From the NCBI GenBank assembly GCA_011391085.1, contig JAABRD010000010.1, positions 62,001 to 126,000 of the forward strand: a DNA stretch of 64,000 nucleotides. The letters run 5' to 3'. The notes under the pieces were generated by a model. It did no database searches, had not been told where the DNA came from, and was given only the letters and a program-made list of their open reading frames with translations. Below are positions 1-64,000 of this stretch, in pieces (the first letter of the stretch is position 1; each line of letters starts with the position of its first letter). The stretch comes from Thiotrichaceae bacterium. GTDB taxonomy: Bacteria; Pseudomonadota; Gammaproteobacteria; Beggiatoales; Beggiatoaceae. A program made the translations under genes and the position numbers.

Positions 1-2168
1 CGCCCATCCAGCCAATGAATCCAAGGGTGGGATTGGTGATGGTGGCGGTTAAGGTCACGACGTTACCTGCGGGGTAGTCTTTCGTGCAAGCGGTGCCGCA
101 ATCGATGCCGGCAGGGTCACTGGTGACTTTGCCTTCTCCGGATAAAGTGACGGTGAGGGTATTGAATGGAGAGGTCAGCATGTCAAAGGTGGCGATACAC
201 TCTTTGTCAGCATCCATGGTGACTTTAACGGCAGGGTCAGTGCCAGTGCAACCACCACTCCATCCTTTGAAAGTGCTACCAGTCAAGGGACGAGTGTCGT
301 CCAGTTTCAACGTGACCACAGTGCCTTGAGGATAAAACTCCGTGCAATCTGCCGTGGTGTCTTTGTTGCAGTCGATGCCGGTGGGGTCACTGATGACGTA
401 ACCTGCGCCGGTACCTTCCAATTTGACATTCAAGGTGCTTTTCGCGACGGCGCCAAAGGTGGCTTTACATTCTTTGGTAGCATCCATGGTGACGGTGGTG
501 GTCAATTCCGTGCCGGCACAAGCGCCACTCCACCCTAAGAGAGTGACAGTGGTGCTGGTAACGCTTAGGGTCACAACGGTGCCTAAGTCATACTCTTTGG
601 TGCAGGTGCCATCTGCGGGTCCACATTTGATTCCACCATCATTGCTGATGACGGCGACGGTAGCATCGCCACCGTTCTCTAACGTGACCGTCAAAGCATT
701 TTTCGCCACTACAGGTTTTAATTCAAAGGTGGCCGTGCAGTTTTTCGCGGCATCCAGGGTGACTGTAGCAGTTGTTGCGACTCCAGCGGCAGCACAATCG
801 CCATCCCATTGTTTGAACTGGGAATCGTCAGCAGGAGTGGCGGTGAGAGTGACCGCGGTGTTGGGTGCAAACGATGCGTTGCAAGTGGCGCCGCAATCGA
901 TTCCAACCGGTTCACTCTTGACGGCGCCATTGCCGGCTAAAGTGATGGTGAGGGGCAGAGTGGTGACCGCGGTAGATTCAAAGTTAACTTCGCAGGTCTT
1001 CGCGGCATCCATTTTGAGGGTGACTTCGTTACCTGTCAGATCTTTGCAATCGCCTCCCCAACCAACTAAAGTGGAACCTTCGTCGGGAGTGGCGGTTAAC
1101 TTCACTTCGGTGGCAGGTGCATAATACTCGGTGGCTTCTTTGCAATCTTTACCACAATTGATACCAGTGGCTAGACCTGGGGTGGAAGTAACGGTGCCAG
1201 TTCCTGTGGCGGTAGCCATCTTTTCGACGTTGAGGGCAACTTGGTCTGGGGTCAGGGCAACCAATTTGGACGAGAACTCGTCCATGAAAGGAATGACCAA
1301 GACATTGTTGGCCGGCAAATAGGTCAGGTCTGCCGAAGCAAAGTCGATTTCACCTGGCATCAGTTCTGTGACTTTGCCAGTCTCGTCGGCATAGAACAAT
1401 TTCCCACCCAGATCAGCCGTGCCAAAATCAGTCACGTAGTAACCGATTCCTTCATCATAAACCAGCCCATCTAACAAGGTGACATCATTGAAAGTGGCAA
1501 TGGTGCTAACCGCTTTCCCTTCGGCAAAACTGACACTTTTCAAATAGCCCGTTTTGGTCGTTTCGTCAGTGGTCACAACCAGTAAACTGTTGGTCATGGT
1601 ATCGACCAGAACGCCGTTGGGATTGACCAACTCTGCGCTATCTGACCATACGTCAAATTTACCGGCACATAGGCAGTAAATCTTATTGCTTTTCGTGTCC
1701 GAGACATACACGTTGCCGTTGGCATCTGCGGTCACGTCATTTAGCATGGTCGGGGCCGTTGCACCTTCTGCCACGGTGTAGGTGTTAATTACCTTTTTCT
1801 CCGTCAGACTGATTTCAAGCAGTTTGGGAGATTCGGCAACATATAAGGTAGTGCCATGGATAGCCAGGCCCGTAATATCGCCTAGTCCGGTCAACCAATC
1901 TTTGGTGGCGACTTGACCTGTAGCGGAGTCCACGGTGGAAATATAGCCGTCGAATTGGTCAGGGGTTGCGCCCATGACGGCATTGGATACATATAGTAGC
2001 TGAGTAGCTGAGTCATAAACTACGGATTCAGGTTCAGATAAATCCGTAGTAGATTCCCAGGCCGCAGTCTGGGCATAAGCTGTGGGTATTCCTACAAAAG
2101 CGGATACCGACAGTGTTAGTGAGGTAGCCAAAATGGCTGTCTGTCTTTTAAATCGCTGTAAATACATA
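1..2168 (-). CDS. Secreted beta-propeller protein with Cys-paired repeats (partial)
   Basis: The frame is open from an ATG at 2166-2168, preceded by AGGAGA six bases upstream, to the left edge of the window, so the C-terminus is missing (722 codons visible). The first ~27 residues form a signal peptide ending near AYA-Q. Residues ~30-340 resemble a propeller of the NHL/SMP-30 kind, with recurring phrases such as GLVYD, YVSDT and NPNGV. From ~residue 350 there are at least five ~80-residue repeats with the pattern GIDCG..C, then VTLTA.P, then GW.GDC, then TVTLDA.K.C.A.F. Each carries about four cysteines, probably paired. Repeats of this type are common in surface or secreted proteins of gammaproteobacteria. 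The protein is inferred to be exported and extracellular or outer-surface; its ligand is unknown. The downstream gene order cannot be seen. Confidence 0.85.
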
Positions 2169-2279
2169 GGTTTCTCCTATTTCAAGAGGTTGTTTAGGGA
2201 TAGTTCTAGGACTTTAAGCGTCCTAGAGTAATTACTATTATAACATCAAAATCGGATTGTGCAATAGGGCACCGGTGGA

Positions 2280-2640
2280 CTAGAAACTTTAGCCGGAGTA
2301 GAGGCTTTAGCCGGAGTAGAGGCTTTAGCCAGAGTAGAGGCTTTAGCCGGAGTAGAGGCTTTAGCCGGAGTAGAGGCTTTAGCCGGAGTAGAGGCTTTAG
2401 CCAGAGTAGAGGCTTTAGCCAGAGTAGAGGCTTTAGCCGGAGTAGAGGCTTTAGCCGGAGTAGAAGCTTTAGCCGGAGTAGAAGCTTTAGCCGGAGTAGA
2501 GGCTTTAGCCGGAGTAGAGGCTTTAGCCGGAGTAGAGGCTTTAGCCGGAGTAGAGGCTTTAGCCGGAGTAGAGGCTTTAGCCGGAGTAGAGGCTTTAGCC
2601 GGAGTAGAGGCTTTAGCCGGAGTAGAGGCTTTAGCCGGAG
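2280..2640. repeat. 18-bp tandem repeat array, about 20 units
   Basis: The unit GGAGTAGAGGCTTTAGCC is repeated about 20 times head to tail, with point variants (CCAGAG for CCGGAG, GAAGC for GAGGC). Because 18 is divisible by 3, several frames stay open; on the minus strand they would encode PAKAST or LKPLLR repeats. I treat these as by-products. The array is an expanded arm of the dispersed GGACTAGAGGCTTTAGCCGG palindrome: the matching opposite arm lies at about 2678-2699, after a C-rich centre. Confidence 0.9.
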
Positions 2641-2707
2641 GGCGGGGCACCGCAATTTCAATTATGTTCGCCCCCCACCGGCTAAAGCCTCTAGTCCATC
2701 TGTTGGT

Positions 2708-2806
2708 TATAGTAATATTCATCTAAATTTGTACATATCCGTTTACGCGCAATAATTCTTATTGCGCTCCAGTGGGAGCGTACAAATTTATGTGAATACT
2801 ACTATA
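2708..2806. mobile_element. TATAGT-family MITE-like palindrome
   Basis: It begins TATAGTAATATTC and ends GAATACTACTATA, a terminal inverted repeat. Inner arms AAATTTGTAC and GTACAAATTT are also inverted, so the element folds into a long stem. The centre contains GCGCAATAATTCTTATTGCGC, itself a palindrome. Same family as 6640, 24588, 28369 and 38546. No open frame; non-autonomous. Confidence 0.7.
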
Positions 2807-2853
2807 ATTGATTCTTTAATGGCATGGAAGCGTAAGCCTCTCGTCCACCGGTG

Positions 2854-4065
2854 TTAAAACTTAATCTGATTAATACTGGTAATGGCTAACATAACCCCTG
2901 TAATAATCACCCCAATCATACCCCCTATCACTAAAATGGCAACCGGTTCGATAAATAACAAAAAGCGTTTCATGCGCAACCTGCCGCTTTCTTCTAACAG
3001 TTTTGCTAACGAATTTAGCATTCGCGGCAATTGCCCCGCCCGTTCGCCGGCCCGAATCAAATTATGTCCCGTCGGCGTCAGGGCCTCATTATCATGTAAG
3101 GCTTGTGATAAAGTCGTGCCGGCCCGAACAGTCTTGGTGACTTGGCTAAGACGGGCAAACAGACTGGGTAATTGAATGCCTTGATTGGCCAATTCCAAAG
3201 CACGTAGTAAAGGCACCCGGTTTTCCAACAAGGTCCCCATAATCGTGGCCCACCTGGCTGTTTCCGCTTCCATTATCCAATGACCGAGTATGGGAAGTTT
3301 GGCGAGAACCTCTTGAAACTTGGCACGTAACTGGGGTTGTTTCACCAAATAAGCCAGAATAATGATTAAGATAATGGCGCCACCGATTATCCATTCCAAA
3401 TGCGTATTTAAAAACATCCCTGTGGTAAGTACCGCCTGGGCTAACCACGGAATATCCGCTTGCCGATGTTGGAGGAGGTTAGCGAAGCGGGGAACGACCA
3501 CGGTGAAAATCATCAAGACGGCGGCGATGCCAGAAAATATCAAGATAGTTGGATAAATCATCGCATTGCGCATCTCCTCTGTCACCCGTTTTTCATATTC
3601 CATTTGGGCGACTCCATCACGTAATGCGGTTGCAATCTTCCCCGTCAGTTCTCCCGCTTCGACCAATTGGAGGATATACCAAGGTAATTTCAGCGGACTG
3701 TCTTTTAAGGTAACCGAGAAAGTTTTACCATGTCGCAATTGTATTGCTATGTCACTGAAAACTTGAGTAATCGCAGGCGGATGCGAGGAATTGGCCAGGG
3801 CTTCGATGGCTTCTATTAAAGAGACACCCGATTCTAGCAAAGTGGTCAATTCTTGTAACACGATAATCAAATCACGTTGCTTGGCCTGACCACTGCCTTT
3901 ACCCTCTTTCCGACCCGAACGCAAACCGGTCTCTGCCGACGCCAGTGACAACGTTGTCAATCCACGTCGTTGTAACTGACGAATGGCTTCGCGTTCGGCT
4001 TCCGCAGTTAACACGCCATTCACTTGTTGACCATGGGCGTCCAGGGCTTGATATTTGTAGCGCAT
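2854..4065 (-). CDS. gspF: Type II secretion / type IV pilus inner-membrane protein GspF/PilC
   Basis: This 403-residue protein has the normal length and layout of GspF/PilC. The N-terminus MRYKYQALDAHGQ is the usual family opening. Two cytoplasmic T2SSF helical domains lie at about 70-190 and 270-390, separated by membrane segments near 170-195, 220-245 and 370-400. GspF is the polytopic platform protein that works with the GspE ATPase in assembling the pseudopilus or pilus. No other secretion or pilus genes are adjacent, so it is an orphan here and its partner machine cannot be told from context. The start ATG lacks a strong ribosome binding site. The GspF versus PilC distinction is an inference. 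Confidence 0.9.
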   Translation of the reverse strand: MRYKYQALDAHGQQVNGVLTAEAEREAIRQLQRRGLTTLSLASAETGLRSGRKEGKGSGQAKQRDLIIVLQELTTLLESGVSLIEAIEALANSSHPPAITQVFSDIAIQLRHGKTFSVTLKDSPLKLPWYILQLVEAGELTGKIATALRDGVAQMEYEKRVTEEMRNAMIYPTILIFSGIAAVLMIFTVVVPRFANLLQHRQADIPWLAQAVLTTGMFLNTHLEWIIGGAIILIIILAYLVKQPQLRAKFQEVLAKLPILGHWIMEAETARWATIMGTLLENRVPLLRALELANQGIQLPSLFARLSQVTKTVRAGTTLSQALHDNEALTPTGHNLIRAGERAGQLPRMLNSLAKLLEESGRLRMKRFLLFIEPVAILVIGGMIGVIITGVMLAITSINQIKF

Positions 4066-4102
4066 AGATTTTTAAGGCAGTCGAAACATAAAGTTAAGTT
4101 AA

Positions 4103-4297
4103 GGCACCGGTGGACTAGAGGCTTTAGCCGGGGGCAGGGCCCCGCGATTTCAATTTTGTTCCGTCTCCCCACCGGCTAAAGCCTCTACTCCAACGTTCTA
4201 AGGCACCGGTGGACTAGAGGCTTTAGCCGGGGGCAGGGCCCCGCGATTTCAATTCTGTTCCGTCCCCCCACCGGCTAAAGCCTCTACTCCAATGTTC
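4103..4297. repeat. Two direct copies of a ~95-bp GGACTAGAGGC palindrome
   Basis: Two nearly identical copies (about 4103-4195 and 4201-4297) run GGTGGACTAGAGGCTTTAGC, a GC-rich centre GGGGCAGGGCCCCGCGATTT, then CCACCGGCTAAAGCCTCTAC. Each can form a hairpin. A GAAACTCAGTTTC-type repeat follows at about 4305-4340. Confidence 0.85.
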
Positions 4298-4352
4298 TAG
4301 GTAAAGAAACTCAGTTTCGGAAAGCAAACGGAGTTTCTTTGTACCATCGGTC

Positions 4353-6506
4353 TTAAAACCGATACCGCAATTCCATAAAATAACTCCGCCCCGCCAATGG
4401 CAAATCATGAGGAATCCCAATGATACCGCTGGTATCAGGCCCTGGACTGGGTTCCCGGGCGTCCACATCAAACACATTTCGCACGGCTACGGCTAAGTTC
4501 CAATGGTCTTTCAAGGCTTGACGACGAAGGGTTAAATCTACTGTCGTATAATCATCCACCGGTGGTCTGGGGTCACCAAACACACGTTCACGGCCTGCCA
4601 CCCAGTTAACCTGCGTATCCACCAACCACTTTGGCCATACTTGCCAATCGGTGCGGAGATAGACCTGGTGATGAGGGGCATAGCCAGCATCCTGGTCCGA
4701 TTTCTCGTCAATGGACCGTTGGAAGGCATAGTGACCCGTAAGATTAAGAATGTTAGACCATTTCCATTGCGTTTCTAATTCCACCCCACGTCCCGTCCGG
4801 CTTCCAGAATTTTGGGCGGTGAAAATGTCGGTGGTGACCCCTGGTAGAAAGCGAATCGCATCCTTTATCTGGTAATTAAATAAATTCAAAGCGAAACGCA
4901 GATTCTCTTGGGGACGATAGTCAACAGCTAACTCCCACGTTTCAATCGTTTCCGGTTTGAGGTCAGGATTGCCCAGGGCCACGGGATTGTTGGTTTGGTA
5001 AAGTTCCACAAAAGCTGGCGCCCGAAACGCCTGACCATACAAGAGTTTACTGGTGAAATTCGCGGTCGTTTGCCAGACGACCGCGAGACGCGGGTTGAAC
5101 GTGGTTCCAAAATCCGAATAATCATCGTAACGAATCCCCGCAGTCAGTTCCCACGTCTCCGCAAATTTCCAGGCATCTTGTAAAAAGAGATACCAGTCCT
5201 GACGAGATTTTTCTGGCATGAAAACGTATGGAGTGTCAGTACTATCTACCAATGGACTGTCTGGGGGAAGTGGACGGCCCGTGGCAGGGTCCATGCCAAA
5301 ATTGGCAACCATTTTAGTCCGATAGAGGTCTCCATAATGAAAACCCGTTCCCAAACGCAACGTGTGTTTCTCCAACCCCGAATAAAAGCCGGATAAGTCT
5401 AGGCGGGTATGCCGTTCGGAGGCAAAGGTGTTACCAATAAATCCTTGCGGATAAGCCCCTCCAAAGGCGCCGGGAGGAAATAAAATCTGATTACGAGTAT
5501 TTTCAAAAGCGGTATCGAGATAACTCAATTGGGCGGTCACGTCCCACTGCGGCGCAAACTGGGAATGATGATAAGTTAGGTCGGCTTCCAGTTGCTTATT
5601 AGCAAAGCGAGTACTGGGGTCCAACGCCTGTGCCGTGCCAGCACCATTTCCTAGATTTCGCAAATCTTGATAAGCGGTACGTAATTGCCAATTTCCACGC
5701 GAGACTTCTAAGTGGGTATCTAGCCTATCCAGTGGCAGATTAACGGGGCCTGGGGCTAGAGACGCGGTCGTCTTGAATAAGCGGTCATAAAAAGTTTGGG
5801 CATCCATATCAATCCATTTCCGCTGTCCTGCCGTCGTGTAGTAATCTAACGTCAGTGCAACATCAAAGCCGCCATAGTTTCCTCCATGCACCACCCATGC
5901 CTCTTGAGTCTGGAAACTACCAGTTCGTAGCCCCATTTCACTCTTCTTCACGTCCTCTTTGGTTTTGGTAATGATATTGATAACCCCCGCAAAGGCATCT
6001 GCGCCAAATACGGCGGATCCAGGACCACGGATGATTTCAATACGTGCAATCGAGTGAACAGGCATACCTCCCCAACTTGCACCACGGTTGCCCAGGTACA
6101 ACGTTTTCAGAGGCACTCCATTAACCAACATCAACACTTCAGGATTATAAGTGGAATGAATCCCGCGGATGATATAAATCGGGTGGTAGCCAATGGGATC
6201 CTTGGCTACATGTAGCCCTGGCACGGTTTCCAGTACGTCATCCAACTCGGTAGCCCCCATCGCCTCAATGTCGTCAGCAGTAATGACGGTAGCAACCGCT
6301 GGGGCTTGGGCAAGAGTTTGTTTGGCACCCGTGGCAATGGTGACAATTTTAACTTTTATCAGGTCTTCTATATTCATTTCCAATAACTCTTCCGCCGAAA
6401 TGAGTTGTTGGGTGGCGTTGGCGGTAGTAAGGAGGTAAACGGATAAAACGGTACCGATAGCTAGTTTAATCGGAAAAGTGAGTTTGGTGTTAGGAAAAAG
6501 TATCAT
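4353..6506 (-). CDS. TonB-dependent outer-membrane receptor
   Basis: This 717-residue protein has an N-terminal signal segment (about 1-31, ending TANA). A plug domain follows (about 55-165), with the phrases IATGAKQTLAQAPAVATVIT, VLETVPGLHV, IEIIRGPGSAVFGADAFAGV and INIITK. The rest is a 22-stranded barrel ending in the aromatic motif YFMELRYRF. It should bind and import a ligand across the outer membrane using TonB energy. The arrangement resembles the vitamin B12/siderophore class, but the substrate cannot be read from sequence. No TonB, ExbB or ABC transporter genes are adjacent. The gene is preceded by a repeat-rich gap and followed by two repeated palindromes, and it seems to be monocistronic. 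Confidence 0.92.
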   Translation of the reverse strand: MILFPNTKLTFPIKLAIGTVLSVYLLTTANATQQLISAEELLEMNIEDLIKVKIVTIATGAKQTLAQAPAVATVITADDIEAMGATELDDVLETVPGLHVAKDPIGYHPIYIIRGIHSTYNPEVLMLVNGVPLKTLYLGNRGASWGGMPVHSIARIEIIRGPGSAVFGADAFAGVINIITKTKEDVKKSEMGLRTGSFQTQEAWVVHGGNYGGFDVALTLDYYTTAGQRKWIDMDAQTFYDRLFKTTASLAPGPVNLPLDRLDTHLEVSRGNWQLRTAYQDLRNLGNGAGTAQALDPSTRFANKQLEADLTYHHSQFAPQWDVTAQLSYLDTAFENTRNQILFPPGAFGGAYPQGFIGNTFASERHTRLDLSGFYSGLEKHTLRLGTGFHYGDLYRTKMVANFGMDPATGRPLPPDSPLVDSTDTPYVFMPEKSRQDWYLFLQDAWKFAETWELTAGIRYDDYSDFGTTFNPRLAVVWQTTANFTSKLLYGQAFRAPAFVELYQTNNPVALGNPDLKPETIETWELAVDYRPQENLRFALNLFNYQIKDAIRFLPGVTTDIFTAQNSGSRTGRGVELETQWKWSNILNLTGHYAFQRSIDEKSDQDAGYAPHHQVYLRTDWQVWPKWLVDTQVNWVAGRERVFGDPRPPVDDYTTVDLTLRRQALKDHWNLAVAVRNVFDVDAREPSPGPDTSGIIGIPHDLPLAGRSYFMELRYRF

Positions 6507-6887
6507 ACATAGTTTTTCTTGGAGAATGATTTAGGAAAGGAGTTCAAACACGATGTTCAAGTTTTTTTAAACCAGCCCGGGTTGGACTAGAGGCTTTAGC
6601 CGGCCTGGACTAGAGGCTTTAGCCGGAGGGTGCGGAACATATAGTAATATTCCTTCTCATTTGTACCCCCCCCCCCGCCCCCCCGCACGCGGGGGGGAGT
6701 CACTCCCCCCGTACACAGGGGGATACAAGTGATGAGGAATATTACTATAATTGAAGTCGCGGGGCCCAGCCTCCGGCTAAAGCCTCTAGTCCACCGTTAT
6801 TTTAATTCGTTCGCCACTTCAACTCCTTAACTTAATGGCATTGCGGCGAAAGCCTTCATTCCGGCGGTGGTTACCCCTTCCAATAAC
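6507..6887. repeat. Repeat-filled intergenic region with nested elements
   Basis: No gene is seen. The gap holds two tandem GGACTAGAGGCTTTAGCCGG arms at about 6582-6628 and the opposite arm CCGGCTAAAGCCTCTAGTCC at about 6772-6791. A TATAGT-family element (6640-6749) interrupts the centre of that palindrome. A conserved piece, CTTAACTTAATGGCATTG, sits near 6827-6844 and recurs elsewhere in the window. Confidence 0.8.
6640..6749. mobile_element. TATAGT-family MITE with G/C-tract core, probable TA target duplication
   Basis: Terminal repeats TATAGTAATATTCC and GGAATATTACTATA enclose C and G tracts (CCCCCCCCCC at about 6667, then GCACGCGGGGGGG). The flanks read GGAACA on the left and ATTGAAG on the right. 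Joining them through one TA gives GGAACATAATTGAAG, which matches the uninterrupted centre of a sister repeat near 2657-2672 read on the other strand. This supports insertion at TA with duplication of TA. Confidence 0.75.
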
Positions 6888-7880
<993 letters not shown>

Positions 7881-7904
7881 TCATTATACTACTTTAAAAC
7901 TTTA

Positions 7905-8017
7905 GGTAGTGATGCAATGTGGGTGATATGTTTACCCTCACCCCCGGCCCCTCTCCCAGAGGGAGAGGGGCCGGGGGTGAGGGCAACATGAATATCACAA
8001 AGAATTGCATCACTACC
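7905..8017. mobile_element. GGTAGTGATGCAA-family MITE with nested GC hairpin
   Basis: Terminal inverted repeats GGTAGTGATGCAAT and ATTGCATCACTACC enclose a second, GC-rich palindrome at about 7929-7982 (CCCTCACCCCCGGCCCCTCT and its complement). The element ends about 60 bases upstream of the efp start and could influence its expression. No open frame. An exact target duplication is not clear here. Confidence 0.75.
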
Positions 8018-8079
8018 AAAACTTCAATCACGTCGCCGGACCCAAGGTCTGGCAAAATTCACCCATTCATGGAGATATT

Positions 8080-8646
8080 ATGGCCTTTTTCAGTACCAAC
8101 GAATTTAAAACCGGACTCAAACTTATTTTAGATAACGACCCATGTAGTATCATAGAAAACGAATTTGTCAAACCTGGCAAAGGTCAAGCGTTTAGTCGAG
8201 TCAGGTTGCGCAACCTCAAAACAGGACGAGTGGTAGAACGCACCTTTAAATCGGGTGATACGCTGGAAGCCGCAGATGTAGTGGAAACCGACATGCAGTA
8301 TTTATACAAGGATGCGCAATTTTACCATTTCATGGTCCCAGACACCTTTGAACAATTTGCGGCAGATGAGAGTACCGTGGGTGAGGCAGCCAAATGGCTG
8401 AAAGGGGATGAAGTTTGTATCATCACTCTCTGGAATGGTCAACCCTTAGTTATCACGCCCCCCAATTCCGTCGTTCTGAAAATTGCCAATACGGAACCGG
8501 GCATCAGAGGAGATACCTCTGGCGGAGGAAGTAAATCAGCCACGTTGGAAACAGGCGCCGTGATCCGAGTTCCTCTATTTTTAAATGTCGGCGATTCAAT
8601 CAAGGTGGACACCCGTAGCGGGGAGTATTTGTCACGCGCTAAGTAA
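8080..8646 (+). CDS. efp: Translation elongation factor P
   Basis: This 188-residue protein has the three-domain EF-P fold and full length. EF-P enters the ribosomal E site and relieves stalling at consecutive prolines. The loop KPGKGQAF in domain I carries the lysine (about residue 34) that EpmA beta-lysylates in gammaproteobacteria. Domain III ends with the typical [12 protein letters not shown]. The start is the ATG at 8080 (MAFFS), with GGAG five bases upstream; an in-frame ATG at 8005 lies inside the upstream mobile element and is rejected. No epmA or epmB gene is in the window. Confidence 0.97.
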
Positions 8647-8661
8647 TTACCGGTATTTCAA

Positions 8662-8737
8662 GTAGGGTGGATTAAGCGAAGCGTATCCACCAGAGGTTAT
8701 TAATGTTGGTGGATACGCTTCGCTTAATCCACCCTAC
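8662..8737. repeat. GTAGGGTGGATTAAGCG hairpin
   Basis: The left arm GTAGGGTGGATTAAGCGAAG and its near-perfect complement form a ~31-bp stem with a short loop. It lies 16 bases after the efp stop and could act as a terminator or mRNA stabiliser. Copies of the same family occur at 12106-12179 and 39753-39830. A GAAACTAAGTTTC-type inverted repeat follows at about 8788-8822. Confidence 0.85.
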
Positions 8738-8842
8738 AGACTACCCACAGACTACTACTACAGACCACAGACTACAAACCACTTAGTTAAGAAACTAAGT
8801 TTCTTAAAGAAACTTAGTTTCTGGTGTACCTGCAACCTAGTT

Positions 8843-9574
8843 TTAGTGTTCCACCCGGTACACATTGACTCGTGCAGGCGGAATATTACTCCACACCAGT
8901 TTCGAAGAAACACGCTTGAAATGGTGCGGCAAGAAGGGGTCCCGTTCCGTCATCAAATCATAAGTGTACTGCATGTATAAACCGTTTCTCGGTAACACCT
9001 TTTCGATCTCTGTCACGACCCCATGTATAACCCGCGGTGGCAGGCTACGAAACGGCAAACCACAAATCACGGTACTAACGGCTGAACAATCTTCTCCCAG
9101 CAACTTCTGCAAATGGGTGGCATCTCCCTCAATCACTCGTACTTGAGAAAAATGTTGACGTAAATAGGTTGCCAAGTGGGGAGACAGTTCGACTGCAACA
9201 ATACGTTCAGGGGCAATGCCACGTTTGAGGAGTGCCTTCGTTATCACTCCTGTACCAGCACCTAGTTCCACCACTAATCCCGGTCCTGTGGTCAATGGAA
9301 CAAATTTAGCCACCGCTTTGGCTAACTGTGGAGAACTTGGACAGGCAGCCCCGATCGCCCGCGGATTTTGTAGTATCTCTTTGGCAAATAACACCAGCGG
9401 AGATTTTGTAAAAGGTGATGATTTACCAGTGACCTCATTTTCGTTGGGAGGCAGAGAACTGCCGCGTCTCCCATTTTTCAGAGAGACTTTCGAACGACTC
9501 GCATCAATCACTCTAGCAACGGATTGATGAACCATCGCTTGTGCTTTCATTATTTTACGTTGAATAACTAACAT
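8843..9574 (-). CDS. SAM-dependent methyltransferase, phospholipid N-methyltransferase-like
   Basis: A 243-residue class I methyltransferase. Residues ~60-85 (FAKEILQNPRAIGAACPSS) match the entry region of PmtA/KsgA-like enzymes. Motif I is VVELGAGTGVITKALL (~98-113), followed by the acidic VAVELS and the VIEGDA and ICGLPFRSLPP segments. The LPF in place of NLPY/NPPF suggests a phospholipid or small-molecule substrate rather than rRNA, but this is an inference. The first ~50 residues are basic and low in conservation. The start chosen is the ATG at 9574, though an ATG eight codons later is possible; neither has a clear ribosome binding site. It lies downstream of ppk on the same strand, separated by a hairpin. 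Confidence 0.75.
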   Translation of the reverse strand: MLVIQRKIMKAQAMVHQSVARVIDASRSKVSLKNGRRGSSLPPNENEVTGKSSPFTKSPLVLFAKEILQNPRAIGAACPSSPQLAKAVAKFVPLTTGPGLVVELGAGTGVITKALLKRGIAPERIVAVELSPHLATYLRQHFSQVRVIEGDATHLQKLLGEDCSAVSTVICGLPFRSLPPRVIHGVVTEIEKVLPRNGLYMQYTYDLMTERDPFLPHHFKRVSSKLVWSNIPPARVNVYRVEH

Positions 9575-9647
9575 ATTTACTCATAAAAAAACGGTATCAA
9601 GAGTTGATTACAAATGCCAGGAATCTTCCTGACGGTTTATGGCAACG

Positions 9648-9705
9648 CAGGAGGAAACAGCGTAGCTTTGTACGTGACCTGGCAAAGCTACGCTGTTTCC
9701 TCCTG
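9648..9705. repeat. CAGGAGGAAACAGCGTAGC hairpin between ppk and the methyltransferase gene
   Basis: The arm CAGGAGGAAACAGCGTAGCT is repeated in inverted orientation after a 12-base loop, giving a ~23-bp stem. It could terminate ppk transcription, though there is no U tract. Related hairpins built on AGCGTAGCTTTG lie at 14504 and 52784. Confidence 0.75.
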
Positions 9706-9746
9706 AACGTGACTATTCAATCCCGCGTGCCAAACTTTAAAATCTT

Positions 9747-11912
9747 CTAAGCTTTTTCGGCCAATCGTTGCAACAACGTTTGCTGTGCCGAAATGGGCGT
9801 GGCATCCGCCGGTGGTGTCAAGCGCGTATAATTTCCGTCACGGTCTAATACCCACGCCTGGGTATTATCTTGCAAATATAGCTTTAAACCTTCCTCGACG
9901 ATGCGCTTTTTCAAATCGGGATTTTCGACAGGATAACACTCTTCTACCCGTTTGGATAGATTGCGATCCATCCAATCGGCACTGGCACAAAATATCTCAG
10001 GGTGATCATCATTTTGAAAATAGTAGGTGCGGGTGTGTTCTAAAAAGCGTCCCACAATAGAACGTACCTGAATGTTTTCTGAAATCCCTGGAATTCCCGG
10101 CCTTAAACAACAAATCCCACGCACAATCAAGTCAATCTTCACGCCTGCCATTGAGGCTTTATATAAAGCACTAATCACCTCTGGTTCCGTCAACGCATTC
10201 ATTTTGGCCATGATATGCGCAGGCTTCCCTTGCCGGGCATTTTCGGCTTCCCGTTCAATGCGTTCCAGCATTCCTGTTTTCAACGTAAACGGCGATTGTA
10301 ACAACTTCCGCAACTTCGCCCCTTTTCCCAACGTGGTCAACTGCATAAACATTTTATGCACATCTTCCCCAATCTCCTTATCGCAAGTCAACAACCCATA
10401 ATCCGTATAGACTCGTGCCGTCCGGGCATGATAATTCCCCGTCCCCAAATGCACATAACGTCGCAATTTCTTGACTTCACGACGCACTATCAACAACATT
10501 TTGGCATGTGTTTTATAACCCACCACACCATAGACGACATGGGCACCCGCTTCTTGTAAACGAGTCGCTAACCGAATATTCTCCTCCTCATCAAACCGCG
10601 CCCGCAGTTCTATCACAACGGTGACTTCCTTATCCGCCCGGGCCGCTTGTACCAACGCATCAACCATCACCGAATCGGCCCCAGTGCGATATAAAGTCTG
10701 CTTGATGGCCAAGACTTGAGGGTCGGCGGCGGCTTGGCGCACCAAATCGATAACAGGGGCAAACGAGTGAAACGGGTGATGTAACAAAATATCACTCTCT
10801 CGAATACTCTCAAATAAGTTCCGTCCCAATCCGCGTGGCAAGCCGGGCGTGAAACTGGGATATTTTAAATCCGGACGATTCACCACATCTGGCAATGGTA
10901 ACAACCGATTCAAGTTCACTGGTCCATTGACTTGATATAAATCTTGACGACCTACCTTAAACTGTTTCAGGAGGAAGTTCACAGTTTGTTCCGGACAATT
11001 GTCTGCCACCTCTAATCGCACACTGTCCCCATAACGACGCCCTGGCAACTCACCTTGCAAGGCCCGTAATAAATCGTCCACCTCCTCCGTATCTACAAAT
11101 AACTCGCTATTTCGTGTCAACCGGAACTGATAACATCCCGTTACCTTCATACCAGGAAACAAATCTTCCACATGGGCATGAATGATGGATGATAAAAAAA
11201 CAAAATCGTATGGATGTTCAGATACCCCTTGAGGTAATTGCACAAACCGTGGCAAAGCCCGCGGTGCTTGCACGACCGCTAATCCACTTTCGCGTCCAAA
11301 CGCATCTTTACCTTCCAAGGACACGATAAAATTCAAACTTTTATTCAAAATCCGGGGAAACGGATGGGCGGGGTCTAAACCAATCGGACTTAAAATGGGC
11401 AACAGTTCTTCGCTAAAATATTCGCGGATCCACTGACTTTGCGCATTACTCCAGCAGTCTCGTTTGAGAAAATAAATGCCTTCCTTTTCCAACGCAGGAA
11501 ACAGACTTTCATTGAGTAAACGATACTGTTCATCTACAAATTGATGGGCTGCTACACCAATCCGGTTTAGCACGTCTTGAGGAGATAAGTTATCTTGACC
11601 AGAAGGCAAGGCACCAAACGCGGCCTGTTGCTTAAAAATAGCGACACGCACTTCAAAAAATTCGTCTAAGTTGGTGCTGGCAATCCCTAAAAATCGCAAC
11701 CGTTCCAATAACGGCATGGTGTGGTCGGTTGCCTGGGCCAACACGCGCCGATGAAACGCCAGTAAACTCAATTCGCGGTTGATGTACAATTCGGCACAAG
11801 AAAGGTCAAATTCCTGGTTTTCTCCAAAACTCACAACGTTTTTTCCTAAAATTGTGGCTGACTCTTTTTTGAGACATTTGGCAGCAATATCGTTATCTGT
11901 TTGAATAGTCAT
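9747..11912 (-). CDS. ppk1: Polyphosphate kinase 1
   Basis: This 721-residue protein makes polyphosphate reversibly from ATP. It shows the N-terminal domain (YINRELSLLAFHRRVL, ~42-57), a middle domain, and two C-terminal phospholipase-D-like domains. The phosphohistidine lies in GYKTHAKMLL, followed by VHLGTGNYHARTARVYTD; the second conserved histidine region is FLEHTRTYYF. Length and order are standard. Polyphosphate storage would suit the large-cell sulfur-bacterium guess, but the enzyme is widespread. No ppx neighbour is visible. The start is the ATG at 11912; ATG context is weak, and the upstream gap is filled by repeats. Confidence 0.96.
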   Translation of the reverse strand: MTIQTDNDIAAKCLKKESATILGKNVVSFGENQEFDLSCAELYINRELSLLAFHRRVLAQATDHTMPLLERLRFLGIASTNLDEFFEVRVAIFKQQAAFGALPSGQDNLSPQDVLNRIGVAAHQFVDEQYRLLNESLFPALEKEGIYFLKRDCWSNAQSQWIREYFSEELLPILSPIGLDPAHPFPRILNKSLNFIVSLEGKDAFGRESGLAVVQAPRALPRFVQLPQGVSEHPYDFVFLSSIIHAHVEDLFPGMKVTGCYQFRLTRNSELFVDTEEVDDLLRALQGELPGRRYGDSVRLEVADNCPEQTVNFLLKQFKVGRQDLYQVNGPVNLNRLLPLPDVVNRPDLKYPSFTPGLPRGLGRNLFESIRESDILLHHPFHSFAPVIDLVRQAAADPQVLAIKQTLYRTGADSVMVDALVQAARADKEVTVVIELRARFDEEENIRLATRLQEAGAHVVYGVVGYKTHAKMLLIVRREVKKLRRYVHLGTGNYHARTARVYTDYGLLTCDKEIGEDVHKMFMQLTTLGKGAKLRKLLQSPFTLKTGMLERIEREAENARQGKPAHIMAKMNALTEPEVISALYKASMAGVKIDLIVRGICCLRPGIPGISENIQVRSIVGRFLEHTRTYYFQNDDHPEIFCASADWMDRNLSKRVEECYPVENPDLKKRIVEEGLKLYLQDNTQAWVLDRDGNYTRLTPPADATPISAQQTLLQRLAEKA

Positions 11913-12356
11913 AATAGTTAATTACCTTGAGTAAAGAAATTCAGTAGTGTCGCAGGGGGTAACGCTAATTTCCTAGAAAATAGGGGAAACGCTGGACTAG
12001 AGGCTTTAGATAGGGGCAACGCTGGACTAGAGGCTTTAGCTAGGGGCAACGCTGGACTAGAGGCTTTAGCCGCAATGCCATTAAGTTAAGAAATATCCTA
12101 ACCATGTAGGGTGGATTAAGCGTCAGCGTATCCACCAGTGTCGGGGATGGTGGATACGCTAACGCTTAATCCACCCTACCTTAACTTAATGGCATTGAGG
12201 CTTTCGCCGGTGGTAGGCACGTCTATGCCTTTTCCACTGGACTAGAGGCTTTAGCCGGAGAAGGTGGCACGTCACCCGGCTGAAGCCTCTAATCCAGCCA
12301 TGGTTCTTCTCTCACTATCCGCTATCCGCTATCCGCTATCCACTATCCACTATCCG
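11913..12356. repeat. Repeat-filled gap: GGACTAGAGGC arms and a GTAGGGTGG hairpin
   Basis: No gene is seen. It holds three ~30-bp tandem units GGGGCAACGCTGGACTAGAG at about 11985-12072, a GTAGGGTGGATTAAGCG hairpin at 12106-12179 (arms differ at one position), the AATGCCATTAAG motif in both orientations, and a GGACTAGAGGC palindrome at about 12238-12297. It ends with a run of CTATCCGCTATCCACTATCC simple repeats at about 12315-12368 that reaches the 3' end of the next gene. Confidence 0.85.
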
Positions 12357-14468
12357 CTATCCGCTATCCAGCGGTTGTGGTCTCCCAAACATATAACCTT
12401 GCACATAATCTATCTTCAGTTCTTTCAGTTTGTCCACCACGTTGGGTTCCTCAACATGTTCAGCGATAGTTTGCAGGCGCATTTGATGGGCTATTTCATT
12501 GATAGATTTGACCACCGTATAATCGATGGGGTCGGCTATCATGTTTTTTATCAAACTCCCTTCAATTTTTAAAAAATCAATGGGTAGATTTTTGATATAA
12601 GAGAATGACGCTATTCCTGAACCAAAATTGTCCAGGGCAAAGCGGCATCCTAGTTTTTTCAAGGGTGTGATAAATTTTAAACTATCTGTCAAATTTGTCA
12701 AGACTGTGGTTTCATTAATTTCAAAGCAAATTTTATGCAGTGGAATACTTGTGTTTTGAAGGTAACTGGTTAAAGTGTCTAAAAATCTTTTGTCACTCAG
12801 GGAAGGACCAGAAATGTTAATCGTGTTAAAGTCCAGTTCGTCTAAACGTTGTGGATGCGAAGCCAGCCAAGTTAATACTGCACGTACCACCCATAAATCT
12901 AAATTGGCTAACAAGCTATAACGCCGGGCCACCGACAAAAATGCCCCAGGGGCAACTAATTGACCTTCTTGATTGTCCAGACGCAACAAGATTTCATAGT
13001 GTACTCCCCTGGCAGGGGGATGATGTAAGGACACAATAGGTTGATAAAACAAAGACAGCCCGTGTTCGTGTTCCAAACTCTCATGAATGAGGGAAACCCA
13101 TTGCACGTTATTATCTTGAGGAAACGAGATGTCGTTTTCTTGATAAACGTGAACCCGATTGCGCCCTGCATGTTTAGCCCGATAACAGGCGGCATCTGCC
13201 ATGGCTAACGCACTCTTAGGATTCAGATTTTTTAAGGAGGATAAACTGACCAGACCAATGGATAGACCAATGGAAAACGTATTTTTAGATTGTTCACTGC
13301 CACTCCAAAAGAATCTGAATTTTTCAATGGTTTGACAGAGTTCATTGGCTATATTTAAAGCGTCTGGTAGAGAACAATGTTCTAATAACAAACCAAATTC
13401 ATCTCCTCCTAAACGGGCCAAGGTGGCCCTTACATAAGTCGTTTGTTCCTGAACTTTCTCTTGTAACAACAACGCGACATCTCTTAATAACTGGTCGCCT
13501 GCTTCATGTCCGCAAGTGTCATTGACGATTTTAAACTGGTCTAAATCCAGATATAGCAACGCCTGTTCGGTCTCTTCTAAGGGAGATATTTGGAGGACTC
13601 GTTTCAGTTGGATGCTAAATTCATGGCGATTGTATAATCCTGTCAACGCATCATGGGTGGCTTTATAGGACAGTTCCTGAGTCATTTTGCGAGTTTCGGT
13701 CACATCGTGAAACACCACCACCACGCCAATGATATGCCCCTGACGATCATTAATGGGGGCCGCGGAGTCTTCGATGGCAAACCGTTGTTTTAAATCGCGG
13801 TGAACTAACACCGTATCGCTGGCCAATTCGATCACGGTACCCTCTTTCAAACAACGTTGTATCGGAAACACGATAGGTTGTTGGGAGTTCTCATTTAAAA
13901 TCGAAAAGACTTGATTTAGAGGTAAACCACGCGCTTCTTCAGAACTCCAGCCAGTCAACTTGGTGGCCACTACGTTTAAATATTCTACTTGGCCCCAGGC
14001 ATCGGTGGTAATCACTCCATCGCCAATGGAAGCGAGAGTCACTTGGGCCTTCTCTTTTTCTTCAAATAACGCTTCTTCAGCTTGCTTGGCTTGCAAGATA
14101 TAGTGAATCCGATTTCGTAACACATCCCAATTCACCGGTTTCGTGACATAATCAATGGCGCCTGCCGCATAGGCCCGGTCCACCCATTCACGTTCCACAA
14201 AGGAGGTTACCATCACAATCGGCAGATGTTTAGCTTGTGGAAATTGTTTAATCTGGGCACACGCGGCGACGCCATCTAAGACGGGCATATCCGCATCCAT
14301 TAGAATCAAATCTGGATGAGTCTTGAGAAAACACACGATGGCTTGTTGTCCATCTTCTGCAATGTCAACTTGATAGCCAAATTTTTGTAACACTTGTACT
14401 AGCAATCCACGAATCAGGGGGGCGTCATCTACCACTAGAATACGTGCTTGTTTGCTATTTGGGGTCAT
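12357..14468 (-). CDS. REC-PAS-GGDEF-EAL response regulator (c-di-GMP)
   Basis: A 703-residue modular signalling protein. Residues ~8-125 form a receiver domain (VVDDAP, LILMDADMPVLDG, VTKPV). Residues ~145-265 form a PAS domain. Residues ~270-440 form a GGDEF domain with an intact LARLGGDEFG, so diguanylate cyclase activity is plausible. No RxxD inhibitory site is visible just upstream of it. The EAL domain (~455-700) has EILLRL for EALLRW and DNFGSG for the usual DDFGTG. Loss of the second Asp should weaken metal binding and phosphodiesterase activity (inference). The last residues are encoded by the CTATCC simple repeat, so the C-terminus may have been altered by it. A sister REC-HPt gene lies directly upstream on the same strand. 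Confidence 0.92.
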   Translation of the reverse strand: MTPNSKQARILVVDDAPLIRGLLVQVLQKFGYQVDIAEDGQQAIVCFLKTHPDLILMDADMPVLDGVAACAQIKQFPQAKHLPIVMVTSFVEREWVDRAYAAGAIDYVTKPVNWDVLRNRIHYILQAKQAEEALFEEKEKAQVTLASIGDGVITTDAWGQVEYLNVVATKLTGWSSEEARGLPLNQVFSILNENSQQPIVFPIQRCLKEGTVIELASDTVLVHRDLKQRFAIEDSAAPINDRQGHIIGVVVVFHDVTETRKMTQELSYKATHDALTGLYNRHEFSIQLKRVLQISPLEETEQALLYLDLDQFKIVNDTCGHEAGDQLLRDVALLLQEKVQEQTTYVRATLARLGGDEFGLLLEHCSLPDALNIANELCQTIEKFRFFWSGSEQSKNTFSIGLSIGLVSLSSLKNLNPKSALAMADAACYRAKHAGRNRVHVYQENDISFPQDNNVQWVSLIHESLEHEHGLSLFYQPIVSLHHPPARGVHYEILLRLDNQEGQLVAPGAFLSVARRYSLLANLDLWVVRAVLTWLASHPQRLDELDFNTINISGPSLSDKRFLDTLTSYLQNTSIPLHKICFEINETTVLTNLTDSLKFITPLKKLGCRFALDNFGSGIASFSYIKNLPIDFLKIEGSLIKNMIADPIDYTVVKSINEIAHQMRLQTIAEHVEEPNVVDKLKELKIDYVQGYMFGRPQPLDSG

Positions 14469-14503
14469 GGGATAATGAGTTAATGAATGATGAATAATAA
14501 ATT

Positions 14504-14610
14504 CAGGAGTCCAAAGCGTAGCTTTGTCAGGTAACGGACAAAGCTACGCTTTGGACTCCTGGTTTTACTGCTTTGCCAAGTCACGGACAAAGCTACGCTT
14601 TGGACTCCTG
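14504..14610. repeat. CAGGAGTCCAAAGCGTAGC hairpin plus a duplicated arm
   Basis: A complete hairpin (14504-14561) is followed by a second copy of its right half (14582-14610). It separates two signalling genes. The sequence is a possible terminator for the REC-HPt gene. Confidence 0.75.
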
Positions 14611-14613
14611 GTT

Positions 14614-15357
14614 TTACTGATTCACTTGGTTCAAGGCGTCGCACACGCTACCCAATTCCATATCGAGTTGAGACAGACACGTAGAAATAGCCTCATGCGA
14701 ACCGGTTTGGGCAATGATTTCTAGCCGCTTACACAATTCACCGACCTTGGTGGCGCCCAGTTGTAAACTTTCACTTTTAAATTGATGCGCTTTCCGTCGC
14801 AATGCTTCACGGTCATGACTGGTTGCCAGTTGTTGCAACGCGAACAATTGTTGTGGCGCATATTTAGTGAATTGTTGAGTGAGTTGCAGAATCATTTCGG
14901 GTCCCATCACTTCTTCTAACTGTTTGATAACTTGACCATCTAGCGAAGGTACTTCAACCTCTTCTCGGGTAGCTTTAACCATAGGCAATGCACTGATCCA
15001 ACGGTCTAGCACGGCCCGGAGAGTGTTCAAAAAAACAGGTTTGGTCAGGCAGTCATTCATTCCCGCTTCTTCACAAGCCTGGTAATGTTCCGACGTGACA
15101 TAGGCAGTGAGGGCGATAATTGGCATGGGCGACTGGTCTTGAACTTGTTCACGACGACGAATCTCCCTGGTGGTGGTATAGCCATCTAAGACTGGCATAT
15201 CACAATCCATTAGCACCAAATCATATTCCCCGTGGTCTAAACAGACCAGTGCTTGTTGTCCATTTTCGGCCGTTTCTACTTGATGATTCAAATGTTTCAA
15301 CATCGTTGAAATCACTTCGCAATTAACGGGACTGTCTTCAACTAGCAAAATTTTCAC
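14614..15357 (-). CDS. REC-HPt two-component phosphotransfer protein
   Basis: This 247-residue protein has a receiver domain (~1-122: LLVEDSPVN, LVLMDCDMPVLDG, LTKPV) and a C-terminal HPt domain (~145-245) with the phospho-accepting histidine in RRKAHQFKSESLQLGA. The canonical HPt motif is HxLKGSS; here it is HQFKSES, so the histidine is kept but the lysine-glycine context is changed. It could relay phosphate between a hybrid kinase and the REC-GGDEF-EAL protein downstream (inference from proximity). The start is a GTG at 15355-15357, one base after the stop of the MoeB-like gene, so the two genes are very likely co-transcribed and translationally coupled. Confidence 0.9.
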   Translation of the reverse strand: MKILLVEDSPVNCEVISTMLKHLNHQVETAENGQQALVCLDHGEYDLVLMDCDMPVLDGYTTTREIRRREQVQDQSPMPIIALTAYVTSEHYQACEEAGMNDCLTKPVFLNTLRAVLDRWISALPMVKATREEVEVPSLDGQVIKQLEEVMGPEMILQLTQQFTKYAPQQLFALQQLATSHDREALRRKAHQFKSESLQLGATKVGELCKRLEIIAQTGSHEAISTCLSQLDMELGSVCDALNQVNQ

Positions 15358-15358
15358 G

Positions 15359-16105
15359 TTACTTTATACCTCCGCAGATTGGGCACTCTGGTTTCTTAAC
15401 CAATTTTACACTACACCATTCCATATTCAAAGCATCCAACAGTAACAAGCGTCCTGCTAACGTTTCGCCCACGCCCATCAACAATTTCATAGCTTCTAAC
15501 GCCTGCAAACTGCCAATCACGCCGACTAAGGGTGCCAATACTCCCGTTTGTGTGCAAGTCTCTTCGGGCAATTGGGCGGGATATAAACAACGATAACAGG
15601 GACTGTCAGGTAAATCACAGCGAAACACGGAAATTTGTCCTTCCATGCGGATGGCGGCCCCCGATACCAAAGGTATCTTTGTTTGTACACAAGCGTGATT
15701 GATGGCTAACCGAGTCGCTAAATTGTCGCTACAATCTAACACCACGTCAACTTGGGCCACGATTTCTACCAACGTGTCCTCCTCTAAACGTTGACACAGT
15801 GTGGTAACTTCAATTAGCGGATTTAATTCTAACAGTGCTTGGCGGGCCGATTCTACTTTGGGTTTACCAATGTCATCGGTGCTATGTAGAATTTGACGTT
15901 GCAAATTAGACAAATCCACCACATCAAAATCTGCCAACACTAAATGTCCTACCCCTGCTGCCGCTAAATACATAGCCGCAGGCGACCCTAATCCACCTAA
16001 ACCAATAATGAGGACTTTGGATGTTAATAAACGTTCTTGACCTTCTATGCCAATTTGAGGTAACAAAATTTGGCGACTATAGCGTAATAATTGGGCGTCG
16101 TCCAT
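15359..16105 (-). CDS. moeB: MoeB/ThiF/HesA-family adenylyltransferase
   Basis: A 248-residue E1-like enzyme that adenylates the C-terminal Gly-Gly of a sulfur-carrier protein (MoaD or ThiS). It shows the nucleotide site GLGGLGSPAAMYLAAAGVG, the conserved DFDVVDLSNLQRQ, and two zinc-binding CxxC pairs (CYRC near 170 and CPIC near the C-terminus). Its length equals that of MoeB. I start at the ATG at 16105 (MDDAQLLRYSRQ). The 16-residue upstream extension to 16153 is encoded by an ATTATTCATTATTC simple repeat and is not believable. No other molybdopterin or thiamine genes are adjacent, so MoeB versus ThiF is unsettled. Confidence 0.88.
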   Translation of the reverse strand: MDDAQLLRYSRQILLPQIGIEGQERLLTSKVLIIGLGGLGSPAAMYLAAAGVGHLVLADFDVVDLSNLQRQILHSTDDIGKPKVESARQALLELNPLIEVTTLCQRLEEDTLVEIVAQVDVVLDCSDNLATRLAINHACVQTKIPLVSGAAIRMEGQISVFRCDLPDSPCYRCLYPAQLPEETCTQTGVLAPLVGVIGSLQALEAMKLLMGVGETLAGRLLLLDALNMEWCSVKLVKKPECPICGGIK

Positions 16106-16313
16106 AATGAATAATGAATAATGAAGAATGGAAAATGACCTTGTGTGCAACATCGATTTCAGTGCGTGAACCAGTTGAAGCGTTGGAATAGAGGCTTTCG
16201 CCGCATTGTCATTGAGTTAAGCATTTGACGAAGACTGGCAGAAATCCGCTTTTTACCAACGTAACCGATTGATTTCATTAGGGCCGATTTGAATTTCACT
16301 TAATGTCTCATAT

Positions 16314-18689
16314 TTAATGCGGCACCTTAGCCGCTAACGGCCGATACATCAACCCATAAAACATCTCCAAATACCGTTGTGTCTCAGCCCGTTCCAAATT
16401 CGTGGCGTACTTCCAAAAACCATACACCCGTGATAATGTCATCAAACGTTCGGCATACAGTCGCCAATTATAACGACTTTGCACACGTTGCAACGCCCCG
16501 TTAGAAATTTGTTGCCAATACTCTGGGTGACTTTGGCAATGTTCAAAAAACTCGATTAGACGCGAGGTCACCTTTTCCCCATGATTCGGATCAATGTGAA
16601 ATCCCGAAATCCCATCTTGAATGATTTCTAACGGGCCACCGTAACAGGTAGCAAACGTTGGCAAGCCTGACGACATGGCTTCAATCACCGTCAAGCCAAA
16701 GGCTTCAAATAACGCCGGTTGTACAAATATACCACCTTTATCAGCGATGTAACGATATAATTCGCCTGCTAGACGTTTCTCCAAATGTTTACCTAGCCAA
16801 CGCACTTTCTCATCGAGTTGATAATGAGTCAACCACTCGTGCATCTTCCCAATTTGTTGACGTTCCTCCTCATCGGTAGAACGTTCGCTGTCAACGTGTC
16901 CGGCAATGACTAACAGATTGGCCCAATTTTGCAAGGCGGGACTCTGACCGTACCATTCTACTAGACTGGTGATATTTTTAATTCGATCCAGTCTCGCCAT
17001 CGTAAAGATAATTGGTTTATCACGATCACGATATTCACCACGACTCTCCGGTGAAGCACCTCCAAACACCAGTGACTCAATTTCTCCATGCAAGGCGGTC
17101 AACCGTTGTTCCGTTTGAGTATAGGGAAAATACACCGTCTCATCAGCCCCTGGGGAAACGATATTAAACTTGGGATCATAAACGTTAATACCATTGACCA
17201 CGCGGTACAAACCGGGCATAGCAAACCAACTATAACTTTCATATTGACCGACGCTGTGAAGGTTCCCGGCAATCTCTTGATGAGTGCTGGTAATCACAAA
17301 ATCCGCGGTATTCATAGCTATCAAATCGGCCGTAAATTGGGTCGCAAAATGATATTGGGCATCCAAATTTTTCCAGAATAAAGCGGAGTACAGATATTTG
17401 GTTTTTTCCAGGGCGTGGGCAATGGCACATTGAGTCACCTTCAACCGTTGTGAAACCAGAGTAGCAACCAGGTTGCCATCCGAATAATTACCAATAATTA
17501 AGTCTGGACGACCTCCAAAGTGGGCCAGTAATTCCTTTTCCACTTCCAGCGCAAAACGTTCCAAGTAGGGCCACACCGCAAATCGTGAAATCCAGTGGGG
17601 TATCACTCGCCCTTGTTCATCGCGAAACGGAATCCGTAAAATGACGGCATTATCGGTTCCCTTGATGGGTTCCAAACATTCGTCACAAGTGGTATTCCCG
17701 GCATCAGGAATTAAGCGCGAGACCACCACGATTTTCGGGAAAATGTCAAAACCCTGTTCATATAACCGTTGCCGCATCTCCTTTTCCAACGCTTGGACTT
17801 GGTCCAAAATATAGACCACTTGTCCCCCGGTATCTGGCAACCCTAACACGCCCGATTGCCCAAAATAACCATGTGGAGAAATAATAGCGACTTTGAAAAT
17901 CATCGGAATCCTGGCCAGAAAACGTTCCACCTGGCCAGGTTCGGGGGCCTGCAAAATATCTGACAACAAACCGAGAGTGTCCAATATGCGTTCCACCGTC
18001 CTCCCCCAGCCGGGTTCGAATCCGATCTCTTGCAGTCGGTGATAGACTTGTGACCAAGTGGCGGTCAAGGGCTGGGAAGATAAATATTTTTCTGCCTGGC
18101 GCAAGGCCTCACGTAATTTGCGAGGGGAGATAACTCGATCATTTAACATCAATGGTTGACCTTGATATTGATGAACATGTAAGAACTGAAAAATTAACTC
18201 ATCACCATCTTTTTTAGATAGTAATTGGTTACACAAATGCCGATTGAGAAATTCCACGCCTCGCCCAATCGACCGCGGTTCTGTCAATTTCGGAAATTCT
18301 CGATAAAAGGGGGCGAGGTCCACCTCTAGTACCCAATCGCTATCCTTTTGGGTTTTCTCAGGAACCCGTTCTTTGAAGCGCAAAAACGTGTTGATGTCAA
18401 TCCATTCGGGTTTCATCACATCAATATGAAACCGACAAAATTGCCAGTCGCCAGGCCCAGCCCGCACGACTAAGTATAGCCACGGATCAATGGCAATGGC
18501 TTCTTGAATATTACTCAACCAGCTAGCCAGTTCCGTGTCTTTCCAAGAGTCTTCCAAAGTTTCTTGGCAAAATTGTTCAAACCGATCACACACATCGGAA
18601 CGGAGAAACAAGTTGCGTTCGCCACCGACGAGGGGTCTAAAAATCAGATACAGGGCTTTCTGATAACGGTCTTCTTGAAAGAAATTCAT
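16314..18689 (-). CDS. sus: Sucrose synthase
   Basis: A 791-residue GT4-family enzyme that reversibly forms sucrose from NDP-glucose and fructose. The first ~260 residues are the SUS regulatory domains. The catalytic part opens with [20 protein letters not shown] and [11 protein letters not shown], as in plant and nitrifier sucrose synthases, and contains the GT4 E-x7-E motif EAFGLTVIE followed by [11 protein letters not shown]. Length matches bacterial and plant SUS. It lies upstream of no related gene on its own transcript, but a sucrose-phosphate synthase fusion is the next gene on the same strand, 422 bp away across a repeat cluster. Together they suggest sucrose is made and re-mobilised. 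Confidence 0.94.
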
Positions 18690-18732
18690 GGTTGTGGTTC
18701 CTATCTATTATAAAGCAAAGTTTTTTGCTGTT

Positions 18733-19100
18733 GGAGTACGGAATTTATTCCGTTGCCGTTGCCGTCGCCGTTGGAGTACGGAATTTATTCCGTTGCCGTT
18801 GGAGTCCGGAATTTATTCCGTTGCCGTTGGAGTACGGAATTTATTCCGTTGCCGTTGGAGTACGGAATTTACTCCGTTGCCGTTGGAGTACGGAATTTAT
18901 TCCGTTGCCGTTGGAGTCCGGAATTTATTCCGTTGCCGTTGGAGTCCGGAATTTATTCCGTTGCCCGTAGCGGAATAAATTCCGTACTCCAACATCAAAA
19001 CCACGGAATAAATTCCGGACTCCAACATCAACATCAAAACCACGGAATAAATTCCGTACTCCAACATCAAAACCACGGAATAAATTCCGGACTCCAACAG
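18733..19100. repeat. GGAGTACGGAATTTATTCCG cluster: eight forward and four inverted copies
   Basis: Eight copies of GGAGTACGGAATTTATTCCG (or GGAGTCCGG) occur, mostly with a 28-bp period and CGTTGCC spacers. Four inverted copies follow, separated by CAACATCAAAACCA spacers. The unit is itself palindromic (CGGAATTTATTCCG). The block could fold into a large cruciform between the two sucrose genes. The long ORFs over it are repeat artefacts. Confidence 0.88.
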
Positions 19101-19111
19101 CAAAATCAAAA

Positions 19112-21304
19112 TTATGACTTCACCTGGTCTTCCCAAATTTCAAAATGTTGCAACCCCTCGATGATTCCACCAGCGTTAGATTTTTGTGCAAAGTAAATAC
19201 AAGGTCGGCCACGCAATTTTTCCAATTCAGGACTGTAATTACCCACCACGATACCGCAGGTATCTCCTTTCAACATCTCTTCATCATTCCCAGAATCGCC
19301 GGCCACGATAAACCGGTCCAGCGGCAACCCCCACCGCATGGCTAGGTAACGTACCGCCAGCCCTTTTGAGGCACGAATCGGAAGTACATCGATTAAACGT
19401 CCTTCGGTGACAATGACCGTGGCCAATAGGCGTTGTTGACGTAACCGACTCACTACGGGTCGGCGTGTCAGTGGTAACTTGTGGTTCTTGACGGCCACAT
19501 AACTGATTTTAAAGTTACTTTGATGTTCTGGTGGTTGCGGTTCAAACTCTTTAAACCCGGCCAAGGCTGCACGTATTTTATCAGGTTCCCAACGAAAGCC
19601 AATATGTTGTTGCCACCCTTTATCTTTGGCAAATCTCCTGCCATAGTAAATTTCGGTGCCGACGGCGGTGATAAAAACATCCGGAGAAGGGATCTCCCAT
19701 TGTTCCAGAATCTCCCTGGCACTTGCCAAATGACGACCTGTGGCTACCCCAAAACTGACTTGTTGGGCTTGATGAAGGTAATCCAGGAGTTCTTTCAGAG
19801 CCTTAGCATCACCAATCAAGGTGTTGTCAATATCAGAAATAAGGGCACGATTAGACATAAGAATTTTCTTATCAAAAGCGAGACCGGTTTTGTTAGGGTG
19901 AGGTTTCGGCATTTCCACACTAACCGCATCTTGGTACAGAGAAGCGGATGGCAGTTTCGTAATGGCAGTTTCCAGATGGTGGAGGTAAGTTTGGACATGA
20001 CTAGACCACGAGTAGTATTGTTTCACTTTGGTCATGCCGTTTTTCGACCATTGTTGCCAACGTTGCTTATCAGTCAAAGCCGATTCAATCGCTTCGCCGA
20101 TGGCTTGGGTGTTCAACGGATCGATTAATAAGCCGTTTTGACAATTTTTGATAATGTCTGTGGGTCCCCCATCGTGAGTCGCAATAATAGGTAATCCCGT
20201 GGCCGCAGCTTCAATGAGGGTGATGCCAAAAGGTTCGGTCAACGCGGGATTGACAAATACCCCTTGAGTATTGATGGCCAAGTGGTAAAAGTGCGGAATC
20301 TCTTCTGAACAGTGGTGTTTGGGATAAGCGACTTTACCATATAAGTCATATTTGTCAATGGCTAACAACATCTCGGTCCAGACTTGCCGTGCCCCTTTAT
20401 CCAAATCCTTGATGTCTTGACGGTTGCCAGCAATAATCACTAAATTGGACAAATTAGGCAACTGTGGATGTTCGCCGTAGGCTTTAATCAGGGCTGGAAC
20501 GTTCTTGCGTTCATCGGCGCGGGATACCGCCAAAATCATCGGCTTTTGAGGTTCTTGCAGGAAGCGGGCAATTCTTTCATAAATGCCGATAGGTGGCAAG
20601 TAGTTGTCAATCCGATAGAAATTCTCTAAATCCACGCCAGGGGGAATGACTTGCATTTGGCGAGGGTCATAATGTTCATATTGTTCATACTGTTCTCGCA
20701 CTTCTTGAGGTGTGCTGGCGATGATTAACGAGGCGGCATTGAGGGCGCGTTCTTCGGCTTCAATACGATAACCCATGTTGTATTCTTCCTGAATTTTTGC
20801 CGGAGTCAGTCCTTTTTCTAACAACCGGGCACGTTTAACTCGACCCAACGAATGACCTGTGAACACCAAAGGCACTTCTAGCATGTGGGCTAACATCGTT
20901 CCTACATAGCCAGCATCGGCATAATGTCCATGAATAGCGTCTGGTAACCAATGCGACCGGCGAAAATAGTGTAGCACTTGGTCCACACAATTTTCTAGGT
21001 AAGGCCATAACACCTCTTTTCTCAAATAACGTCTCGGTCCAAAAGGAACACGGACAATATACGCATTGCCACCCAGCGGTTCTAAAGGCTTGGCATAATC
21101 TTGACTGACTTTGGGGTCCACAATTTGGCGAGTGAACAAATCCACACGCGCCACTTGTTCATGTCGTCCCAATTCCCTGACCAGTTCGACCACGTATTTG
21201 ACTTGACCACCAGTATCAGCGTCGCGTCCCAGTTCAATATTGTCACCACGTACTAGCCCGTGCAGACTAAACATGGCAAAGTAACGTTTTTTGGTAGGGT
21301 TCAT
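19112..21304 (-). CDS. Sucrose-phosphate synthase fused to sucrose-phosphatase
   Basis: About 730 residues, two enzymes in one chain. The N-terminal ~470 residues are a GT4 sucrose-phosphate synthase (FSLHGLVRG, DTGGQVKYVVELVREL, HGHYADAGYVG, and E-x7-E in EPFGITLIE). The C-terminal ~240 residues are a HAD-type sucrose-phosphatase domain with motif I DIDNTLIG, motif II ATGR, and motif III/IV AGDSGNDEEML, all intact. The product would therefore turn UDP-glucose and fructose-6-phosphate into free sucrose. I start at the ATG at 21304 (MNPTKKRYFAMFSLHG), which fits the family; the in-frame ATG at 21349 lies in a GTCCCAACACACG repeat. The frame ends just inside the upstream edge of the repeat cluster. 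Confidence 0.94.
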   Translation of the reverse strand: MNPTKKRYFAMFSLHGLVRGDNIELGRDADTGGQVKYVVELVRELGRHEQVARVDLFTRQIVDPKVSQDYAKPLEPLGGNAYIVRVPFGPRRYLRKEVLWPYLENCVDQVLHYFRRSHWLPDAIHGHYADAGYVGTMLAHMLEVPLVFTGHSLGRVKRARLLEKGLTPAKIQEEYNMGYRIEAEERALNAASLIIASTPQEVREQYEQYEHYDPRQMQVIPPGVDLENFYRIDNYLPPIGIYERIARFLQEPQKPMILAVSRADERKNVPALIKAYGEHPQLPNLSNLVIIAGNRQDIKDLDKGARQVWTEMLLAIDKYDLYGKVAYPKHHCSEEIPHFYHLAINTQGVFVNPALTEPFGITLIEAAATGLPIIATHDGGPTDIIKNCQNGLLIDPLNTQAIGEAIESALTDKQRWQQWSKNGMTKVKQYYSWSSHVQTYLHHLETAITKLPSASLYQDAVSVEMPKPHPNKTGLAFDKKILMSNRALISDIDNTLIGDAKALKELLDYLHQAQQVSFGVATGRHLASAREILEQWEIPSPDVFITAVGTEIYYGRRFAKDKGWQQHIGFRWEPDKIRAALAGFKEFEPQPPEHQSNFKISYVAVKNHKLPLTRRPVVSRLRQQRLLATVIVTEGRLIDVLPIRASKGLAVRYLAMRWGLPLDRFIVAGDSGNDEEMLKGDTCGIVVGNYSPELEKLRGRPCIYFAQKSNAGGIIEGLQHFEIWEDQVKS

Positions 21305-21339
21305 GGTAGTTTCAAATTTTGCTAAAAAATATGTGGAGT

Positions 21340-21806
21340 CCCAACACACGTGTTGGGACGACGTGGGCTGGCGAAAGTCCTCAATGCCATTAAGTTAAGG
21401 AATAAAAGTAGCCAAGGAATTAAAGTCGTGGTGGACTAGAGGCTTTAGCCGGAGGGTGGGTCCCCGCGATTTCAATGGTGTTCCACTCCCCACCGGCTAA
21501 AGCCTCTAGTCCTACGGTCCATTAATTGATTCTTTAACTTAATGGCATTGCGGCTGAAGCCTCCAATCCGGCCTTGGATTTTTGGTAGTGTTGTACAAGT
21601 AATGGTATAGCGGTTTTGGAGTACGGAATTTATTCCGTTTCCAGCGGAATAAATTCCGTACTCCAACGGAATCAATTCCGTACTCCAACGGAATCAATTC
21701 CGTACTCCAACGAAATAAATTCCGTACTCCAACGAAATAAATTCCGTACTCCAAAACCCACAACCATTACCTTTGCATCACTACCAACCCATTCCCCATT
21801 AATCCA
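21340..21806. repeat. Repeat-filled gap of at least four families
   Basis: No gene is seen. It contains a GTCCCAACACACGTGTTGG hairpin at about 21342-21361, the AATGCCATTAAGTTAAGGAA motif, a GGACTAGAGGC palindrome at about 21430-21516, and a GGTAGTG-flanked block (21584-21785) that encloses a GGAATTTATTCCG cluster. Confidence 0.85.
21584..21785. mobile_element. GGTAGTG-family element enclosing a GGAATTTATTCCG cluster
   Basis: The ends GGTAGTGTTGTACAAGTAAT and ATTACCTTTGCATCACTACC form an imperfect terminal inverted repeat of the GGTAGTGATGCAA family. The interior holds one forward and five inverted copies of the GGAGTACGGAATT repeat. No target duplication is visible. Confidence 0.6.
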
Positions 21807-22934
21807 TTAATCCACCACCGGCAACCACCCTTTCATGCCCGTGATGACTTTCCACATCCCCTCTGGAATAACCAGTTCCTTCTGGGAACCTTTAGGTAAA
21901 GTAGTCCGAATTTGGTCTTCCTGACCCTCTTGTACCTTTTGTACCCAATCAGGTTCCATCAACAATTCACGTCCTATGGCTACCAGTGGAACACCCGTTT
22001 CCAGCATTTGTAACGCCTCTTCTGGGGTATGTACGGCACCGACGCCCATTACCGGGATGTGATTTCCGACACATTCCTGAATGATTACCGCCCGCGGTTT
22101 TTTGTCAGTTTCATCGCGTAGTGAACTACCCCAGAAATTCATAGTGGAAACATGCAAATAGTCCAACTTCCGCGTGGCCAACGTTTCTACCAGTTGCAAA
22201 GTGTCGGTCATGGTAATTCCTGGATTTTCAATCTCCTCTGGAGAAAATCGATAGCCTACCATAAAAGGAGACTCGGCATATTTAGCTACCGTGTCAATCA
22301 CCTCGTCAGTCACTGCCAACGGAAACGTCATCCGTTTTTCAACATTGCCTCCCCAACGGTCGTCTCGACGGTTCGCATGAGGAGAGAAAAATTGCTGAAT
22401 CAGATAAGTGTTTGCCCCATGAATTTCCACGCCATCAAAACCTGCGGCAATGGCCCGGCGGGTCGCATATCCAAACGCCTTAATGGTTTGCGTAATCTCC
22501 TCTTCCGTTAAAGCACGCGGTACGGTGGTACTGCCATGAACTGCTGGGATGGCACTAGCACTCACGGGTTGCTTATCTGGCAACACGTCTGGAGGAGACA
22601 TTCGGCCACCATGATAAATTTGCAGAATGGCTTTGGCCCCTTGCGCCTGAAGAGTCTTCGCCATGCGTGTTAAACTGGGCATCATCTCTTCCGTATGTGC
22701 CCCAATTTGATCCGCAAATCCTTGTCCTTGAGGCATGACGTAGGCGGCGGCTGTCATTATGATACCGAGTCCTTGAGAACGTTTCTGATAATAAGCAATT
22801 TCTGCATCAGAAACCGTACCATCGGCATTACCGGACCAGGTGGTCATTGGTGCCATGACGAGACGATTATTTACTTGAATACCAGAAACGGGGAATGTAA
22901 AAGGTTGAAACAGTGGTTCGTATTTGTGGTTCAT
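21807..22934 (-). CDS. Old yellow enzyme family NADH:flavin oxidoreductase
   Basis: A 375-residue FMN-dependent TIM-barrel enzyme of the OYE family, which reduces activated double bonds with NAD(P)H. Visible motifs are the N-terminal NRLVMAPMTT, QIYHGGR (~103-109), the substrate-binding EIHGANTYLIQQFFSPHAN with RRDDRWGG (~170-195), and the C-terminal GVGAVHTPEEALQMLETG with AIGRELLMEPDW. Physiological substrate unknown. It is flanked by repeats and appears monocistronic. The ATG at 22934 is preceded by a run of GGAAAATGGAAAATGG simple repeat that would supply only weak ribosome-binding potential. Confidence 0.92.
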   Translation of the reverse strand: MNHKYEPLFQPFTFPVSGIQVNNRLVMAPMTTWSGNADGTVSDAEIAYYQKRSQGLGIIMTAAAYVMPQGQGFADQIGAHTEEMMPSLTRMAKTLQAQGAKAILQIYHGGRMSPPDVLPDKQPVSASAIPAVHGSTTVPRALTEEEITQTIKAFGYATRRAIAAGFDGVEIHGANTYLIQQFFSPHANRRDDRWGGNVEKRMTFPLAVTDEVIDTVAKYAESPFMVGYRFSPEEIENPGITMTDTLQLVETLATRKLDYLHVSTMNFWGSSLRDETDKKPRAVIIQECVGNHIPVMGVGAVHTPEEALQMLETGVPLVAIGRELLMEPDWVQKVQEGQEDQIRTTLPKGSQKELVIPEGMWKVITGMKGWLPVVD

Positions 22935-22940
22935 GTTCGT

Positions 22941-22975
<35 letters not shown>

Positions 22976-22980
22976 CTAGA

Positions 22981-23144
22981 GGCTAAAGAATGAAGACCAT
23001 GGTGGACTGGAGGCTTTAGCCGGCCGGCGGTAGGCACACCCTATGTCTCAAGAGTGGGGTATGCCTACCGCCGGCCGGCTAAAGCCTCCAGTCCACCGGG
23101 TTTTGTTTAACTCAATCGTACCTGTTTGAATGAATATTACTATA
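22981..23144. repeat. GGACTGGAGGC palindrome and half of a TATAGT element
   Basis: A palindrome of the GGACTAGAGGC family with long GGCCGGCGGTAGGC arms spans about 22999-23095. At 23131-23144 there is a lone right end GAATATTACTATA of the TATAGT family. Confidence 0.7.
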
Positions 23145-23185
23145 GTCCGGCCTTGGTTTTTGCTTCTTCCATTTTCCATTTTCCA

Positions 23186-24574
23186 TTATAAATACCGAGG
23201 CGTCTGACGCGAACGAGGTGGCGAATGTTCTGATAAGTTTTCCACTTCGTGTACCACCACCTTTTCTTCCGGTTTTCTCAACACCGTATAATCCGCCGTC
23301 TCCAAAAATTGGGGGCGATGACGATTCATATAGGATTCTACCAATTTCCCCTGGGCATTTAATTCGTGGTCCAAAAATTCAAAAATTTTATCAATAAGGT
23401 CAAAAATTTTGGCTTCATTTTCAGGCAAATATTGTTGCAGTGGAGTTTGCTTACCCACCTGCATCACCTCTTGCAAGGCGGTACTCTCTGAAGGAGGGGG
23501 AGTCTGACAATTAGACGGCGGTGAGTTTTTCCCAATTTGTAACTCTAAGGTACTCATTTTCCGACTGATTTCAATTAATTGTTGTGCTTCCTCTTGTTGT
23601 TCTAGTGTTCCCTTTTCTATCGCCTCCTTGAGTAATCGTTGCACGGCTTTTTCTTCCCCTTCGGCTAAATAAGTTCTAATGTAGGCTAGTTTATCCTTAA
23701 CCTCCCCAGATTTTTCTTTCGTCCCATCTTCCCGCGGGATGCCGGCGGCTAATCCGCTTTCTTCGAGAACTTGTGAAGAAATTCCAAGTTCCGCAGCCGT
23801 GAGTTTGACTCCTTCAGTGCCAAACTGCCAAGGTTTCTTTTCATCATCATTTAAGTCATAACGATGGTCCTTGGTTTGCAGCACTTTAGCGGCGCGTCTG
23901 TGGGAGAATCTTCTAAACGAAAATGACAGTATCAAAAATATAGCGATGGTCAATGCCGTAAGAATTATCCACGGTGTTTGAAGATTCATCACCGCCTCAG
24001 ATTCTTTAGAATCTTTAGACAAAGAGGGCAATACACTAGGTCCCCCCTTTTCTGTGACAACTGGCGACATTTCATTTTTGACAGGAGATGAAGACGTTGG
24101 AACCTGTTCGGATCTGGTGGTGCTAAAAGCAGTTTGAATCGCCGACAAAATCGGTTCTGTAGAGTCCGTCTCCGCAGATTTTTCCAAATCCGATGTGGTA
24201 CAAGTAATCTTTTGCCTCTGTTGGCGAAACATTTTCCATTCCTGGTTTTGCCGATGATACTCGGTGTCGGCCTCCGTCGCACTTAACATCTGTATGTCAG
24301 ACAGTGACGGAACCGTCAAAGTTTGACTTATTTTTAAGGAGTTAATGTTACAAGGGACACGAAATGCTTGGGGATTGGCCTTTAATAAGGCTATCATCAC
24401 TTGGTGCCGAGTCACAGATGAATCAGGACGCACCTGTATAGCAATTTCCCAAAGTTGGTCGCCCGTTTTAACAGGTCCATAAGTATGAGACCCCTGTTCT
24501 GGTGGTGCGGCCAGGCCCGTTATGGGAATCAGGCAAATTAAGACAATTTTGAGTAATAACGTTGATTTTGACAT
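23186..24574 (-). CDS. FimV-like peptidoglycan-binding inner-membrane protein
   Basis: This 462-residue protein opens with a signal peptide (~1-22, ending GLAAP). The FimV N-terminal LysM-like motif follows (YGPVKTGDQLWEIAIQVRPD, with VMIALLKANPQAF; residues ~32-75). A low-complexity Ser/Pro-rich stretch precedes a membrane segment (~200-220, IILTALTIAIFLILSFSFRR). The cytoplasmic part is acidic and coiled, with a TPR/FimV C-terminal-like section (YIRTYLAEGEEKAVQRLLKE). FimV organises the cell pole and type IV pilus or T2SS function in gammaproteobacteria. The protein is shorter than Pseudomonas FimV. Role inferred from the N-terminal signature. Confidence 0.8.
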   Translation of the reverse strand: MSKSTLLLKIVLICLIPITGLAAPPEQGSHTYGPVKTGDQLWEIAIQVRPDSSVTRHQVMIALLKANPQAFRVPCNINSLKISQTLTVPSLSDIQMLSATEADTEYHRQNQEWKMFRQQRQKITCTTSDLEKSAETDSTEPILSAIQTAFSTTRSEQVPTSSSPVKNEMSPVVTEKGGPSVLPSLSKDSKESEAVMNLQTPWIILTALTIAIFLILSFSFRRFSHRRAAKVLQTKDHRYDLNDDEKKPWQFGTEGVKLTAAELGISSQVLEESGLAAGIPREDGTKEKSGEVKDKLAYIRTYLAEGEEKAVQRLLKEAIEKGTLEQQEEAQQLIEISRKMSTLELQIGKNSPPSNCQTPPPSESTALQEVMQVGKQTPLQQYLPENEAKIFDLIDKIFEFLDHELNAQGKLVESYMNRHRPQFLETADYTVLRKPEEKVVVHEVENLSEHSPPRSRQTPRYL

Positions 24575-24587
24575 GGTAGAAACATCA

Positions 24588-24674
24588 TATAGTAGTATTC
24601 CTCAATCACTTATACCCCCCTGCCCCCCGTGTACGGGGGCAGGGGGGTATAAAGTGAGAAGGAATATTACTATA
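24588..24674. mobile_element. TATAGT-family MITE-like palindrome
   Basis: Ends TATAGTAGTATTCCTC and GGAATATTACTATA; the core is CCCCCCTGCCCCCCGTGTAC and its complement. Located just upstream of the fimV-like gene's ATG. Confidence 0.75.
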
Positions 24675-24699
24675 ACATAATAATCATAAAACATGAAGC

Positions 24700-24798
24700 G
24701 AGACTGAATTTAACCAAAGCTGTGGCGGTTTTCGAAGGCTACGGCAGTTTTCGATACTTCCCAAAGTTCGTGCAAGAAATTCTTGGAAATTCAGTCTC
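24700..24798. repeat. Palindromic element with GAGACTGAATTT ends
   Basis: Twelve-base perfect inverted ends enclose about 75 bp with two copies of GGCNGTTTTCGA. Single copy in this window. Could be another small mobile element. Confidence 0.5.
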
Positions 24799-25094
24799 AT
24801 TCTTACTATTATAGCATAGTCAAATCAAAAGCTACAAACAGTGAACATATTGTGTTTTTTGTTGTTTAATAATGTCTGTCAGTTGCAAATAGAGTGGTTG
24901 TCCCCTATAATGTAAATCGACATTAAACTTTAAATGACATTTCTACAAACCTGTACCTGCCATTTGGTGTGCAATAATGATACGGCGCCATCATCATTAT
25001 TGCATTCCAGATGAAATGGTATAACTTAACCTGAATATTACTAATATTCCAAATTCCAACCTCTTTCCCTCAAATAACCAGGAGAAACCTCATA

Positions 25095-25820
25095 ATGAAA
25101 CGTTACACTACAACACTTGTTATCAGTATACTCACCCTAAACACGACAGTGGCACTGGCAGAAGAGATGACCTCTCACGACCATAGCATGGCGGCACCAG
25201 TTTCTACTCCACCACCCTCCAGTGCAACTGCGTCTGTCACTGCCCCAGCCGTCTCAGAGGAGACCCCGGACAGTCTGCAAAACATGTTAAAAATGATGCA
25301 AGAGATTGTCAAAACCATGTCTGGCATTGCCACCCAACTGACTACCCAGTCTAACACTGCCTCTGATATGTCAGCCATGTCTAGCCACACCATGCCAGAG
25401 ATGACTATGACAATGTCACCCATGCAACAACAGCAACAGGACTTGCAAGACCTTCTCAAGCAAATCCAGCGCACAACTGATTCTGCCACACGTCAACAAT
25501 TGTTGCAAGAACATTCGGCTAAGATGCAACAACTGATGGACATGCTGAACGGGACAATGGAAATGAGTCAGCGCATGAGTAGCGACTCGACGATGAAAAT
25601 GGACCATGACAGTTCGATGAAGATGGACATGGGCGAGTCTGCGTCAGCCGATGGCGAGAAGAAGGAGAAGGATTGCAAAATGATGAAGGACATGAAGGAT
25701 GACATGAAAATGGATGAACCGATGGGTGACTCCTCTACTAAATTGTTGGAACAACGTCTGAATGACATGCAAGTGTTGTTAAATCAGATGTTACAACATC
25801 AAGTGCAAGCAACGAAATAG
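25095..25820 (+). CDS. Secreted Met/His-rich protein of unknown function
   Basis: A 241-residue protein with a clear signal peptide (~1-22, ending ALAEE). The mature part is very rich in Met (DHSMAA, MSAMSSHTMPEMTMTMSPMQ, MKMDHDSSMKMDMGE) with interspersed His, Asp and Lys, and has a predicted coiled segment (QQQQQDLQDLLKQIQRTTDS) and a Gln-rich helical C-terminus. Met/His-rich periplasmic segments often bind copper or silver, so a metal-handling role is a guess only. AGGAG lies ten bases upstream of the ATG. No copper transporter or regulator is next to it. Confidence 0.8.
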   Translation: MKRYTTTLVISILTLNTTVALAEEMTSHDHSMAAPVSTPPPSSATASVTAPAVSEETPDSLQNMLKMMQEIVKTMSGIATQLTTQSNTASDMSAMSSHTMPEMTMTMSPMQQQQQDLQDLLKQIQRTTDSATRQQLLQEHSAKMQQLMDMLNGTMEMSQRMSSDSTMKMDHDSSMKMDMGESASADGEKKEKDCKMMKDMKDDMKMDEPMGDSSTKLLEQRLNDMQVLLNQMLQHQVQATK

Positions 25821-26117
25821 CTTGTGATGCCAAAGAAACTAAGTTTCTCTTAGGAAACGAGGCTTTATTGGAGCGGAGGTACCGTTGGAGTAGAGGCTTT
25901 AGCCGGTGAGGGTGGAGTAGAGGCTTTAGCCGGCAATCCGTTGGAGTAGAGGCTTTAGCCGGTGGCTGTTCACCTAAATCTAACGCCGTGCGCCTCTCTC
26001 CGGCTAAAGCCTCCACTCCAGCATAAGCCTCCACTCCAGCAGGTCCTATCGGTTTACCATCACTGCTGTAACACTACCCCCTATAAAAGTGAGTGCCAGT
26101 CGATGGCTTCATCCAAT
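25821..26117. repeat. GGAGTAGAGGC repeat cluster
   Basis: Three forward arms (TTGGAGTAGAGGCTTTAGCC) at about 25882-25962 and two inverted arms (GGCTAAAGCCTCCACTCCAG) at about 26000-26039 occupy the gap. A GAAACTAAGTTTC repeat lies at about 25832. No gene. Confidence 0.8.
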
Positions 26118-26396
26118 CTATTCGCGATCGCATGATGGATTCGCCATATCGGTACAGTCTGTGGAATTGCCCTTAGGGTCTTTTTTGGAGTCGTCCTTAG
26201 GGTCTTTTTTGGAGTCGTCCTTAGGGTCTTTTTTGGAGTTGCCCTTCTGTTCCTCGTTGGGGTTGCCCCTCTGACTGGTTGTCTCATTTTGAGCAACAAC
26301 CAGATTCTCCCATCCAGCCACCATCATGGGTTGAACGGAAAACAAAAGACCAGCAAGCAATGAAAGTCTGTATAATTTCTTCGTATAGCAACACAT
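26118..26396 (-). CDS. Small secreted protein with SKKDPKDD repeats
   Basis: 92 residues starting at the ATG at 26396, with GGAG nine bases upstream, which favours it over a TTG at 26411. The N-terminus (MCCYTKKLYRLSLLAGLLFS) is signal-peptide-like. The mature part is hydrophilic with three tandem 8-residue repeats SKKDPKDD, encoded by a 24-bp DNA repeat (about 26175-26245), and ends CTDMANPSCDRE. I recognise no family. The repeats stay in frame in other readings too, so two overlapping plus/minus ORFs there are shadows. Confidence 0.55.
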   Translation of the reverse strand: MCCYTKKLYRLSLLAGLLFSVQPMMVAGWENLVVAQNETTSQRGNPNEEQKGNSKKDPKDDSKKDPKDDSKKDPKGNSTDCTDMANPSCDRE

Positions 26397-26411
26397 ATAA
26401 TGTTTCTCCAA

Positions 26412-26914
26412 ATGTTAGGTGGATATAGCTTCTGTGAATTTCTTGGTTTTGTGATGCGGAACTCACTTTAAGTATATTATAGAATATGAATTTAGATACG
26501 TCAAGAATAAATCTTAAATGAGTTATGATGCGTTAATTATCGCCTCTATAATCAAATAATTAATAAAGCTACATTGGTATTTATGGTGACGCAGTGACAG
26601 GATTTTTGTATTATTTTAATATAGAATTTAGAAGAATTTATACGTCAATAAAGTATATTATATTGCGCAATCACTAAGCTATTATTAGGACTTAGGTAAA
26701 TCATCTGGGATCAACGGCGATCAGAAACTCAGTTTCTTTAGATGTTTCTACATAAGTCTGCTATTAAAAAAATAAATAACATCCAAACAAACAATCATAG
26801 TTGACAGATTAAAAGAAAGCCGCTATCCTAATGTCATAGGATATAAATCGTTATAGTGATTTAATACCCAATCAATTCAATTAGACATGTGATGAACACC
26901 TTAAAGAGGAAAAT
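26412..26914. other. A+T-rich non-repetitive intergenic region
   Basis: About 500 bp with no gene. It is clearly A+T-richer than the flanks and nearly free of the dispersed repeats apart from one partial GAAACTCAGTTTC at about 26726. It contains the promoter at 26801-26829 for the next gene. The change in composition marks the left side of the accessory island. Confidence 0.6.
26801..26829 (+). promoter_or_regulatory. Sigma-70-like promoter for the P-loop/wHTH gene
   Basis: TTGACA at 26801-26806 (exact -35 consensus), 17-base spacer, TATCCT at 26824-26829. The gene starts 86 bases downstream with AGAGGA as ribosome binding site. Confidence 0.65.
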
Positions 26915-28285
26915 ATGATGACTAATATAACCTATCAACCAGTGGAAACTTTTTTTTACCACGATTTTGCCCGTGAACTTCTCCCCGTTCCCCCTTCTTC
27001 AAAAAGATGTCTGATTTGCAGTGGTCGTGGATTGGGCAAGACGGAATTACTGGAACATCTGAGGCAAAAGTTGGAAGCCGAAGAATCTGTGGGAAAGTGC
27101 TTCTTTTGTGCCTGTCGTCAACATCCCCTGGAGGAGATAGAGACACTCAATACCCTGAGTGATCCCTCCAAAAAATCAATAGAGGCCAAACCCAGTTTGC
27201 TGATTGACAATTTGGATTATCTCTTAGACTATCTATGGAGTCAGTACGACGAAGAGACGTTTCGAAACAAGCTACGGACAATCCAGAACGTGTTGCAATC
27301 CTTCCCGCAAGAAGGGAATATTTACATTTCAACTTCCACTCCCTTGATTCAATTGGTCGGACGGCAATTTGAAACAGAGGAGGTGAAGAAGGCTTGGAAA
27401 GATGTCTGGTCAATCCCTCTTCAACAATTCGAAGTGCAAGAAGTGAATCCCTGGCGAGGCGTTTGGCCGGCCCGAATAGAATCTTTTATTCAGCAGGCGT
27501 TTGGCCAATTAACCGAGTCACCGACCTCTCTGGAAAAAGAGTGGAAAAAAGCCACCGTGATGGTGACGGGAGGACATCCTACTTTGGTGGGGGCCACCAT
27601 GAAACTTTTGAATCAGTTGTTGTCAAAATTTATAACTGGCAAAATTTCCGAATTATCGGAGTTTGAACAAAGTCTAATCATGGTCAAAAAGGGACTTGTA
27701 GAGGCCAACGCTACTGACAGAATTGTCAACTATCTGTTGGATAAGCTGTCCCACACCAAATTGCCGATCTTGTTGCAGGTGCTACAAGATTTGAAAGGGT
27801 TTGATGAGAGAATTTACCAAGAGTTGATCGCCTTGACGAATGGCAATCTGTCGCCCAAAGACCTTTCCTCTCGTTCTCGTACCACTTTGCTTTATCACGG
27901 TCTGGCCCATCCCGATGAGAAGACCGGTGAATATGTGGTCACAGGTGAATTGTTACGCCAGGAATTGATGCGCTACTCTGATAACCGCGTGTTGAGTCTT
28001 TCCAGTCAAGAGCTCGATAGTCAAAGTGGCAAAGTCCTATGTCAGTCAGGCTTGTCTGTGCAAGAACTGGAATTATCCGGCGTGCTTTGGCTAATTTGGA
28101 AGACTTTAATTCACGAGAAGGACAAGCTATGGTCAGTGTCAGAGATTGCCATACAAACTGGGTTAAAAACCGATACCGCCGTACGGTCCGCGTTGCAACG
28201 CTTAGGACGGTTGTTGGAGGAGAGGAATGTTCGCGTGTTGGAGAACGTGCGGGGGAAGGGGTATCGGATTAAGGGGAATGGGTGA
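26915..28285 (+). CDS. P-loop ATPase with C-terminal winged helix
   Basis: A 456-residue protein with an STAND/AAA-like ATPase layout. The P-loop is SGRGLGKT (residues 36-43; Ser replaces the first Gly), with Walker B SLLIDNLD at 94-101. A middle region of helical ATPase lid type follows. Residues ~385-454 look like an OmpR-type winged helix: EIAIQTGLKTDTAVRSALQR, then LEERNVRVLENVRGKGYRIK. The DNA-binding domain at the C-terminus of an ATPase suggests a signal-responsive transcription regulator or a defence sensor (inference). ATG 26915 and 26918 are both possible, both after AGAGGA. It is preceded by a good promoter and faces the ParB/ParA pair tail to tail. I do not recognise a named family. 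Confidence 0.75.
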   Translation: MMTNITYQPVETFFYHDFARELLPVPPSSKRCLICSGRGLGKTELLEHLRQKLEAEESVGKCFFCACRQHPLEEIETLNTLSDPSKKSIEAKPSLLIDNLDYLLDYLWSQYDEETFRNKLRTIQNVLQSFPQEGNIYISTSTPLIQLVGRQFETEEVKKAWKDVWSIPLQQFEVQEVNPWRGVWPARIESFIQQAFGQLTESPTSLEKEWKKATVMVTGGHPTLVGATMKLLNQLLSKFITGKISELSEFEQSLIMVKKGLVEANATDRIVNYLLDKLSHTKLPILLQVLQDLKGFDERIYQELIALTNGNLSPKDLSSRSRTTLLYHGLAHPDEKTGEYVVTGELLRQELMRYSDNRVLSLSSQELDSQSGKVLCQSGLSVQELELSGVLWLIWKTLIHEKDKLWSVSEIAIQTGLKTDTAVRSALQRLGRLLEERNVRVLENVRGKGYRIKGNG

Positions 28286-28298
28286 GGGTTGATAATTT

Positions 28299-28496
28299 GG
28301 TAGTGAGGATGCAATCTGGGTGATAATGAGATGTCAGGACTGGCAGTTTTTGAAGGGCTGCCAGTTCTTATAGTGATATTCCTATCAATTTGTACATTAT
28401 CCTCTGGAGTGCAATAATTCTTATGGCACGTAAGAGAGAATCGTACAATTTAATTGGAATACTACTATACTCATCACCCAGATTTCACTTCTCCTC
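28299..28496. mobile_element. Degraded GGTAGTG element with a TATAGT element nested inside
   Basis: The left end GGTAGTGAGGATGCAATCTG and a decayed right end TCACCCAGATTTCAC surround a complete TATAGT-family palindrome (28369-28469; ends TATAGTGATATTCC and GGAATACTACTATA; inner AATTTGTAC/GTACAATTT). It separates two convergent genes and carries a small hairpin CTGGCAGTTTTTGAAGGGCT at 28340. Confidence 0.55.
28369..28469. mobile_element. TATAGT-family MITE-like palindrome
   Basis: Ends TATAGTGATATTCC/GGAATACTACTATA, inner inverted arms AATTTGTAC/GTACAATTT. Core resembles the 2708 copy (GTGCAATAATTCTTATGGCA). Confidence 0.7.
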
Positions 28497-28525
28497 CTTA
28501 GTCATTGTTCAGTCCAACTCACCGA

Positions 28526-29281
28526 CTAGGTGGTGACTTCTTTGGAAGTTGCATCAAAGTTCTCATGTAGCGCAACCAAGTCTGGCTTTCTCATCTTACT
28601 ATACCCTTTGATACCTTTTTGCTTGGCCAACTCCATGAGTTGGCCAACGGTCATCTTGGTATAGGCAGAGTCACCGTCAATGGTGATTTCTACCCTGGGT
28701 TTTCTTGCCATTCCGAGTTTACTCCAATTCTCTTGAATGACTTGTACAAGTCGTGGCGCCAGTTCTTCTATGACTACTTTTTGGACCTCTTGGCGGAGCA
28801 TTTCTACAAGGCGTTCTGCCGCTTTCATTTGGTCTGACACTTGTTCGATTTTCTTGTTCATGCTATCCATCCGTTCTTGAAAAGTATGTTCCATTCGCCG
28901 CACTATATCTACCAACAATGGCTGATCCGAAAGCGCCGGCGGTGGTAAGGGTGAGGGTGATACCACGGGATTTTCCAAACTCCGCAACATATCAAGCTGT
29001 TTGCGAATAGCTTCTTCATGCTTTGGTGAAATCACCAAAGCATCAATCATTTCCCCCTTGCGAGGGTCTATTTCTCTAGCGACGACTGCCGCATAATATT
29101 CACGGTCGCCGTCGATAACTGCATAACTGTCCAAGCCGGTGATTTTGAGGATGGGCGGTTTTAACACGCCTTCACATGCCAAAATCATTTCAGCTAACCG
29201 CGCTAATTCAGTTTCTTCAAACTGCGAACGGGGGACGGGGGACGTAATACTCTTAACATCTATTAAGCGAAAATCCATCAT
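28526..29281 (-). CDS. ParB-like protein with Rho-N/SAP-like tail
   Basis: A 251-residue protein. Residues ~5-100 resemble the ParB/Srx N-terminal domain: PRSQFEETELARLAEMI, GVLKPPILKI, and IDGDREYYAAVVARE in the place of the ParB GERRxRA CTP-binding box (the Arg pair is not kept). A coiled-coil stretch follows (~125-180, with MEHTFQERMDSMNKKIEQVS). The C-terminal ~45 residues (TVGQLMELAKQKGIKGYSKM, RKPDLVALHENF) resemble Rho-N/SAP nucleic-acid-binding modules. No helix-turn-helix of classical ParB is evident. Its start is 4 bases after the stop of the ParA-fusion gene, so the two form an operon. Probably a partner or regulator of the ParA fusion (inference). Confidence 0.75.
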   Translation of the reverse strand: MMDFRLIDVKSITSPVPRSQFEETELARLAEMILACEGVLKPPILKITGLDSYAVIDGDREYYAAVVAREIDPRKGEMIDALVISPKHEEAIRKQLDMLRSLENPVVSPSPLPPPALSDQPLLVDIVRRMEHTFQERMDSMNKKIEQVSDQMKAAERLVEMLRQEVQKVVIEELAPRLVQVIQENWSKLGMARKPRVEITIDGDSAYTKMTVGQLMELAKQKGIKGYSKMRKPDLVALHENFDATSKEVTT

Positions 29282-29285
29282 AATA

Positions 29286-30707
29286 TTAACTCGTCTGTTT
29301 CAACACTTCCGCGGCCAACAGGTCAAATTCTTCAGCCGCTTGGTCAGCCGCGGATTCAATTTTACAAAATTCAAAAATGGATTGGGGGTCAGGAATCTCT
29401 AACTCCCCCTCCTTCTTCGTATGACTAACGCATTTTGAGAGGGAGGTTCTCTCATAAATGACGGTGTCCAGCAAGGGCAAGTCATAGTGCTTGCTGACCG
29501 CACTTTTCTGGCGCGGAAACGTATGTTTCAGAAATTGGGCGTTGGTAGAGATTTTCGAAGCCAATACCCCCAACACCGTTAAAGGTGTTCTTCCCATCAT
29601 CGTTTCCCGAAACTCGTTGGCTTGTTTCAGAAAATTTTTGACATTCGCCAGTCCCTGATTGGCAAACGGTTTCAAATCCGAAGGGATTATCAGGTAGTCT
29701 GCGGTTATCAAAGCGATTTCTGAGTATAAATCGCGGGCCGGTGGCGTGTCAATAATCACGAAATCATAGCTGTCCTTCACCCGATTGAGTTTCATCAGAA
29801 GCCGGGACCGACTCGCCCCGATTTTATTCAACTTTTCTTGTGACTCAATCAAGTTGATATGCGAAGGAATGACATCGATTTCGGGATGATTGAAGTTGTC
29901 CGAAGGACGCACCACCTCGGGAATAAAGTCATAGTCTCCGGAACTGAGGATATGCAGGACGTAGCTTTTGATAATACTATCATCCTCCTCAAATTGAAAC
30001 TTGATGAGTCCCGTGGCAAACGTCGAGTTCGCTTGACTATCAATATCAACTAGCAAGACTCGTTGCCCCTTATTTCGAAGGGCCGCCGCTAAGTTAACCG
30101 ACACTGTGGTTTTACCTACACCGCCTTTATTGTGATAAATGGCAATCGTTTTCATAGTTTTTCGGGTTTCTTCTACCTGTTTGGATATGACCTGTTCCAT
30201 CATTGTCACTCCCTCCTTATTCTCCACTCCCTGTTCCGTTCCTGGCGTGGTTATAGATTTTGGGAGTTCTTCCGACAATTCTTGTCTGCCAATCAATTGG
30301 CGAATTTCGTCCAGTTTTTTCTCGATACCATGACCAAAACATTGAAATACGAGTTCTATAGAATCGTTTTTCCGTTCATAAATTCTAATCTCTTTGCCAT
30401 TGGTAAGCAAGCCATATTTGACGGTGGCATCGGCCAACATATACTCACGTAATTGCCGAATATGATGACTGAGATTAGTACGTGGATGTTTAGCCTCTAA
30501 CACGACACTGGGGGCGTCCAGCGTGTGACTGGCGTTTGCCACAAAATCTAGGCGAAACCGATTTTGCTGAACTTGTTGATGCCATAAATAGGGTGGATAA
30601 CCTAAAATAGGCAACAGGTAACTCACCAGCAATTTGCTTTCTACTTCTCTTTCATTATGACAAAATTCGGGGTCAAAAGGCGAATTGGGTTCAAGTGTGG
30701 TTGACAT
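29286..30707 (-). CDS. HsdR_N-like nuclease domain fused to ParA/MinD ATPase
   Basis: A 473-residue fusion. Residues ~15-140 match the N-terminal domain of type I restriction subunits: EREVESKLLVSYLLPILGY, then FRLDFV (D54) and VVLEAKHP (E71, K73). These give a PD-(D/E)xK pattern D-x16-ExK. Residues ~187-473 are a ParA/Soj ATPase: KGGVGKTT (194-201), LLVDIDSQANST, FVIIDTPPAR, and late GVLASKIS. Lys/Gly/Asp residues of the deviant Walker motif are intact. A Glu/Lys-rich linker joins the domains. The ATG at 30707 has GGAG eight bases upstream and a strong promoter. ParA with a ParB-like neighbour normally segregates DNA; a nuclease-like partner domain instead suggests plasmid maintenance or defence. 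The exact combination is one I do not recognise. Confidence 0.82.
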   Translation of the reverse strand: MSTTLEPNSPFDPEFCHNEREVESKLLVSYLLPILGYPPYLWHQQVQQNRFRLDFVANASHTLDAPSVVLEAKHPRTNLSHHIRQLREYMLADATVKYGLLTNGKEIRIYERKNDSIELVFQCFGHGIEKKLDEIRQLIGRQELSEELPKSITTPGTEQGVENKEGVTMMEQVISKQVEETRKTMKTIAIYHNKGGVGKTTVSVNLAAALRNKGQRVLLVDIDSQANSTFATGLIKFQFEEDDSIIKSYVLHILSSGDYDFIPEVVRPSDNFNHPEIDVIPSHINLIESQEKLNKIGASRSRLLMKLNRVKDSYDFVIIDTPPARDLYSEIALITADYLIIPSDLKPFANQGLANVKNFLKQANEFRETMMGRTPLTVLGVLASKISTNAQFLKHTFPRQKSAVSKHYDLPLLDTVIYERTSLSKCVSHTKKEGELEIPDPQSIFEFCKIESAADQAAEEFDLLAAEVLKQTS

Positions 30708-30755
30708 GGCTGATACTCCAATGAAGGGATGGGGCCAAATTGTTATTATGTGTTT

Positions 30756-30784
30756 ATTTTAAATGATAGCAAGTGGGTTGTCAA
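30756..30784 (-). promoter_or_regulatory. Sigma-70-like promoter for the nuclease-ParA operon
   Basis: On the minus strand TTGACA (30784-30779), 17-base spacer, TAAAAT (30761-30756), about 50 bases upstream of the ATG. It overlaps a possible extended -10 element for the opposite strand (TGGTATAGT, about 30788-30796), so the two transcription units may be divergently controlled. Confidence 0.65.
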
Positions 30785-30895
30785 CTGTGGTATAGTAAAA
30801 TTTTCTATAAAATTATATCATGGCATCTGGAACGCAATAAGAATTATTGCGCCTCACCAATTATTTTAGGACTATCCAACGAACGAGAATACCTA

Positions 30896-31567
30896 ATGTC
30901 TATCAACGAATTATTACCGACTCTAACCACTCTGTCACATGCCGATAAGTGGCAGGTTATGCAGTTATTAGTTTCACAACTGGCCCAAGAAGACTCCGCC
31001 AATTGGTCGCATAAATCAACTTCGCAGGAGGATAACCGGAGGTTGAAGGAAAGTGATACCCCACCTCGAGTGGTTGCGAAACTGCCCACAGCGGAAGAGG
31101 AGAAACAAGTGTTTTTGGCCAGAGTGGAAACGTTACTGGCAGAAATTGAAAACTGGTTGTCTGGAGAATTGCAAGTGACTCGCCAGACCATTGAAATCAC
31201 TGAGTTTATAGGCACTTACACGGCCCCTTCCCTGGTCATCCGTCTCCCCCAGGGAAGAAAGTTGGCGGAAGTTTGTCCTGGGAATGCGGGAGTTGTCGCG
31301 GCTGAGGGTCGCATAGACATTCATGGTCGGTTAGGAACGGAGTACCTCTATTTTTATTTGTCGTCACTTATGACGATGTTAAAGGTTTCCCTCGGTAAGG
31401 GGGAAGATATAATACCGGCTGGCACTCTGGTGCCGAATATCCATCTTTCCAGAGGCATCAAGGTAGATGGATGGTATTGGATAGATGAACAGGATATGAA
31501 ACGCCATCTTTTGAATAAAGATTTGTTACTCAAACTCATATCGAGGGTCAGTGACTATGACTTCTAA
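30896..31567 (+). CDS. Unknown protein, first gene of a HEPN-like operon
   Basis: A 223-residue protein starting at the ATG at 30896 (MSINELLPTLTTLSHADKWQ). The helical opening ending VMQLLVSQLAQED is a short module I associate with unnamed proteins of repeat-rich bacteria. The C-terminal half (~85-223) is an alpha/beta domain of unknown family with PSLVIRLPQGRKLAEVCPG, IDIHGRLGTEYLYFYLSS and GWYWIDEQD. An in-frame upstream extension to 30773 is unlikely. It overlaps the start of the next gene by 11 bases, implying translational coupling. Position next to a HEPN gene suggests a partner such as an antitoxin or regulator, but nothing in its sequence proves it. Confidence 0.65.
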   Translation: MSINELLPTLTTLSHADKWQVMQLLVSQLAQEDSANWSHKSTSQEDNRRLKESDTPPRVVAKLPTAEEEKQVFLARVETLLAEIENWLSGELQVTRQTIEITEFIGTYTAPSLVIRLPQGRKLAEVCPGNAGVVAAEGRIDIHGRLGTEYLYFYLSSLMTMLKVSLGKGEDIIPAGTLVPNIHLSRGIKVDGWYWIDEQDMKRHLLNKDLLLKLISRVSDYDF

Positions 31568-32245
31568 CCCATTGCCACCCATTTGGAGGGCTTACCAAAC
31601 CATTTCTAACTGCTTGAAAGCAAACAATAAATCAGCCAAGGTTGTACCGCTTGCAGATGATACTGAACTTGTTGTTAGTGAACCCCTAGCCGATTCACGC
31701 CTCTCTATTCAACAAGGCCATGCCCAACTAAATGACTTATTTGTCTTGGCTTTGTGGGCCACCTTTGAACGGTGTATTCGAGACTACTTACAGGTGAAAG
31801 GTGACAAACTGAAAACCGTTTCGCCTGCGACTTTGGCGGAACCGTTGTATGAACACTTCGGTAGTGATGCAATCTGGGTGAAATATCGCGCGGTTTCTCT
31901 TCGGTCTTGAACTCTGATTGAGATGATTAAATGAGGACTCTGAAAGGAGGCTTGATTAATCATAGTCCCTCTGAAAATCATTTTAATCAGAGTTCAGACA
32001 GTTCACCCACATTGCATCACTACCAACACTTTTATGGCGAAGTGGAGTATTGGAAACCTTACGATATGTTAGAAATACTCAAAGCTACCCTTTCTGAAAC
32101 GGTGTTAGGACATGCCAAACAAATTGTCAAATATAGGGATTGGGTAGCCCATGGTAAAAATCCGAGAAAGTTGCCTTCCGCACTGATAAAGCCGATAGAT
32201 GCCTATGACACATTGAACGAGATTATTAATACTTTGCCAGATTAA
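31557..32245 (+). pseudogene. HEPN-like gene split by a small mobile element
   Basis: The frame from ATG 31557 (MTSNPLPPIWRAYQ) runs correctly to residue 101 (LYEHF) at 31859 and is then broken by a 165-bp MITE. Its continuation (YGEVEYWKPYDMLEIL) starts at about 32033 in another frame and ends at 32245. Removing 173 bp (element plus one 8-bp target copy) gives an uninterrupted 172-codon frame. In the restored protein, YRDWVAHGKN supplies the HEPN Rx4-6H motif (R136, H141); the first half is helical. HEPN proteins are often RNases of toxin-antitoxin or defence systems. In the present form only the first part, without the active motif, can be made. Small differences between the target copies show that the insertion is not very recent. 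Confidence 0.85.
31860..32024. mobile_element. 165-bp GGTAGTGATGCAA MITE inside the HEPN gene
   Basis: Terminal inverted repeats GGTAGTGATGCAATCTGGGT and its near complement at the right end. Flanking direct repeats are AACACTTC (31852-31859) and AACACTTT (32025-32032), 7 of 8 bases equal. The interior is closely related to the copy at 44709-44872. No transposase, so it is non-autonomous. TIR and 8-bp duplication resemble the IS6 family (IS26 end GGCACTGTTGCAAA); this link is inferred. Confidence 0.88.
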
Positions 32246-32508
32246 GAACTTGTTCTCTTTACTAGCCCCTGGGCCGGAGTGGAGGCTTTAGCCGGTGAAG
32301 GATTGTTAAACCTCGGAGTCCAAAACACGTTTTGGACGCCCTCTGCCCAAAACGTATTTTGGACTCCGATGGTTAAATGGGTGATTCCTTAACTTAATGG
32401 TACTATGGTCCAGCATTTCTCCGGCGGAAGCCTCTAGTCCAGCGTTTTTCCGGCTGAAGCCTCCACTCCACCGGTGTCTTAATTCCTTAATACTAACTTT
32501 TTTTACAG
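32246..32508. repeat. Dispersed repeats: GGAGTCCAAAACACG hairpin and GGAGTGGAGGC arms
   Basis: A GGAGTGGAGGC arm (about 32276-32295), a GGAGTCCAAAACACGTTTTG/CAAAACGTATTTTGGACTCC hairpin (32314-32368), the CTTAACTTAATGG motif, and two inverted GGCGGAAGCCTCTAGTCCAG arms (about 32423-32480). No gene. Confidence 0.8.
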
Positions 32509-34209
32509 ATGACCCCAAAAACTTCACTCACCTATCTCACTCACCTCAGCGCCGCCCTCCTCCCCATTGCCCTCCTATGGACCTTATACCACACTGCCAC
32601 CCAAGCCTGGTGGTTAGCCGACGACCCCGCATTATTACGTAGCATTGCTGAATATGGTATCTTTCCCCATTTTTATCAAGGCGAAGTGTGGAGAAATAGC
32701 GTCAGTTATGCCAATCTCACACCCTGGGTTATCTTTTCACTGGGTATTGATTGGCATCTATTTGGACTCGAACCGTTTGGCTATTATATACATCACTTAC
32801 TCTCCTTTTCGGTCGTCCTCCTAATAGCCTATTGGGTGTTGAACTTATTTTTCTCACCCTTGACCTGTAGCCTCGTTTTATGTATCTTTGTCACCTCGGT
32901 ACCCAGTGCCAATGTTGCCCAATTACTGATGGTGAGACATTATTTAGAAGGCTTAGGTTTCAGTTTACTCGCAGTTGGCAGTTATGTCAAAGCCCTCCAA
33001 ACGCAACGAACTGGGTGGACACTTCTCGGAACTTGCAGTTACTTGTTGGCCACCACCGCCAAAGAAATTTACGTGCCATTGGTTCTCGTGTTACCCAGTT
33101 TACCTATTGGAACGTGGAAACAACGTTGGCAGAAATTAATTCCTTTTGTCATCGTCGCAGGCGCCTATGTCCTGTGGCGCAGTTACATGTTGAAACCTTC
33201 TCAACTGGTCAGCGGCTATGGGGAAGTCGTGATACCCAAATTGACTTGGGACACGGTGTGGACGTTACCGACTCAACTCATTCAGTCTCTAGGGTGGCAA
33301 CATGTTTGGCAATGGATGATTCTGGGATTAGTTGCTATAATTGGCTTATGGGTCATGTTTAAACAACGTTTGGTAGGAAAAATATTGCTATGGATAATGG
33401 TCACCCTCTTGCCGATTATCCCAGTGCTTGCGTTACTCGATTCACGCTATTTATTTTTGCCATTCTTTGTCTCTTGTTTGGGAGTGGCTATAGTGTTACA
33501 ATTTTTTATCAAAAAACGTTGGCAACCTGTGGCATGGGTGTTAGGATTCCTGGTGTTTATCGTCAGTTGGAAAGCGGCACAAATCGGTGGCCCGGCCTTG
33601 ATTCGACAAGAAGGATTGCTAAGACAAGTTCAAACGGAAGGCAAATTAATTTTAACAGATAAACAAGCCCACGGTGTATTAGTTCATCCCGGTGCAGCAT
33701 TTTGGTATTTTAGTTCCTTGCGTTGGTTAAGAGAACATATCTTAAATTTACCTGTTGGTGTTGCTGCGTGTTATGATCTATGTATGTGCCAACCGCAACC
33801 AAGTGATAAAGTTTATCAGTATGTACAAAATCACTTAATTTCTTCCAGCGCCGCTGAACAACTTAAAGAGTGCGGGAAAGGGGATGCTGAGTTGGACATT
33901 CGCTTACGCTTTGAGTTAGGGACATTATCTTGGCAACTTGGACCTTATCAAGACGGTCAATATTATGGGACCGCCAGTGCCGCAGATGCGGTGATGGATG
34001 AACAATTTTACAAAATTGCTAGACAAGGCCACTTTTACAAAGGCCAGTTTGACAAAATCTATGTAGTGATTAAATATATCTCACCTGCGGGATGGTATAC
34101 TTATTCACCTAAATTGATGTTAGACTCTACCAAGAAAGATTCGCAGGGTGTAGTAGAATTGAATTGGCAACGTCCTTCTAAGCAACTAAATGGAAAAAAC
34201 GTTGAATAA
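32509..34209 (+). CDS. Polytopic membrane protein, GT-C-like
   Basis: 566 residues with about ten hydrophobic segments in the first 370 residues, after an N-terminal signal-anchor segment (~10-30). An acidic loop WLADDPALLRS follows the first membrane segment, the position where GT-C glycosyltransferases (PMT/ArnT type) carry catalytic acidic residues. Later membrane segments lie at ~85-120, 120-145, 150-190, 205-225, 265-285, 295-340 and 340-365. The C-terminal ~190 residues are soluble and periplasmic in appearance. Function is unassigned; a lipid-linked glycosyltransferase is a reasonable guess. No sugar genes are adjacent. The ATG at 32509 is preceded only by a T-rich stretch. Confidence 0.75.
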   Translation: MTPKTSLTYLTHLSAALLPIALLWTLYHTATQAWWLADDPALLRSIAEYGIFPHFYQGEVWRNSVSYANLTPWVIFSLGIDWHLFGLEPFGYYIHHLLSFSVVLLIAYWVLNLFFSPLTCSLVLCIFVTSVPSANVAQLLMVRHYLEGLGFSLLAVGSYVKALQTQRTGWTLLGTCSYLLATTAKEIYVPLVLVLPSLPIGTWKQRWQKLIPFVIVAGAYVLWRSYMLKPSQLVSGYGEVVIPKLTWDTVWTLPTQLIQSLGWQHVWQWMILGLVAIIGLWVMFKQRLVGKILLWIMVTLLPIIPVLALLDSRYLFLPFFVSCLGVAIVLQFFIKKRWQPVAWVLGFLVFIVSWKAAQIGGPALIRQEGLLRQVQTEGKLILTDKQAHGVLVHPGAAFWYFSSLRWLREHILNLPVGVAACYDLCMCQPQPSDKVYQYVQNHLISSSAAEQLKECGKGDAELDIRLRFELGTLSWQLGPYQDGQYYGTASAADAVMDEQFYKIARQGHFYKGQFDKIYVVIKYISPAGWYTYSPKLMLDSTKKDSQGVVELNWQRPSKQLNGKNVE

Positions 34210-34290
34210 TAGTGACTCACTATCCGCTATCCGCTATCCACTATTATCCGGTAGGACCACTATTTAAAAACATAACGAGGAATATCAAAA

Positions 34291-34449
34291 ATGCGCAAAC
34301 ATGGTTTTCACAAGCAACTCAAAAAAGATATGCAACGACGCAATGTCGTCTGGGTCTCGTCAGTCAAACACCACGGAGTGTTAAAGGAACATCTCTCCTG
34401 TGTTGTCAAACCGCAAAAAGCGGAGGTTAAACTGGCCTCTTTCGTTTAA
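34291..34449 (+). CDS. Possible 52-residue basic protein
   Basis: An ATG at 34291 with GAGG about ten bases upstream opens a 52-residue frame (MRKHGFHKQLKKDMQRRNVV... ending ASFV) rich in Lys, His and Arg. It fits between the membrane-protein gene and a CAGGGGTCCAAAGCGACGC hairpin at 34457-34487. No family recognised. The overlapping longer frame that starts in a CACTATCCGCTATCC repeat is not credible. Confidence 0.4.
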   Translation: MRKHGFHKQLKKDMQRRNVVWVSSVKHHGVLKEHLSCVVKPQKAEVKLASFV

Positions 34450-34504
34450 TATATTCCAGGGGTCCAAAGCGACGCTTTGTACCCCTGAATTTCACTTTCT
34501 CCCT

Positions 34505-36832
34505 TCAACTGGTTCGCCACAGTTTAATCATCTTATCCTCCCCCCCACAAGCCAACCAATGTCCATCTGGACTAAACGCCGTACACAACACCGAGTTGGA
34601 AGGTCCTTTCAAAGTTCTCTCTTCCACACCCGTTGCCACCGACCAAATTTTAAGAGTGTAGTCCCAACTGCCACTCACTAGCCATAAACTATTTGGACTA
34701 AAGGCAACATACCAAACCGAGTCAGTATGACCATAAAACGTATGACGCACGGTGCCAGTGGCCACCGACCACAATTTGAGGGTATGGTCTTTACTGGCAC
34801 TGGCTAACCATTGACCATCTGGACTAAATATCACGGAAGTCACCCAATCGGTGTGACCTGGGAGAAGAAATTGTTCTTCGCCACTAGCCACTGACCAAAG
34901 TTTGATGGTATGATCTTGACTACCGCCGGCTAACCAGTGACCGTCGGGACTGAAGGCAATGGAAGTCACCACTTGAGAAGGTGGACTCAAGGTTAACTGT
35001 TCTTGATCCGTGGCAAATGACCAAAGTTTGATAGAACCGTCCCAACTGGTACTGGCTATCTGTTGACCATCCGGACTGATTGCGATACCGAGAACCCAAT
35101 CGGTATGTCCACGCAAGGTATGACGCACTTCGCCCGTTTTGAAAGACCAAATTTTGACGGTGCCATCGTCACTGCCACTGACAAGCCATTCACCATCTGG
35201 ACTAAATGTGACCGAAGTGATAAAATCGGTATGTCCAGTCAAAGTCCGAATCTCTCGGCCACGGGTGACAGACCAGAGTTTGATCGTTTTATCCCCACTG
35301 CCACTGGCCAACCATAAGTTGTCAGGACTAAAAGCCACGGCGAGAATGGCACTGGTATGCCCTCGCAACGTCGCCACCTCGGTCAGACTGGACACATATT
35401 TTTGATTCGCTTTGACCGTCGCCAGTTGGGCCATCGCGTGTTGACCTACTGAGGCCAATGTGTTTGCCCATTCTTGCCAACTGCGGTAACTTTCGGGTTT
35501 CAATTGCGTCACTTTTTCAAAACAAGTGACGGCTTGTTGTGGTTGCCCTAAGCCAGTTAACGCCATCCCACGATAAAACCAGGCATCCGCAAAGTCGGTC
35601 TGTTTTTCTACCAAGGTGGCTAAACAATCGGCGGCGTCGGTATAACGACCTGCTTCATACCAAGCCAGACCGCGTTTGAAAGCGGCTTGCGTGAAATCCG
35701 GCCGCGATTTTACCGCATGATGAAAACGTTGTTCTGCCGCCTGCGGAGAATCCAAATCGAGTAAACGTTCACCGTCTTCATAACCAATTTGAGATTGATT
35801 GAGATGATAAGCATCTTGTAACAACTGTAAGGGTTGAGTCAACCACGCTTGCGGAAATTCCTCTTGCAAATGCAACAACCGTGGTTCATAATTGCGGTCC
35901 AAATTGAGATAATACCAATCGGTAAAACAAGTCGCTAAGAGTTGATACGTTTTGACCAGTTGTTGACGAATTTGATACAGACTCTCATCACTGTCATAAC
36001 CTTGAGATTCCAACCCTTTTCTCTCCTCCCGCCAATTCCATGGAACGGCGGTGATTTTGGCAAACGAGTCGTTTTGCCAACCCCAGACGCCAATGTTAAA
36101 AAACACTTCGCGGTCCGTGATGTCACAATATATCACGGCGGTAGGAATGGGTGCCAGAACGGTTCGCAGTTGTTTGATGTCTATATCAAAAATGTCTCGA
36201 TTGAAATAGTCACTGTAACATTCGACTGGATAGAGAGAGTTTTCAGAGTAATGCGTATTCAAGAAGAGTTTCAAATGGTTACGAATTTCTTGAGGCAGAT
36301 TATAAATAATCGAGTCAGGACAATTTTTGCTAATATTGGGCGGGGCCACCAGGAGGAGGAGTGGATATTGGTCACGTCCTTTGACTAACAACTCTTCAGT
36401 AGCTGTGCGACTCAACCGCGAAGGCCAATTTTTTTCCAGGGCATCCCATTGACTTTCAATTTCTTTGAGTTTCAGGTTAAACTCTTGCGCTTTGAGTTCA
36501 CATAAAATATGACGATACAAGGCACTTTCTTGGGTATGAAATTCGTCAATGAGGCGCGTGAACTCATTGGGTGACAAAGATTGATGTTGGGTGAGATGGG
36601 CCAAGCGTTGAAAACCCTCCCGTTGGGCCGCCAGGAGCCGTTCATCTTGTTTAGCTTGGTCGATTTTGCTAGAGGAAACACCCAAACGGCGCCGATCTGT
36701 CGTCCCCGTCGACGGTTCAAGTTTTGGGAGAGGAGGCGTTTGCTGGGCCCATTGTGTGGCAATCTCCAAAAGGGGACGATGGGTCGTGTGAAGAATGAAA
36801 TTAGTGAGGATCGGTTTAAGAGGGAAGGGCAT
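34505..36832 (-). CDS. TPR and seven-bladed WD40 repeat protein
   Basis: About 775 residues starting at the ATG at 36832 (MPFPLKPILTNF); a 32-residue upstream extension is repeat-derived. Residues ~1-330 are an uncharacterised region containing LLLLVAPPNISKNCP and AVIYCDITDREVFFNIGVWG. About three TPRs follow (~355-460: AAFKRGLAWYEAGRYTDAAD, AWFYRGMALTGLGQPQQAVT). The C-terminal ~290 residues hold seven WD40 units (RGHTSAILAVAFSPD, GHTDFITSVTFSPDG and so on, each ending IKLWS), enough for one complete propeller. The protein is likely a cytoplasmic scaffold. The N-terminal region may be an effector domain; similar multidomain proteins occur in cyanobacteria and large sulfur bacteria. Confidence 0.88.
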   Translation of the reverse strand: MPFPLKPILTNFILHTTHRPLLEIATQWAQQTPPLPKLEPSTGTTDRRRLGVSSSKIDQAKQDERLLAAQREGFQRLAHLTQHQSLSPNEFTRLIDEFHTQESALYRHILCELKAQEFNLKLKEIESQWDALEKNWPSRLSRTATEELLVKGRDQYPLLLLVAPPNISKNCPDSIIYNLPQEIRNHLKLFLNTHYSENSLYPVECYSDYFNRDIFDIDIKQLRTVLAPIPTAVIYCDITDREVFFNIGVWGWQNDSFAKITAVPWNWREERKGLESQGYDSDESLYQIRQQLVKTYQLLATCFTDWYYLNLDRNYEPRLLHLQEEFPQAWLTQPLQLLQDAYHLNQSQIGYEDGERLLDLDSPQAAEQRFHHAVKSRPDFTQAAFKRGLAWYEAGRYTDAADCLATLVEKQTDFADAWFYRGMALTGLGQPQQAVTCFEKVTQLKPESYRSWQEWANTLASVGQHAMAQLATVKANQKYVSSLTEVATLRGHTSAILAVAFSPDNLWLASGSGDKTIKLWSVTRGREIRTLTGHTDFITSVTFSPDGEWLVSGSDDGTVKIWSFKTGEVRHTLRGHTDWVLGIAISPDGQQIASTSWDGSIKLWSFATDQEQLTLSPPSQVVTSIAFSPDGHWLAGGSQDHTIKLWSVASGEEQFLLPGHTDWVTSVIFSPDGQWLASASKDHTLKLWSVATGTVRHTFYGHTDSVWYVAFSPNSLWLVSGSWDYTLKIWSVATGVEERTLKGPSNSVLCTAFSPDGHWLACGGEDKMIKLWRTS

Positions 36833-36836
36833 GGTT

Positions 36837-36953
36837 TTAGTGGATAGTGGATAGTGGATAGTGGATAGTGGATAGTGGATAATAGGTACCGGAGTGGAGG
36901 CTTTAGCCGGGGGACGTGCCACCTTCACCGGCTAAAGCCTCTACTCCGGCCTG
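36837..36953. repeat. GGATAGT simple repeat and GGAGTGGAGGC palindrome
   Basis: About five units of GTGGATAGTGGATA (36840-36880) are followed by a GGAGTGGAGGC/GCCTCTACTCC palindrome (36894-36946). Confidence 0.8.
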
Positions 36954-37008
36954 CTATTTTTCATTATCCCTTATCCATTATTCATTAATCAAGAGGTTTC
37001 AATAATAT

Positions 37009-38442
37009 ATGTCTTGGGAAGTCGTCATTGGTTTAGAAGTTCACGCCCAGTTAGCCACTAACAGCAAAATTTTTTCTGGTGCTTCAACTGCCTACGGGGC
37101 ATCGCCGAATACTCAGGCATGTGCCGTGGATTTAGGCTTGCCTGGCGTGTTGCCCGTGTTAAATGAAGCGGTCGTACAAATGGCCTGTAAGTTTGGGTTG
37201 GCCGTTGGGGCAACCGTGGCCCCGCGGTCGGTGTTTGCCCGGAAAAATTATTTTTATCCGGACTTGCCCAAAGGGTATCAAATCAGTCAATATGAGTTGC
37301 CCATTGTCAAACAGGGTACCTTGAAAATTGAGATGGATGGTCAAGAGAAGGTCATTGGCATCACTCGTGCCCATTTGGAGGAGGATGCGGGGAAGTCGTT
37401 GCATGAAGATTTCCAAGGATTAACAGGGATTGATTTGAACCGGGCCGGAACTCCGTTGTTGGAAATTGTGTCTGAACCCGATATGCGTTCTGCCAAAGAA
37501 GCCATTGTTTACATGAAAAAACTCCATTCGCTAGTTCGGTATTTGGAAATTTGCGATGGCAACATGCAAGAAGGCTCCTTCCGCTGTGATGCCAATGTGT
37601 CCGTGCGACAGGTGGGACAAAAGGAATTTGGCACCCGCGCCGAGTTGAAAAATCTCAACTCGTTTCGATTTGTGGAACGGGCTATCAACTATGAGATTGA
37701 ACGGCAAATTGACTTGCTGGAAAGAGGTGGTCAGGTGGTGCAGGAAACACGTTTGTATGATGCGGATAAGAACGAGACTCGTCCTATGCGGTCCAAGGAG
37801 GAGGCGCATGATTATCGCTATTTTCCTGACCCTGATTTGTTGCCGTTGATAATCGAACCGGCCTTTTTAGAACAGGTGCAAAAGACATTACCAGAGTTGC
37901 CCGATGCTAAGAAGCAACGGTTTATGCAGCAATATGGGTTATCCGGGTATGATGCCGGCGTGTTAACCAGCACTCGTGAGTTGGCTGATTATTTTGAGGA
38001 GACGGTCAAAGAGTCCAGCAGTGATGCGAAGTTATGTGCTAACTGGGTGATGGTAGAATTGGCGGGCTTGTTGAACAAGCATAATTTGGAAATCCCCGCG
38101 TCTCCCGTTACTGCCAAACAAATGGGAGGCATGTTGCGTCGTATCACTGATAATACCATTTCAGGGAAACTTGCTAAAGACGTATTTGAGGCAATGTGGA
38201 ATGGTGAAGGGGATGCAGACACCATTATTGAGAAACGTGGTCTCAAACAAGTGACGGATACGGGGGCCATTGAGAAGGTCATTGATGAAGTGATGGTCAA
38301 CAATCCTAAGCAACTGGCCGATTATCGGTCAGGTAAGGAGAAACTCTTTGGTTTCTTTGTGGGACAAGTGATGAAAGTGTCAGGCGGAAAGGCGAATCCT
38401 GGGCAGGTGAATGAGTTATTGAAGAAGAAGTTGGGGGGATAA
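37009..38442 (+). CDS. gatB: Aspartyl/glutamyl-tRNA amidotransferase subunit B
   Basis: A 477-residue, full-length GatB. It phosphorylates and amidates mischarged Glu-tRNA(Gln) or Asp-tRNA(Asn) with GatA and GatC. Typical phrases are [15 protein letters not shown] at the N-terminus, [47 protein letters not shown], and the helical YqeY-like tail from ~300 on, ending [18 protein letters not shown]. gatA and gatC are not adjacent, unlike the usual gatCAB order. A hairpin of the GGAGTCCCAAAACAGG type (38481-38508) follows and may terminate it. The start follows AAGAGG about 13 bases upstream. Confidence 0.96.
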
Positions 38443-38480
38443 AGCCACCGGACGAAGTGGTGTGAAGTCCCCAAATCGTT

Positions 38481-38508
38481 GGAGTCCCAAAACAGGTTTT
38501 GGGACTCC
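38481..38508. terminator. GGAGTCCCAAAACAGG hairpin after gatB
   Basis: Perfect arms GGAGTCCCAAAAC and GTTTTGGGACTCC with almost no loop, 39 bases after the stop. It belongs to the dispersed GGAGTCCAAAAC family, so terminator function is inferred from place only. Confidence 0.45.
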
Positions 38509-38545
38509 GTCTCTAAAACGAGTTCTAATATAATGACTCATATTA

Positions 38546-38660
38546 TATAGTAATATTCATTCTCATTTGTACCCCCCTAACCCCCCGTACACGGGGGGAA
38601 TGACTCCCCTCGCGTGCGGGGGGGTTGGGGGGGCTACAAGAGTAGAGGAATATCACTATA
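38546..38660. mobile_element. TATAGT-family MITE with C/G-tract core
   Basis: Ends TATAGTAATATTCATTCTCA and GAGGAATATCACTATA; core CCCCCCTAACCCCCCGTACA and its complement. The core CCCCCCGTACACGGGGGG also occurs, with different ends, in the element at 51789. Confidence 0.75.
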
Positions 38661-38681
38661 TCGCCCATCTTTAAACCCCTC

Positions 38682-38710
38682 TTGACAACAAACCATAGAC
38701 CGCCGATAAT
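38682..38710 (+). promoter_or_regulatory. Sigma-70-like promoter for the Uma2-like gene
   Basis: TTGACA (38682-38687), 17-base spacer, GATAAT (38705-38710), with GAGAG upstream of the ATG at 38749. Confidence 0.6.
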
Positions 38711-38748
38711 CTACTCAATTAATTCTCAACCGACTTTAGAGAGTGACT

Positions 38749-39699
38749 ATGAATCAAGCCCAATTAGCTGTTTTCAAAAAGAAACCTGTTATTCTTTGGG
38801 AACCACTTCCACCAGACTTTGTATTACCAGATGATCCTGTGGACAATATCGACCAAACTCCTTTAGCGACTGCTTTATCTGAAGCCTTGGCGGTAGCTGG
38901 TATGAAAACCCCTAACCAATTATACACAACCAATTTTGGCGTGTGCATGAAAGTGGCTGGGCGCGTGGCTATCAAAGCACCTGATTGGATGTATGTGCCC
39001 TCAGTCTTTCCGATTCCAGAAGGAAAAGTCCGGCGCAGTTACACACCCTATCGGGAAGGCCATTTACCAGAAATAGTCATGGAATTTTTATCCGATAATG
39101 ACGGTCGTGAATACGACGATAGCCCTCGGCCTCCGTATGGCAAATGGTATTTCTATGAACAATTGTTACAAGTGCCCTGGTATGTCATTTTTGACCCTGA
39201 GGCAAGTAGGTTGGAGGTTTATCAGTTGAAGGCTGGTCAGTATGAATTGCAACCGCCTGATAAACATGGACGGGTGTGGATTTCGTCCCTTAATTTATTT
39301 TTAGGTATCTGGCGTGGTATTAAACCAGAGGAACCACAAACCACTGGTTGGTTGCGCTGGTGGAACCCCGCAGGTCATTTATTGCTGTGGCGTGAGGAAC
39401 AGCAACAACGAGAACGGCAACAAGCCGATATTCATGCGCAACGATTGCAACGAGATAAGGAACAGGCGCAACGACAGTTGGAATGGGAACGTCAAGAAAA
39501 AGAACGAGAACGTTTGGAAAAAGAATGGGAACATTTGGAAAAAGAACTTGCACAACAGCAGTTAGAACGGGAACGTCAGGAAAAAGAACAGGCCCAACAA
39601 ATGAAGGCGTTGGCCGAACAAAAATTGGCGCACCTGTTAGCCCAGTTACAAGCACAGGGAATTGATGTTTCTGGGATGACGGATACTCACTACCCGTAA
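38749..39699 (+). CDS. Uma2-family (DUF820) restriction-fold endonuclease
   Basis: About 316 residues from ATG 38749 (a GTG two codons earlier is possible). Residues ~60-200 have the Uma2/DUF820 PD-(D/E)xK fold: AIKAPDWMYVPS (Asp), LPEIVMEFLS (Glu), then YFYEQLLQVPWYVIFDP. Residues ~215-300 are a Gln/Glu/Arg-rich coiled coil built on RERLEKEWEHLEKE repeats. The family is abundant in cyanobacteria and filamentous bacteria, usually of unknown biological role. Preceded by a good promoter and flanked by mobile elements, so it may be mobile cargo (inference). Confidence 0.85.
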   Translation: MNQAQLAVFKKKPVILWEPLPPDFVLPDDPVDNIDQTPLATALSEALAVAGMKTPNQLYTTNFGVCMKVAGRVAIKAPDWMYVPSVFPIPEGKVRRSYTPYREGHLPEIVMEFLSDNDGREYDDSPRPPYGKWYFYEQLLQVPWYVIFDPEASRLEVYQLKAGQYELQPPDKHGRVWISSLNLFLGIWRGIKPEEPQTTGWLRWWNPAGHLLLWREEQQQRERQQADIHAQRLQRDKEQAQRQLEWERQEKERERLEKEWEHLEKELAQQQLERERQEKEQAQQMKALAEQKLAHLLAQLQAQGIDVSGMTDTHYP

Positions 39700-39702
39700 C
39701 CA

Positions 39703-39840
39703 TATAGTAATATTCCTCCATGTTTGTACCACACCTCCTCCAGTGATAGAAGGTAGGGTGGATTAAGCGAAGCGTATCCACCAAAACCGATAACAACAGT
39801 GGTGGATACGCTTCGCTTAATCCACCCTACGAAAGGGACT
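39703..39840. repeat. Left half of a TATAGT element followed by a GTAGGGTGG hairpin
   Basis: TATAGTAATATTCCTCC opens at 39703 with no right end, and the GTAGGGTGGATTAAGCG hairpin (39753-39830) follows 50 bp later, ending GCTTAATCCACCCTAC. The hairpin may have replaced or inserted into the missing part. Confidence 0.7.
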
Positions 39841-39887
39841 ACACTTTGGACTCCTGGATTTAATCTCATTTTCTATCAAAACCTCAA

Positions 39888-40892
39888 ATGACCTTTTATA
39901 CTTCTTCCCCTAACAGTCCACCAGAGAATCCACCTGCCACAGGAATTTTATTAGTCAATTTAGGTACGCCGGATGCACCTACCCCGGCCGCGTTACGACG
40001 TTACTTGGGCGAATTTTTGGCAGACCCTAGAGTCACAGAAATGCCACGGTGGTTATGGTGGCTGGTTTTACACGGGATTATCTTACGGGTCCGGCCCCGC
40101 CCGGCTTCTAAAAAATACCAAAAAATTTGGACCCCCGCAGGGTCGCCTTTACTTCAAATCAGTCGTACCCAAACTGCTGCACTGCAACAGGCCCTGGCGG
40201 TTAACTCCATTCCTGTCGCGTTGGGAATGCGTTATGGGAATCCTTCCATTGCCGCTGGTTTAGAAGAGTTGCGGCAGGCCCACGTTCGGAAAATTGTGAT
40301 ATTACCTTTATATCCTCAATACTCGTCGGCTACCACCGGTGCCACTTTTGATGCAGTCAGTGACGTGCTAAAACGGTGGCGGTGGATTCCTGACATTCGT
40401 TTTATTTCCGATTATCATGACCACCCTGCTTATATTCAGGCATTGGTGACGCATATTCAAAATAACTGGTCACAGCATGGCAAACCGGATAAACTGCTGT
40501 TTTCCTTTCATGGAGTTCCCACTCGGTTTGTCAAAGCTGGCGATCCTTATTTTTCTCATTGCCAAACCACGGCCAATTTGGTTGCCCAAGCACTGGGGTT
40601 GGACCAGGACCATTGGCAACTGGTATTTCAGTCGCGATTTGGACGCGAGGAATGGTTGCAACCTTATACAGACCACACTTTGGCGGAATTAGGTCGCGCC
40701 GGTGTGCGACGAGTGGATGTCATCTGTCCAGGCTTTGCGGCAGATTGTTTGGAAACGTTAGAAGAAATTGACCAAGAGAATCGCCAAATTTTTCTACAAG
40801 CCGGTGGGAAAGAATTTCACTATATTCCTGCTTTAAACGAGAATGTGGAACATATTCAAGCATGGTTAGAGGTGATTAACGCGAATGGATAA
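39888..40892 (+). CDS. hemH: Ferrochelatase
   Basis: A 334-residue enzyme inserting Fe2+ into protoporphyrin IX in the last step of heme synthesis. It opens with ILLVNLGTPDAPTPAALRRY, includes YPQYSSATTGATFD, the metal-site LFSFHGVPTR (His about 206), and the acidic CLETLEEIDQENR (Glu pair near residue 290). Full length. It overlaps the start of the next gene (hybrid kinase) by 8 bases, so the kinase is probably translated in coupling with it, an unusual pairing of heme synthesis and sensing. Confidence 0.95.
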   Translation: MTFYTSSPNSPPENPPATGILLVNLGTPDAPTPAALRRYLGEFLADPRVTEMPRWLWWLVLHGIILRVRPRPASKKYQKIWTPAGSPLLQISRTQTAALQQALAVNSIPVALGMRYGNPSIAAGLEELRQAHVRKIVILPLYPQYSSATTGATFDAVSDVLKRWRWIPDIRFISDYHDHPAYIQALVTHIQNNWSQHGKPDKLLFSFHGVPTRFVKAGDPYFSHCQTTANLVAQALGLDQDHWQLVFQSRFGREEWLQPYTDHTLAELGRAGVRRVDVICPGFAADCLETLEEIDQENRQIFLQAGGKEFHYIPALNENVEHIQAWLEVINANG

Positions 40893-43800
40893 TAAAGGCA
40901 AGAATACCAACAGTTTTGAGACCAGGATTCTTGAGAAACTGAGTTTCTTGAAGAAACTCAGTTTCTGCGGTAACCAAGAAAGTGATTGGCACACCCACGA
41001 AATGCTTTCTCAATCTATCCTAGCCACTCTGCAAGAAGGTATCATTTTGCAATATGCCGATGGACAGATAGGCTTTTGTAATGCCTCTGGGAAAACCTTG
41101 TTAGGTCTGTCCACCGACTGCGAATTGACGCAGGTGAAGGAAACTTGGCGAACCATTTATGAAGAAGGTTTGCTTTCCGCCGTGGAAGAACATCCGGCCC
41201 TGTTCACGTTACGCACCGGGCAACCGCGTACTCAAGTCGTAGCGGGCTTGCGCAAACTAGATGGGGGGTTGGTGTGGTTGTCTCTCAACTTTCAACCACT
41301 GTGGCAGGCGGAGGAGAAGTTGCCGAATGCGGTGGTATGTACCTTCTCGGATATTACTGAACGTAAGCATACGGAGGAGACGTTACAACAAAGTGAGAGG
41401 CGGTATCGGGCGATTTTTAATAATGCTACTGTGGCGATTACACTGATGAATCCAGAAGGACGTTATATTCAGTTTAACACCACTTGGTTAGAAATGTTAG
41501 GTTACAGTGCCCTGGAAATGCGTTATAAGAAAAATACCGACTTGTGCCCGCCTGACGATGTGCAAGCCACTGAATTACTGATGCAAGATATTAAAAGGGG
41601 AGAGATTGACCATTATCGCATTGAACAACGTTTAATTCATAAAAATGGGTCATTATTATGGGGAGACTTATCCGCTGCCGCCATTCGCAATCGACATGGC
41701 GAATTGGATGCTTTGATTGGCATCGTGGTGGATATTTCGCAACGCAAACAGATCGAAGAGGAACGCGATCGCTTGTTCAACTTATCCGTGGATATGCAAT
41801 GCGTCGCCAGTTTTGACGGATTTTTTAAACAACTAAATGAAGCCTGGGAACGCACTCTCGGTTGGCATCATGTCCAACTGCTGGCCAAACCTTTTCTGGC
41901 CTTGGTACACCATGACGACTTGCTGATCACTCATACCGCGTTTTTTGAAGATTTACTGCGTGGTAAAGCGGTGTTAGGTTTTGAAAATCGTTATCGTTGT
42001 TCAGACAACCGCTATCGTTGGATGTCCTGGAATGCCTACCCATTGGTGGAACAAAAAAGTTTTTATGCGATTGTCCGTGACATCACCGAACGTAAGCAAG
42101 CGGAAGAGGCTTTAAAACTCAGTGAACGTCGGTATCGGGCCATTGTTCAAGATCAGACGGAACTGATTTGTCGGTATTTACCGGATGGCCGGTTAAGTTT
42201 CGTCAATGAGGCGTATGGTCGTTATTTTGGCAAGACTGAAAAAGAGTTGATAGGACTTCGTTTTTTGCCATTGATTTTTGCCGAAGATTGGGAAGCGCAT
42301 AAGGCCGTCATCAGTCAGTTAGAACCTCAGAAGCCTGTGACAGAAGTAGAACATCGCGTGGTGTTACCCAATGGGGAAGTGCGTTGGCAACATTGGATAG
42401 AACGGGCCATGTTTGATGAACAAGGTCAATTATTAGAATATCAAGCGGTGGGACGAGATGTGACGGAACGGAAGCGGGCCGAAGAGGAGTTGTTGCGGGC
42501 GAAAGAAGCTGCGGAGGCGGCCACGCGAACAAAGAGTGAATTTTTGGCCAATATGAGTCATGAAATTCGCACGCCCATGAATGGCATTGTGGGTATGACC
42601 GAATTGTTGCTAAATACGCAATTATCTGATAAACAACGAGAATATGCTGAAATTATTTGGCAATCGTCAGATGCGTTACAAACGCTTATCAATGATATTT
42701 TGGACTTTTCTAAAATTGAAGCAGGGAAGTTGACTTTGGAACCCATGGCGTTTAATTTAGAAAGTGCCGTGTTGGAAATTGCCCGCTTGTTATCTATCAC
42801 GGCGGAATCAAAAGGGTTTGAACTGATTGTGCATTATTCACCGCAAACGCCTCGTCACCTCGTGGGAGATGCGGGGAGAATTAGACAAATTTTGATTAAT
42901 TTGATGGGTAACGCGATTAAATTTACTCAGCAAGGCTATGTCTTAATTGAAGTGACCTGTATCGAAACGGTCAATGATATAGCGCGTCTTCAGTTTCGTA
43001 TCGAAGACACTGGCATTGGAATTGCCAGTGATAAACTGGACACGATTTTTGACAAATTCACGCAGGCAGATTCCTCCATTACTCGTCAATTTGGTGGGAC
43101 CGGATTAGGACTGGCCATTAGTTCTCAACTGGTGAGAATGATGGGAGGTAACATTGAAGTGCGTAGCGAATTGAGTAAGGGTTCCACATTTACAGTGACA
43201 TTGGCTTTGCCACAAGCCTCAACACCTGCCCAGGAAGTGGAATCGTGGTCTTTACCAAACGTACCGGCCTCCCCTTTGCAACGTCGACTTTTGTTATATT
43301 CAGGGAATCCCAATAGATGGGTGGACCGTCATGACGAGGTCGCAAATGATGGCCTAGAGAGGCATTTGAAATATCAAAAACAGTTTAACGTGCCCGTGTT
43401 ATTGGTGGAAGACAATGATATTAGCCGGCTGGTAGCCGTCAACATGCTAGAACAATTTGGTTGCCAAATCACCCAAGCACACAATGGTAAGGAGGCCCTC
43501 GACTTGTGGCAAACGCAACGCTATGCTATCATTTTTATGGATGTGCAAATGCCCGAAATGGATGGTTTTGAGGCGACTCGTCAGATTCGTACACGGGAGG
43601 GAACACAATCTCATACGACTATTATCGCCATGACTGCCAATGCCATGCGCGGCGATGCAGAGTATTGTTTGGCAAAAGGAATGGATGGTTATTTGGCCAA
43701 ACCTATTCGTTTGGAACGGTTGTTTGAAATCTTAGAAAAATATTCTACTTCCTCTGACCTGGAAAATGGAGAATGGAAAATGGAAAATGGAAAGGGGGAT

Positions 43801-44703
43801 ATGGAAAAACGTGCTAAATTGTCTAGTCAGACCACTTTCTCGCCTCCTCCTCAAGAAATGACTAGAAAAATTTTGTTAGTAGAAGACAACGCCGTCAACC
43901 GTCTGGTCGTCCTCAACATGCTGAAAATGTTGAACTGTACGATAGACATGGCAGAACATGGCAAAGAGGCCGTAGAAAAGTGTCTGAAAACCCGTTATGA
44001 CCTCATTTTGATGGACATTCAAATGCCCGTGATGGATGGTGTAGAAGCGACTAAGCTGATCCTTCAAGGAGACGGCTATAATAATCAAACGCCAATCGTG
44101 GCGGTGACGGCAAATAGTCAGCCGGTTCAGGTGAAACGTTATCTGGCCGCTGGAATGAAAGAATGTTTGGGAAAGCCTTTGACGGTGGAACGGTTGCGGG
44201 CGATGGTGGAGAAATATGTAGAGATTCCTACTTATTCTTCTCCTGTAGAAGCTGAACAGAAACTAAGTGTCTCAAAGAAACTTAGTTTCTCTGCGTCAGC
44301 AGAAGAACAGGTTGCCCCAGTTCCAGAGGAGAGTGTCAATCCACCGTTGACACAGTTACCCGTATTTGACACGGACCAGGCCCGACGAATCTCTCTGGGA
44401 AATATTCGTATTTTGAGGAAAGTTATTGATAAATTTGTTCAAGACACACCGCTTCTGTTAAATAAATTGGAAGAGGCGTTACGAATTGGGGAGAAAGAAA
44501 ATGTGGAACGTTTCGCCCATTCTCTCAAGGGCAGTGCGCGTAGTGTGGGTGCTTCGCGGTTAGGTGAGGTCGCTTATCATACCGAAACTATGGCAAAACA
44601 GGGAAATTTAGTGCAAGTGGAAAATTTTTTGGCCACTTTGAAGGAAGAGTTTGCGCAGTTACAGACATTATGGGAAGGTACAGATTGGGAGAGGTTGTTG
44701 TAA
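40885..44703 (+). CDS. Hybrid histidine kinase: PAS x4, HisKA, HATPase, REC x2, HPt
   Basis: A 1272-residue sensor. Four PAS/PAC units run over ~45-545 (PAC ends FSDITERKHTEE, VVDISQRKQIEE, VRDITERKQAEE and GRDVTERKRAEE). HisKA has MSHEIRTPMNG (His about 562); HATPase has the N box QILINLMGNAIKF, DTGIGI and GGTGLGLAIS. REC1 (~838-955) has VEDN, FMDVQMPEMDG and LAKP; REC2 (~994-1110) has VEDN, LMDIQMPVMDG and LGKP. The HPt domain near the C-terminus has RFAHSLKGSARSVGA. No membrane segment, so it is cytoplasmic and could sense redox, O2 or ligand via PAS. Three linkers are encoded by dispersed repeats: the N-terminal EKLSFLKKLSF, GEWKMENGKGD between REC1 and REC2, and KLSVSKKLSF before HPt. 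Confidence 0.95.
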   Translation: MDNKGKNTNSFETRILEKLSFLKKLSFCGNQESDWHTHEMLSQSILATLQEGIILQYADGQIGFCNASGKTLLGLSTDCELTQVKETWRTIYEEGLLSAVEEHPALFTLRTGQPRTQVVAGLRKLDGGLVWLSLNFQPLWQAEEKLPNAVVCTFSDITERKHTEETLQQSERRYRAIFNNATVAITLMNPEGRYIQFNTTWLEMLGYSALEMRYKKNTDLCPPDDVQATELLMQDIKRGEIDHYRIEQRLIHKNGSLLWGDLSAAAIRNRHGELDALIGIVVDISQRKQIEEERDRLFNLSVDMQCVASFDGFFKQLNEAWERTLGWHHVQLLAKPFLALVHHDDLLITHTAFFEDLLRGKAVLGFENRYRCSDNRYRWMSWNAYPLVEQKSFYAIVRDITERKQAEEALKLSERRYRAIVQDQTELICRYLPDGRLSFVNEAYGRYFGKTEKELIGLRFLPLIFAEDWEAHKAVISQLEPQKPVTEVEHRVVLPNGEVRWQHWIERAMFDEQGQLLEYQAVGRDVTERKRAEEELLRAKEAAEAATRTKSEFLANMSHEIRTPMNGIVGMTELLLNTQLSDKQREYAEIIWQSSDALQTLINDILDFSKIEAGKLTLEPMAFNLESAVLEIARLLSITAESKGFELIVHYSPQTPRHLVGDAGRIRQILINLMGNAIKFTQQGYVLIEVTCIETVNDIARLQFRIEDTGIGIASDKLDTIFDKFTQADSSITRQFGGTGLGLAISSQLVRMMGGNIEVRSELSKGSTFTVTLALPQASTPAQEVESWSLPNVPASPLQRRLLLYSGNPNRWVDRHDEVANDGLERHLKYQKQFNVPVLLVEDNDISRLVAVNMLEQFGCQITQAHNGKEALDLWQTQRYAIIFMDVQMPEMDGFEATRQIRTREGTQSHTTIIAMTANAMRGDAEYCLAKGMDGYLAKPIRLERLFEILEKYSTSSDLENGEWKMENGKGDMEKRAKLSSQTTFSPPPQEMTRKILLVEDNAVNRLVVLNMLKMLNCTIDMAEHGKEAVEKCLKTRYDLILMDIQMPVMDGVEATKLILQGDGYNNQTPIVAVTANSQPVQVKRYLAAGMKECLGKPLTVERLRAMVEKYVEIPTYSSPVEAEQKLSVSKKLSFSASAEEQVAPVPEESVNPPLTQLPVFDTDQARRISLGNIRILRKVIDKFVQDTPLLLNKLEEALRIGEKENVERFAHSLKGSARSVGASRLGEVAYHTETMAKQGNLVQVENFLATLKEEFAQLQTLWEGTDWERLL

Positions 44704-44708
44704 GAGAT

Positions 44709-44872
44709 GGTAGTGATGCAATCTGGGTGAAATATCGAGAGGTTTCTCTTTGTCTTGAACTGTGATTTATATGATTAAATGAGGGCTATGAAAGGAGGCT
44801 TGACGAATCAGAGTCCATCTGAAAATCATTCTAATCAGAGTTCAGACAGAGAACCCACATTGCCTCACTACC
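44709..44872. mobile_element. 164-bp GGTAGTGATGCAA MITE with 8-bp target duplication
   Basis: Terminal inverted repeats GGTAGTGATGCAATCTGGGT and its near complement. Exact direct repeats TAAGAGAT flank it (44701-44708 and 44873-44880); the left copy includes the stop codon of the hybrid kinase. The interior matches the copy in the HEPN gene over most of its length. No transposase. Confidence 0.9.
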
Positions 44873-44879
44873 TAAGAGA

Positions 44880-45155
44880 TAATGGAGAATGGATACCGGA
44901 TTAGAGGCTTTAGCCGGTGACATGCCCCCTTCACCAGCGGAAGCCTCAATGCCATTAAGTTAAGGAAAACACTAATGGAGTGGAGGCTTTAGCCGGCTGG
45001 CAGTGGGCGCCTCCCACTCTTGAGGGGTGGGGTGATGGCTACGGCCGGCCGGCTAAAGCCTCCACTCCACCAATGTTTTCCTTAAATTAAGTTGTAGCTA
45101 AAGCTTCTCGTTCACCCTGACCTTATTCATTATTCATTAATTCTTACGACTCAAT
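44880..45155. repeat. GGATTAGAGGC and GGAGTGGAGGC palindromes
   Basis: Two palindromes of the GGACTAGAGGC family (about 44899-44947 and 44980-45072), the second with long GGCCGGCCGGC arms, and the AATGCCATTAAGTTAAGGAA motif. An ATTATTCATTATTCATTAA run precedes the lipoprotein gene. No gene. Confidence 0.75.
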
Positions 45156-45626
45156 ATGTTTAACTTTCCCCATTCTCAACTATTTGTGATCTTTTGCATC
45201 GTAATTTTCTGGCTAACGGCTTGTTCTTCGGGGAGTCAGCAAACGGTGTCTTCGCCACCTGTGGAAAATGTTCCGCCACCACCGCCTCCCAAACCTGCTA
45301 GACCTAGCAATGAGGCCAAGGTGAAACGTATCCTCATTCGTGCTTTGGAAGCTTTTCCCGTGCAAGTCAATGTGATAGTGACAGGAGATTTGCCAGATGG
45401 TTGCACCACCCTTGACCAGTTCCTTCAAGACCGGCTGGGGGATACGTTTATTCTTCAGATTCTTATAAAGCGTGCCACTAATCAGGCGTGTTCCCAAGTG
45501 GTGCAACCTTTTGTGCAGGTGATTCCTTTAGACTTGGATGGTTTGAAAGCGGGTGTTTATACGGTTAAGGTCAATGATGTCACAGAGACGTTTGAGTTGG
45601 GATTGGATAATACGAAACGACATTAA
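45156..45626 (+). CDS. Lipoprotein of unknown function
   Basis: 156 residues with a lipoprotein signal peptide and lipobox LTAC (Cys about 23), then a Pro-rich linker (VENVPPPPPPKPARPS) and a ~100-residue globular part (PVQVNVIVTGDLPDGCTTLD, FVQVIPLDLDGLKAGVYTVK). The tail looks beta-rich with two more cysteines that may pair. Inferred to be anchored to the outer membrane. No family recognised. Repeats lie on both sides. Confidence 0.8.
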   Translation: MFNFPHSQLFVIFCIVIFWLTACSSGSQQTVSSPPVENVPPPPPPKPARPSNEAKVKRILIRALEAFPVQVNVIVTGDLPDGCTTLDQFLQDRLGDTFILQILIKRATNQACSQVVQPFVQVIPLDLDGLKAGVYTVKVNDVTETFELGLDNTKRH

Positions 45627-45713
45627 GTCAGTTTTGCGAGGAAACTTTCCCAGGAGGAAAAAGCGTAGCTTTGGATTCCTGGGAAAGGTTTTGGACTCCT
45701 GGGAAAGGTTTTC

Positions 45714-46058
45714 TTATTCCCATTCCAATCCCAAAGTGGGCATCAGACGTTGTAAATTCTTCAAAGATTTGCCTTGCCAGGGAATATTGTGAGAACCTTT
45801 AACAACGATTTGCATGTTCTTGCGTTGACGCACTTTGATAATAAATTTTGACAACACATTGATGCCGGAACTGTTGAGAAACGAAAGACGGCGCAAGTCG
45901 AAAGTAATCAAAGCAGGGTCTTGGCCGGCAACTTGTTCAAACAGTTGCACAATGGGGTTATAATCTTCCATCCCATTCAAGCGTAAAGAACCTTCGCAAT
46001 TAATTGTCGTTGTTTGGTTGTTGTAACTGATGGTATATTCTTCGGTTTTAATTTCCAA
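45714..46058 (-). CDS. STAS-domain regulator (anti-sigma antagonist-like)
   Basis: About 114 residues. The STAS fold is shown by INCEGSLRL, ITFDLRRLSFLNSSGINVLS (the Ser region that is phosphorylated in SpoIIAA-like proteins) and a basic helix KVRQRKN. I start at the TTG at 46058 (AGAGGA eight bases upstream), because the in-frame ATG at 46145 lies inside the neighbouring gene and would add a 29-residue extension without homology. It is the partner of the ATPase-like gene 14 bases upstream, as in slr1658/slr1659-like pairs or partner-switching modules (family link tentative). Confidence 0.75.
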   Translation of the reverse strand: MEIKTEEYTISYNNQTTTINCEGSLRLNGMEDYNPIVQLFEQVAGQDPALITFDLRRLSFLNSSGINVLSKFIIKVRQRKNMQIVVKGSHNIPWQGKSLKNLQRLMPTLGLEWE

Positions 46059-46072
46059 GGTAAGATTCCTCT

Positions 46073-46654
46073 TTAAATAGCCAGTTGAACCATAGTGGAC
46101 ACGATAAACACATGGGATTCGGTTGGAAGAGTTTGAAATTTCCAACCAATTTTGGTCTGGTAGTCATTAATCATGGTCAACAGACCTAATCTGGATTGCG
46201 TAGAGTTATCGTTTTCCGCATTTTCTTCCAATTGGCGGATATAGAGTTCTTGAGTGTCAGAGTGTCTCAACTTTTGGATAAATGCCTGGAATTTCTCACC
46301 ATTTTGAAGAGAAACACTGTTCGTGATGTGAAATACAATTTGGTCTGGGTACAACTGAAGTTTGATACTAACAGGCGTGGCAGACGAATCATCATTAAAC
46401 TTCATGGCATTTTCCAACAGTTCATTAGCGATGTAACTGACCGCATTTCTGACTTCAGCTTGTTTTCTAAGACTCGCTGGTTCAGAGTCGTTAGCGGGAA
46501 AAAACGTAGCCAGGTAGTCAGCCAAAAAATCCGCCGACAATCCGTTGTTACGCCAACGTTGTTTAAGCGGAAGAGAGGCGGGCGAAAACCCAAGTATCAG
46601 AAATTCATCACTAAAAGGTATTTTGTCGTCATAATCACCAAAGATTTGAACCAT
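46073..46654 (-). CDS. HATPase-like regulator, partner of the STAS protein
   Basis: 193 residues starting at ATG 46654 (MVQIFGDYDD); the 53 residues before it in the longer frame are translated from GGATAGTGGATAAC repeats and are not real. The region YIANELLENAMKFNDDSS is an N-box like that of anti-sigma serine kinases and histidine-kinase ATPases, but no clear G-box is visible. The fold would fit a kinase or binding partner of the STAS protein, comparable to SiaB or slr1658 regulators. A GGDEF gene lies next upstream on the same strand, resembling Sia-type modules that pair partner switching with c-di-GMP. Confidence 0.7.
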   Translation of the reverse strand: MVQIFGDYDDKIPFSDEFLILGFSPASLPLKQRWRNNGLSADFLADYLATFFPANDSEPASLRKQAEVRNAVSYIANELLENAMKFNDDSSATPVSIKLQLYPDQIVFHITNSVSLQNGEKFQAFIQKLRHSDTQELYIRQLEENAENDNSTQSRLGLLTMINDYQTKIGWKFQTLPTESHVFIVSTMVQLAI

Positions 46655-46659
46655 ATTTG

Positions 46660-46974
46660 TTATAGTGGATAACGGATAGTGGATAGTGGATAGTGGATAA
46701 CGGATAGTGGATAGTGGATAGTGGATAACGGATAGTGGATAGTGGATAACGGATAACGGATAATGGATAGTGGATAGTGGATAACGGATAGTGGATAGTG
46801 GATAATCAAACATGCGGGACTAGAGGCTTTAGCCGGAGGACGGGGCATGTCACCGGCTGAAGCCTCTAGTCCAGCAAATTATACTTCACTATCCACTATC
46901 CACTATCCGTTATCCACTATCCACTATCCGTTATCCACTATCCGTTATCCACTATCCACTAAAGCCACTATCCG
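46660..46974. repeat. GGATAGT/GGATAAC simple repeats flanking a GGACTAGAGGC palindrome
   Basis: About 135 bp of GGATAGTGGATAGTGGATAA (46667-46802) and about 85 bp of its inverse CTATCCACTATCCGTTATCC (46889-46974) enclose a GGACTAGAGGC palindrome (46816-46874). The block is symmetrical and could form a long cruciform. Confidence 0.85.
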
Positions 46975-48108
46975 TTAATATCCATCCGCTGCTTTAAAAA
47001 ACACCCGATTTCGCCCTTGTTGTTTCGCCTCCTCCAGTGCGGAAAGTGCTGTCGTCACGAGAATGTCGGAATTAGACGTTTGTGTCGGTATAACGCTTGA
47101 CACTCCCACGCTTAAAGTCAGATACCGATTCACCGTCGATTGGCTATGGACAATTCTTAATAATTTGAGTTCCCAACGCATCGCGGAGGCCACTTGAACC
47201 GCCCCATCGGCATCGGTATTGGGCAAAATGGTTGCAAACTCATTGTCACCATAACGTCCCACCATATCCGAGGGACGTTTCGCAACGCGGCCAATGGCTT
47301 GGGCAATTTGTTGTAAACAGGAGTCACCTGCTTTGGCACCATATATATTTTTATAGTCATCAAAAAAATCAATGGTGCAGAGAACTAACGACAATGGTAC
47401 TTTTTCACGGGTTAAACGCCGCCATTCTTGAGTCAAATACTCGTTGAGACGGCGACGATTAGGTAATTGCGTTAAGTTATCCAGTGTGGCTAAATTCTCC
47501 AATTCTTGTCGCGCCTGTTGTAAAGCCGTTTCTGCTGATTGTCGGCGAAGCCTCTCTTGTTGCAATCGTTCCTCTAATTGCCACAGTTCCTGTTTTGACA
47601 CCCAAGAGTTGACCGCTTTTGGGGAGGGGTCAACTCTACAGTGGTCTTGTTGGCAGTGGCTAGTTTCTTGAAACACGGCAATAGCATATTGAATGACAAG
47701 ATTTTTGTCAAACACCGGAGCCGCCCACATTTCTAAGGGTATCTTTTGATCAACGCCATGAAATTCTATATCATTGACCATCACCGTATTACCTTTCAAC
47801 GCCCTGACTAGAGGGAATTGTTCATACGGGTAATTTTGTGACGACCCTGCCAGACGCATTCTCCCTTCTTGTGACCATTGTGAGAGAGGGGCTGTTATTG
47901 CCTGAATGTCACCCAATATTTGTTGGGCCATCGGGTTGGCATAATGATAATGACCATTGGCATCTACCACCCACACAGCAATAGGCAATGCCTCTAAAAA
48001 TTTGTTACACTCAGGATTCCCTTGAGTTTGCCAGTTTGCTGACATCAATTCGATTGATAGAGGTAACTCTTCTATTTCCAGAATGTTATTTTCTTTGCTT
48101 GTGGACAT
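46975..48108 (-). CDS. PAS-GGDEF protein with degenerate active site
   Basis: About 377 residues from ATG 48108 (MSTSKENNILEIEEL; an upstream ATG would add 17 residues). Residues ~25-150 form a PAS domain (LPIAVWVVDANGHYHYANPM). A coiled linker follows (RLQQERLRRQSAETALQQAR). The GGDEF domain (~225-377) has DNLTQLPNRRRLNEYL and ends RNRVFFKAADGY, but the signature is RYGDNEFATIL, so GGDEF reads GDNEF. Loss of the Gly and the metal-binding Asp suggests reduced or no cyclase activity, so it may be a c-di-GMP or GTP sensor (inference). It neighbours the STAS/HATPase-like pair. Confidence 0.85.
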   Translation of the reverse strand: MSTSKENNILEIEELPLSIELMSANWQTQGNPECNKFLEALPIAVWVVDANGHYHYANPMAQQILGDIQAITAPLSQWSQEGRMRLAGSSQNYPYEQFPLVRALKGNTVMVNDIEFHGVDQKIPLEMWAAPVFDKNLVIQYAIAVFQETSHCQQDHCRVDPSPKAVNSWVSKQELWQLEERLQQERLRRQSAETALQQARQELENLATLDNLTQLPNRRRLNEYLTQEWRRLTREKVPLSLVLCTIDFFDDYKNIYGAKAGDSCLQQIAQAIGRVAKRPSDMVGRYGDNEFATILPNTDADGAVQVASAMRWELKLLRIVHSQSTVNRYLTLSVGVSSVIPTQTSNSDILVTTALSALEEAKQQGRNRVFFKAADGY

Positions 48109-48150
48109 GGTAAAATTTTTTGCTAGAATGGTTTGAAGGATTATATTAAA

Positions 48151-48222
48151 GGAGTCCAAAACGTGTTTTGGACTCCACCACCTACGATACTAACAACGGA
48201 GTCCAAAACATGTTTTGGACTC
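48151..48222. repeat. Two GGAGTCCAAAAC hairpins between divergent genes
   Basis: Arms GGAGTCCAAAACGTG/GTTTTGGACTCC at 48151-48177 and GGAGTCCAAAACATG/TTTTGGACTC at 48198-48222. They sit in the promoter region between the GGDEF and dacB-like genes. Confidence 0.8.
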
Positions 48223-48268
48223 ACTACTATATTAACTGAAAAGAATCGCTTTATTCAACATATTCAAC

Positions 48269-49717
48269 ATGTCCAATTTATTCCAACAGAGTTTATTTTT
48301 GCAGGTCTGCTTGTGTCTGACAATCACTGCACACGCCCAAATTAATTCTCTATTAACGCAGGAAATTGACGAGGCCCTGAAATCTAAATGTTTAGAGCCC
48401 AGTAAAACTGCGGTCAGTATCGTAGAAATTCCCAATGGTAAGCCCCTCTATACACACAATGTCAATGAACCCCTCTTACCTGCTTCTATTTTGAAAATTG
48501 TCACCACGGCAGCAGCATTGCATTATTTGGGGCCAGAATATCGCTTTGCCACACAATTTTTACACACAGGACAAAAAGTGGGTAAAGTGATTCGAGGTGA
48601 TTTAGTCGTCTGGGCCGGCGGTGACCCTAAACTGTCTAGCGACCAGCTTTGGCCCATCGCGACCCGCATGAAGGCCAGTGGTATTGATGAAATCATCGGT
48701 AATTTGGTCATTGACACGCACTTTTTTGACAACTATGACATCGCCCCCTCCTGGAATGAGGAAGATGCCACCCAACGCGCTTATGATGCCAAGTTAGGGG
48801 CGTTTTCTATCAATTTTAATACCATTGCAATACATGTATTGCCTGGTCCTTCCATTGGAGACCCCCTAAATGTGTGGCTAGAGCCGGCGCCGCGGTATAT
48901 ACGCATCAACAACGCTGGCAAAACCGTCCGTGGTGGTAAAAGTACCATTTCTGTGTACCGCGGCGAGGACCAGGGAGGTGACGTCGAAATGGCAGTGCGC
49001 GGCGGGTTATCACCGGGGGCCAAAGAGAGGGTCATTTATCTCAATGTAGATAATCCACAACGCTATGCGGCTGAAACATTTCGCGCTTTTCTCGAACAAG
49101 CGGGCGTCAAAATTCAGGGGACTACCCAAATAGTTAGCACCCCCGTCGGTGGGAACGAGTTGTATGAATACACATCTCCCCCGCTATCTTTGATTTTAAA
49201 AGATTTAAACACTTATTCCAATAACTTCACGGCGGAACAAATTATCAAAACCATTGCCGCAGAACGTTATGGCACCCCTGGCACACATGCCGAAGGATTG
49301 CGCTTAGTCACGGATTTCTTACGCATTAGCAAAGTCACCTTGGACGGCGTCATCTTAGCCGACGGTTCTGGACTCTCCCGAAAAAATCGCTTCACTGCCA
49401 AAGCCATGACAGACTTGTTGACGGTGATGTATTCCCGTTTTGACGTGGGTCCAGACTTCCTAGCGTCCTTACGAGTCATGGGGGCGTATGGCGTCCTGTC
49501 TCATCGGCTAAAAGAATCCCCCGCACATGGTCAAATTCGTGCGAAAACGGGCACTTTAAGCGGCGTCAGCACCTTAGCAGGCTATGTTGCCAGTGCCAGA
49601 GGAAAAATCTTTGCCTATGCCCTCTTTGAAAATCAGAATCGTTGCGGCTATAATGGTGCAGATAGAATTGAAGACCGAATTGTAAATGCGATTCATCTTT
49701 ATGGAGGAGGAGAATAG
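48269..49717 (+). CDS. dacB: D-alanyl-D-alanine carboxypeptidase/endopeptidase, PBP4 family
   Basis: A 482-residue S13 peptidase that trims or hydrolyses peptidoglycan cross-links in the periplasm. A signal peptide (~1-24, ending AHA) is present. The motifs are in order: SxxK in PASILKIVTTAAAL (Ser about 72), SxN in YSNNFTAEQI (about 315), and KTG in RAKTGTLSGVS (about 421). The inserted domain between SxxK and SxN is typical. Full length. The 5' gap holds two GGAGTCC hairpins. Monocistronic; downstream is a repeat cluster. Confidence 0.93.
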   Translation: MSNLFQQSLFLQVCLCLTITAHAQINSLLTQEIDEALKSKCLEPSKTAVSIVEIPNGKPLYTHNVNEPLLPASILKIVTTAAALHYLGPEYRFATQFLHTGQKVGKVIRGDLVVWAGGDPKLSSDQLWPIATRMKASGIDEIIGNLVIDTHFFDNYDIAPSWNEEDATQRAYDAKLGAFSINFNTIAIHVLPGPSIGDPLNVWLEPAPRYIRINNAGKTVRGGKSTISVYRGEDQGGDVEMAVRGGLSPGAKERVIYLNVDNPQRYAAETFRAFLEQAGVKIQGTTQIVSTPVGGNELYEYTSPPLSLILKDLNTYSNNFTAEQIIKTIAAERYGTPGTHAEGLRLVTDFLRISKVTLDGVILADGSGLSRKNRFTAKAMTDLLTVMYSRFDVGPDFLASLRVMGAYGVLSHRLKESPAHGQIRAKTGTLSGVSTLAGYVASARGKIFAYALFENQNRCGYNGADRIEDRIVNAIHLYGGGE

Positions 49718-49721
49718 CTGG

Positions 49722-49856
49722 TGGAGTGGAGGCTTTAGCCGGCCGGCGGTAGGCAATCTCGATATTTTGAATGAGGAGTACGCCTACCGCCAGCCGGCTA
49801 AAGCCTCCACTCCACCGTCTCCACTCCACCGTCTTCACTCCACCGTCTTCACTCCA
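49722..49856. repeat. GGAGTGGAGGC palindrome with long arms and four trailing arm fragments
   Basis: A palindrome with GGCCGGCGGTAGGC centre spans about 49722-49815, then CTCCACTCCACCGT fragments repeat three times. Overlapping ORFs on both strands are artefacts. Confidence 0.75.
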
Positions 49857-49860
49857 ATGG

Positions 49861-50418
49861 TTAAACGAAGTAACTTTCAGGAAATTTCTCCGTAATCAAC
49901 ATAATCGGGGTACGATTAGAAAATACCCGGTACACTCGACTCAATAATGAATCGGTTCGAGAAATTTGAAAATAACCAGCCAACTCTGCGGCAGGTTCCC
50001 TGATTAACGCCACCTGTTCCTTAAACGTTTCGAGTTTATATATCAACCAAAGATTACCCAGAGTCTGGGTCGAACTCATCAACTCCGTTCGCAACGGTTC
50101 TGTCAATCGATCAGGCACAATTATCGAAGTCGCATATAACCAATTATGCCGACTTTTCTCCCCTTGCAACAAAATTTTACGGTCAATAACTGAATGACCC
50201 GCTTCGACTTCCAGAGGTAAAAGGTCAGCTTCTAAGGAGATAATTTTCTCAGACAACTTAACTAACTGCATTGGTTCAGACAAACAAACTTCCAGTAATT
50301 TCGTTAAAGTTCCATCCGTTGTCAGAAAGATTTTCTGAAGAATCGTCAACCCCGCCAAATCAAGCGGTTCTCCCATTGCTGAAGGGAAAGTTTGGTGAAC
50401 TTCACGACTTAATTTCAC
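49861..50418 (-). CDS. Chorismate pyruvate-lyase-like protein (DUF98/Ycf21 type)
   Basis: 185 residues of the cyanobacterial-type chorismate lyase family. Marks are LTILQKIFLTTDGTLTKLLE at ~27-46, VIDRKILLQGE, LYATSIIVPDRL and TLGNLWLIYKLETF. The reaction would be chorismate to 4-hydroxybenzoate plus pyruvate, the first step of ubiquinone-type biosynthesis. Gammaproteobacterial UbiC is a separate sequence group, so this type is a mild surprise and may be a transferred gene (inference). Full length; no ubi genes adjacent. Confidence 0.75.
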   Translation of the reverse strand: MKLSREVHQTFPSAMGEPLDLAGLTILQKIFLTTDGTLTKLLEVCLSEPMQLVKLSEKIISLEADLLPLEVEAGHSVIDRKILLQGEKSRHNWLYATSIIVPDRLTEPLRTELMSSTQTLGNLWLIYKLETFKEQVALIREPAAELAGYFQISRTDSLLSRVYRVFSNRTPIMLITEKFPESYFV

Positions 50419-50485
50419 TATAAAGAATCCTTTTAACTAATTGTGAACCTATCCAAGGAAATGTGGATGATAGAGAATCCTCTAT

Positions 50486-50680
50486 GCTGGACTAGAGGCT
50501 TTAGCCGGAGGACTAGAGGCTTTAGCCGGAGGACTAGAGGCTTTAGCCGGAGGACTAGAGGCTTTAGCCGGATAACGTGCCCCTGCCACCGGCTGAAGCC
50601 TCTAGTCCACCAAATTTTTTCCACTATCCACTATCCACTATCCGCTATCCGCTATCCACTATCCAGTATCCACTATCCAC
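50486..50680. repeat. GGACTAGAGGC array and CTATCC simple repeat
   Basis: Four tandem 21-bp units GGACTAGAGGCTTTAGCCGG plus an inverted arm (about 50486-50611), then a CACTATCCGCTATCC run (about 50620-50680). The plus ORF 50443-51060 arises from this and from antisense of the next gene. Confidence 0.85.
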
Positions 50681-50688
50681 TAAAACCA

Positions 50689-51345
50689 CTATCTCTCCTT
50701 CACATACTTCCCCTCAATACTTCCGCCAGCCCCGCAAAAATACTCAAGATGTTCCCCCGAAACGGCCACGGCAGTGTCAGAAAAAGTGAACACAATGGGG
50801 ATTACTTCCGAATCATGAGGAATGGTCACCACATTGTTTTTCAATCCCCCGGTTCCAGAAAAATTGCAAATCCAACTCACATTGACCGGTTCTGCCCCAT
50901 TGATTTCGATGGCCACCCGGTCATCAGAAACCGGTTGTACCTTCATAAACATATAATTCTCGATACGATACCTGCCACTCCATTTGGCGGTGGGCGAAGT
51001 AGTAAAACGCGGCGACATTCTATAGTTCAGCATAGCTGTACGTTCCACTGTCATCTGTAATAAACACGCCACATCATCGGATGAACATTTCGAGTCTCGT
51101 TGCACGATCCACTCTTGTTGTTCGCGAACCACTTCCTTATTGTCTGCTGGTGATAATGAATCCCGCAACTTCCGATACACATTCCCCAATTGCGTGTCTG
51201 CGTCATTCAGCTTAGGCGACTTACAAATCATTAGTTCCACTTCTGCTTTCGCCCTTTGACACTCGAAACTGGCAGCAGGTGATGTCGTGTCCTTTAGGAA
51301 CATCAATATAATAATCGTCAATGTCAAAATGATTGCTTTAAACAT
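50689..51345 (-). CDS. LprI-domain (DUF1311) protein
   Basis: 218 residues from ATG 51345 (an earlier TTG at 51381 lies in a repeat). An N-terminal hydrophobic segment (FKAIILTLTIIILMFL) acts as signal or anchor. Residues ~30-115 match lysozyme-inhibitor LprI-type domains: SFECQRAKAEVELMICKSPK, LNDADTQLGNVYRKL and EQQEWIVQRDSKCSSDDVAC, with four conserved cysteines. The C-terminal half is a beta-rich unknown domain with a cysteine pair (WICNF and YFCGAG). Exported; role may be protection against lysozyme or unrelated. Confidence 0.78.
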   Translation of the reverse strand: MFKAIILTLTIIILMFLKDTTSPAASFECQRAKAEVELMICKSPKLNDADTQLGNVYRKLRDSLSPADNKEVVREQQEWIVQRDSKCSSDDVACLLQMTVERTAMLNYRMSPRFTTSPTAKWSGRYRIENYMFMKVQPVSDDRVAIEINGAEPVNVSWICNFSGTGGLKNNVVTIPHDSEVIPIVFTFSDTAVAVSGEHLEYFCGAGGSIEGKYVKER

Positions 51346-51371
51346 ATCTATAAATAAGACTCTCAAGTTGT

Positions 51372-51413
51372 TGGGGTCCAAAACCTGTTTTGGACTCCTG
51401 TTTTGGACCCCAG
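51372..51413. repeat. GGGGTCCAAAACCTG hairpin pair
   Basis: GGGGTCCAAAACC and GGTTTTGGACTCC-type arms overlap, forming one of the GGAGTCCAAAA family hairpins between two minus-strand genes. Confidence 0.7.
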
Positions 51414-51423
51414 GTTGTTAATG

Positions 51424-51759
51424 TTACGGCGTTCTCTTAGACCGTGCATTTTCCAACGAGTTGACCTCCTCATCGTCAAACCCATCACCATCCTCATCCT
51501 CTTGCCAATTCACCGTCCCATTTTCACCATCCCAATTATCAAACTCTAACCGCGCATTGGCACCGGCACCCACAGTAACGTCTTCTTCGACAAACTGGTC
51601 TGGTCCTTGATCGTCGACACGAGTGATGGTCAGGTCATACTCATCGGCATTGCCATCCTCTCCCAGTGAAGGAAGAGAGTGTTGAGGGAAGCCATATAAC
51701 GGATAAATCAAAAGTCCCGCACATAAAGCCAAATAAAGAGGTTTTCGATGAATTGTCAT
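51424..51759 (-). CDS. Small acidic secreted protein with calcium-binding-like motif
   Basis: 111 residues with a signal peptide (~1-24, LALCAGLLIYPLYG). The mature part is very acidic and includes DEDGDGFDDEEV, which matches the Asp-rich calcium loop of EF-hand/thrombospondin-type-3 repeats. No other domain seen. Same strand and just upstream of the LprI-domain gene, with a hairpin between; possibly co-expressed. Confidence 0.65.
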   Translation of the reverse strand: MTIHRKPLYLALCAGLLIYPLYGFPQHSLPSLGEDGNADEYDLTITRVDDQGPDQFVEEDVTVGAGANARLEFDNWDGENGTVNWQEDEDGDGFDDEEVNSLENARSKRTP

Positions 51760-51788
51760 ATATTCCTATAAGTGAAGTTAAATTTGAC

Positions 51789-51897
51789 AGGACTTACGCA
51801 ACTGTTTTGGTAACTCGTTGATTTGACACCCCCCCTAGCCCCCCGCACGCGGGGGGAATGACTCCCTGTGCGGGGAGGGGTGTAGTGCGTAAGTCCT
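51789..51897. mobile_element. MITE-like element with AGGACTTACGCA ends
   Basis: Perfect 12-base inverted ends AGGACTTACGCA/TGCGTAAGTCCT. The core CCCCCCCTAGCCCCCCGCAC and complement is the same C/G-tract core found in TATAGT-family elements. No frame. Confidence 0.75.
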
Positions 51898-52023
51898 ATT
51901 TGGATTAGTTAGGGTCCTTCATAAATTCACCATGAAGGCCCGACAGTCGGTGTTTATTATCCATTATTCGTTATTCTATTGTCAAGCCGATCTTCTCTGA
52001 GAAATTAATACATCATAAAAATC

Positions 52024-52116
52024 GGTAGTGATGCACAAGGTAGTGGTTTAAACCTGACAGGTCTTTAAGACCAGAAGGCTTTGGTGAACATCACCACTAC
52101 CTTGTGCATCACTACC
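52024..52116. mobile_element. Short GGTAGTGATGCA element
   Basis: Ends GGTAGTGATGCACAAGGTAG and CTACCTTGTGCATCACTACC, perfect over ~20 bases, with centre AACCTGACAGGTCTTTAAG. Length 93 bp, so shorter than the other copies. The palindrome extends outward, so no target duplication can be read. Confidence 0.65.
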
Positions 52117-52132
52117 GAATTTTTGGTCTATT

Positions 52133-52759
52133 TTAAATTAACCTCAAACACAAATCTGCAATCACACATTCCTGACACTTTGGTTTGCGTGCTACACACA
52201 CATACCGACCATGCAAAACTAACCAATGATGGGCATGACGAAGATACTTTGGAGGAATGATTTTCAACAATTTCTCCTCCACCTCTCGTACCGTCTTCCC
52301 CACGGCTAACCCAGTGCGATTGGCTACCCGAAAAATATGAGTGTCCACCCCAATGGTCGGTTGCCCAAAAATCGTATTTAAAATCACATTCGCCGACTTC
52401 CTACCCACACCAGGCAAACTTTCTAAGGCTTCACGAGTGTTTGGCACTTCTCCTTGATACCGTTCCACCAAAATGTGAGAAGTCTGAATAATGTAACGAA
52501 TTTTGGTATTAAACAACCCAATCGTCTTCACATATTCCTTTAACTTCTCCTCACCCAACTCTAACATAGCAGAAGGGGTATTAGCTACCTGAAACAGGTG
52601 GGCCGTTGCCTTATTCACCCCCGTATCGGTAGCCTGGGCCGATAAAATCACGGCCACTAATAACTCAAATGGGGTTCGATAATGAAGTTCTGTGGTCGGC
52701 TGAGGATTGTTCGCCTGCAACCGGGCGAAGAGAGTTTGACATTGTTCAATAGTTATCAT
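52133..52759 (-). CDS. nth: Endonuclease III
   Basis: 208 residues, a DNA glycosylase/AP lyase for oxidised pyrimidines. It has the HhH motif LPGVGRKSANVILN (catalytic Lys), the catalytic Asp in GVDTHIFRVANR, and the C-terminal [4Fe-4S] cluster cysteines (CVARKPKCQECVIADLC). Full length. A CAGGAGTGCAAAGCTACGC hairpin (52784-52814) separates it from nuoE on the same strand. Confidence 0.96.
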   Translation of the reverse strand: MITIEQCQTLFARLQANNPQPTTELHYRTPFELLVAVILSAQATDTGVNKATAHLFQVANTPSAMLELGEEKLKEYVKTIGLFNTKIRYIIQTSHILVERYQGEVPNTREALESLPGVGRKSANVILNTIFGQPTIGVDTHIFRVANRTGLAVGKTVREVEEKLLKIIPPKYLRHAHHWLVLHGRYVCVARKPKCQECVIADLCLRLI

Positions 52760-52783
52760 AAGCGCAGTATTTCAGCAATATTT

Positions 52784-52814
52784 CAGGAGTGCAAAGCTAC
52801 GCTTTGGACTCCTG
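52784..52814. terminator. CAGGAGTGCAAAGC hairpin between nuoE and nth
   Basis: Arms CAGGAGTGCAAAGC and GCTTTGGACTCCTG form a hairpin 14 bases past the nuoE stop. It belongs to the dispersed CAGGAGTCCAAAGC family, so terminator action is inferred. Confidence 0.4.
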
Positions 52815-52827
52815 AGATACCATTACA

Positions 52828-53337
52828 TTACTCCAATCCCGCCAAAATCTCATCCACCTTCGCTGGCGTGAGATTCTCATAGTAATTCTTACCAATCTGC
52901 ACCACGGGCGCACCGCCGCACGCCCCTAAGCATTCCACCGATTTGAGACTGAATTTCTTATCCGGCGTGATTTCACCAAAATCCACTCCCAGCTTCTTCT
53001 GCAAGTGGTCAACCAGTTCTTCAGAACCGCGCAACATACAGGATAAGTTAGTGCAAACGCAAATTTTGTGCTTCCCAACTGGCTTGAGTTCATACATGGA
53101 ATAGAACGTTGCCACTTCATAAACTGCAATCGGTGACATCTGTAAGTAGTCAGCCACGGCATCCATTAATTCCGTGGTTAACCAACCGCCATTGGCTTCC
53201 TGAGTAATCATTAAAGCGGCCATCACCGCTGATTGCTTTTGATCAGGAGGATATTTGGCGATCCAATGATCAATCTGGGCACGAGAATCGGCAGACAGTA
53301 ATTGAAAAGAGTTAGGTTTGGGCATACGTGTTGACAT
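52828..53337 (-). CDS. nuoE: NADH-quinone oxidoreductase subunit E
   Basis: 169 residues; a [2Fe-2S] subunit of complex I (24-kDa family). The cluster cysteines are in VCTNLSC and, 36 residues on, VECLGACGG. The start ATG at 53337 has AAGGA seven bases upstream; a TTG two codons earlier is less likely. Other nuo genes are not adjacent in the window: nth is downstream, and only a gene relic lies upstream. It may be a free-standing copy, or relocated from the nuo operon. Confidence 0.93.
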   Translation of the reverse strand: MSTRMPKPNSFQLLSADSRAQIDHWIAKYPPDQKQSAVMAALMITQEANGGWLTTELMDAVADYLQMSPIAVYEVATFYSMYELKPVGKHKICVCTNLSCMLRGSEELVDHLQKKLGVDFGEITPDKKFSLKSVECLGACGGAPVVQIGKNYYENLTPAKVDEILAGLE

Positions 53338-53360
53338 AATCAATTCCTTATTCTTTAGTA

Positions 53361-53668
53361 TTAGGGTTGAGTGGGTTTTATCACGGAGGACAAAAATTCC
53401 ATTAATTCAGTAATCAGAGGATGTTGTTGTAAAATAGCAATCGACGGCACCGTCAATTTGTTCAATCTATTCACCGCCAATAGTCACACTGAAAGGATAA
53501 CAAACGTCGGCCCCTTCCAATTGAAAGGCACGAATGATGAGGTACTCAAACGCCTTCCCAGGTGGCCAGCCTGGTGTATTGCCAAGTTTAATCGCTTGCC
53601 AAAGAGTTAGCAAGTCATTTCTCTGATATTGCAGAATTTGTTGTTGATAATCGAGTTCAGTGGGTATA
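53361..53668 (-). pseudogene. Remnant of a restriction-nuclease-like gene
   Basis: Minus-strand translation from about 53668 gives LDYQQQILQYQRNDLLTLWQ, then AFEYLIIRAFQLEGADV and GGE-stop-IEQIDGAVD. The stop is TAG (53467-53469), likely from GAG in the expected GEEIEQIDG. After a frame jump, the tail IAILQQHPLITELMEFLSS runs to a TAA at 53361-53363. This pattern (FEYLI..AF.LEGA, EQIDG) resembles restriction-endonuclease-like proteins whose catalytic centre follows EQIDG; that part is missing, so an internal deletion is inferred. Not functional. Confidence 0.6.
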
Positions 53669-53699
53669 TTATAATGAGTAATGAATAATAAATAATCAA

Positions 53700-53824
53700 G
53701 ATCGGACTTGAGGCTTTAGCCGGTGAAGGGGGCACGTCACAGGCGTTAGCCTCTAGTCCAGCCTGGTACCATCTATTATTCACTATCTATTATCCATTAT
53801 CTACTCATTATTCATTATAACAAC
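53700..53824. repeat. GGACTTGAGGC palindrome and ATTATTC simple repeat
   Basis: Arms GGACTTGAGGCTTTAGCCGG and GGCGTTAGCCTCTAGTCC (about 53703-53762), then TATTATTCACTATCTATTAT-type runs. Confidence 0.7.
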
Positions 53825-53960
53825 ATGGACCTGTCCTTAGAAGATTCTCTCCGCATCAACATCTTACTTGCCAACCATGTCCAAGCGATTCGTATTGACT
53901 AATCCACCATGACCGTGTATGGTCTTTCCGAATATGGCGAGGCTAAAGAGGCTAATAGTC
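53825..53960 (+). pseudogene. Truncated gene relic (MDLSLEDSLR...)
   Basis: An ATG at 53825 starts MDLSLEDSLRINILLANHVQ and continues AIRID-stop-STMTVYGLSEYGEAK in the same frame, so a TAA interrupts an otherwise coherent protein start. The similarity fades after about 45 codons. The parent family is not named here. It lies 80 bases before a TpsA gene. Confidence 0.5.
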
Positions 53961-54039
53961 CGGCGAGATCAAGTTTCTTATTGTCAATTGTGCAAGGTCA
54001 GTTATTAACCATCCAGATTATTTTTCAAAAGCACCTACT

Positions 54040-57000
54040 ATGTCAAAATCATTATCTCTTTTATTTTTGTCAACCCTGTCACTGTTCACAGCGCAATTAC
54101 CTGTAGCCCAAGTCGTTCTTGACGGCACTCTGGGTAAAACCGGTGCTTTACCGGGTCCCAACTACCAAATTGGGGCCGACTTAGGTTCACAACATGGAAG
54201 TAACCTCTTCCATAGTTTTCAAGAGTTCAACTTACAAAACCAGGAAAGTGCAACCTTTTCAGGCCCTACCACGGTGCAAAATATCATCAGTCGGGTGACA
54301 GGAGGTAATCCTTCCCACATTGATGGCACCTTGCGTTCCACTATTCCTAATGCCGACCTCTATTTTCTCAATCCGTCTGGTATTGTATTTGGGGCCAATG
54401 CCAGCCTCGATGTTCAAGGTAGTTTTCACGCCAGCACCGCCCATTACCTTCGCTTAGGAGAACAGGGACGCTTTGATACTCTCACCCCCGCCAACTCTCT
54501 GTTAACCATTGCCCCTATCACTGCTTTTGGTTTCCTCGACCATCCCATTGCGCCTATTTCTGTGACCGGTCATGGTCAAGTCAGTCAGGAATGGCAAGAC
54601 CGTTCCACCGGGTTAAGCGTTCCAACAGGAAACAATTTATCTCTCCTTGGAGGAGACTTGACTTTAAGCAAAGGGACCTTCTTTCAGATTGATTCTGAAG
54701 CGGGGGCCGATCCCACCACCTTGTTACCCAGTTTATCGGTCCCCGCAGGACAACTGACGCTTGCCAGTGTAGCCAGCCCAGGTGAAATTCGTCTCTCTCC
54801 CACTGGTGTGAATCTCACCACTTCTCGCTTAGGCAATCTCACCTTGTCTGATAACACCCTCTTGAAAACCAGTGGTGAAGGAGGCGGTAGCATTTTCATT
54901 CGCAGTGGTCAATTTCTGGCCACCGATAGTAAAATGGAAGCTGTCACGTTGGGCCATCAAGATGGTGGCAGCATTGACATTCAGGCTGATGATCTGACTT
55001 TAACACGAAGCTGGCTGATTGGAAACACCTTGGGGTTAGGCAAAGGTACCGACCTTCGTTTGCAAGCGACAAATTCCCTGAATGCAGATGACATGAGTAT
55101 CTTGCGCACCACTTCTGGAGACTTATCCCAACCTACCGAATCCTCTTTGGAAAATGGAGGCCAGGTCTGGTTATCGGCCCGCAATATCAAATTAACCGGC
55201 GGTGCCCAAATTCAATCAGAAACGGTTTCTAGTGGTAAAGGTGGAGATGTCACTTTGCAAGCTACCGAAGACGTAGTTATTGAAGGCCACCTTGAAGACG
55301 CGAAACCAGGGCCCCCCAGTAGCATTCTCACGATGTTATATGGCAGTGGTAATGCGGGTCATGTTCTCATTCAAGCTAATCAGATTTTCCTCACCCATGG
55401 CGCCCAGATGTCAGGTGGCGTCGTGGGAACTGGGATGGGTGGCAACATCACCTTAATAGCTACAGGTGCCATCACGTTGTCAGGTGTGGATGAACATCAA
55501 TCCGGCAGTCAAGTGATCACCACGGTTCGCAGTGAAGGAAGTGGTAATGCCGGTCAAATTCAAGTGACGGCGGGCGAAATTTTACTGCGTGACGGAGGAG
55601 AACTGTGGTCAGGGACTCATGGGACCGGGAACGCCGGGTCAATTAACCTCAAAGTGCTTGGCAAAGTGACTCTCACCGGGGCTAGTGCAAATGGTCAAAC
55701 TTCCGGAATTTATGCCGGTGCCGACCTACATATTCCCTTGTCAGAAAGCACTGGAGGTAACGCCGGCAACATTACCATAGAAGCAGGTGAGTTGTACCTG
55801 ACTGAAGGCGGTCTAATTAGCAGCAGTACCGTAGCTGCCAAAGACAGTCACAGTGGTCAAGCAGGGACTCTTGAGTTGAAAATTGCAGGTCCCATCACCC
55901 TCTCAGGTGTCAATCCCTTTGGAGAAAACCGTCATGGTTTTGGATCGGGCATTTATGCGCGAAGTGTCGGCGTCAATGATAACGTAGGTGGCGCCGGTCA
56001 AATCAACATTGAAGCCAATTCCCTAAGTATAAGTGACGGTGCCGTGATTGAAACCAGTACCAACACCAAAGCCCCCGGCGGGAATTTGGACCTATCTATC
56101 CGAGATACCGTAACCCTTGCCGGCGATGCCAATCAGATTCCATTAAACTCCCCTGCCCAGTCACAAACGCAATACTTGCAACAGTTCTCACCCAGTCAGT
56201 ATAATCAATCCACCAGTGGCATTTATGCCCAATCCAAAAGCACTTCACCACACAGCGGCGATAGCGGTCATATCTCCCTTTCAGCACGAGAACTCAGGAT
56301 GAATGACAAAGCGACCATTTCTACTACCAGTGCCGGTGGTGGCAGTGCTGGCGACATCACGGTGCAGGTAGAACAATTGTCACTCAGTAATAATGCTACC
56401 ATCACCTCCTCCAGCCAATTTGCGAACACCTATCACGCCTCTAGCACAGCGGTAAGAGATGAACAATTATTGGTTCAAGGGGACCTGGTTGACGTTGCTG
56501 ATTTGGGAGATGGACATGCCGAACGTTATATCTATTTGGGGGACCAATTGGTGCGCATGAAACCGGCTACGACGGTAGCAAACGTGACCGCCCTCAATGA
56601 ATTGATGCAACGTTATCAACCTGTCAAAGGTGACATTGTCACGGTTCAAGACAGTGGCGATGGAAAAGCGGCACGGTTTATTTATGCGGTGAGTGGCGAA
56701 CTATTTCAAACGGGTGGGTGGGCCAAGATTGTGGAACAAACCGCAGATACATTTGACTCCTCTGAGATTCTCACCGCTAAGTTTCCACCTAGCCGATTTT
56801 GGAATCCCAACGACCTGCCTTACCCTTCTGGAACGTTGTTAAGAGTGACTGATGGTGGGGATGGCAAGCCTGCCGATTTCGTGTTTGTCACCTTGACTAT
56901 TCCAGAAATGCCAGACCGTTCCTTTGCTACGGTAGTTAGGCTGAATGAATCTCCCATCACGTCCGTTTCCGAATTGACCAGTCTTCAGGAAACGAGATCG

Positions 57001-58134
57001 TTACGCAATGGTGATTTGGCCAGTCTCACCAATCCTGACAATCCTCTTCCGACCTCCTTTATTTTCCAAAATCAGCAATGGGTGCCAGTGCGTTCTACAC
57101 CTCATTCAGTGGCAACCGTAACAGACATGAATGCACTGATATTAGCTAGAGTAGGGAATATGGTAGAGATTGGCAATGCGAATGGGGGATTGTCCGATAC
57201 TCAGAAAGTAGGAGAAGATGCACCACCACCGCTTACGAAAGGCGGGAAGATTGAGGCACCTCCAGGGGATAAAACGCCGCCTAACCTGTTCGTTTACACC
57301 GGGCGCGACTGGCTTTCTATTCGTCAATTTTACCAAGTTGCAAATTTGACAGAACGTGACCAATTATCGGCCCAAACTGGGGATGTGGTGCGGGTGTTAA
57401 CCGGGCACCAAGGTCAGACAGAGACATATTTCTATGACCAAAATCAATGGGTCAAACAATTGCAAGGAGGAAATGCAGGCACCATTAAAGTAACGGCCCG
57501 CCAAGAGACACGCTTGACGACGGGGGGACGTATCAATACGGAATCGGTCAGTGCCAGCGGTGGCGGTATCACGCTGAAAACCGACCGTTTGGTGTATCTC
57601 CAACGCGGTGGAATTTCTACCAGTGTCAACCGTGGCAGTGGCAATGGAGGAGATATTGTGATTGACAACCCCCTCTTGTTTGTGTTAAACCAGGGAGGAG
57701 TGCGGGCCCAAGCCGATGAAGGACAAGGCGGGAATATTCACATTATCGCCAATCATTTCATTGCCTCCACCGATAGCCTAGTGAGTGCCTCTTCCAGACG
57801 TGGAATTGATGGAAAAGTCGTCATTTCGGCCCCCAATGAAAAAGTAGGAGAGGGATTGCTGGGATTACCCAGTCAGTTGAAAGAGATAGTGCAATTGAAA
57901 AATCCTTGTGGGGCCATTAGTCTGGAAGAACTGGAAAATCGCGGTCATTTTTACGTGTTTCAAATTGCTGGAAGTCCACAGACACCGGAGGATTGGCAAC
58001 CCAGTCCGTATTTAGCGACGCGCGAGTGGTCGTCTCATTCCGCCGTCAACACTCAGAAACAGGTATCTCAACCTCCTCTGAAAGGGACGGAGGGGAAGTT
58101 GTTGGTAGCAATAGAGTGTCGAAATGGAAAGTGA
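54040..58134 (+). CDS. TpsA-like filamentous haemagglutinin family exoprotein 1
   Basis: 1364 residues. A signal peptide (~1-22, ending VAQ) precedes the TPS domain (~25-250): GRV/VTGGNPS, the NPSGIVFG motif near 110, and GSFHASTAHYLRL. The middle is a right-handed beta-helix of repeated GG.I.L.A..L.L..GA.I.S units. Residues ~780-1120 contain an unusual series of ~50-residue modules around GD.V.V.D.GDGKAA.FIY. The C-terminus has NPCGAISLEELENRGHF and GSPQTPEDWQPSPYL. TpsA proteins are secreted by a TpsB transporter; none is in the window. The ATG at 54040 lacks a clear Shine-Dalgarno sequence. A paralogue follows directly. Confidence 0.92.
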   Translation: MSKSLSLLFLSTLSLFTAQLPVAQVVLDGTLGKTGALPGPNYQIGADLGSQHGSNLFHSFQEFNLQNQESATFSGPTTVQNIISRVTGGNPSHIDGTLRSTIPNADLYFLNPSGIVFGANASLDVQGSFHASTAHYLRLGEQGRFDTLTPANSLLTIAPITAFGFLDHPIAPISVTGHGQVSQEWQDRSTGLSVPTGNNLSLLGGDLTLSKGTFFQIDSEAGADPTTLLPSLSVPAGQLTLASVASPGEIRLSPTGVNLTTSRLGNLTLSDNTLLKTSGEGGGSIFIRSGQFLATDSKMEAVTLGHQDGGSIDIQADDLTLTRSWLIGNTLGLGKGTDLRLQATNSLNADDMSILRTTSGDLSQPTESSLENGGQVWLSARNIKLTGGAQIQSETVSSGKGGDVTLQATEDVVIEGHLEDAKPGPPSSILTMLYGSGNAGHVLIQANQIFLTHGAQMSGGVVGTGMGGNITLIATGAITLSGVDEHQSGSQVITTVRSEGSGNAGQIQVTAGEILLRDGGELWSGTHGTGNAGSINLKVLGKVTLTGASANGQTSGIYAGADLHIPLSESTGGNAGNITIEAGELYLTEGGLISSSTVAAKDSHSGQAGTLELKIAGPITLSGVNPFGENRHGFGSGIYARSVGVNDNVGGAGQINIEANSLSISDGAVIETSTNTKAPGGNLDLSIRDTVTLAGDANQIPLNSPAQSQTQYLQQFSPSQYNQSTSGIYAQSKSTSPHSGDSGHISLSARELRMNDKATISTTSAGGGSAGDITVQVEQLSLSNNATITSSSQFANTYHASSTAVRDEQLLVQGDLVDVADLGDGHAERYIYLGDQLVRMKPATTVANVTALNELMQRYQPVKGDIVTVQDSGDGKAARFIYAVSGELFQTGGWAKIVEQTADTFDSSEILTAKFPPSRFWNPNDLPYPSGTLLRVTDGGDGKPADFVFVTLTIPEMPDRSFATVVRLNESPITSVSELTSLQETRSLRNGDLASLTNPDNPLPTSFIFQNQQWVPVRSTPHSVATVTDMNALILARVGNMVEIGNANGGLSDTQKVGEDAPPPLTKGGKIEAPPGDKTPPNLFVYTGRDWLSIRQFYQVANLTERDQLSAQTGDVVRVLTGHQGQTETYFYDQNQWVKQLQGGNAGTIKVTARQETRLTTGGRINTESVSASGGGITLKTDRLVYLQRGGISTSVNRGSGNGGDIVIDNPLLFVLNQGGVRAQADEGQGGNIHIIANHFIASTDSLVSASSRRGIDGKVVISAPNEKVGEGLLGLPSQLKEIVQLKNPCGAISLEELENRGHFYVFQIAGSPQTPEDWQPSPYLATREWSSHSAVNTQKQVSQPPLKGTEGKLLVAIECRNGK

Positions 58135-58450
58135 GGAAGGCAATAACGACAAAGAGGCCAAGAAACTAAAGTAACGGTGGACTAGGGGCTTTAGCCGGTG
58201 GGGGGGCAGAACATGACTCAATCAAGGGGAACAGCCACCCGGCTAAAGCCTTTAGTCCACCGCCACCCGGCTAAAGCCTCTAGTCCACCGCCACCCGGCT
58301 AAAGCCTCTAGTCCACCGCCACCCGGCTAAAGCCTCTAGTCCACCGCCACCCGGCTAAAGCCTCTAGTCCACCGCTTCCCGGCTTATGAATTAATTTTAA
58401 TTGACAACCTTTATCATTTTTCTCTTTAACCTAACAAAGGAATCTTTACT
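58135..58450. repeat. 28-bp tandem array CCACCCGGCTAAAGCCTCTA
   Basis: Between the two tpsA genes: one forward arm GGACTAGGGGCTTTAGCCGG (~58173), then about six tandem 28-bp units CCACCCGGCTAAAGCCTCTA followed by GTCCACCG (~58236-58385). AGGAATC precedes the second ATG. Confidence 0.88.
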
Positions 58451-61400
58451 ATGTCCCAAAAATTACATTTTTCTGTGACGACCCTGCTACTGTTAACAGG
58501 GCCAACCGCACCCGCCCAAGTAGTCCTCGATGGCACCCTGGGCAAAGCCGGTGCTTTACCTGGACCTAATTACCAAATTGGGGCTGAATTAGGCCAGCAA
58601 CACGGTGGCAACCTCTTCCACAGCTTTCAAGATTTTAACTTGCAAACTCAAGAGAGTGCCACCTTTTCAGGACCTGCAAACGTCACCCACATCATCAGTC
58701 GCGTGACCGGTGGGAATCCTTCCCAGATTGACGGTACCATTCGTTCCACGATTCCCAACGCAGACTTCTACTTCCTCAACCCTTACGGTATCATGTTCGG
58801 TTCCAACGCCAGATTAGATGTGCAAGGGGGATTTCATGCCAGTACCGCCCATTATCTCCGTCTGCAAGATGGCGGACGCTTTGAGGCGCGTACTCCTGAG
58901 AAGAGTCTCTTAACGGTGGCCCCCGTGGAAGCCTTTGGGTTCCTTGATAATCAGATTGCACCCCTTTCCGTTACGGGACCTGGCGAGGTAGGTAGTGACT
59001 GGAAGGACCGATCCACTGGCTTACAAGTCCCTGAAACGGAAACGTTATCACTGATTGGGGGAGACCTCACCATCAGCAAAGGGGCGTTTTTTCAAACTGT
59101 CACCACGCAAAATAATCAATCCACGACTACCCTCACTGAGTTACCTAGCCTCTCTGCTGCCTTTGGCCGCATTCACTTAGCCAGTGTCGCCCAAGCCGGT
59201 GAAGTTCTGCCACGCCCCACGGGACTAGACCTCTCTCCTTCTCTTGCCGACACCACCCAATTAGGCAACCTCACCCTTTCCGAACACTCGTTGGTCGATG
59301 TCAGTGGCCAAGGTGGCGGTAGTATCTTCATTCGGGCGGGACAATTCCTAGCCCGTGACAGTCGGTTATGGTCAAATACGCAAGGTCATCAAAACGGCGG
59401 AATTATTGACATTCAAGCCCACTCCATTGCGTTGCTGGAAGGAAGTAGAATCAATGCCCATACCGATGGTGAAGGTCGCGGTAGCGAAATCCGATTACGG
59501 GCTACTGAATCCATTACAATGTCTTCCCTCAAAGAGGGACAAGTGGACATTAAAAATCTGGCCGGTGTCAATGCCTATTCTGGTTTTCAGAGCCAAGTGC
59601 CTAGCGATAAGCTGGGAGAAACAGGAAATATTCGGCTGGAAGCCAAACACATCGAACTGAAGGATACCAGTAAGATTCAAAACAACAGTTATGGAAATGG
59701 CCAGGGAGGAGATGTAACCTTGCTTGCCAGCGAATCTGTGACCGTGTCAGGAGGGGAGTCAAAGCAAGATGTGTCGGGAATAGGCACCATGTCTTTTGGT
59801 GAGGGTCAAGGTGGTAGCTTGTTAATTGAAGCTAAACAGATTTTCTTCCAAGGTGAAACCGAAACGCTGGTCAGTCAAAATGGCAGTGGCAGAGGGGGTG
59901 ATCTCACCATTCATGCCCAAGAACTCCTGAGTTTAACCGGTCTAGGAAAACGTCGGGGAATGGGAAGTCGGTTATACACAGCCAATTTTTTTGGCCGTGG
60001 CACTGCCGGCAATATCTATGTCACCGCTAAAGACATCGTGATGACTGATGGTGCCATGTTAAATGCGTCCACGTTCAATTTGGGAAATGCCGGAAACATT
60101 CAGATTCATGCGACAGGTACTCTCACCCTGGTAGGCGCCGACCAACTTGGGGTTGCGACTCAGATTGCCACCAAGTCTCATGCCGAAAATGAAGGTACCA
60201 TCGCAGGAAAGGGGGGAGACATTTTTATTGAGGCGGGGGAACTGATTCTCAAAGATGGTGGTCAAATTGCCACCGGTTCGATTGCCGGTCAATCTCGGCA
60301 AAGTGCGGACAGTGGTAATCTGACCCTCCAGATCAAAGGGACTGTGAAACTGTCGGGGGTGAACCCGTATGGTGAAAATGAGACCGGTTTTAGCACTGGT
60401 ATTTACGCCACCAGCCGCGGCTTAGAAGGTCACACCGGCAATGCCGGGCAAATCACTTTGCAGGCGGAAAACCTTATTTTAGAACAGGGGGCTGTGATCA
60501 AAACCAGTACCAATAATAACACTCAAGGTGGCAACCTCAAGATTGAGGTGCGCGACTCCATTCACATCAGTGGCGATGCTTCGCAAATTCCACTTAAACC
60601 ACCGGCCCTGCAACAGTTAAGCTATCTCCAAAATTTTTCACCACGCCGTTATAATGAGTCCACCAGTGGCATTTATGCCACCTCGGAAAGCACTTCGGAA
60701 CGGGCCGGTCACAGTGGTAAACTGGAATTATCTGCCAAGCATCTCGTGGTGACGGATAAAGGTCAAGTATCCACCTCTAGCGCAGGGGGTGGGAAGGCAG
60801 GCCAATTGGACATTAAGGCCACAGACGTGCAGTTAGAACGTGGTGCCTTCATTGGTTCTGACAGTCAACTGCCCAATACTTACTCATTTGCGACGGCCGG
60901 CGACCGGGATAACCAGATGTTGGTCATCGGCGATGTGATAGAAGTAGCTGATCTCGGCAATGGCAAAGCCCAACAATATGTCTATACGGGGACCAATTTA
61001 CTACGTGTGAACCCATTGTTCAAAGTGGCCAAAGTGTCGGATTTACAAGACTTATCGAAACGTTACAGTGTGAACCTGAGAGGAGAGATCATTGAAGTTC
61101 AAGACGCAGGTCAGGGGCAACCCGCCCGGTTTTTTTTCAACAATGGTAACTGGATGAAAGTCAAGGATGAATCGGTGGCCATTTTGGAGAACATGGAAGA
61201 ACTGAATCGCGTTAGAAATTTATTTGACCCCGAACGGATGCCCTATTCAGAAGGTCAAGCGATTCATGTCAAAGATGCAGGGGATGGGAAGGCCGCTGAT
61301 TTTATTTATGTGTATCGGCTACTGGGAATCCGAAACATGGGATTTCCCATTCGCGTGAAATCTTTCTCGGTGTCGAATCCGCAAGATTTATCACAACTAA

Positions 61401-62449
61401 GTGAACAGCAGTCTTTGCAAGATGGCGATTTGGCCAAAGTTGGGGGGGGAGAAGCGTATGTGTATCAAGATCGGAACTGGATAAAATTGAATCCAGTGCG
61501 TAGCGTACCCAATCGAATCGCCTTGAATAGCCTCATTTTGGCACAAACGGGTAATATTGCCCAACTGGCTGATGGCGGGGTAGGTCAACCGGCGAATTTT
61601 ATCTATTCAGGGAAAGAATGGATTCCATTGGGTCAGGTGTATCAAGTGGCAGATTTGACAGAACGTGATAAACTCCCCGCCCGTTCGGGAGATGTGGCCA
61701 AAGTGACTCAAACCACAGAAGGCCGACCTGGCAGTTTCTTTTATGTCAATGGTCACTGGCAAGAACGGATTCACGGTGGTGAAACGGGGGCCGTCACTCT
61801 GCAAACGCAGGACTTGCGCTTGACCCACAGTGCGATCACGACCGAAGCCATGAGTGCTGGAGGGGGCAGTATTAATCTCAAAGCCGATAAGTTAGTGTTG
61901 TTAGACCACGGACAGATCACCACCAGCGTTCAAGGGGGACTGGAGAAAGGTGGGAATATCGTGATTGACCATCCTACCTTTATCGTCTTGAATCAAGGTC
62001 AAGTGAGGGCGCAAGCCGATGAAGGACAAGGTGGAAATATCTTGATTGAAGCCAATCAATTGATTGCCTCCCCCAAGAGTCTCATCAGTGCCTCCTCCAG
62101 ATTGGGAATTGATGGACAGGTCGTCATCAAGGCCCCCAATGAAAAGATCAGCGGGAGTCTGCAAGGCTTGATGAATCGATTAAAAGAAGTCGTGAAGTTG
62201 AAACGTCCTTGCGGTTCCATGAGTTTTGAAGAGTTTCTCAACCGCAATACGTTTCATATTTTTCGGTTAGCGGGAAGTCCTCAGACGCCAGAAGATTGGC
62301 TGCCTAGCCCATATCTGTCGGTGTCTGAGGCCCAATTGCGCACGGCGGTACCGACTGCCAAGATTTCTCCAACCTCTCCTTCTCAGGTTCGCCCAGAAGC
62401 AGGAATCGCACCGGTGCTGGTTGCGGTGGAATGTCAGAAGGGGAAATAA
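58451..62449 (+). CDS. TpsA-like filamentous haemagglutinin family exoprotein 2
   Basis: 1332 residues, tandem paralogue of the previous gene with the same order: signal peptide (~1-22), TPS domain with NPYGIMFG near 109, beta-helix with GG.I.I.A, a modular insert (~820-1070) with ADLGNGKAQQYVYTG, VQDAGQGQPARFFFNNGNW and VKDAGDGKAADFIYVY, more beta-helix, and the shared C-terminal cysteine RPCGSMSFEEF with GSPQTPEDWLPSPYL. Exported, probably surface-bound adhesin. It starts with AAGGAATC about 10 bases before the ATG. Divergence between the paralogues is greatest in the middle. Confidence 0.92.
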   Translation: MSQKLHFSVTTLLLLTGPTAPAQVVLDGTLGKAGALPGPNYQIGAELGQQHGGNLFHSFQDFNLQTQESATFSGPANVTHIISRVTGGNPSQIDGTIRSTIPNADFYFLNPYGIMFGSNARLDVQGGFHASTAHYLRLQDGGRFEARTPEKSLLTVAPVEAFGFLDNQIAPLSVTGPGEVGSDWKDRSTGLQVPETETLSLIGGDLTISKGAFFQTVTTQNNQSTTTLTELPSLSAAFGRIHLASVAQAGEVLPRPTGLDLSPSLADTTQLGNLTLSEHSLVDVSGQGGGSIFIRAGQFLARDSRLWSNTQGHQNGGIIDIQAHSIALLEGSRINAHTDGEGRGSEIRLRATESITMSSLKEGQVDIKNLAGVNAYSGFQSQVPSDKLGETGNIRLEAKHIELKDTSKIQNNSYGNGQGGDVTLLASESVTVSGGESKQDVSGIGTMSFGEGQGGSLLIEAKQIFFQGETETLVSQNGSGRGGDLTIHAQELLSLTGLGKRRGMGSRLYTANFFGRGTAGNIYVTAKDIVMTDGAMLNASTFNLGNAGNIQIHATGTLTLVGADQLGVATQIATKSHAENEGTIAGKGGDIFIEAGELILKDGGQIATGSIAGQSRQSADSGNLTLQIKGTVKLSGVNPYGENETGFSTGIYATSRGLEGHTGNAGQITLQAENLILEQGAVIKTSTNNNTQGGNLKIEVRDSIHISGDASQIPLKPPALQQLSYLQNFSPRRYNESTSGIYATSESTSERAGHSGKLELSAKHLVVTDKGQVSTSSAGGGKAGQLDIKATDVQLERGAFIGSDSQLPNTYSFATAGDRDNQMLVIGDVIEVADLGNGKAQQYVYTGTNLLRVNPLFKVAKVSDLQDLSKRYSVNLRGEIIEVQDAGQGQPARFFFNNGNWMKVKDESVAILENMEELNRVRNLFDPERMPYSEGQAIHVKDAGDGKAADFIYVYRLLGIRNMGFPIRVKSFSVSNPQDLSQLSEQQSLQDGDLAKVGGGEAYVYQDRNWIKLNPVRSVPNRIALNSLILAQTGNIAQLADGGVGQPANFIYSGKEWIPLGQVYQVADLTERDKLPARSGDVAKVTQTTEGRPGSFFYVNGHWQERIHGGETGAVTLQTQDLRLTHSAITTEAMSAGGGSINLKADKLVLLDHGQITTSVQGGLEKGGNIVIDHPTFIVLNQGQVRAQADEGQGGNILIEANQLIASPKSLISASSRLGIDGQVVIKAPNEKISGSLQGLMNRLKEVVKLKRPCGSMSFEEFLNRNTFHIFRLAGSPQTPEDWLPSPYLSVSEAQLRTAVPTAKISPTSPSQVRPEAGIAPVLVAVECQKGK

Positions 62450-62462
62450 ACTTTTTTGCAAT

Positions 62463-62493
62463 CAGGAGTTCAAAGCGTAATTTTGAACTCCTG
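62463..62493. terminator. CAGGAGTTCAAAGCG hairpin after tpsA2
   Basis: Arms CAGGAGTTCAAA and TTTGAACTCCTG, with loop GCGTAAT, 14 bases after the stop. Likely terminator by place; same family as 52784. Confidence 0.5.
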
Positions 62494-62539
62494 AATTATC
62501 CATTTTAACTTGATTTATTAACTTTCTAAAAAACCAAAT

Positions 62540-63943
62540 ATGACCGCCAAAACTTTATATGACAAACTCTGGGATGACCATGTAGTACGCCTCGATGATC
62601 AAGGTGCTGCCTTGATTTATATTGATCGACAACTGATCCACGAAGTCACTTCTCCGCAAGCCTTCGATGGGTTGCGCTTGGCCCAACGCAAACCTTGGCG
62701 AGTCACTGCCAATGTGGCTGTGCCAGACCATAATGTGCCCACTACCGCCCGTGAAGGAGGTGTCGCAACCATTACCGACCCCATTTCGCGTTTGCAAGTG
62801 GAGACCCTCGATAAAAACTGTCAAGAGTTTGGAATCACTGAATTTACCATGAATGATCCACGGCAAGGCATTGTCCATGTGATGGGACCTGAACAAGGGG
62901 TGATATTGCCAGGGATGACGATTGTCTGTGGTGATTCACATACTTCTACCCACGGCGCATTTGGCACGTTGGCATTTGGCATTGGCACTTCCGAAGTGGA
63001 GCATGTGTTAGCAACCCAGTGTTTAGTCCAAAAGAAGTCTAAAAATATGCTGGTGCAAGTAGAAGGTCGCCTTCCCCCCAATGTCACTGCCAAGGACATT
63101 GTGTTGGCTATCATTGGCAAAATTGGCACTGCGGGAGGCACTGGGTATGCCATTGAATTTGGCGGAACTGCTATTCAATCGCTATCCATGGAAGGACGCA
63201 TGACGTTATGCAACATGACCATTGAAGCAGGTGCCCGGGCGGGTCTGGTGGCCGCCGATGAGAAGACGATTGAGTATGTACGCGGACGACCTTATGCACC
63301 GACCGGAGAACTCTGGGAAAAGGCCGTGACGGCTTGGCGTCAGTTACACAGTGATCCTGGTGCTAAATTTGACAGTGTGATACAATTAGATGCTTCGGTG
63401 TTAAAACCGCAAGTCACCTGGGGCACCTCCCCAGAAATGGTCGTAGCCATTGATGCCACAGTTCCCAATCCGGACCAGGTTGCAGATGCCACGAAAGCCG
63501 AGAGTATGCGCAGGGCGTTGAGTTATATGGGATTGACCGCAGGAATGCCGATCACAGCGATTCAGTTGGATAAAATCTTCATTGGGTCCTGCACCAATTC
63601 ACGTATTGAAGACCTCCGGGCGGCGGCCCAAGTGATTCAAGGTCGACGGGTTGCCCCTTCGATCAAACAAGCCTTGGTGGTCCCCGGTTCTGGTTTAATC
63701 AAGGCCCAAGCGGAGAAAGAGGGGTTAGATAAACTCTTTCAACAAGCCGGTTTTGAATGGCGCAACCCAGGTTGTTCGATGTGTTTAGCCATGAATGCAG
63801 ACCGTTTAGAACCGGGCGAACGGTGTGCCTCTACGTCTAATCGGAATTTTGAAGGACGCCAAGGACAAGGCGGGAGGACGCATTTAGTGAGTCCTATCAT
63901 GGCCGCTGCTGCCGCGATTGCGGGACATTTTGTGGAAGTGTGA
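62540..63943 (+). CDS. leuC: 3-isopropylmalate dehydratase large subunit
   Basis: 467 residues, the [4Fe-4S] subunit of isopropylmalate isomerase in leucine synthesis. It opens [18 protein letters not shown], with DHNVPTT and [13 protein letters not shown]; the cluster cysteines are in [11 protein letters not shown] (~347) and in [11 protein letters not shown] (~410). Full length. The small subunit leuD would be expected just beyond the right edge; the visible 57 bases after the stop hold none of it. Confidence 0.97.
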
Positions 63944-64000
63944 TAGAATTATTTCAGGCTTTCAAAACACCAGTGGTGGTGTTATAAGTACCGAAGCAGA

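Follow-up and report, generated by a model that had tools for sequence, protein, structure and literature searches.

A ParA-type ATPase joined to a predicted PD-(D/E)xK domain and its ParB-like partner: a conserved gene pair with a possible role in the control of foreign DNA

The known task of ParA and ParB proteins is to move DNA rather than to cut it. In the window, i.e., the whole stretch of 64,000 nucleotides of Thiotrichaceae DNA analyzed here, an ORF on the minus strand (29286..30707) encodes a 473 aa protein in which a predicted PD-(D/E)xK domain (HSDR_N_2) is followed by a flexible linker (residues ~149-184) and a ParA/Soj-type ATPase. The next ORF, located 4 bases away on the same strand, encodes a ParB-like protein; the original prediction had given the coordinates of the fusion ORF and this spacing exactly. 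The locus raises the question of what a partition-type ATPase with its own nuclease-like domain could do: if the nuclease is active, the ATP-dependent switch by which ParA binds the nucleoid could also control DNA cleavage.

Literature searches, as far as the available portions of the papers extend, found no published description of a ParA + PD-(D/E)xK fusion, with a known function or otherwise, or of the gene pair. In particular, the fusion is not described in the available portions of PMC5512222, PMC12839542, PMC6469415, PMC12506020, PMC5987646, PMC7766704 and PMC12704722. Each part is known by itself, whereas the combination is new, as are its distribution and its association with lineages without ParABS and with AbiL.

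Domain architecture of the fusion protein

The C-terminal part of the fusion (residues 185-473; 29289..30155, minus strand) is a ParA ATPase domain. A Pfam search identifies AAA_31 across residues 185-365 (E 2.7e-51), and the deviant Walker A motif KGGVGKT is present with both lysines (K194 and K199), along with the other ATP-site residues D221/D223 and D320. Among the 15 motif positions checked, 14 are invariant in 62/62 members and the remaining one, I319, is isoleucine in 61; the catalytic residues checked in the deviant Walker A, Walker A' and Walker B motifs are invariant in all 62. The stretch FQFEEDD (residues 237-243), which is specific to the family, is invariant in 30/30. Soj/ParA is both the nearest fold and the nearest solved sequence to the ATPase half, and the proposal of a complete ParA ATPase holds.

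The N-terminal nuclease-like domain (residues 10-145; 30273..30680, minus strand) is recognized by HSDR_N_2 (PF13588; residues 28-116, E 2.2e-7), with 31.4 bits against a Pfam cut-off of 25, whereas HSDR_N (PF04313) falls narrowly below its cut-off (24.4 vs 25.1). Thus, the expected resemblance to PD-(D/E)xK proteins is found in profile searches, and, with AAA_31 in the second half, a nuclease-type domain is indeed joined to a partition ATPase. The D-x16-ExK arrangement is present at the residues originally named, with 16 residues between D54 and E71 and with K73 as the third signature residue. In an alignment of 62 members, each of at least 400 aa, D54 is kept in 59 (N in two, a gap in one), and E71 and K73 are kept in 61 each; the three exceptions at D54 (L058, L060 and L065) have truncated or badly aligned N-termini. 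Such retention of all three residues is not due to chance. Judged by mean pairwise identity among 58 members, the N-domain is about as conserved as ParA and more conserved than the ParB_N domain of the partner (59.6%, 60.5% and 47.0%, respectively).

AlphaFold models the fusion with a mean pLDDT of 73.2. Residues 1-125 are predicted to form a helix, three strands, a second helix and three more strands; D54 falls within strand two and E71/K73 within or immediately past strand three, which is the order expected of a PD-(D/E)xK domain. The strand order thus fits the proposed fold, but the confidence is low at residues 41-60, D54 included (mean pLDDT 53-59). No credible solved-structure relative of the N-domain was found by sequence; the best match has an E of 4e-5 but is to four copies of a repeat within one chain. 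Fold comparison of the fusion as a whole yields only ParA/MinD-type proteins among the best 50 matches listed. The PD-(D/E)xK fold is, then, a prediction from a Pfam match of modest score and a structural model of intermediate confidence.

The N-terminus of the Type I restriction R subunit contains a PD-(D/E)xK domain from the two Pfam families above (HSDR_N, HSDR_N_2), but in the present case the domain is joined to ParA, not to a helicase, and no HsdM or HsdS gene was recognized by eye among the window ORFs. With ParA where the helicase would be expected and a noncanonical ParB-like partner, the fusion is, as had been suggested, neither a standard partition gene nor a standard restriction gene. 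Among PADLOC profiles, the proteins of the window have only weak matches: PDC-M28B to the ATPase (1.3e-8) and mad2 to the N-domain (0.0013). A possible promoter (TTGACA-17-TAAAAT; 30756..30784, minus strand), about 50 bases 5' of the fusion ATG, matches the consensus at 11 of 12 positions, in a scanned stretch where 10 promoter-like sites are observed vs 4.9 expected. A search for repeats flanking the two genes gave nothing convincing.

The ParB-like partner and its coupling to the ATPase

The partner (251 aa; 28526..29281, minus strand) is modeled by AlphaFold with a mean pLDDT of 88.5 as a ParB-type N-domain (ParB_N fold, residues 1-103), a long helix or coiled coil (residues 121-188) and a helical tail (Rho_N, residues ~202-248). 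The Rho_N match (E 4.2e-9) scores 36.7 bits vs a cut-off of 24.9. The ParB_N match (E 1.8e-5, 25.1 bits) is narrowly under the Pfam cut-off of 26.3; ParB_N is present in 29/29 partners scanned, the one in the window included (E up to 0.05). A VIA-align comparison of the N-domain model identifies Myxococcus ParB (7bnk), with a Z of 11.5 and an rmsd of 3.0 over 91 residues, followed by Noc (7ol9; Z 10.8) and PadC (6ryk; Z 10.2), and that of the tail model identifies Rho with a Z of 6.7 over 47 residues, which is weak if taken alone. The next gene is therefore ParB-like, and its tail, for which Rho-N/SAP had been proposed, is of the Rho_N type.

The pair resembles canonical ParABS (Soj/ParA, Spo0J/ParB and parS) in the Soj-type ATPase with an intact deviant Walker A motif, the ParB N-terminal fold and the adjacency of the two genes. 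Unlike in ParABS, however, the ParA bears an extra N-terminal domain, and the partner, judging from its sequence, departs from canonical ParB in Box II, in the ParA-binding motif and in the tail. The available part of a 2025 survey of the ParB fold (PMC12704722) writes the canonical Box II as GxxR and defines the ParA-binding motif as LG-R/K-GL. In the partners, GxxR is replaced by GxxE in 60/66, and neither GERR/GHRR (G[EH]RR) nor the ParA-binding motif is found in any of the 66. Of the 69 Pfam families with matches in 29 partners, the best 25 include no HTH family, and the predicted long helix stands where canonical ParB has the central HTH.

The type of the tail varies by clade: among the 29 partners, Rho_N is found in 7, SAP in 6, HHH_6 in 11 and DUF655 in 9 (E up to 0.05). 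When 28 tails that by eye are not of the Rho_N type are combined into a profile, it matches AF1531 (2i5h), a DUF655 helix-hairpin-helix protein, with an E of 2.6e-6. The tail of many cyanobacterial partners is probably a helix-hairpin-helix, which is no more than probable given the weak matches to HHH_6 and DUF655 (lowest E 0.0024 and 0.00012, respectively). A scan of the window with the parS consensus identifies no parS-like 16-mers at up to 3 mismatches, a result that is uninformative given that 0.56 are expected by chance. CTP switching has presumably been lost or altered in the partner; the survey, in its available part, warns that the nucleotide choice of the ParB fold is not predictable from sequence (PMC12704722).

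Like the ParB-CTPase-fold fusions described in the available part of the survey (Kaljevic et al. 2025, PMC12704722), the partner combines ParB_N with another domain in a noncanonical protein. Among the surveyed fusions, DUF3850 alone is reported there to be consistently located beside a parA, and the available main text does not mention Rho_N; the threshold of the survey is the Pfam cut-off that the ParB_N match in the window narrowly misses (PMC12704722). By contrast, the present partner adjoins a parA in 68/71 loci, that ParA bears the nuclease-type domain, and the partner is encoded directly downstream on the same strand, with a spacing of -28 to +48 bases. The other three loci, without a downstream partner, are two contig ends (L057 and L072) and a fragmentary copy (L073). 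This constant pairing and the retention of D54, E71 and K73 show that the two genes form a genuine, conserved family.

The two genes are passed on as a unit. Among 58 members, pairwise identities, with shared descent still included, correlate at 0.91 for ParA vs ParB_N and at 0.78 for the N-domain vs ParA. One chromosomal site in Nostoc holds either of two highly divergent ParA types, with a common neighbor at position -1 in L023, L024, L025 and L029 (one type) and in L045, L047, L051 and L069 (the other). Comparison of L024 with L047 reveals DNA identity of 89-97% from the upstream region through most of the N-domain (7473-8273; 93-97% in the N-domain part), a drop to 62-81% over ParA and ParB_N (8473-9673), and a recovery to 91-93% where the partner's coiled coil and tail are encoded (9773-9973). 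At the protein level, all 16 between-type pairs have N-domains with 87-95% identity and ParA domains with only 66-70%; the tail is near-identical (82-91%) in six of these pairs (L023, L024 and L025 against L047 and L069) and differs (36-52%) in the remaining 10. These patterns indicate that in Nostoc the ATPase and ParB_N, which lie on either side of the gene boundary, were swapped as one block, and such an exchange is good evidence that the two interact.

Distribution and links to defense genes

A scan of named genomes identified 51 relatives, in a list biased to sequences that have short peptides in common with the window: 43 are, by record title, from cyanobacteria (Nostoc, Anabaena, Calothrix, Tolypothrix, Fischerella, Planktothrix, Okeania, Chamaesiphon and others) and 8, including 7 MAGs, from other bacteria (Desulfobacteraceae, Desulfobacter latus, Candidatus Electrothrix, two Riflebacteria, Bacteroidales, Chloroflexaceae and Synergistaceae). 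Many, although not all, of the cyanobacterial holders belong to filamentous genera. From the names of the matches, the module may be linked to filamentous or polyploid bacteria.

Within the family to which the window belongs, the fused form is found in 21/36 genomes (its own included), one of which (G007) has two copies. In a class-wide draw, 2/369 genomes match at E 1e-60, namely, the genome of the window and one family member; the phylum that includes the Nostoc locus gives 50 matching genomes out of 292, 35 of these counted as full-length; and the phylum that includes the Desulfobacteraceae locus gives a single one out of 198, the genome chosen as the center. Exactly one copy is present in 22/22 genomes of the named loci (E 1e-40). 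In the tree of the ParA part, the family falls in three separate places, which implies transfer of the pair between phyla. The window itself is placed beside Riflebacteria, Desulfobacterota, Bacteroidales and Synergistaceae, with support of 89/65 for the exact position and 99/87 for the wider group.

Three relatives (in G018, G007 and G033) begin with an additional domain, RloB (PF13707; E 5e-26, 3e-31 and 4e-33, respectively), and are encoded directly behind a gene for an AbiLi-like AAA ATPase. This arrangement resembles AbiL / RloA-RloB and connects abortive infection with an ATPase of the partition type. The RloB match of G018 crosses a stop codon, so that the fused part is truncated; in G032, an AbiLi-like gene is located upstream of a protein without the RloB fusion. 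The HSDR_N_2 cut-off is passed by two of the three RloB-fused relatives, with L081 below it (19.4 bits). Unlike in AbiL proper, the PADLOC AbiLii match of the fused proteins L074 and L078 is essentially confined to the RloB part, and no RloB match is found in the genome of the window. RloB as such is common in the family, with 26 places in 14 of the 35 genomes searched (13 of the 14 belong to the family), of which fused RloB accounts for two; G032 and G033 were outside that search. Only the ATPases of L074 and L090 were scanned singly, and the latter is a better match to PDC-M07A; those of L078, L081 and L083 are taken as AbiLi-like because they cluster with the one of L074.

Analysis of the flanking genes adds to this connection within the family. 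By crude counts, limited to the best 25 families listed and to hand-chosen control stretches from the same or related genomes, the AbiLi, AriA and HEC-01A models match 5/93 proteins flanking 20 loci of the family vs at most 1/93 control proteins, where these models are outside the best 25 families listed. For loci of other lineages, which are largely cyanobacterial, no PADLOC family exceeds 1/92 flanking proteins, with methyltransferase models in the lead, vs up to 3/92 in the controls for Cas12f/TnpB-like and Csx1 models. The own-family set was reduced from 96 to 93 proteins (those longer than 900 aa were dropped) and its controls from 119 to 113 by length, 93 of which were used; the other-lineage set was reduced from 176 to 147 by length and then to 92 random proteins, up to two per locus, and its 108 controls to 95 random ones after the length cut, of which 92 were used. 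A general defense island was considered and rejected, with no sign of enrichment outside the family. The two-gene order recurs, and its links to defense genes lie in the family of the window, where some neighbors are AbiLi-like.

Possible functions of the pair

Soj binds ATP and dimerizes on DNA. By extension, the tail of the partner would hold nucleic acid and its ParB_N fold would dock onto the ParA half, while ATP binding would yield a Soj-like ParA dimer on DNA. Dimerization would bring two nuclease domains together on the DNA and license cleavage, and ATP hydrolysis would reset the complex, such that ATP-dependent assembly would serve as a gate on cleavage. We tentatively regard the pair as a chromosome-encoded, two-protein, DNA-acting system with a predicted ATP-gated nuclease, a reading with only just less than an even chance of being correct. 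That its role is to remove or restrict foreign or aberrant DNA is again a tentative proposal, with a chance somewhat short of even. Defense, or removal of foreign DNA, is slightly preferred to DNA maintenance or positioning because the nuclease signature is intact, some relatives are fused to RloB/AbiL, and the pair shows horizontal spread and cassette exchange. The anti-invader role originally suggested is accordingly possible, being favored in the family of the window by the RloB/AbiLii fusion and the adjacent AbiLi-like genes and disfavored by the housekeeping neighbors and the lack of defense enrichment elsewhere. In its most elaborate form, this would be a ParA machine with its own predicted nuclease and a ParB-like adaptor off the canonical CTP switch, which guards the chromosome, destroys invaders, is fused to AbiL in some species and has spread among lineages without chromosomal ParABS; that the whole of this picture is correct seems doubtful.

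The first alternative, which we consider unlikely, is that the pair substitutes for ParABS where the latter has been lost and positions or maintains chromosomes present in many copies: the ParA would form a gradient on the nucleoid, the DNA-bound partner would follow it, and the PD-(D/E)xK domain would trim, nick or merely grip the DNA while the copies separate. The pair is indeed found in groups without the textbook partition system. In the genome of the window, which is 99.92% complete, TIGR00180 detects no ParB, and ParB_N matches nothing but the partner itself; canonical ParB is found in 1/36 genomes of the family, leaving 35 without it, vs 20/21 others of the class (Fisher p 3.6e-13, with relatedness ignored). 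PF02195 agrees, with a strong match in the family in G013 only and with 9 of the 13 weaker family matches located at the partner of the module. Cyanobacteria, the other main holder, are described in the available part of PMC7766704 as lacking the classical ParA/B/S mechanism. A single copy per genome, the housekeeping setting and the failure to find the pair on plasmids or viral contigs also fit this alternative. However, the module is absent from 15/36 genomes of the family and from 242/292 cyanobacteria and is therefore not a required replacement of ParABS. In the 292 cyanobacterial genomes, no mutual exclusion of the module and ParB is found; rather than being replaced, ParB matches co-occur with the module more than expected (21/50 holders vs 46/242 non-holders). 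Most of these matches are weaker than canonical chromosomal ones and there are often several per genome, for which reason we read them as plasmid-type. The partner, with its altered Box II, without the ParA-binding motif and without an HTH among the matches listed, also speaks against this alternative, and RloB fusion and cassette exchange would be unusual for segregation genes. Thus, the module is an occasional substitute for ParABS at most.

Still less probable, and in our view improbable outright, is a version in which the N-domain is a non-cleaving, DNA-binding or docking variant of the fold and the pair positions other cargo, as do PadC (the ParB-like adaptor of Myxococcus) with bactofilin or McdAB, the carboxysome-positioning system. 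Both combine a ParA-type ATPase with a noncanonical adaptor, and both are represented among the structural neighbors, PadC through its ParB-like domain (Z 10.2 to the partner) and McdA as a neighbor of the fusion; neither system is known to have a nuclease domain, and no tie of the present pair to bactofilins or carboxysomes came to notice. The coiled coil of the partner could bind a scaffold. Moreover, five loci (L062, L063, L064, L066 and L067) keep ParA (285-290 aa) and the partner without the N-domain, and no separate nuclease gene was recognized by eye beside these pairs (the upstream region is short in L062), which implies that nuclease action is dispensable to the ParA-partner pair. Conversely, the three signature residues are kept across phyla, beyond what binding alone needs, and the tails of the partners are of nucleic-acid-binding types. 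Further ParA-only matches were noted among cyanobacterial genomes, e.g., G433, G533, G542, G544 and G667.

The plasmid-stability module originally suggested, or a partition module of another mobile element, has the ParA-ParB operon layout, the cross-phylum spread and the three separate places of one family in the tree in its favor but is very improbable because searches of PLSDB and IMG/VR found no relative on plasmids or viral contigs and the neighbors are mostly housekeeping genes. In PLSDB, no relative covering 80% of the fusion is present among the best 5000 records, a Nostoc member as the query gives no match at E 1e-30, and the partner has no relative, although another Nostoc ParB, used as the positive control, returns 44 Nostoc records. 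In IMG/VR, 0/28 candidate stretches were confirmed in a search built on two short peptide patterns. In a separate search, 149 phage records match the fusion, none covering 80% of the query, and in the 15 listed the match is to the ParA part. Wherever the contig is large enough to tell, the pair is chromosomal, e.g., in Calothrix (8.95 Mb) and on chromosome I of Planktothrix, and its neighbors, named by eye from the protein starts, include enolase, ftsH, gyrA, recA, dnaK/dnaJ, aroB, icd and ileS.

Relatives fused to RloB and a possible sister family

In three relatives of the fusion, the PD-(D/E)xK and ParA domains are joined within a single protein to RloB, the AbiLii domain of AbiL abortive infection (loci L074, 7841-9706; L078, 6246-8219; and L081, 8287-10212; coordinates within each locus stretch), and in all three the fused gene is preceded by a gene for an AbiLi-like ATPase. 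A simple search for two motifs, EGxxTExxY and a DxD-type motif, identifies both in the RloB part of L078 and only the DxD-type motif in those of L074 and L081; in the genome of L074, a stop codon lies within the RloB match. More distant matches to both fusion domains (210-224 bits), located in open frames of 505-532 amino acids, are detected in four genomes (G507, G606, G708 and G556) from the phylum of the Nostoc locus and possibly represent a sister family of the PD-(D/E)xK-ParA fusion.

Partition-type components in Nostoc and in the window's family

Two Nostoc loci, L024 and L047, are alleles of one chromosomal site that are near-identical except that ParA and ParB_N, the N-terminal ParB-type fold of the partner, are swapped as a cassette (approximately 8400-9700). 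Canonical ParB is almost completely absent from the window's family, being present in only one of the 36 genomes, whereas elsewhere in the class 20 of the 21 genomes compared carry it.

Other genes in the window

The genes adjoining the pair and divergent from it occupy 30773-32245. The first of these weakly matches the PADLOC candidate PDC-M52A (3.7e-6), and the two short ORFs that follow (31551-31910 and 31931-32245), for which a Pfam search produced no match, look like one split gene; their RDWVAHG motif is reminiscent of HEPN proteins. A 456 aa protein (26915-28285) combines a P-loop-like start with a weak winged-helix (Trans_reg_C) end, all its Pfam matches being sub-threshold, and no relative other than its own copy was found among the loci compared.

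The region 16314-21349 encodes a sucrose synthase (PF00862, E 4.3e-144) and a neighbor that, judging by its sequence, is a probable sucrose-phosphate synthase. Two giant proteins with similar starts are encoded in tandem at 54040-62449, the first containing a TPS secretion domain (E 1.6e-37). Three regions (2246-2722, 34505-36928 and 46073-46813) contain ORFs that start with or include short peptide repeats (PPAKASTP..., HYPLSTIHYPLST...), apparently short tandem repeats in translation.
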